From a virus, in the IMG/VR virus record IMGVR_UViG_3300027710_000134, positions 1 to 24,055 of that record: 24,055 nt of DNA, one strand, 5' to 3'. The notes under the pieces are model-generated. The model saw only the letters and a program-made list of their open reading frames with translations, made no database searches and was not told the DNA's origin. Shown one piece after another: positions 1 to 24,055 of this stretch (positions within the stretch are counted from its first letter, which is position 1; every line of letters begins with the position of its first letter). Made by a program: the position numbers and the translations under genes.

Positions 1-1
1 A

Positions 2-991
2 ACTGCTGGTATAGCAAAAGAACAAAATCTTTTTGCCAGCGCATTTGCATATTTGCAAAATACAGTTAAGAGTAACCGATTATTGGTTGCACTTATTTCA
101 GCAGTGGGAGGTGTGCTACCAATTGAAGGTCGTGTCACGGTAAGTGCAGGTGTGTTAGATACAATGACACACAAAGATTGCGACCATCCACACCACGGTC
201 ACGGTAGAGAAAAGATGGGCATTGTAGATTATCTTTCTACTCACCATTATTATCTGTGGAGCCCGCTTGAGAAAACAGTAATTTTACCAATTGCTGCTTT
301 TGGTCTAACATATGCCGCATGGATGACCATGATTTGGCCATTGTTAGCAGTGTCATTTGCACTTATTGCAGGATACATTTATTTCTTTGTTAAAGAAGAA
401 GACATACACATTCCGCATACAGGCGATTTTAAAATATCGTCAGTGCTAAGGAATGTTGTTCCTTTCTTTGCCGCAATAGGAATTTATATCTATACCGAAG
501 GTAATGTTTTTACTATTTTTGGATTACTTGCACTTTACTATTGTTTCTTAACTCAAACATGGGACTATAAGAAATTATTAGGATATATCAACTGGCAAGT
601 TATTTTAGTAGTAGCCATTGCTATTGCACTTGGAAATTATTTTAAATCCAACGAAGCACTATACAAGACATGGATAACAGGATCGGCATTAGATCCAGCT
701 ACATTTGTAGGTATGTTAACTATTAGTGCAATTGGATTTGTTGCCAGCTTCTTAATGGGAAGTAGCGGAAAATATGTTGCATTTGCTGTATTAATGGCAC
801 AAGTATTTGGCCCACAATATTTTGTATGGTTCTTTGCAGTAGATTATGCAGGTTATTTGCTAAGTCCAACACATAAATGTGTAGCTGTCGGCAATAGATA
901 CTTTGGAACACCGCTAACTACCTACTATGCCGCATTAGGTACATGGGCAGTATTGCTAATAGGCACCGCAGGATTGTTGACTTACTTTTAA
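2..991 (+). CDS. Multi-pass membrane transporter-like protein, DUF401-like (5' end outside window)
   Basis: The reading frame is open from the first bases, so the gene begins before the window; 329 C-terminal residues are visible. A TTG at 53 could be read as a start, but it lies in hydrophobic coding sequence that continues upstream. About eight to nine hydrophobic segments suggest an inner-membrane protein. Two stretches recall the DUF401 family of predicted ten-helix permeases related to ion/organic-acid transporters: the segment with GGVLPIEGRVTVSAG (about 70-120) and the C-terminal segment with YLLSPTHKCVAVGNRYF (about 850-905). Between helices lies a His/Cys-rich loop, HKDCDHPHHGHGR (170-208), which might bind metal. 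The family call is from memory of motif style, not a search. The substrate is unknown. A transporter in a T4-like phage would be an accessory gene acting in the host membrane. It could instead be an unrelated polytopic protein. Confidence 0.6.
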   Translation, partial: TAGIAKEQNLFASAFAYLQNTVKSNRLLVALISAVGGVLPIEGRVTVSAGVLDTMTHKDCDHPHHGHGREKMGIVDYLSTHHYYLWSPLEKTVILPIAAFGLTYAAWMTMIWPLLAVSFALIAGYIYFFVKEEDIHIPHTGDFKISSVLRNVVPFFAAIGIYIYTEGNVFTIFGLLALYYCFLTQTWDYKKLLGYINWQVILVVAIAIALGNYFKSNEALYKTWITGSALDPATFVGMLTISAIGFVASFLMGSSGKYVAFAVLMAQVFGPQYFVWFFAVDYAGYLLSPTHKCVAVGNRYFGTPLTTYYAALGTWAVLLIGTAGLLTYF

Positions 992-997
992 TAAATA
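990..997 (+). promoter_or_regulatory. Late-promoter-like motif AATAAATA
   Basis: AATAAATA overlaps the stop codon of the membrane protein and matches the T4 late -10 element TATAAATA at seven of eight bases. It could drive the 65-aa gene with a leader of about 59 nt, but a second copy closer to the gene (1038-1045) is more likely. Confidence 0.35.
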
Positions 998-1037
998 CTT
1001 GGTTAAATCAACTTTATAATTTAGCAAAATACTAGTC

Positions 1038-1045
1038 AATAAATA
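1038..1045 (+). promoter_or_regulatory. Late-promoter-like motif AATAAATA
   Basis: Same octamer as at 990-997. By T4 geometry (+1 six bases after the final A) transcription would begin near 1051, leaving an 11-nt leader that starts with GGAAG and precedes the GTG start at 1062. Confidence 0.45.
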
Positions 1046-1061
1046 ACAGAGGAAGATACAA

Positions 1062-1259
1062 GTGGCAATTTTACCAGCAACGGGTTCAGCAATTAAAATG
1101 GGAGGCGTTAAGCAAGCCTACTCTAATGTTGCGCCAGCTGCTGGCCAAAATATCTCACTTACTGGAACATTAGGCGCATTTATAGGACGGGCATCCGGAA
1201 TATCAACGCCGTTCTCAGCTACCTTCGGTGGCAGAACAACGCCTTACACATATTCTTAA
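1062..1259 (+). CDS. Small virion-type protein (65 aa)
   Basis: The start is GTG, supported by an AGAGGAAG ribosome-binding site about seven bases upstream and by a late-promoter-like octamer before that. The protein is short, neutral and rich in Gly, Ala, Ser and Thr. It begins AILPATGSAIKMGGV and later has NISLTGTLGAFIGRASG and FGGR. This 'LPxxG-x-I-x-M ... ISLxxT ... GxASG' layout resembles small modules found in tail-fibre and other virion proteins of marine T4-like phages. No enzymatic residues are visible. The structural assignment is by resemblance only. It is followed 11 bases later by the 155-aa gene, probably on the same transcript. Confidence 0.6.
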   Translation: MAILPATGSAIKMGGVKQAYSNVAPAAGQNISLTGTLGAFIGRASGISTPFSATFGGRTTPYTYS

Positions 1260-1270
1260 ACTGGATAAAC

Positions 1271-1738
1271 ATGACATTAGATATTAATCGATTACTTTCA
1301 ATTGCAAACGCTGGCCAAAGCCGCTGGGAATTAGACAATGTAGTTTGGAATGAAAGAACAACAGATCCTGAAACATTAGTTAAATTTTTAACAAGGATCG
1401 AACAGTTAGAATCACTAACTGACATTTCAGAACACCATGCATCTGAATTAGCAATTCTTAAAGAACTTGCTAACAACATGGATCAAGCAGAATGCGAAGC
1501 ATTATTGGCAACTGACGACGAAACAGCACAATCTCAATTTATTGAAAAAATTGCAAGACGTGGCGCATTAGAAACACTTTGCAATAATAAAATTAGTATG
1601 GAAACTATGACACTTATGTGTAAATTAAATCCTAATGATTTTATTCTTTCAGCAAAACGTAGCCAAGATATTATCAATGCAATTCGCGAACTTGTTATTC
1701 AAGGCGAAACTTTAAGTACAGATGTAGCTGGTGCATGA
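1271..1738 (+). CDS. Conserved-type hypothetical protein (155 aa)
   Basis: I do not recognise this protein. It is predicted to be mostly helical, acidic in its centre, with no signal peptide or membrane segment. The middle has many Glu, Ala and Leu residues (TDISEHHASELAILKEL). The C-terminal third contains NNKISMETMTLMCKLNP, then a basic/hydrophobic helix. The start at ATG 1271 has only a weak upstream GGA. The stop overlaps the next start as ATGA (1735-1738), so it is probably translationally coupled to the glycosyltransferase gene. The two may form a functional pair, but nothing in the sequence shows what it does. Confidence 0.6.
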   Translation: MTLDINRLLSIANAGQSRWELDNVVWNERTTDPETLVKFLTRIEQLESLTDISEHHASELAILKELANNMDQAECEALLATDDETAQSQFIEKIARRGALETLCNNKISMETMTLMCKLNPNDFILSAKRSQDIINAIRELVIQGETLSTDVAGA

Positions 1739-2388
1739 GCAAGAGTGTTTTTGCCTCTAGCCAGTGGAGCCTAAAAAAATCAAAGCTGGCCGTATTAGTA
1801 CCTTGCAGAGACATGCTACATAGTGCATTTAGTAAATGCCTTGTAGAGCTAGTCAAACTTAATACAATGAACAACATCGATACTCATGTGGTATACGATG
1901 CTAGTACTGTATTGTTAACACAACGTGAACGTCTAGCCATGGAAGCTCAAACAATAGGTGCAGAATATATGCTATGGTTAGATAGCGATATGGTATTCCC
2001 TGCAACTACTGCTCTGAGATTATTGGCACACAAAGAAGATATTGTCGCCGCAAACTACATACGTCGACAACTTCCTGCTAAAGGAGTTGCTTATCAAACA
2101 ATCGGAGATTGGGAGAACCCATTGCCTTTTGAGCCACAGTCTGACTTGGCAGAAGTAGAAGGCATTGGAATGGGATGTATGCTAATGAAAACTAGCATAT
2201 TAAAAGAAATGCCGCAGCCGTGGTTTGAATTTAAATGGACGCCAGAAAGCAAAGATCACTTAGGTGAAGATATGATTCTTTGTCAGAAAATGTCCGAGTT
2301 AGGCTACAAGGTAAAAGTAGATACTCAGCTTAGTATGGAAATGAGACATCTCGGTACATGGGCGTTTGGCCCAGACTTAATCGAGTAA
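1735..2388 (+). CDS. GT-A fold glycosyltransferase (family 2-like)
   Basis: The 217-residue protein starts with a Rossmann-like beta strand (KLAVLVPCRD, residues 17-26). It carries a DxD-type nucleotide-sugar/metal site in WLDSDMVFP (81-89, Asp83-Ser-Asp85) and a late acidic pair in GEDMILCQKM (177-186), the usual place of the catalytic base region. MRHLGTW near the C terminus (203-209) offers the downstream His often seen as a metal ligand. The length fits a single GT-A catalytic domain without a membrane anchor. The donor and acceptor cannot be read; targets could be lipopolysaccharide, a virion protein or modified DNA. It is coupled to the upstream gene by ATGA and converges on the Nudix gene with a 12-base 3' overlap. 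Confidence 0.8.
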   Translation: MSKSVFASSQWSLKKSKLAVLVPCRDMLHSAFSKCLVELVKLNTMNNIDTHVVYDASTVLLTQRERLAMEAQTIGAEYMLWLDSDMVFPATTALRLLAHKEDIVAANYIRRQLPAKGVAYQTIGDWENPLPFEPQSDLAEVEGIGMGCMLMKTSILKEMPQPWFEFKWTPESKDHLGEDMILCQKMSELGYKVKVDTQLSMEMRHLGTWAFGPDLIE

Positions 2389-2823
2389 ATCTAACAACAA
2401 TTCTAGTTTTGCTCTAACTACACGGTTAGCAAAACTTGTCTTAACACCTTGGTGTAGTGGCTTAGGCCAATTATCAAAACTACACCAAGCGTATCCCGAA
2501 TGTTCACTGTTTAATTTTGGAATAAATTCGCTGTCAACCATTACTACATAAGTGTTGTATTGGAAATTTTGATCGTTGCTAGTGAATAATTCAAGAGGAA
2601 TAGTTTTTCTGATATTATCTACAATACCTATTTCTTCTTCAATTTCTCTTTTAAGAGCATCAAATGGAGTAATATCAGATGGCTCTTTTCTTCCTCCAAC
2701 TAACCCCCACGTACCAGCAGTCTTTCCTTGTGTACGAAGTACCAACAAGAATCTGCCTGTATTTTTTGCGAGAAATAGTCCACCACTACAGACTATTTGA
2801 TTAGTTAAAGTATTATTCTCCAT
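2377..2823 (-). CDS. Nudix hydrolase
   Basis: The 148-residue protein contains a Nudix box at about residues 44-67: GRKEPSDITPFDALK followed by REIEEEIGI. The REUxEExGU catalytic helix, which holds the Mg-binding Glu residues, is intact. The loop before it is one residue longer than the classic GX5EX7 spacing and has Asp where the first Glu is usual, so the box is a variant. The family hydrolyses nucleoside diphosphates linked to another group, such as damaged dNTPs, ADP-ribose or sugar nucleotides; the substrate here is not evident. A strand pattern before the box (GGLFLAKNTGRFLLVLRT) fits the fold. The start overlaps the 3' end of gp15 by 19 bases, so it lies at the end of the leftward gp14-gp15 operon. 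Confidence 0.85.
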   Translation of the reverse strand: MENNTLTNQIVCSGGLFLAKNTGRFLLVLRTQGKTAGTWGLVGGRKEPSDITPFDALKREIEEEIGIVDNIRKTIPLELFTSNDQNFQYNTYVVMVDSEFIPKLNSEHSGYAWCSFDNWPKPLHQGVKTSFANRVVRAKLELLLDLLD

Positions 2824-4181
2824 GCTTGCTTATCGTAGATACCTTCAAAACTCTTTGCCCAGGATCCGTTAGCCCATTTGTATTGGATGCCTGTGTATAT
2901 GTTAGTTATGTAAGTAATCTCGTTAACCTCAAGAGAATTGAATACTATATTCCACGTTGTGCCATTCCACTCAATAATATCATTAGCAGTAGCAGTGAAT
3001 CCGTCACCGTTGCCTTGTAGCCATGCAACTGGTCCATCGGTAGGATTGCTGTTAATGTTTTCTAGTATTAGATATCGTGTTCCAGCAACAGGAGTTCCTG
3101 GATTACATGTATCAGGATTTATAATTGCATCAATTGTTCCGCGTGATCCAATAACTGTGTTAGTAGGAATTGTATCAGGATCAATGTTTAACAACATCCT
3201 GCGTTCGTCAAACGGATCTAAGCTAATATAAGCAACAACTTCTGTATTGTCTGGTTTTAATAAACGAATTTGACTTAAATTTGCTCTAAATTGACCTGGG
3301 TAAAGATCTAACATAGTTCGCCAACTAACTGTATTACCTGGCATAGTTACATCGTCTGCCGCCGTTGCAATGTTATTTTTTAATAAACTTGCTACATTGT
3401 CTAACACTAATAATTCAAAGTCACCAGGCGTAACAACTACCTTTGCTACAGGGTCACCAAGACTAGTGTAAACATTGTTAGGATTGTCGTATTCAGATAC
3501 AATTGTTCCCTGAGGATTTGTAAATGCATTGGCAATAATCTTAGTAATGACGCCTAGTCTCTTGACCTTAGCAGGAGGTGTAATCCAGATAGGTGTTTCA
3601 AACGTTAAATTTAAAATATCGATATCTTGACTTGCACCTTGCGGTACTTGTCTACTGGTCCAATTTGTACTCTTTAACTGTAATACTGTTAGACTAGTCC
3701 AGTCAACGTAGTTGTCTGTTGTTTGTAATTCAAGGCTAGGGTTGAATAGATAGGCTAACTGTTCAAATATCTGTAACTTCTGATCAGTGTTGGTTGTCCA
3801 TAAATCTGCAGAAAATGTAAGTTTGTAAGGAGCAGGCATAATACGTTCAACGGTATATCCTAAACCTTGTGTTTCTAAATATCGACCATTTTCTTCATCA
3901 AACTCTCGTTCACGAATCTGCACCTTACTTACAAACGTAGGATCTTGTAATCTACTTTGTTCGTAGTCAAGTGCCTTAATATAGCAGGCAATAAACGGAG
4001 CCGAAGGCAATGTATTTTCACTGTTCTTCTTTAACAATGCAGCAGCCTGTCGACTAGGATCTCCGTACATAACAGGAATTTGAACAATACGACCACTACC
4101 ATCTTTGTAACTAAAGTTACTCATCACACGCATATACTGGGTAAGATAGCGTCTTATTTGCCCGTCATAGAACCAATCCAT
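2805..4181 (-). CDS. 15: Tail sheath terminator/stabiliser gp15
   Basis: The first ~210 residues follow the T4 gp15 pattern: start MDWFYDGQIRRYLTQYMRVM (1-20), IPVMYGDPSR (35-44), a central APYKLTFSADLWTT (117-130) with FEQLAYLFNPSLEL, and a closing LTFETPIWITPP (192-203). In T4, gp15 caps the tail at the top of the sheath and joins it to the neck. This protein has 458 residues against about 272 in T4. The extra C-terminal part (about 215-458) holds two copies of a Trp/Gly-Trp module, DIIEWNGTTWNI (401-412) and YKWANGSWAK (434-443), also seen in gp14 and gp18. The gene starts one base after the gp14 stop (TAATATG), indicating coupled expression, and its end overlaps the Nudix start. Confidence 0.85.
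   Translation of the reverse strand: MDWFYDGQIRRYLTQYMRVMSNFSYKDGSGRIVQIPVMYGDPSRQAAALLKKNSENTLPSAPFIACYIKALDYEQSRLQDPTFVSKVQIREREFDEENGRYLETQGLGYTVERIMPAPYKLTFSADLWTTNTDQKLQIFEQLAYLFNPSLELQTTDNYVDWTSLTVLQLKSTNWTSRQVPQGASQDIDILNLTFETPIWITPPAKVKRLGVITKIIANAFTNPQGTIVSEYDNPNNVYTSLGDPVAKVVVTPGDFELLVLDNVASLLKNNIATAADDVTMPGNTVSWRTMLDLYPGQFRANLSQIRLLKPDNTEVVAYISLDPFDERRMLLNIDPDTIPTNTVIGSRGTIDAIINPDTCNPGTPVAGTRYLILENINSNPTDGPVAWLQGNGDGFTATANDIIEWNGTTWNIVFNSLEVNEITYITNIYTGIQYKWANGSWAKSFEGIYDKQAWRIIL
2841..3092 (-). repeat. gp15 C-terminal Tyr/Trp-x-Gly-x-x-Trp modules
   Basis: Residues 364-447 of gp15 contain two module copies. The first runs from PVAGTRYLILE to EWNGTTWNI and has an insert; the second is shorter, from IYTGIQYKWANGSW. 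They share the beta-strand-turn-Trp pattern of the sheath repeats. Confidence 0.5.
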
Positions 4182-4182
4182 A

Positions 4183-5385
4183 TTAATTATCCGCCTTTGG
4201 TTTAAGTGCTTTGCTCAATGCTTGACGTTCTTCAATAACTTTTCCACTAATTGTAGCAGTTGTTGTATTATTGATAAAACTTGTCTTTTGTGTTTCTCTA
4301 ATATGGAAACCTTGCCAAGGATCTTTAGCAACATCTTGTGCGCCAAAGTTATTCATTGTCATACGAACACCTTGCTCGTAGATGTTCCAACGTTTACCAT
4401 CGTATCTAAACAATGCATTGGGTAGGTAATCTGTTCGTAAATGATATTGACCATTACTAGGTTCACTTGGAAATGTAATTCCTGAACCAAATACTGCACC
4501 GTTTGGAGGAACACCATTTCCATTATTAAAGCCTACATACATATTTCCGCCAGGTGTTTGTAGAACCATACTGGCATCCATAGTTGTCATACTAGCATCG
4601 TCAACTGCATCGGATACATCGGCATAGTCTACTAGTCCAGTTACATCTGTAGGAATAATAAACATTTGATTTTTATCATATCCACTTAGTGGAGCATCTG
4701 CGTTTGCCTGTTCAATAATTTGATTATTAATTTCAATGCTCTTATTGTAAGTACTCATCAAATCACGCAGTGTGCTACCATCCCCTGCTCCTGCGTCAGC
4801 ATCTAAAATCTGTGCAAATTCTTGTGTATCTACTAATGGCTGACATTTAGCACGTAGTAAGTGAGGGTACCATGTTTGACTAAATCCACTTGCAGGACGA
4901 GAAACTTCTGTTACAACATAAAAACGCTTCAATGCAACTGTAGTATCGTCAAGTGCATACTCGTCTTTTAAGTGAGGAAGTTCTAACACATCACCTGGCA
5001 TAATTTTACGTTGAATTGTATCAACCGTATTACGCAAGTGGAAATGCATCATAATGTTATCGTTGTTTAAAAACAAGCCAAACTGACTTAGGTTAAATTC
5101 TAAGTCCTGCATAGTATAGATACCACGCATAATATATACATCAGGATCATATTTTCGATCTCTGTTTTCCATTAACAAGACATCTTGAATACCAATTTCA
5201 GGAATATTTAATCCTGAATTGTTAGGAGTTGTAGGAGTACTTTCCCCTTCTGCAGGAGCTCCGGTACCTATGTATTTGTGTACATAGATGTCTGTTCCCC
5301 CGACCTGAAATTGTTCATTAATTACACGGTCTAGGAACCTAAAATCTGGGCCTTTCTCCGGCTTATACAGTGATAGTCTTGGCAT
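4183..5385 (-). CDS. 14: Neck protein gp14 (enlarged)
   Basis: The core recalls T4 gp14: DVLLMENRDRKYDPDVYIM (68-86), then DLEFNLSQFGLFLNND (94-109) and IMPGDVLELPHLKDEY (128-143), matching the T4 pattern in which a 'FGM..' strand region precedes a 'GDLIYFP' turn. gp14 forms the neck with gp13 after DNA packaging and gates head-tail joining. Here the protein is 400 residues against 256 in T4. The extension (about 200-400) includes one Tyr-Asp-Gly-x-x-Trp module (307-338). The start at 5385 is supported by a perfect TATAAATA late motif on the minus strand ending seven bases before the ATG, and no Shine-Dalgarno is present. It is divergent from gp13, an arrangement unlike T4. Confidence 0.8.
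   Translation of the reverse strand: MPRLSLYKPEKGPDFRFLDRVINEQFQVGGTDIYVHKYIGTGAPAEGESTPTTPNNSGLNIPEIGIQDVLLMENRDRKYDPDVYIMRGIYTMQDLEFNLSQFGLFLNNDNIMMHFHLRNTVDTIQRKIMPGDVLELPHLKDEYALDDTTVALKRFYVVTEVSRPASGFSQTWYPHLLRAKCQPLVDTQEFAQILDADAGAGDGSTLRDLMSTYNKSIEINNQIIEQANADAPLSGYDKNQMFIIPTDVTGLVDYADVSDAVDDASMTTMDASMVLQTPGGNMYVGFNNGNGVPPNGAVFGSGITFPSEPSNGQYHLRTDYLPNALFRYDGKRWNIYEQGVRMTMNNFGAQDVAKDPWQGFHIRETQKTSFINNTTTATISGKVIEERQALSKALKPKADN
4372..4467 (-). repeat. gp14 copy of the Tyr-x-Gly-x-x-Trp module
   Basis: Residues 307-338 of gp14 read SEPSNGQYHLRT, then LFRYDGKRWNIYEQ. This is the same strand-turn-Trp pattern as the repeats in the sheath and in gp15. Confidence 0.5.
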
Positions 5386-5392
5386 AGTCTTG

Positions 5393-5400
5393 TATTTATA
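5393..5400 (-). promoter_or_regulatory. Late promoter TATAAATA for gp14-gp15-Nudix
   Basis: The minus strand reads TATAAATA, identical to the T4 late consensus. By T4 spacing, +1 falls at about 5387, two bases before the gp14 ATG (5385-5383). Confidence 0.75.
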
Positions 5401-5402
5401 GG

Positions 5403-5409
5403 CTAAATA
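5403..5409 (+). promoter_or_regulatory. Late promoter CTAAATA for gp13
   Basis: CTAAATA matches the late motif seen before other genes here. Six bases after its last A is 5415, the A of the gp13 ATG. Only two bases separate it from the divergent gp14 promoter. Confidence 0.65.
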
Positions 5410-5414
5410 TCATT

Positions 5415-6173
5415 ATGACTGAGAACGAAACCGAACGCCAAAAGATTGTTGAGTATGTACAGGCTATGCTGGGCGCCGGCATGGTTGATGTAGAACTTGA
5501 CCCTGTGCATTATAACACAGCAATAGACCGTGCCCTTAACAAATTCCGACAGCGAAGCACTAATGCTGTTGAGGAAAGTTACGGATTTTTAACTCTACAG
5601 GTAGATGTAAATGAATATACATTGCCTAAAGAAGTTATGAACGTTCGTCAGCTTTTCCGTCGCAGTATCGGATCACGTAGTGGTGGAGGCGAAGGCGGAA
5701 CATTATTTGAACCGTTCAACCTAGCCTATTCCAATACTTACTTGTTAGCAAGTTCTAACATGGGCGGTTTAGCAACATACTATGCGTTTGCCAGTTATCA
5801 AAAGCAAGTTGGTAAAATGTTTGGTAGTGATATTAACTTTACGTTCAATAAAACTACAAAACTATTGACAATTATGCAACGCCCTAGAGCAGAAGAAGAA
5901 CTACTATTATGGATGTATAACTATCGTCCAGACTTTAACCTACTGCAAGATCCATATGCAGGACAATGGTTAAAAGACTATTCTCTAGCAACTTGTAAAA
6001 TGATGCTAGGCGAAGCTCGTGAAAAATTCAGCCAGATTGCTGGTCCACAAAGCGGAACAAGTCTAAACGGCGCCGCACTAAAGGGCGAAGCCAAGGCAGA
6101 ACTAGAAGCTCTAGAGTTAGAATTGATCAACTACAAAGAAGGTGGAACTCCACTTACTTTCGTAATTGGCTAA
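5415..6173 (+). CDS. 13: Neck protein gp13
   Basis: The 252-residue protein shows the T4 gp13 layout: an N-terminal helix pair with YNTAIDRALNKFRQRS (33-48), EYTLPKEVMNVRQLFRR (67-83), FNLAYSNTYLL (101-111), a Gly-Gly-Leu-Ala-Thr-Tyr-Tyr segment (117-123), FTFNKTTKLLTIMQRP (142-157) and the helical end WLKDYSLATCKMMLGEAREK (185-204). T4 gp13 (309 aa) forms the neck collar with gp14 on the portal vertex. This copy is somewhat shorter. The start at 5415 coincides with the predicted late transcription start, and there is no Shine-Dalgarno. The gp14 gene lies divergently upstream, and a dNMP kinase gene with its own promoter follows. Confidence 0.85.
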   Translation: MTENETERQKIVEYVQAMLGAGMVDVELDPVHYNTAIDRALNKFRQRSTNAVEESYGFLTLQVDVNEYTLPKEVMNVRQLFRRSIGSRSGGGEGGTLFEPFNLAYSNTYLLASSNMGGLATYYAFASYQKQVGKMFGSDINFTFNKTTKLLTIMQRPRAEEELLLWMYNYRPDFNLLQDPYAGQWLKDYSLATCKMMLGEAREKFSQIAGPQSGTSLNGAALKGEAKAELEALELELINYKEGGTPLTFVIG

Positions 6174-6180
6174 AAAATAG

Positions 6181-6209
6181 TTGACACTTCCTTAAAAATA
6201 CATTAAATT
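6181..6209 (+). promoter_or_regulatory. Sigma70-like promoter for dNMP kinase
   Basis: A perfect TTGACA (6181-6186) is followed after 17 bases by TAAATT (6204-6209), or after 16 by TTAAAT. A ribosome-binding site AGGAG (6220-6224) then precedes the ATG at 6230. This is an early-type host promoter, unlike the late motifs of the flanking structural genes. The -10 is only approximate. Confidence 0.55.
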
Positions 6210-6229
6210 ATAGTATCGCAGGAGATACT

Positions 6230-6907
6230 ATGATTATTGGCTTCGTTGGGTTTATTGGTTCTGGCAAAGATACTGCCGCAGACTATTTGGTTAACTTTCA
6301 TGAATTTAGGCGAGATAGTTTTGCCAATACACTTAAAGATGCTGTAGCTAATGTGTTTGGATGGGATAGAACATTACTAGAAGGCCGCACAAAAGAAGCC
6401 CGCGAATGGCGAGAACAGGTTGATACGTGGTGGGCAGAACGTTTAGGGATGCCTAAACTTACACCTCGGTGGGTTTTACAATATTGGGGTACAGATGTGC
6501 TTCGTAATGCATTCCACGACGATATCTGGATTGCTAGCTTAGAAAATAAAATGCGTAAAACTGGTGACAACATTGTTATTTCAGATGTACGCTTTCCTAA
6601 CGAAATTAATGCAATTCATAATGCCGGTGGCATTGTAGTCCGTGTAAAACGAGGTCCTGATCCTGACTGGTATGATGCCGCAGTGAGTGCAAATAAAGGA
6701 CCAGACGGAAATTCTTCCTGGTCAATAAGCAAACGCAAGTTAGAAAAACTTGGAATCCATGCTAGCGAAACTGCATGGGTAGGTGGTAACATTGATTACA
6801 CTATTAATAATGATTCCACTATTGACGATCTGTTTGGTCAAATCAAAGGGCTATTGCCAACTGGTGAATTGTCAGACGATGTAAAAATTGTATTAGATAT
6901 TATTTAA
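6230..6907 (+). CDS. Deoxynucleoside monophosphate kinase (T4 gp1-like)
   Basis: The enzyme phosphorylates dNMPs to dNDPs for phage DNA synthesis. The N terminus is MIIGFVGFIGSGKDT, with a P-loop GFIGSGKDT at residues 7-15. An NMP-binding region contains FANTLKDAVANVFGWDR (31-47). VISDVRFPNE (116-125) supplies the Walker B/acidic region characteristic of this kinase family, and IHASETAW (176-183) matches the late LID-like segment. The 225-aa length is close to the 241 aa of T4 gp1. The start has a good AGGAG site and a sigma70-like promoter, so it probably is expressed earlier than its neighbours. It sits between gp13 and gp18, where T4 has packaging and tail genes. Its 3' end overlaps the convergent HNH gene by four bases. 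Confidence 0.9.
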   Translation: MIIGFVGFIGSGKDTAADYLVNFHEFRRDSFANTLKDAVANVFGWDRTLLEGRTKEAREWREQVDTWWAERLGMPKLTPRWVLQYWGTDVLRNAFHDDIWIASLENKMRKTGDNIVISDVRFPNEINAIHNAGGIVVRVKRGPDPDWYDAAVSANKGPDGNSSWSISKRKLEKLGIHASETAWVGGNIDYTINNDSTIDDLFGQIKGLLPTGELSDDVKIVLDII

Positions 6908-6930
6908 AAATCAGGGCGCAGATCGCCCTG
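6904..6930 (-). terminator. Intrinsic terminator inside the 3' end of the HNH gene
   Basis: On the minus strand, CAGGGCG-ATCTG-CGCCCTG forms a 7-bp GC-rich stem with a 5-nt loop, followed by ATTTTTAAATA. The stem lies in the last codons of the HNH gene, and the T run contains its stop. On the plus strand the downstream tract is CTTCCATTTT, so termination there would be weak. Confidence 0.7.
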
Positions 6931-7239
6931 CTTCCATTTTACACCTTCTTTGTGTAATACCCGCTGACAGTTAGCGCATACTGTTTTTAAGTTTGTGTAT
7001 CTTCCATTGGTTAGATTACCATCAACATGAAACACATTAAATGTTTCTGAGTGTTGACTCTTAAACCCGCATTTATCGCATTCGTTCTTTTTCTTATATC
7101 CGGATAACGCCCATAGCGGCTTTCCGTCCTTCCTGTCTCTTGAGCAATGGTCGCAGGTTGACCTATAAAATGGTTTACCTTCTTTGTAGTAGTTTACAGC
7201 CACAGGCCGCTCTCCGCATTTTTTACAAAGTTTTCTCAT
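6904..7239 (-). CDS. HNH-type endonuclease with zinc ribbons
   Basis: The 111-residue basic protein has two zinc-binding sets. The first is C5-x2-C8 with C29-x2-C32. The second is C54-x2-C57 with C88-x2-C91, which brackets the nuclease motif FHVDGNLTNGRYTNLKTVC (70-88). His71 and Asp73, followed by Asn residues and 'NLKTVC', fit the beta-beta-alpha-metal (HNH) fold used by homing and phage endonucleases. It would cut DNA; the target is unknown. It is on the minus strand, inserted among rightward genes, next to a dNMP kinase that also looks inserted. This suggests a mobile or cargo cassette. It has its own TTAAATA late motif (7270-7276) and a terminator in its 3' end. Confidence 0.8.
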   Translation of the reverse strand: MRKLCKKCGERPVAVNYYKEGKPFYRSTCDHCSRDRKDGKPLWALSGYKKKNECDKCGFKSQHSETFNVFHVDGNLTNGRYTNLKTVCANCQRVLHKEGVKWKQGDLRPDF

Positions 7240-7269
7240 ACCCGCCCTTTTTGTGCCCTTTTCTCCTTG

Positions 7270-7276
7270 TATTTAA
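7270..7276 (-). promoter_or_regulatory. Late-promoter-like motif TTAAATA for the HNH gene
   Basis: The minus strand reads TTAAATA about 30 bases before the HNH ATG. The predicted +1 is near 7264, giving a ~25-nt leader. It is back-to-back with the gp18 late motif at 7300-7306. Confidence 0.45.
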
Positions 7277-7299
7277 CCGCTATTTTTTACCATAAGCGA

Positions 7300-7306
7300 C
7301 TAAATA
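7300..7306 (+). promoter_or_regulatory. Late promoter CTAAATA for gp18
   Basis: The predicted +1 is about 7312, giving a 26-nt leader that contains a strong AAGGAG site (7325-7330) before the ATG at 7338. Unlike several other late genes here, the sheath gene has a normal leader, which fits a need for very high translation. Confidence 0.65.
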
Positions 7307-7337
7307 AAACAAAGTAAATCCACTAAGGAGTTTTAAG

Positions 7338-10277
7338 ATGGCAACATTACAATCACCAGGCGTAAGCGTATCAGTTATAGATGAGAGTTTCTATACTCCT
7401 GCAGGCGCCGGAACAGTTCCAATGATTTTCGTAGCAACTGGACAAGACAAAGCTAACGGATCCGGAACAGGAATCGCACAAGGCACAACAGCAGCCAATG
7501 CTGGCAAAGTTTGGGTAATCACAAGTCAACGTGATTTAACTGACACATTTGGTACACCGTACTTTGAAACTGATGCCGAAGGCAATTCAGTACACGGTGG
7601 TGAACTAAACGAATACGGCTTACAGGCTGCTTATAGCTTGCTAGGTGTTAGTAGCAAAGCGTACATTGTACGTGGCGATGTAAACACAAGCGAACTAGCA
7701 GCGTCTGCTAATGCTCCAACTGGTAACCCTGTTGCTGGTACATACTGGGTTTCAACAGATACAACTAAGTTTGGTATTAACGAGTGGAATAGTTCTACAG
7801 GTAAGTTTACTGTAAAAACTCCTCTTGTTATTGATAACAATAACATAGACAACACAGAAGTTTATGACGGTTCTGCACCAGCAGACGGATTTGGTACAGT
7901 TGGTGATTATGCCGTTGTTCTAACAAGCGACAATACTAACACAACATTCTACAAAACTTCTGCTGGTACATGGACTGAAGTTAAGACTGGTTTTGATAGC
8001 GGCAAGATTGTGGTACTTGCAGCTCACTATGATTATCCAGACTTTACAGCTGGCGGATTAAATGCAGATAACGGCAGTGTTTGGATCAAGACAACAACTC
8101 CAAGCAACGGCGCAGCATGGGATGTTCGTTATTTTAACGGAACTACATCTCAGTGGACTTCTACTACAGCTAACTTATATCCAAGTACAGCGGCAGCTAT
8201 TCAGAAGTTAGACGCTACTACCGGCGGAAACAAAATTGCATTAGGTACTGTTATCGTAGAATACGACTATAAGCACGGTGCAGGAGCATCCAACGCTAGT
8301 GCAAATTACAAATTATGGATTCGCTATAGAAACAGCCCAACTAGTATTACATTAACATCTACACAAGCATCTGCTGTTGGTGCTTTTACTATTAAAGAAA
8401 CACTAGCAAATGGTACATGGAGTGGCCCAGCCACAATTACATTGGCGCAAATTACCGACAAACTAGGTAAGCAAATTTCTGATAAAATCAATCAGAATTC
8501 TTCTTTAGTAAACGTAAATGCAACATGGGATCCAGTTACTAATAGACTAACAATTACTCACGCACTAGGCGGAGAAATGGTGTTTGAACAAACTACTAAC
8601 CAACCGTTAGTTGACTTAGGATTCAGCGAGTCTGTTGCAAACCTATACGACGGTTCTACATACGATGCATATGACTTTGTTGCTACAAACTGGAAGCCAT
8701 TGGTTTACGAAGCACAAACAACTGCTCCTGTAACAACTCCAGCAGACGGTACAAAATGGTTTGACTCTGGTCTTGATGTTGACATTATGTACAACAACGG
8801 AACAGAGTGGACTGGCTACTTGAACGCTTTCCCTGCATCGGATCCATTAGGACCAACAGTGGCAGCAAGTGCTCCAACTACACAACAAGACGGTTTATCT
8901 TCTCTTGTATTTGGTGACATTTGGGTTGATACTTCTAATCCAGACATGTACGGTAGAAACATTTATGTTTATGATGGTTCTGCTTGGGTACTACAAAACG
9001 TAGAAGATCACGATACACCAGACGGTTGGGTATTTGAAGATGCACGTTGGGGCGCAGCCGGCGCAGAAGCTGATGCCGCAAGTATTGTTGCATTACTATC
9101 CAGCGACTATGTTGATCCAGATTGTCCAGATCCTCGTGTATATCCACGTGGTACACGCCTATGGAATACACGCCGTAGCGGAAACAACGTAAAACAATAC
9201 CACGCTGGTTACATCGATATCAATTCTACAAACCCACGTCAGGGCGACGAGTCTATGGACTTGTACGCTCCAGATCGTTGGGTAACTGCTAGCCCTAACG
9301 ACTTGAAAGATGTTGGTCAGTTTGGTCGTTTAGCACAACGTAGTGTGGTTATCAAATCTCTAAAAGCAATGGTTACTTCTAACCAGGCTATCCGTGATAC
9401 AGATACACTAAACTTTAACTTGATTGCAACTCCTGGTTATCCAGAGCTAATGCAAAATATGGTTGAATTTAACGTAGACAACGGACAAACAGCGGTTATC
9501 ATTGGTGATACACCTTTCCGCTTAGAGCCAACAGGTACTGCATTGACTGCATACGGTAAGAACACTTCATTAGAAGCTGACAACAATGATGCCGCAGCAG
9601 TTACATATAGCACAGAACTAGCAATGTTCTATCCAAGTGGCTTTACAAATGACAACATGGGTAACAGTATTGTTGTTCCTCCAAGTCACATGATGATGCG
9701 TACAATTGTAAACAGCGATAACAAGAGTTATCTATGGTTTGCTCCAGCAGGTACACGTCGTGGTACAGTAGACAACGCTTCTAGTGTTGGTTACTTAAAC
9801 GAAAACGGTGAATACAAGACAGTAAGTCTGCACCAAGGTTTACGCGATGTATTGCAAGATCCAGCAGTTGCTATTAACCCAATTGCAACATTGCCAGGTG
9901 TTGGTTTAGTTAACATGGGACAACGTACTCGCGCTCAAAACGCAAGTGCATTAGACAGAATTAACGTAAGCCGTTTGATTGCATATCTACGTAGACAACT
10001 AGCTATCTTAGCAAAGCCATATTTGTTTGAACCTAACGATAGTCAAACACGTCACGAAGTTAAAGCAGCAGTTGATGCATTGTTAACTGAGTTGGTAAGC
10101 CAACGTGCTTTATACGACTTCTTGGTAGTTTGTGATAGTTCTAACAACACACCTGCAAGAATCGATCGCAGTGAACTATGGGTTGATATTGCTATTGAAC
10201 CAGTTAAGGCTGTAGAGTTTATCTACATTCCTTTACGAATCATGAATACCGGCGAAATTGCAGCCGGTTCGAAATAA
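7338..10277 (+). CDS. 18: Tail sheath protein gp18 (enlarged)
   Basis: This is the contractile sheath subunit. It begins MATLQSPGVSVSVIDESFYT and has the N-terminal sheath pattern VPMIFVATG and VWVITSQRDLTDTFGTPYF, then YGLQAAYSLLGVSSKAYIVR (93-112). The conserved C-terminal sheath domain follows: INPIATLPGVGLVNMGQRT, LDRINVSRLIAYLRRQLAIL, and a last strand region VKAVEFIYIPLRIM. The length is 979 residues against 659 in T4 gp18. The excess lies in about residues 120-560, built of repeated modules with a Gly-x-x-Trp strand and a Tyr-x-Gly-x-x-Trp strand (about 126-160, 177-217, 244-275, 467-495 and 522-554). These probably form domains projecting outward from the sheath. The start is clear, with AAGGAG eight bases upstream. 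gp19 follows after 15 bases. Confidence 0.95.
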   Translation: MATLQSPGVSVSVIDESFYTPAGAGTVPMIFVATGQDKANGSGTGIAQGTTAANAGKVWVITSQRDLTDTFGTPYFETDAEGNSVHGGELNEYGLQAAYSLLGVSSKAYIVRGDVNTSELAASANAPTGNPVAGTYWVSTDTTKFGINEWNSSTGKFTVKTPLVIDNNNIDNTEVYDGSAPADGFGTVGDYAVVLTSDNTNTTFYKTSAGTWTEVKTGFDSGKIVVLAAHYDYPDFTAGGLNADNGSVWIKTTTPSNGAAWDVRYFNGTTSQWTSTTANLYPSTAAAIQKLDATTGGNKIALGTVIVEYDYKHGAGASNASANYKLWIRYRNSPTSITLTSTQASAVGAFTIKETLANGTWSGPATITLAQITDKLGKQISDKINQNSSLVNVNATWDPVTNRLTITHALGGEMVFEQTTNQPLVDLGFSESVANLYDGSTYDAYDFVATNWKPLVYEAQTTAPVTTPADGTKWFDSGLDVDIMYNNGTEWTGYLNAFPASDPLGPTVAASAPTTQQDGLSSLVFGDIWVDTSNPDMYGRNIYVYDGSAWVLQNVEDHDTPDGWVFEDARWGAAGAEADAASIVALLSSDYVDPDCPDPRVYPRGTRLWNTRRSGNNVKQYHAGYIDINSTNPRQGDESMDLYAPDRWVTASPNDLKDVGQFGRLAQRSVVIKSLKAMVTSNQAIRDTDTLNFNLIATPGYPELMQNMVEFNVDNGQTAVIIGDTPFRLEPTGTALTAYGKNTSLEADNNDAAAVTYSTELAMFYPSGFTNDNMGNSIVVPPSHMMMRTIVNSDNKSYLWFAPAGTRRGTVDNASSVGYLNENGEYKTVSLHQGLRDVLQDPAVAINPIATLPGVGLVNMGQRTRAQNASALDRINVSRLIAYLRRQLAILAKPYLFEPNDSQTRHEVKAAVDALLTELVSQRALYDFLVVCDSSNNTPARIDRSELWVDIAIEPVKAVEFIYIPLRIMNTGEIAAGSK
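7713..8999 (+). repeat. Repeated Trp/Tyr-Gly-Trp modules in gp18 insertion region
   Basis: At protein level about five degenerate copies are visible. Landmarks are PVAGTYWVST...NSSTGKF, VGDYAVVLTS...SAGTWTEV, NGSVWIKTTT...YFNGTTSQW, ADGTKWFDSG...YNNGTEW and FGDIWVDTSN...YDGSAW. The spacing is irregular, and the copies are diverged, not exact tandem repeats. Confidence 0.6.
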
Positions 10278-10292
10278 TAAGGAGCATTAGAA

Positions 10293-10928
10293 ATGCCAAT
10301 CGCAAGTTTATCAAGATTTTCAGTTCCGCTAGACACAGACCAAAGCTCCGCAAGCCAAGGTTTGTTAATGCCAAAGTTAGCGTACCGCTTCCGTGTTACG
10401 CTAGTTGACTTTGGTGTTGGCGGCGCACCTGCAACAGAATTAACAAAACAAGTTATGACTGTTGATCGTCCAAAGCCAAGCTTCGACGAACAAGTTATAC
10501 ACGTTTACAATAGCCAAGTTAAGATCTTAGGTAAGCCTAAGTTTGATGACATCAAGTTGAAACTACGTGACGACATGACTAACTTAGTTACAAACAAAGT
10601 TGGTGAACAAATGCAGAAACAGTTTGACTTCTTTGAACAAGCTAGTGCTGCATCTGGTCTAGATTATAAGTTCACAACTTACATTGAAATCCTAGACGGT
10701 GGCAATGGTGCTTATCAGCCAATTCCACTAGAAACATTTGAAGTACAAGGTTGCTGGATTAAGTCTGTTGCATATGACGGAGGCGACTACTCCAAGAGTG
10801 ATCCACTAGGTATTGAATTAACTATCTGTTATGATAACGCATTACAGACAGTTGGTATTAACGGTGGACTAGTAGGCTTAGGCTTACCAGTCGGACGTAC
10901 AGTCGGAACAACAGCTATCGGTAGTTAA
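10293..10928 (+). CDS. 19: Tail tube protein gp19
   Basis: The 211-residue protein forms the inner tail tube through which DNA passes. The family pattern is visible: KLAYRFRVTLVDFG (29-42), a Val-Met-Thr-Val-Asp-Arg-Pro segment where the strand packs into the ring, DIKLKLRDDM (65-74), QKQFDFFEQA, YKFTTYIEILDG, and the late FEVQGCWIKSVAYDGGDYSK followed by LGIELTICYDNA. T4 gp19 is 163 aa, so this one has a longer N terminus and a Gly-rich C-terminal tail (VGINGGLVGLGLPVGRTVG). It is directly downstream of the sheath gene with an AAGGAG site (10279-10286 region). The pair is followed by a terminator. Confidence 0.92.
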   Translation: MPIASLSRFSVPLDTDQSSASQGLLMPKLAYRFRVTLVDFGVGGAPATELTKQVMTVDRPKPSFDEQVIHVYNSQVKILGKPKFDDIKLKLRDDMTNLVTNKVGEQMQKQFDFFEQASAASGLDYKFTTYIEILDGGNGAYQPIPLETFEVQGCWIKSVAYDGGDYSKSDPLGIELTICYDNALQTVGINGGLVGLGLPVGRTVGTTAIGS

Positions 10929-10945
10929 TACTTCCAAACAGAAAG

Positions 10946-10970
10946 AAGCTCGGGAAACCGGGCTTTTTTT
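10946..10970 (+). terminator. Intrinsic terminator after gp19
   Basis: AAGCTCGG-GAAA-CCGGGCTT forms a stem with a GAAA tetraloop and one G-U pair, followed by a run of Ts (10964-10970). It ends the gp18-gp19 transcript four bases before the next late promoter motif. Confidence 0.85.
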
Positions 10971-10974
10971 GTGG

Positions 10975-10982
10975 CATAAATA
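10975..10982 (+). promoter_or_regulatory. Late promoter CATAAATA
   Basis: Seven of eight bases match TATAAATA. Six bases after the last A is 10988, exactly the A of the downstream ATG. It starts four bases after the T run of the preceding terminator. Confidence 0.7.
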
Positions 10983-10987
10983 ATAAT

Positions 10988-12073
10988 ATGAGTAATGCAT
11001 TCCACAACTTTCTGAGCAATAACGGTCAAGGCACATCGTTTAAAGGCTATTCCCATGCGACTAACTTATATGTTAATGGCAATTTTAAAAATGCTCCAAA
11101 GTTTGGATTTTTATATTTTGTATCATTTAATATAAATGCTGAGGTTATTGGTAATAACAGTGCATGGTATAACAAAGGAAAAGATTATGTTGCCGGTATG
11201 TTGGTTAAAAGAATTGACATGCCTAAATTTAAAATCTCAACAGAAACAGTTAACCAATATAACAGAAAAACAAAGATACAAACCAAGATAGATTACGAAG
11301 CTGTAAGTGTTGAATTCCATGATGACAACAGCGAAATTACAAATAATCTATGGACTCATTATTACAAGTATTACTACGCAGACAGCAACTACGGCGATGC
11401 TGTAGGAGGAAGTGATTCATCCCCTGCATACGGAGATACAAAATATAATGAAAGATCTAATGCATACGGTTTTGATACTCCTAAACAAATACCATTTTTT
11501 AGAAGCATAGACATCTATGTTTTACACCAGGGCAATTTTACTAAAATAACTTTAGTAAATCCAATTATTTCTTCTTGGGACCATGATAGTTTAGAACAGG
11601 CAGGAACCAGTAAGATATTACAAAATAAGATGTCTTTGGTATACGAGGATGTATTTTATAATTACGGAGTTATCAAAGAGAACGAAGATGCCCAAGGATA
11701 TTCTGCTGTTTACTACGATAACGAACCTGGCTCATTATCAGTTGGCGGCAACATAGAAAATTCAAGACCGGATAATGTTGTTAATCAAGCCGCAGTTTTT
11801 GGACCTCCTCAAGATAATCCAAGACCTATTCCACAATACCCTTCTCCACAACCTCTTGAATATAGTCAAAGTCAGCTGAACAAATCATCTGCACAAATGC
11901 AACCTTCATATGCAACTCCGCGGCCTATTGGGTCAGGAACAGTTGGACTTGGACAAGCAAGACGCCCAAGTGGCTTTAGTATCTCTGGCATAAGCATTTG
12001 GTCAGGGTATGGCGGTCTACACGGAAAAGCAGTTGTACAGGCCGGCCCTATTAGATTGGTACTTAAGAAATGA
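10988..12073 (+). CDS. Tube-fold baseplate/tail protein (gp54/gp19-like)
   Basis: The 361-residue protein has the features of the phage tube-protein fold: an early FGFLYFVSFNI strand (residues 39-49), VKRIDMPKFKISTETVNQYN (73-92), KIDYEAVSVEFHDDNSEITN (99-118), a helix with WTHYYKYYYAD, and a closing segment RSIDIYVLHQGNFTKITLVNP followed by ISSWDHDSLEQAG and MSLVYEDVFY. This order matches T4 gp54, the tube initiator on the baseplate, as well as gp19. The C-terminal ~100 residues are low-complexity and rich in Pro, Gln and Ser, ending with a Gly-rich segment. gp54 is the likelier role, but a second tube or other baseplate protein is possible. The gene has its own late promoter with predicted +1 at the ATG, and its stop overlaps the next start (ATGA). 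Confidence 0.6.
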   Translation: MSNAFHNFLSNNGQGTSFKGYSHATNLYVNGNFKNAPKFGFLYFVSFNINAEVIGNNSAWYNKGKDYVAGMLVKRIDMPKFKISTETVNQYNRKTKIQTKIDYEAVSVEFHDDNSEITNNLWTHYYKYYYADSNYGDAVGGSDSSPAYGDTKYNERSNAYGFDTPKQIPFFRSIDIYVLHQGNFTKITLVNPIISSWDHDSLEQAGTSKILQNKMSLVYEDVFYNYGVIKENEDAQGYSAVYYDNEPGSLSVGGNIENSRPDNVVNQAAVFGPPQDNPRPIPQYPSPQPLEYSQSQLNKSSAQMQPSYATPRPIGSGTVGLGQARRPSGFSISGISIWSGYGGLHGKAVVQAGPIRLVLKK

Positions 12074-12429
12074 GTTACAGTAATCTCCCACCTTCACCAA
12101 CTAATTCTATCTCTGCTTCTGCAGATGGATTATATGTAAAACCTCTTGAATTAGATCCTGCAACATTTAACATGATGAAAGGGTTCTTTGAAAGCCGTCA
12201 ATTTGATAAGGTAGCCGCAGAAACTATTGCCGTTGCAATTATTAAACAGGCAAAGATGGATGGATATAATCCACTACAAGTACTAGATACATTAAAGGGC
12301 ATTGACTCTCTAACATTGAATTCGGTAGTATCTGATATATTAAACTTTAATAGATACAAAACAAGTATGTTAGGCCACTCATTAAATAATGCTCCATTTG
12401 AACCTATCGCACGAAATATTTTAGCATGA
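12070..12429 (+). CDS. Small conserved phage protein (119 aa), function unknown
   Basis: The start overlaps the preceding stop as ATGA, and its own stop overlaps the gp4 start in the same way, so all three genes are translationally coupled. The N terminus is Pro/Ser-rich (NLPPSPTNSISASADGLYV). Then comes a mostly helical body: ELDPATFNMMKGFFESRQFD, AAETIAVAIIKQAKMDGYN and QVLDTLKGIDSLTLNSVVSD, ending with NFNRYKTSMLGHS. No enzyme motif is present. The position between a tube-fold protein and gp4 suggests a virion or assembly role, possibly baseplate, but I cannot name it. Confidence 0.65.
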   Translation: MSYSNLPPSPTNSISASADGLYVKPLELDPATFNMMKGFFESRQFDKVAAETIAVAIIKQAKMDGYNPLQVLDTLKGIDSLTLNSVVSDILNFNRYKTSMLGHSLNNAPFEPIARNILA

Positions 12430-12869
12430 GTTTGAAATTCTCTAAGGGTGCTTACAAATTAAAGAACCCTGACAAATATGTAGGATCAAAAGATCCGGTA
12501 TATCGCAGTGGTTGGGAAATTGCAGTTATGCGAATGTGTGACGAAAATCCTGCTATTGAGCAGTGGGCAAGTGAGCCAGTAAGGATTCCGTATCGAGACC
12601 CACTTACTGGTAAACAGACTGTATATGTACCCGACTTCCTAGTAATGTTTATAGATCGCAATCAAAAAAAACATGCAGAGTTATGGGAAGTAAAGCCTGC
12701 AAATCAACAGCTAATAGAAAAAGTTGGTAAAAATCCATACAATCAAGCACAGTTTGTAAAGAATCAAGCCAAGTGGGCCGCAGCAAATATATGGTGTAGA
12801 AATCAAGGGATTAAGTTTCGTATCCTTAACGAGCACGATATTTTTCATAGCCCTGGTAAAAGTCGATAA
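12426..12869 (+). CDS. 4: Head completion protein gp4, PD-(D/E)xK nuclease-like
   Basis: The 147-residue protein matches the T4 gp4 (gp50/gp4) head-completion family in size and pattern. PVYRSGWEIAVMRMCDENP (24-42) is the conserved opening helix. QWASEPVRIPYRDPLTGK (46-63) leads to VYVPDFLVMF (67-76), and then ELWEVKPANQ (85-94). Asp70 in PDF with Glu88-x-Lys90 gives a PD-(D/E)xK nuclease-type active site, with Glu31 as a possible further acidic residue. In T4 the protein acts after packaging, before tail joining, possibly trimming DNA ends or blocking the portal. The start is coupled by ATGA to the upstream gene. The small terminase follows nine bases later. Confidence 0.85.
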   Translation: MSLKFSKGAYKLKNPDKYVGSKDPVYRSGWEIAVMRMCDENPAIEQWASEPVRIPYRDPLTGKQTVYVPDFLVMFIDRNQKKHAELWEVKPANQQLIEKVGKNPYNQAQFVKNQAKWAAANIWCRNQGIKFRILNEHDIFHSPGKSR

Positions 12870-12877
12870 GTAAAGAT

Positions 12878-13366
12878 ATGACAAAGAAACTTGAAGAACT
12901 TTTAAACTTGCCGCAAGCCGAAGAAGAACTCTTGGTTACGCCTGAGCCTGAACCGACAACTCCGCAACACGTAATTAGTTTAGAAGAAAAACTAGAAGAA
13001 TTTGATAAAATTGCTGCCGCATTACCTAGAGTAAAAGGGCTAGGCGATGTTAGCGATATGGAATTAGACGGTCTTGCTAGCAAGGCAGAACAAGCATACG
13101 ACGACCTAATGGACTTAGGAATGAATGTTGATCCTAGATACGGATCTCGTATGTTTGAAATTGCGGCACAAATGATGAATGCCGCTATTACTGCTAAAAC
13201 AAACAAGATTGATAAAAAGTTAAAAATGGTGGACTTGCAGTTAAAGAAGTTAGCTATTGATAAGAAAAATGGCGGGGGAGACAACAACGGAACAGTAGAA
13301 GGTGAGGGTTATATCCTAACTGACCGTAATAGTATCCTCGAAAAACTAAAGAATCTTAATAAATAA
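12878..13366 (+). CDS. 16: Terminase small subunit gp16
   Basis: The 162-residue length is nearly that of T4 gp16 (164 aa). The layout matches: an acidic N-terminal linker (LLNLPQAEEELLVTPEPEP), a central pair of helices with DLMDLGMNVDPRYGSRMFE (76-94) and AAQMMNAAITAKTNKIDKKL (96-115), forming the coiled oligomerising core, and a flexible C terminus with YILTDRNSILEKLKNLNK. gp16 regulates the gp17 motor and helps it select DNA ends. No Shine-Dalgarno is obvious; GTAAAGAT precedes the ATG. Its stop codon is overlapped by the next gene's late promoter motif. Unlike T4, gp17 does not follow directly: two genes intervene. Confidence 0.85.
   Translation: MTKKLEELLNLPQAEEELLVTPEPEPTTPQHVISLEEKLEEFDKIAAALPRVKGLGDVSDMELDGLASKAEQAYDDLMDLGMNVDPRYGSRMFEIAAQMMNAAITAKTNKIDKKLKMVDLQLKKLAIDKKNGGGDNNGTVEGEGYILTDRNSILEKLKNLNK
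13358..13365 (+). promoter_or_regulatory. Late-promoter-like motif AATAAATA
   Basis: The motif overlaps the gp16 stop codon. The predicted +1 is about 13371, two bases before the ATG at 13373. Confidence 0.55.
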
Positions 13367-13372
13367 TACACT

Positions 13373-13969
13373 ATGAAATCATTCAAAGAACTCCTATCTG
13401 AAAACGCCCAGCAAAAGAAATACGATTTCCGTGTTAAGGTTGCAGGAACGTTTTCCACCGAGCAAGAGACTAAGTTAAAGTCCATGCTTGAGCGTTACCA
13501 GGTAAACGCATTTAAGAAAGTAGGCGTAACACCTATTCAATCACTTCCGCTAGACTTTCCACAAGTTAAAAACTGTGAAGTTAGCATTTACGAAGTTACA
13601 TTAGACTACCCTACTACCCAACAAGAACTTACTGAGTATCTTACTTCCGGGTTAGAAGTTAGCAAACAAAATCTAGTTGTTCGCAAACCAGGTGAACCAA
13701 GCGAAGGTTACCAAGAAGAAACTCCAAAACGCGAAGGCGCTTTGTTACAAGATCCCGACTATAAAGAATCTCCAAATGCACAATTTGAAGACTTTTATGG
13801 TGACAAGTATAACAGCGGATTTGTAAAAGAACTGAATGATATTCTAAAACTACAACGCAAGGCACGCGGAGAAGAAATTCCTATGGAAGCTGCCGCCAAA
13901 TTCAACACTGATTCAACAGACAAACAAGAAAGTCTTTTAAAGTTTCAGGCACAGGACCTAAGGAAATAA
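13373..13969 (+). CDS. Putative head-core protein with capsid-targeting-like N terminus (198 aa)
   Basis: The protein opens MKSFKELLSENAQ. This resembles the T4 capsid-targeting sequence MKTYQEFIAEA, which directs internal proteins into the prohead and is cut by the gp21 protease after [IL]-x-Glu. The LSE/N junction would fit that cut. Residues 15-105 alternate strands and helices (YDFRVKVAGTF, ETKLKSMLERYQVNAFKKVG, CEVSIYEVTLDYPTT), suggesting a small alpha/beta domain. The rest is charged and probably extended, with QFEDFYGDKYNSGFVKELND and a helical, basic end. No named family is recognised. A late motif lies immediately upstream. The next gene begins two bases after the stop. A role inside the head is inferred. 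Confidence 0.6.
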   Translation: MKSFKELLSENAQQKKYDFRVKVAGTFSTEQETKLKSMLERYQVNAFKKVGVTPIQSLPLDFPQVKNCEVSIYEVTLDYPTTQQELTEYLTSGLEVSKQNLVVRKPGEPSEGYQEETPKREGALLQDPDYKESPNAQFEDFYGDKYNSGFVKELNDILKLQRKARGEEIPMEAAAKFNTDSTDKQESLLKFQAQDLRK

Positions 13970-13970
13970 T

Positions 13971-14849
13971 ATGCAAATGATCGACGTAATGAAGCGTTTA
14001 GCTGAGCTAGATGCTGGTAACCCAAACATTGTAAAAGAAAGCACTAACATTGAAGAATGTGGAATGATGCCAATGCCAGGAATGGGCGGCCAACATACTC
14101 CAGCTTCTATCAACATGACAGCTGATAGCGGCTCTGAACTAACAGGCATGCTACGTGACATTATGCAATTAGCAGGTGTACAACAAGCTGCTGAGCCAGA
14201 AGCTATTGCAATCGATATGCCACCAGCTGCTCTTACAGCAGAACCAATTGGCGATATCGGTGGAATGGATGAACCAATGCAATCTCCAGGCGACAAAATG
14301 CGTTCTGTTTTAGATAAACTAAATCCAGAACCAGCAGGTGATGAAGACGGTGAGCTTGGTGCGTTCCAAGGTGGAGACGATGAAGCCGGTGCAGAACCAG
14401 AGTTTGGTAATGACGGTGAAGATGGTGAGCCAGAAGACGACGAGGAAGAAGCAGACGAAGGACAATACGATAATAGTCCTGCAGATGCAGAACCAAAAGA
14501 GCCATTCAGTGCTAACGAGTTTGCTCATCAAGAAAATCAGCCAGGATCTGGCAACACCAGTTCTGGGCAAGAACGTCAACGAAACATGCCTACTGCTACA
14601 TTTGAAAACTTAATGAAAGAGTACAAGTCTTTCATTGGAGAAGCAGAAGAGGAAGAAACAGACGAAGGTATCATGGACAAAGCCAAAGCATTTGGTAAAA
14701 AAGTCCTAGACAAAGTTGGTCACGGCGATGACGAAGAAATGATCAAAGACTTGCAAAAGAAAGCAGGTGTGCCACAAACTGGTAAAAAGCCAGAGAAGGC
14801 AAACGAAAGCATGGAAGATATTTTAAAACTATCTGGCCTAAGCAAGTAA
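13971..14849 (+). CDS. Acidic protein with internal capsid-targeting-like peptide (292 aa)
   Basis: I do not recognise a named family. Residues 1-75 are mixed, with MIDVMKRLAELDAG and SELTGMLRDIMQLAGVQ. Residues 115-190 are extremely acidic and low-complexity (DGEDGEPEDDEEEADEGQ), resembling a scaffold or DNA-mimic linker. Residues 215-225, MKEYKSFIGEA, look like the T4 capsid-targeting/protease-cleavage peptide MKTYQEFIAEA, here internal. A basic helix follows (DKAKAFGKKVLDKVGHG). The C terminus is ESMEDILKLSGLSK, which repeats the DI-x-x-L-x-G pattern of residues 63-69. An alternative start at the Met at residue 3 (13977) is possible. A UNCG-loop terminator follows the stop. A head-core or scaffold-associated role is an inference. 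Confidence 0.6.
   Translation: MQMIDVMKRLAELDAGNPNIVKESTNIEECGMMPMPGMGGQHTPASINMTADSGSELTGMLRDIMQLAGVQQAAEPEAIAIDMPPAALTAEPIGDIGGMDEPMQSPGDKMRSVLDKLNPEPAGDEDGELGAFQGGDDEAGAEPEFGNDGEDGEPEDDEEEADEGQYDNSPADAEPKEPFSANEFAHQENQPGSGNTSSGQERQRNMPTATFENLMKEYKSFIGEAEEEETDEGIMDKAKAFGKKVLDKVGHGDDEEMIKDLQKKAGVPQTGKKPEKANESMEDILKLSGLSK
14613..14645 (+). other. Internal capsid-targeting/prohead-protease-like peptide
   Basis: This encodes MKEYKSFIGEA (residues 215-225), followed by EEEE. Six of eleven positions equal T4 MKTYQEFIAEA, including Met-Lys, Tyr, Phe-Ile and Glu-Ala around the expected cleavage point. Confidence 0.45.
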
Positions 14850-14866
14850 TAACACTTACTAAAACC

Positions 14867-14896
14867 AAAATAGCACCTCCGGGTGCTATTTTTTTC
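14867..14896 (+). terminator. Intrinsic terminator upstream of gp17
   Basis: AAATAGCACC-TCCG-GGTGCTATTT forms a perfect 10-bp stem closed by a C(UCCG)G tetraloop of the stable UNCG class, followed by a T run to 14895. It ends transcripts from the gp16 region just before the gp17 late promoter. Confidence 0.9.
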
Positions 14897-14904
14897 ATTA
14901 AATA
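14897..14904 (+). promoter_or_regulatory. Late promoter ATTAAATA for gp17
   Basis: The motif begins right after the T run of the terminator. Six bases after the last A is 14910, the A of the gp17 ATG. Confidence 0.7.
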
Positions 14905-14909
14905 AAGAT

Positions 14910-16499
14910 ATGGCAAATAATAAATCGTTAGAAGGTAAGTTAATCAAGACTGCACATACTACTCAGAAATTCACTGAGGAGGATATTGCGAACTTAATAA
15001 AATGCCAAGATCCTGTAACCGGTCCTGCATTCTTCCTTGATAATTACTTCTTCATCCAACATCCTACTAAGGGTAAAATTCAATATCAAGCATTTGAATA
15101 CCAACGTGATTTATTAAAAAGTTACAACGATCACCGCTTTAGCGTTAACATGCTTGGGCGCCAGATGGGAAAGACCACAACAGCCGTAGGCTATTTGCTA
15201 TGGTACGGTATGTTCGTACCCGATAGCACAATTCTTATCTCGGCGCACAAATATACAGGTGCTCAGGAAATTATGCAACGTCTACGTTATGCATACGAAA
15301 CCTGTCCAGACTGGATTCGTGCCGGTGTTACAAGTTACAACAAACAGTCAATTGAATTTGACAACGGATCACGTATTGTTGCACAAACAACAACCGAAAC
15401 AACTGGTCGAGGTATGTCTGTATCGCTACTATACTGCGACGAGTTTGCATACGTTGAACCTAACATTGCTACAGAGTTCTGGACTTCTATTTCGCCTACA
15501 CTAGCAACTGGTGGTAAAGCAATTATCACAAGTACTCCTAACAGTGACGAAGATCAGTTCTCATTAATTTGGCGAGAAGCAAACAAACGTCTTGACGAAT
15601 TTGGTAATACAACTGTAGTTGGTAAGAATGGATTTGCACCATATATGGCAATCTGGAATCAACATCCAGATCGCGATGATAAGTGGGCAGGGGAAGAAAG
15701 ATCCCGTGTAGGTGATGAACGTTTCCGACGAGAACACGAATGTGAATTCATTATCTTTGATGAAACGTTGATCAATAGTATTAAACTTGCTGATATGGGA
15801 GGAATTGAGCCTATTATGAAAATGGGACAATGCCGCTGGTACAAGAAAATTAATCCTAGGCATACATATCTGGTTGCGCTTGACCCATCCTTGGGAACAG
15901 GTGGTGACCCTGCTGGTATACAAATTATAGAACTACCTAGCTTTGAACAAGTAGGAGAATGGCATCATAATTTAACACCTATACAAGGACAAGCACGTAT
16001 CCTGAGAGACATTTGCCAGCACATAAACGACGAATGTACTAAGAAGGGTGCAACGCTTAGTCTGTATTATAGTGTAGAAAATAACTCCGTAGGTGAGGCT
16101 GCATTAGTTTCAATTAGCGAAATGGGCGAAGAAAGTATACCTGGATTATTCCTAAGTGAGCCAATTAAGAAAGGGCATGTACGCCGCTATCGTAAGGGAT
16201 TCTATACAACAGCAACAAGTAAGATTGCTGTATGTGCTAAATTAAAACATCTATTAGAAAGTAATAGAATGAAACTTAACTCTAAAGCAGTAATTTCAGA
16301 GTTAAAAACCTACATTGCTAAAGGATTAAGTTTTGAAGCAAAAACAGGGCAACACGACGACTTAGTTAGTGCGCTATTGTTAGCTGTACGTATGGCAATG
16401 GTGTTGCAAGACTGGGATCCAGCAATTTACGATAAAATGCGTGAAGAACGCGAAGATGAATGGGTAATGCCAATGCCTGTATATGTCAGCTCGTTTTAA
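14910..16499 (+). CDS. 17: Terminase large subunit gp17
   Basis: This is the DNA-packaging motor. The chosen start gives 529 residues (T4: 610). A longer frame from GTG at 14883 is rejected because that codon lies in the terminator stem. ATPase landmarks are the adenine-binding YQRDLLK (64-70), Walker A GRQMGKTT (83-90), Walker B LLYCDEF (173-179, with catalytic Glu) and coupling motif STPN (208-211). The nuclease domain has VALDPSLG (322-329, Asp325), VENN (389-392) and QHDDLVSA (481-488), the RNase H-like acidic triad. The N terminus is short. It is preceded by a terminator and a late promoter with predicted +1 at the ATG, and no Shine-Dalgarno is seen. The 693-aa gene follows 13 bases after the stop. 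Confidence 0.95.
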   Translation: MANNKSLEGKLIKTAHTTQKFTEEDIANLIKCQDPVTGPAFFLDNYFFIQHPTKGKIQYQAFEYQRDLLKSYNDHRFSVNMLGRQMGKTTTAVGYLLWYGMFVPDSTILISAHKYTGAQEIMQRLRYAYETCPDWIRAGVTSYNKQSIEFDNGSRIVAQTTTETTGRGMSVSLLYCDEFAYVEPNIATEFWTSISPTLATGGKAIITSTPNSDEDQFSLIWREANKRLDEFGNTTVVGKNGFAPYMAIWNQHPDRDDKWAGEERSRVGDERFRREHECEFIIFDETLINSIKLADMGGIEPIMKMGQCRWYKKINPRHTYLVALDPSLGTGGDPAGIQIIELPSFEQVGEWHHNLTPIQGQARILRDICQHINDECTKKGATLSLYYSVENNSVGEAALVSISEMGEESIPGLFLSEPIKKGHVRRYRKGFYTTATSKIAVCAKLKHLLESNRMKLNSKAVISELKTYIAKGLSFEAKTGQHDDLVSALLLAVRMAMVLQDWDPAIYDKMREEREDEWVMPMPVYVSSF

Positions 16500-16506
16500 C
16501 TAAATA
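16500..16506 (+). promoter_or_regulatory. Late promoter CTAAATA
   Basis: The motif begins one base after the gp17 stop. The predicted +1 is 16512, one base before the ATG at 16513. Confidence 0.65.
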
Positions 16507-16512
16507 AGCATT

Positions 16513-18594
16513 ATGAAAGCAATTCAAATAATCTCCCAAGACCTGTTCGACAAAGTTCGCAGCCGTTTCCAAAATTTAGAAATGGGCGACGAAACAGGTG
16601 CAGTTACCATTGATCCAGCAAATGCTCGTTTCTTTGACTTTGACTTCGTAGCAGAAGGTAATAACTTAGGTCGTGTTAGCATCAGTTTAAACGATCTTGG
16701 AAGTTTAAAAGTTTACTACAGTCAAGGTATTACAGAAAATCAAGACGACCCTGCAAAAAAGAGCTGGTACAGTTTTTTAAAAGAAATGAGATTTTTTGCT
16801 ATGCGAAGATTATTAAGATTTGATACTCGCGACATCGCTAAGACAAATCTAGACAAGAATGATTTCCAACATCTTGCTACTACACAAGGCCCTAAGGAAG
16901 AACCCGATATGACACAAATGAACGAATCTCGTTGGAACAACAAAAGTACCAAAAAAACAAGTCGCGCAGTTAAGGGACGTACAGAAGTTATCGTTCGTCA
17001 CAATTCCGCAGTTGACGAAATGTATCCAGGCGCACGTAGCCAAAAGAAAAACATCAAGGCAATCTTTATTCAGAACGCAGATGGTGAAAGGTTTAAGTAT
17101 CCATTCATTCACCCAGCGGGCGCATTCGCTATGGCACAACACGTTGATCACGGTGGCGTTCCACATGATGCAGCAGGCAAGGCAATTATCACAATGAGTG
17201 AACAAATTGCTCAACTACAAGAATTCCAGCGTAAAATTCACAGCTCTACTCTGCACGATGACGCAACAGGTATTACAGAACGAGCCATAGGCCGATTACA
17301 AGAATTAAAAGCAAGAGTAGACGCATTAGGTAAATGTCACCACTACGAATCGTGGGTTGCAGAAATGAATGGGCAACCTACCGCTGGTGACGATATTATG
17401 GAACTAGATGCTGTTACTATGGAACAGTACAAACAAGCATTTACACAAACTAGTTTCCAAGAAGAATTATCAGGATACTTCCCATTATTGCACAGAATCA
17501 TGAGTGAAACTAACAAGGTTGATTTAGAAGACTATGTTAGCGAAGCCGATGAAGAGAAATGTAATGAGTGCGGAATGTATGAAAGTAAGTGCGAATGTGA
17601 TCACGAAGATAACGTTAAAGAAAGCGCATTTGACTCATTTGAAAACTGGGCAGAAGCAGTTGAACAAGGCAAATTAGCCGATGACGAAATTGAAGGATTG
17701 AAACAAGCAATCGCAGATACAGCAGAATTAAAATTAGGTCCTGACGGTCAAACAGCATGGCAATTTTTCAACAACTTTGGTTTAGATGATCGCGATCTAG
17801 AAGATAAATTTAAGGCAGCAGCAGAAGTAGACCCAGAAACAGATCCAATGGAAGTGTTTAAGTTATGGGCAGATGAGAACTATCCTGAACTAACAGTAGC
17901 ATTAGGAATGAGCGGAGATATGGCACCACCAGAAGAACCTGCCGCTCCAGAAGCACCACCTGTTGAACCAGGCGCAGAACAACCAACTGCTGAAAACGAA
18001 GAAGATAAAGGTATGGAGCCTGTAATGTCTCGTGAAGGTGTTATTAAAGAAGTTGCTAAAATTGTTAAAAGTTTTTATAACGCAGACAATCCAGATGTTG
18101 GCCCATTCCGCGGCGGCGAAGGCATTGCACTAGATTGCAAGAAACAAATTGCAGAAAAGTTTGGTGACAAAGCCGGTGCATTTGCAGAAGAAATGGCTGG
18201 CAAGTTTATTGATAAACTAACACAAGAGTGGCACCAGAAACACGGTCATGTGGCAAATGGTCACGGTGACGATGGACTAGCAAGACTAAAAGAATTACTA
18301 GGCAACGTTAAACAAAAAGTTGAATCTATGGGCGGCGACACAGGTGTTCCACCAAGTAACATTATGGCAGGCGAGGAAAAGAATCCTCAACATAGTCACC
18401 AGTATGACACCACAATGAAACACGCAGACAATCCAACTGTACAGCAACGTATGGCAGCACACGATATCAAACCTGGTATCAAAGGCTACCGCGATCGTAT
18501 TGACTTATTAAAAGATTTGGAAAGAACTGGTAAATTAAAATCAGAAGAATCCGCATTTGAAGCCATTATGAGATTGGCAAACTACAAAAAATAA
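16513..18594 (+). CDS. Large unknown protein downstream of gp17 (693 aa)
   Basis: I cannot assign a family. Residues 1-110 have strands and helices (ARFFDFDFVAEG, RVSISLNDLGSLKVYYS). Residues 130-280 are basic with KNIKAIFIQNADGERFKYPF and a helical HPAGAFAMAQHVDHGG. Residues 350-364 hold a Cys/His cluster C-x2-C-x6-C-x-C-x-H that could bind zinc. Residues 465-500 are a Pro/Glu/Ala linker. Residues 505-575 form a compact helical domain (VIKEVAKIVKSFYN, VGPFRGGEGIALDCKKQI). The C terminus, ESAFEAIMRLANYKK, resembles that of the 292-aa protein. The promoter, position and multi-domain acidic character fit a virion or assembly protein, perhaps a head component, but this is inference. It has no signal peptide or membrane helix. 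Confidence 0.65.
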   Translation: MKAIQIISQDLFDKVRSRFQNLEMGDETGAVTIDPANARFFDFDFVAEGNNLGRVSISLNDLGSLKVYYSQGITENQDDPAKKSWYSFLKEMRFFAMRRLLRFDTRDIAKTNLDKNDFQHLATTQGPKEEPDMTQMNESRWNNKSTKKTSRAVKGRTEVIVRHNSAVDEMYPGARSQKKNIKAIFIQNADGERFKYPFIHPAGAFAMAQHVDHGGVPHDAAGKAIITMSEQIAQLQEFQRKIHSSTLHDDATGITERAIGRLQELKARVDALGKCHHYESWVAEMNGQPTAGDDIMELDAVTMEQYKQAFTQTSFQEELSGYFPLLHRIMSETNKVDLEDYVSEADEEKCNECGMYESKCECDHEDNVKESAFDSFENWAEAVEQGKLADDEIEGLKQAIADTAELKLGPDGQTAWQFFNNFGLDDRDLEDKFKAAAEVDPETDPMEVFKLWADENYPELTVALGMSGDMAPPEEPAAPEAPPVEPGAEQPTAENEEDKGMEPVMSREGVIKEVAKIVKSFYNADNPDVGPFRGGEGIALDCKKQIAEKFGDKAGAFAEEMAGKFIDKLTQEWHQKHGHVANGHGDDGLARLKELLGNVKQKVESMGGDTGVPPSNIMAGEEKNPQHSHQYDTTMKHADNPTVQQRMAAHDIKPGIKGYRDRIDLLKDLERTGKLKSEESAFEAIMRLANYKK

Positions 18595-18645
18595 TTGGCA
18601 AAATAAACCATATTTCAAGCGCCATTTAGGTTGCTTTAATAAATA

Positions 18646-18680
18646 AAACTGTGCATACTAAACACATGCACAGTTTTTCT
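18646..18680 (+). terminator. Intrinsic terminator before gp32
   Basis: AAACTGTGCAT and ATGCACAGTTT form a perfect 11-bp stem with a 9-nt loop, followed by TTCTTTTT. It separates the late block from the replication block. Confidence 0.85.
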
Positions 18681-18692
18681 TTTTAGTCAGTG

Positions 18693-18719
18693 GGCTTTAA
18701 AGAAGAGGCATAATATAAC
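18693..18719 (+). promoter_or_regulatory. Possible early/middle promoter for gp32
   Basis: TATAAC (18714-18719) is a fair -10 with no good -35. GGCTTTAA (18693-18700) lies 13 bases upstream and partly resembles the T4 MotA box. An AAGGAA ribosome-binding site follows before the ATG at 18739. Whether this phage has a MotA protein is unknown. Confidence 0.35.
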
Positions 18720-18738
18720 ATTTATTAAGGAAATCATT

Positions 18739-19749
18739 ATGGCAACGTTAGCAGAAATTCGCGCAAAACTACAAGCATCTTCACAGCAAAACTCCGGGCA
18801 ATCCGGTGGTGGTGATAATGCAATTTACCCTCACTGGAATATGCCAGAAGGTTCGACTACAACAGTTCGCTTCCTTCCAGACGCAGATCCAAACAACACT
18901 TTTTTCTGGATTGAAAGAGCAATGATCAAATTGCCTTTTGCCGGTGTCAAAGGTGAAACCAATTCCAAGCCAGTGACTGTGCAAGTCCCTTGTATGGAGA
19001 TGTGGGGCGAAACATGTCCTATTCTTACTGAAGTACGTCCTTGGTTCAAAGACAAATCTTTGGAAGATATGGGTCGTAAGTACTGGAAGAAGAAAAGCTA
19101 CATCTTCCAAGGTTTTGTAGGCGAAAGCAAACTACAGGAAGATAAAACTCCTGAAAACCCAATCCGCCGATTCATCATCGGTTCGCAGATTTTTAACATT
19201 GTTAAGAATGCGTTAATGGATAGTGAAATTGAAGAATTGCCAACAGACTATGTCCGTGGCTTGGATTTCAAGATTGCTAAAACAACTAAAGGCGGCTACG
19301 CTGACTATTCTACTTCTACTTGGGCTCGTCGTGAACGTGCTTTGAGCGAAGCAGAAAATGCGGCTATTGCACAATATGGTCTTCACGACCTAAAGAGCTT
19401 CTTGCCTAAGAAGCCAACAGAAGTTGAACTCAAGGTTATGAAAGAAATGTTTGAAGCGTCAGTAGACGGTGAAGCATTTGACATGGACCGTTGGGGTCAA
19501 TACTTCAAGCCAGCAGGCTATGCTGGTAAAGGTAATAGCGAAGGCGGTTCTGCTCCAGCAGCCGCACCAGTAGCTCGCCCAGCACCAGTGGCATCTACTC
19601 CTGTAGATGAAGATGACGTCCCTTTTGAAACTGCGGCAGCAACACCCGCTAAAGCTGTTGCGGCAGAGCAATCTGCTCCAGCAACTGGTGATGCAGGTTC
19701 ACGTGCAGCCGATATCATTGCGATGATTCGCAATCGTCAAAAGCAATAA
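18739..19749 (+). CDS. 32: Single-stranded DNA-binding protein gp32
   Basis: gp32 coats single-stranded DNA in replication and recombination and works with UvsX, which lies 13 bases downstream. The N terminus MATLAEIRAKLQ is the cooperative helix. The core has AIYPHWNMPEG (28-38), TTTVRFLPDADPNNTFFWIE (40-59), PCMEMWGETCPI (84-95) and RKYWKKKSYIFQGFV, characteristic of marine T4-like gp32. Only Cys85 and Cys93 are seen in the T4 zinc-finger region, without the CxxC pair, so a T4-type zinc site appears incomplete. After an Ala/Pro linker lies DEDDVPF (290-296), which resembles the C-terminal tip of bacterial SSB. The protein then ends in a basic helix, ADIIAMIRNRQKQ. At 336 residues it is longer than T4 gp32 (301). 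Confidence 0.93.
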   Translation: MATLAEIRAKLQASSQQNSGQSGGGDNAIYPHWNMPEGSTTTVRFLPDADPNNTFFWIERAMIKLPFAGVKGETNSKPVTVQVPCMEMWGETCPILTEVRPWFKDKSLEDMGRKYWKKKSYIFQGFVGESKLQEDKTPENPIRRFIIGSQIFNIVKNALMDSEIEELPTDYVRGLDFKIAKTTKGGYADYSTSTWARRERALSEAENAAIAQYGLHDLKSFLPKKPTEVELKVMKEMFEASVDGEAFDMDRWGQYFKPAGYAGKGNSEGGSAPAAAPVARPAPVASTPVDEDDVPFETAAATPAKAVAAEQSAPATGDAGSRAADIIAMIRNRQKQ

Positions 19750-19762
19750 TTAGGGGACTAGC

Positions 19763-20830
19763 ATGGCAAAATCCTTTGATATTTCAAAGTTTCGTAAATC
19801 TATCACCAAGTCTATCGACGGCTTAGGTATTGGATTTAACGATCCTACAGATTGGATTTCAACAGGTAACTATGCTTTGAATTATCTTATCAGCGGTGAC
19901 TTCTACAAAGGAGTTCCGCTTGGTAAGGTAACTGTGTTTGCCGGTGAATCCGGTGCAGGTAAATCGTATATCTGCTCTGGAAACATTATTAAGGCAGCAC
20001 AGGAACAAGGCATCTATGTTATCTTAGTTGACTCCGAAAACGCTCTTGATGAGAAGTGGTTACTTGATCTAGGTGTAGATACAAGTGATGATAAACTTCT
20101 AAAACTCAACATGGCTATGATTGACGATGTGGCTAAAACCATTAGTGAATTCATGAAAGAGTACAAAGTTATGCCAGAGGAATCGCGTCCTAAGGTGTTG
20201 TTTGTAATTGACTCTTTGGGTATGTTGTTGACTCCAACTGACGTTAATCAGTTCGAAGCAGGTGAAATGAAAGGTGATATGGGCCGTAAGCCTAAAGCAC
20301 TTACATCGCTTGTTCGTAATTGTGTTAACATGTTTGGCTCTTGGAACGTTGGTATGGTTTGTACAAATCACACATACGCCAGCCAGGATATGTTTGACCC
20401 TGATGACAAGATCAGCGGCGGACAAGGCTTCATTTATGCATCATCTATTGTAGTTGCTATGCGTAAGTTGAAGTTGAAGACAGACGCAGATGGTAATAAG
20501 ACTACAACAGTTAACGGTATCCGTTCCGCTTGTAAGATTATGAAAACTCGTTATGCAAAACCGTTTGAGTCCGTGCAAGTTGAGATCCCATATTCAACTG
20601 GTATGAGCCCGCACAGTGGTTTGGTTGATTTGTTCGAAGCTAAAGGTATGTTGAAGAAAGAAGGCAACAGTCTTGTGTACACAACAACTGATGGTGAAGT
20701 TATCAAGCAATTCCGCAAGGCATGGGAAAAGAATGAAAAAGAAGGTTTGACAATCATGATGGAAGATATTTCCAAGAATGGCGAGAAAACTGAAACTCCA
20801 GTAGTAACAGAAGATAGCGAGGAAGCATAA
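19763..20830 (+). CDS. uvsX: UvsX recombinase (RecA-like)
   Basis: The 355-residue RecA/Rad51-family strand-exchange protein drives recombination-dependent replication and repair. ISTGNYALNYLISGDFYKG (32-50) matches the RecA pattern before the nucleotide site. Walker A is GESGAGKS (61-68), DSENALDEKWL (90-100) carries the catalytic Glu region, Walker B is VLFVIDS (145-151), and MVCTNHTYASQDMF (198-211) corresponds to the DNA-binding/switch region. ISGGQGFIYASSIVV follows. The C terminus is acidic (TPVVTEDSEEA). T4 UvsX is 391 aa. AGGGGA precedes the ATG. The stop overlaps the next start by one base (TAATG), so the acidic protein is translationally coupled. Confidence 0.95.
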   Translation: MAKSFDISKFRKSITKSIDGLGIGFNDPTDWISTGNYALNYLISGDFYKGVPLGKVTVFAGESGAGKSYICSGNIIKAAQEQGIYVILVDSENALDEKWLLDLGVDTSDDKLLKLNMAMIDDVAKTISEFMKEYKVMPEESRPKVLFVIDSLGMLLTPTDVNQFEAGEMKGDMGRKPKALTSLVRNCVNMFGSWNVGMVCTNHTYASQDMFDPDDKISGGQGFIYASSIVVAMRKLKLKTDADGNKTTTVNGIRSACKIMKTRYAKPFESVQVEIPYSTGMSPHSGLVDLFEAKGMLKKEGNSLVYTTTDGEVIKQFRKAWEKNEKEGLTIMMEDISKNGEKTETPVVTEDSEEA

Positions 20831-21078
20831 TGGAAGAAGATCTAATTATTGAAGTATGGGATGTGTTTAAAGAATACATTTCTGACAAAAATAAAGAAAC
20901 TGCGGCAAATCATTTTGTTGACTTCCTAGTTGGCAAAGATGTAGAACTTAGTGTTCTTAAAGGACTAGTTGGATACGACTCACATTTGGACGATGCTATT
21001 GAATTAGTAGCAGGCGACGATGTTGAAGAAGACGAATTTGACGAAGACGATTGGTCTTACGACGAAGACGAGGATTGA
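20830..21078 (+). CDS. Small acidic protein coupled to uvsX (82 aa)
   Basis: The start shares one base with the uvsX stop, and GAGGAAG lies five bases upstream. The protein is helical at the N terminus (LIIEVWDVFKEYISDKNKET), with FVDFLVGKDVELSVLKGLVG and DSHLDDAIELV in the middle. It ends in an extremely acidic tail (DDVEEDEFDEDDWSYDEDED). The tail could mimic DNA or bind basic recombination proteins. No family name is recognised, and a role with UvsX or gp32 is inferred from position only. Confidence 0.7.
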   Translation: MEEDLIIEVWDVFKEYISDKNKETAANHFVDFLVGKDVELSVLKGLVGYDSHLDDAIELVAGDDVEEDEFDEDDWSYDEDED

Positions 21079-21081
21079 TTA

Positions 21082-21537
21082 ATGACTTGGTATGCTAAAG
21101 TCTCTAAAGACATAGCACACCTCCCAAGTTGTTTAGATCATTTCTACAACGAACTAGAAGATGCAAGGAAAGAGGTCAAGATCCACGGAAACGTGGAGAA
21201 GGCCTCTGCCTCTTTGCCAGGTATTGTTGAACACCGATTTAATCAGCTTCAGGAGATGGAAGCTATACTAGAATATCTCAACATTGAATTGAGACGAATT
21301 CGTTCTAAGGCCTTCCGCAAGTACTTAGAAAACTATCAACGTGCATTAAGTAGCCGAGACTGTGAAAAATATGTCGAAGGTGAAGCAGATGTAGTTGATA
21401 TGGAAAAAATTATCAATGAGTTTGCTATGCTACGCAATCAGTGGCTTGGAATTATCAAGGCACTTGACCAAAAACAGTGGCAACTCACAAATATTATAAA
21501 ATTAAGAGTCGCAGGACTTGATGATATTTCACTTTAA
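21082..21537 (+). CDS. UvsY-position protein, possible recombination mediator (151 aa)
   Basis: The protein is predicted to be almost all helix: CLDHFYNELEDARKEVKIHG (17-36), LPGIVEHRFNQLQEMEAILE (45-64), ELRRIRSKAFRKYLENYQRA (68-87), and a long C-terminal helix LRNQWLGIIKALDQKQWQLT. T4 UvsY (137 aa) loads UvsX onto gp32-coated DNA and is also small and helical. Size, helical content, the late 'W-LGIIKALD' segment and the position next to uvsX and uvsW fit that role. I cannot see an unambiguous UvsY signature, so this is a contextual call. The gene starts three bases after the acidic protein's stop, with GAGG upstream. Confidence 0.5.
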   Translation: MTWYAKVSKDIAHLPSCLDHFYNELEDARKEVKIHGNVEKASASLPGIVEHRFNQLQEMEAILEYLNIELRRIRSKAFRKYLENYQRALSSRDCEKYVEGEADVVDMEKIINEFAMLRNQWLGIIKALDQKQWQLTNIIKLRVAGLDDISL

Positions 21538-21546
21538 GTGTATAAT
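21518..21546 (+). promoter_or_regulatory. Strong sigma70-like promoter touching a start codon
   Basis: TTGATG (21518-21523), a 17-base spacer and a perfect TATAAT (21541-21546) form a near-consensus promoter. The spacer ends with the odd palindrome CACTT-T-AAGTG (21530-21540). The ATG at 21552 is only five bases past the -10, so the predicted +1 is about at the start codon. Confidence 0.55.
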
Positions 21547-21551
21547 AAGCT

Positions 21552-22733
21552 ATGAACATCGAAGATCTTGTTATTTCGTTAACTTATTCTAACATTGCCA
21601 TGAACGCATGGGATCAAAAGTTGGTCCATAGCTTCTACGACCAAATTACACAAGGGTCAGGCTTCACTGAAAAGCAAAGTTCTCTGGCAATTAAGACATT
21701 GCAGAGGCATGCCGCTATGCTATCGGGGTTTGTTAAGCAAGATGTTTCAACTTTTCTAAAAAATCCTGTTTTTAGACTTCCTATTCGAAAAATTAGTAAT
21801 GCCAAGAAGATGTCTATCATCTCACATCCGGTATACACAAAAATAATCACCGCAACATTTCCTTATAATGATGCAACGGTTGATAAAATTCGGAAGAGTA
21901 AGGATGACATTGGGTTTGCACAATGGAACAAGGAAGAAAAAGCATGGAATTTTGCACTTTCCGAAAATGCACTACAACTTCTTATGGAATTATTTGATCT
22001 ATCAGAATTTGAAATGGATGCCGACCTTGCTGAGTTGTTCCAACAGACAACAAATATACATGCCAACATGGAAAAATACATCCCTATGTTGGTCATTGAA
22101 AATATGGTACCAAAAATTGTCAATTCTGCGGCAAATATGCCAGAATTAACAACTACAGATATTTTACATTCGATGTTCGAAGCACGTAGGCGAGGTATCT
22201 CTACATGGGATGAAACAATTTCTAACTTTTTAGAAAGTGACGAAGTTGATTCTGTTACAAGGGCTTTCTTAAAAACTGATCTTGGTGAAAGTTTCCACAT
22301 TGACAGCGAAATTCATGAAATTTCGTGCCTAGAAAATTTTGTCAAACATATGGGTCCATGTCTTGTTGTAATTCCAGGTGGTAGTGAGCTTGATACAACT
22401 TGTACTGCTTACGAATTTTTATCTGGCATAGGTATTAAGAATAATGAAATGAGCGTTATGTTCAGACTACCATCTGGTCCTTCCGAAATTTTCAATAAAT
22501 TTGTCAAAGATAACGAATTAAATTCTCCTATCACAGAGGATACAAAAATTGTATTTGTCAGTAGCAAATTGCCTAAGCCTGTGTTAAAATCTAAGATTAA
22601 GTTTAACGGCATCATCAATCTAGGGTTCAGTAATGTACATTATACCATGAGAGATTTTGTGGGAAAACACGAAAATTTGGTATTTTATTCCAAGAAAAAA
22701 CAACAAAGGGAAATGACGTTTGCCTTCATGTAA
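21552..22733 (+). CDS. Unknown replication-region protein with HARP-like segment (393 aa)
   Basis: The N-terminal 80 residues are helical (WDQKLVHSFYDQI, FTEKQSSLAIKTLQRH, then NPVFRLPIRKI). Residues 97-148, with ITATFPYNDATVDKIRKSK and GFAQWNKEEKAWNFALSENA, recall the HARP module that binds DNA forks in annealing helicases: a 'FPYN' strand, then a 'W-x-x-x-x-x-x-W-x-F-x-L' strand. The C-terminal half has a Rossmann-like look (CLVVIPGG, TKIVFVSSK, GIINLGFSN), but no Walker A, DExH or other helicase motifs. It may be an inactive helicase relative or a UvsW partner. UvsW starts inside its last codons. A downstream Met at 21600 is an alternative start. Function is unknown. Confidence 0.55.
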   Translation: MNIEDLVISLTYSNIAMNAWDQKLVHSFYDQITQGSGFTEKQSSLAIKTLQRHAAMLSGFVKQDVSTFLKNPVFRLPIRKISNAKKMSIISHPVYTKIITATFPYNDATVDKIRKSKDDIGFAQWNKEEKAWNFALSENALQLLMELFDLSEFEMDADLAELFQQTTNIHANMEKYIPMLVIENMVPKIVNSAANMPELTTTDILHSMFEARRRGISTWDETISNFLESDEVDSVTRAFLKTDLGESFHIDSEIHEISCLENFVKHMGPCLVVIPGGSELDTTCTAYEFLSGIGIKNNEMSVMFRLPSGPSEIFNKFVKDNELNSPITEDTKIVFVSSKLPKPVLKSKIKFNGIINLGFSNVHYTMRDFVGKHENLVFYSKKKQQREMTFAFM

Positions 22734-24055
22734 AATTATAATTAAAGACGAGGTTAACATTAAGATTGAAAATCTAGATCTTGATGCACGTAAAGCATTG
22801 GTCAAGAAATTTAAGTATGAAGACCCAACTGCACGATTCAGACCGGCCTATAAATTAGGTCGTTGGGACGGCGCGATTAGTTTCTTTGGTTTAGGTGGCA
22901 CAACATATTTGTCAATGCTTCCGCAGGTGTTAGAATATCTTGAAAGCAAGAATTACTACATAGAAGTTGAAGATCTACGAAATCCGACCAACTTACAATT
23001 TGATAAAATTTCTGAGGATTTTTGGGGTGAAAACTGCTGGCCAGCTGGGCATCGATTTGCCGGAGAACCTATCAGACTTCGCGAAGATCAAGTTGAAGTT
23101 ATCAACAAGTTTTTAGAAAATCCTCAGTGCATTCAAGAAATTGCCACAGGTTTTGGCAAGACAATTACCACTGCGACATTGGCGAAAATTTGTGAAAAAT
23201 ACGGTCGAACCGTAACCATTGTTCCCAACAAAAGTCTTGTTGAACAAACCGAAGAAGACTTTATTAACGTTGGATTAGACGTTGGTGTATACTACGGCGA
23301 CAGAAAAAACTTAGACAAAACACATACAATCTGCACCTGGCAAAGTCTGAATATTTTGGATAAAAATTCCAAAAATATTGGTGAAGAAGAACTCCTAACA
23401 TTGGCAGAATTATTAGAAGGTGTTCAAACTGTTATGGTCGACGAAGTACACATGGCCAAGGCAGAAGTGTTGAAAAACTTGTTAACACGTAACTTAGCCA
23501 ATGCTCCAATACGTTGGGGATTAACCGGTACAGTACCTAAAGCAGATCACGAATTTCAGAGCATTCGTGCAAGTCTAGGAGAAGTTGTTCACCGTGTTAA
23601 AGCTCATGAATTGCAGGAAGCAGGAGTGCTTAGTGGATGTCACGTAAACATTATTCAGACTGCTGAGTGGAAAGAATTTGGTGGGTATGCAGAGGAGCTA
23701 AAATACCTTGTAACCAATACTGAAAGAATGACATACCTTGCGAATTTAATTAAAGGAATTTCCGAAACAGGAAATACATTGGTGCTTGTAGATAGGATTG
23801 AAAGCGGACATTTCCTACAAACACACCTAAGTGATTTATTTTCTGTCTTAGGCGAGAAGCCAGATGTAGCATTTGTATCAGGTGCTGTAAAAACGAAAGA
23901 TAGAAAAGAATCATATGACGAAATTAAGACTGCTGACAACAAGATTATTGTGGCGACTTACGGTGTGGCCGCTGTGGGTATTAATATCCCCCGTATTTTT
24001 AATATGGTTCTTCTTGAGCCCGGAAAGAGCTTTGTCCGGGTTATACAAAGCATTG
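22720..24055 (+). CDS. uvsW: UvsW helicase (3' end outside window)
   Basis: This SF2 helicase unwinds R-loops and branched DNA and regresses forks in T4. The frame has no ATG at its 5' end. TTG at 22720, preceded by AAAGGGA, is the best start and overlaps the previous gene by 14 bases; an in-frame TGA at 22714 rules out a longer start. The N-terminal domain has FRPAYKLGRWDGAISFF (40-56), matching the T4 'WDG' signature. Helicase motifs follow: RLREDQVEVIN (119-129, Q-motif-like), IATGFGKT (Walker A, 141-148), VMVDEVHMA (238-246, DEVH), WGLTGTVP (motif III), and late LVLVDRIES and IIVATYGVAAVGINI (motifs IV-V). The frame remains open to the window end at about residue 445 (T4: about 503). Confidence 0.92.
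   Translation, partial: MPSCKIIIKDEVNIKIENLDLDARKALVKKFKYEDPTARFRPAYKLGRWDGAISFFGLGGTTYLSMLPQVLEYLESKNYYIEVEDLRNPTNLQFDKISEDFWGENCWPAGHRFAGEPIRLREDQVEVINKFLENPQCIQEIATGFGKTITTATLAKICEKYGRTVTIVPNKSLVEQTEEDFINVGLDVGVYYGDRKNLDKTHTICTWQSLNILDKNSKNIGEEELLTLAELLEGVQTVMVDEVHMAKAEVLKNLLTRNLANAPIRWGLTGTVPKADHEFQSIRASLGEVVHRVKAHELQEAGVLSGCHVNIIQTAEWKEFGGYAEELKYLVTNTERMTYLANLIKGISETGNTLVLVDRIESGHFLQTHLSDLFSVLGEKPDVAFVSGAVKTKDRKESYDEIKTADNKIIVATYGVAAVGINIPRIFNMVLLEPGKSFVRVIQSI

Follow-up and report, generated by a model that had tools for sequence, protein, structure and literature searches.

The late genes of bacteriophage T4 are a textbook system, and their mRNAs carry leaders with a Shine-Dalgarno (SD) sequence. 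In 32 T4 pairs of a late promoter box and an ATG the two elements are spaced 13-52 bases apart, giving leaders of about 8-47 nt, most of which, judged by eye, contain an SD-like sequence; no pair lacks a leader. PMC2988020 numbers the T4 late box (8 bp) from -13/-12, in agreement with the placement at -13 to -6 used in the preliminary description of the DNA analysed here. The leaderless status of bacterial TA-led genes was inferred from the position of the -10 box (PMC3160421), and the same reasoning is followed below. It is very probable that the T4-type late promoters of the present phage and its relatives are placed to produce leaderless or near-leaderless mRNAs, next to late genes that are SD-led.

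Late promoters and start codons of the window

The window is a 24,055-base IMG/VR fragment (IMGVR_UViG_3300027710_000134) from a T4-type phage. Its gp17 has its nearest cultured match in the PA5oct-like Pseudomonas jumbo phages (53.6% identity), and the gene order is similar to that of PA5oct. The comparison set consists of 80 IMG/VR loci with a related gp17 (61-94% identity). These loci are mutually related, and the site counts given below therefore represent non-independent events. A search of bacterial genome contigs with gp17 for the host of the clade gave no match. The window opens with a gene for a DUF401-type membrane protein (2-991), which is truncated by the window start, is followed by TAAATA directly after its stop codon and occurs in none of the related loci fetched. 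It is possibly host-derived or an assembly chimera. Clade contig G002 (259 kb) has a cluster of about 20 tRNA genes near one of its ends, within positions 1-20000.

Six genes of the window start a few bases downstream of a TAAATA box. The spacing k, defined as the number of bases between the end of TAAATA and the ATG, is 5 for gp13, the tail-tube-like gene and gp17, 6 for a 693-aa gene, and 7 for a 198-aa gene and gp14. The boxes (TATAAATA/TAAATA), together with the AT-rich segment downstream, are those of T4-type late promoters.

The gp13 promoter (5404-5417, plus strand) has its box at 5404-5409, followed by five bases and the ATG at 5415; the gene (5415-6173) codes for a gp13-like neck protein (PHROG head-tail adaptor Ad2) and is predicted to be leaderless. 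The gp14 promoter lies on the minus strand (5383-5400), where the box TATAAATA, ending at 5393, is followed by seven bases ending in ACT and by the ATG (5385-5383) of a gp14-like virion protein (4183-5385) with a predicted 3-nt leader. The two divergent late promoters share a 29-bp intergenic region (5386-5414). All the following features are on the plus strand. The promoter at 10977-10990 (box end 10982, N5, ATG 10988) lies just 3' of an intrinsic terminator hairpin with a T run (10941-10970; -17.6 kcal/mol, z -4.6) and serves a gene (10988-12073) that is predicted to be leaderless; its product had been labelled gp54-like, and it matches PHROG tail-tube families instead. The promoter of the 198-aa gene (13360-13375; box end 13365, ATACACT, ATG 13373) overlaps the stop codon of the preceding gene, and a 3-nt leader is predicted for this virion structural protein (13373-13969). 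An intrinsic terminator, AAAATAGCACC-TCCG-GGTGCTATTTTTTT (14867-14895; -15.6 kcal/mol, z -6.4), adjoins the gp17 promoter (14899-14912; box end 14904, N5, ATG 14910), and its T run ends three bases before the box. The gp17 large terminase gene (14910-16499) is predicted to be leaderless. The last of the six promoters (16501-16515; box end 16506, AGCATT, ATG 16513) precedes the 693-aa head/virion structural protein (16513-18594), for which a leaderless mRNA or a 3-nt leader is predicted.

Two other late genes provide the contrast. The TAAATA box of the gp18 sheath gene (7301-7306) precedes a predicted 26-nt leader that contains AAGGAG and ends at the ATG at 7338 (7301-7340). Downstream of the gp32 box, a leader of some 88 nt that includes an SD sequence runs to the ATG at 18739 (18640-18741). 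An AGGAG-like sequence was sought just upstream of the six short-spaced genes and is absent from all of them. The six distances, the missing SD sequences and the gp18 leader are thus as the preliminary description gave them. With 23 gene starts and three allowed spacings, about 0.02 short-spacing coincidences are expected by chance, against the six observed. On both strands, TAAATA occurs 15 times in the window, compared with 29.7 expected from shuffles, and in the clade genomes it reaches 0.41-0.50 of expectation. Such under-representation is expected of a functional site.

Spacing and probable site of initiation in related genomes

Among 877 TAAATA sequences in the 80 loci, 210 are followed by an ATG at k=5, compared with about 12 at most other spacings. 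When each box was paired with the first downstream ATG opening a frame of at least 60 codons (624 sites, 80 contigs), the distribution was bimodal, with 304 sites at spacings 4-7, 15 at 8-16 and 166 at 17-35. The preliminary description had named random spacing in relatives as an observation that would speak against it; the spacing is clearly non-random. Its division of the late genes into two classes is also borne out: predicted leaders are either 0-3 nt long and without an SD sequence or at least 12 nt long and, in conserved families, usually with one, and few genes lie between. The k=5 peak recurs in all five larger contigs when these are analysed one by one, and control AT-rich hexamers produce sizeable peaks only at positions of overlap with TAAATA.

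The spacing is a property of the individual gene families. It equals 5 in 68 of 81 sites of the gp17 family, 51 of 60 of the tail-tube-like family and 16 of 21 of the gp13 family; SD-like sequences are found in one, none and none of these sites, respectively. In the gp14 family, k=7 in eight of nine sites. The k=5 rule is not universal within families. Of the 67 sites of the 198-aa family, 34 have k=7 and 11 have k=5, and the spacing is longer in some relatives; the 693-aa family is mixed, with spacings of 4-7 at 75 of its 116 sites and longer ones in some members. The five bases between box and ATG comprise 97 distinct sequences in 178 genes, and only their length is constant.

The bases around the predicted start are consistent with initiation there. 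Of 178 k=5 genes, 175 have T or C immediately before the ATG, the pattern that a Y(-1)A(+1) initiator would give; among SD genes the count is 52 of 110. The start codons at k=5 (178 ATG, one GTG and two TTG) fit the AUG preference of leaderless genes but do not discriminate, as SD genes also mostly use ATG. In the SD-led genes of relatives, a purine occupies the sixth position after the box at 34 of 35 gp18, 34 of 36 gp19 and 40 of 42 gp32 sites (108 of 113 together), although neighbouring positions are purine-rich in gp18 as well. This purine indirectly supports the T4 rule for +1, independently of any ATG.

Applied to the window, the rule places +1 on the A of the ATG in gp13, the tail-tube-like gene and gp17, as was first proposed. 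For the 693-aa gene, the 198-aa gene and gp14, the start had been placed one to two bases upstream of the ATG. The spacings of 6, 7 and 7 hold, and a start at the T or C in that position appears less likely than one on the A of the ATG or three bases upstream. Strict use of the rule puts the +1 of k=7 genes on a C; the base before it, fifth after the box, is an A in 98% of cases, followed mostly by CT and ATG, across unrelated families. The conserved A makes a 3-nt ACU leader likelier than a 2-nt one, and the likeliest 5' end of these mRNAs is this A rather than the C that follows it. Judged by their sequences, genes with k=6 and k=7 probably start either on the A of the ATG or three bases upstream.

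An alternative is that the promoter is real and initiation is shifted or scattered, many transcripts then having a leader of 4-10 nt and another mode of translation. The occurrence of spacings 4, 6 and 7 is in its favor. So is a cyanophage-like gene (NRNFLSPTGFKF) from the viral collection, in which a terminator and a TAAATA box are followed by some 5-6 nt of A-rich leader. The sharpness of the k=5 peak, the pyrimidine at -1 and the trough at spacings 8-16 make such scatter unlikely.

Terminators and SD-led late genes

In relatives, the stem of the gp17 terminator varies in sequence and retains its pairing. A T run lies 1-4 bases upstream of the box in 60 of 160 distinct k=5 sites, and 47 of these 60 have a hairpin, compared with 10% of shuffles. 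Among the matches listed for T6-N3-TAAATA-N5-ATG in the viral collection, 79 of 118 open frames of at least 100 codons, and 76 of these have a pyrimidine at -1; among those listed for the N10 counterpart, 34 of 119 do so, and many of these frames represent a single cyanophage-like gene whose A-rich leader is short. In the sample inspected (L320-L438), the gene NRNFLSPTGFKF repeatedly shows the order terminator, TAAATA box, A-rich leader and ATG, and perhaps represents a further class with very short leaders. The annotated start of PA5oct gp17 (L084, 28847) sits within a terminator-like hairpin, and the in-frame ATG that follows (MAAEDY) seems the more probable start.

The families of gp18, gp19 and gp32 have k of at least 17 in relatives, mostly with an SD sequence; for gp18, k is 26-34 in most relatives and an SD sequence is present in 34 of 37. 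In all six sequences read, from four clade contigs and two Pelagibacter phages, the major capsid gene gp23 has an SD sequence and no TAAATA in the preceding 60 bases. The portal gene gp20, in four contigs, is leaderless-like (k=4) in one, SD-like in another and ambiguous in two. A link between low copy number and leaderless starts is suggestive only. Throughout the clade, the gp32 leader (window 18640-18741) has a hairpin and then a T run near the predicted +1, a candidate autoregulatory or 5'-stabilising element. In the HNH endonuclease gene (window 7239, minus strand) and its relatives, AAGGAG directly follows the late box, about 20 nt before the ATG, which is probably too far for ordinary SD use; the box spacing of this gene is 25-32 in most relatives.

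AU-rich sequence 5' of start codons can aid translation in SD-poor hosts, and TAAATA-N5-ATG might thus be an RNA translation signal within longer transcripts instead of a promoter that sets a leaderless end. This is very unlikely, in view of the terminator directly 5' of the box at gp17, the presence of that box 17-100 nt before SD genes, where the predicted +1 is a purine, the strong peaks of other AT-rich hexamers only when they overlap TAAATA, and the gp55 genes of the relatives. It is likewise very unlikely that the start codons, which in the window were predicted from sequence alone, are mis-assigned and that the real starts lie downstream behind SD sequences, the promoter giving an ordinary short leader: ATG is nearly the sole start codon at k=5, conservation begins directly after the predicted Met in the 198-aa (MKxFKEYL), gp14 (MPRLSLYKPEKG) and 693-aa (MKAIQIISQDLF) proteins, and the 198-aa homologue of PA5oct begins at the equivalent Met. 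That homologue stands behind an SD leader, which indicates that the same gene changes its mode between lineages.

Distribution, probable mechanism and known systems

Clade contigs G002, G003, G005, G006 and G007 all have the k=5 peak, as does the cultured phage HTVC008M of the Pelagibacter/SAR11 host group (12 sites, among them one with its ATG at 75830). Relatives among the Pelagibacter phages have 24 k=5 sites, mostly in close relatives of HTVC008M. The peak is weaker in the cultured phage Mosig (six sites), and Melnitz has three sites. It is absent from T4, Syn9, P-SSM2, PA5oct and phiM12, and from the parts read of Vibrio phage 2.275.O, S-PM2, Atu_ph07, Phosso and KVP40. The trait is thus not general for T4-like phages, being missing in T4 and the cyanophages examined. 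Host class was considered as the cause and rejected, as the alphaproteobacterial phages phiM12, Atu_ph07 and Phosso (the latter two in part) have no peak. As the window is a 24-kb fragment, gp55 was sought in relatives: a gp55 gene (phrog_12791) was found in all six clade contigs above 100 kb that were searched (G001-G006; E ~1e-85), and also in HTVC008M, PA5oct and T4.

By combining these data, it is possible to describe how the late genes might be expressed. A gp55-type late sigma factor on the host RNA polymerase would read the T4-type late promoters. At a spacing of 5, and perhaps 6, transcription would begin on the A of the AUG; at a spacing of 7 it would begin on the A three bases upstream, producing the leader ACU. 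The mRNAs of gp13, gp14, gp17, the tail-tube-like gene and the 198-aa and 693-aa genes, apparently mostly low-copy virion or packaging genes, would have no leader or almost none, and their translation would rely on recognition of the 5'-AUG, without SD pairing. The abundant capsid, sheath and tube proteins and gp32 would be translated from SD leaders, with the same box at a longer spacing for sheath, tube and gp32 and with only the SD sequence seen for the capsid. A terminator adjoining the promoter, as at gp17, may insulate the gene from upstream transcripts. The sequences strongly suggest leaderless late mRNAs and translation from them; the 5' ends, this translation and any purpose in gene dosage are inferred. 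The efficiency of leaderless translation is host-dependent, which counts against the explanation, as do the longer-spaced members of the 198-aa and 693-aa families.

Several possible aids to leaderless initiation were considered. The three Met-tRNAs read in two clade contigs are not initiator-like by eye, and on these three a phage initiator tRNA was rejected. A phage-encoded IF3 was looked for and none was found. Phage bS21, present in HTVC008M and PA5oct and absent from the clade contigs, does not correlate with the trait.

More speculatively, and with considerable doubt, aquatic T4-type phages might have a genome-wide late code of two modes, in which the distance from promoter to AUG picks leaderless (low-copy) or SD-led (high-copy) expression. 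The position of the promoter would then help to set virion stoichiometry, which may also vary with the state of the ribosomes in the infected cell. This offers a testable idea on how virion stoichiometry is set. If the leaderless reading is true, lytic phages employ leaderless translation at scale, in a whole T4-type clade and in cultured SAR11 phages, and the spacing gives a sequence rule for the annotation of start codons in these genomes.

No account of leaderless late mRNAs in T4-type phages was found in the open-licence literature. The T4 late promoters (gp55/gp33/gp45, TATAAATA) have the same box, clade relatives encode a gp55 homologue, and the purine at the sixth position in the SD-led genes of the clade is consistent with the T4 start site. 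The late promoters of phiKZ, a jumbo phage, have a TATG start-site motif that overlaps an ATG-like sequence (PMC7598289); phiKZ, however, uses its own multisubunit RNA polymerase and has no TAAATA box, whereas the clade encodes a gp55-type sigma factor. The bacterial TA-led leaderless genes (PMC3160421) similarly have a -10 box about 12 bp before the start codon and no SD sequence, but their boxes are of the sigma70 type, whereas the box described here is a phage late box common to neighbouring SD-led late genes. The leaderless cI mRNA of phage lambda is likewise a phage mRNA that starts at the AUG, as is predicted here from the sequence; it represents one gene, in contrast to a class of late genes conserved across a clade.
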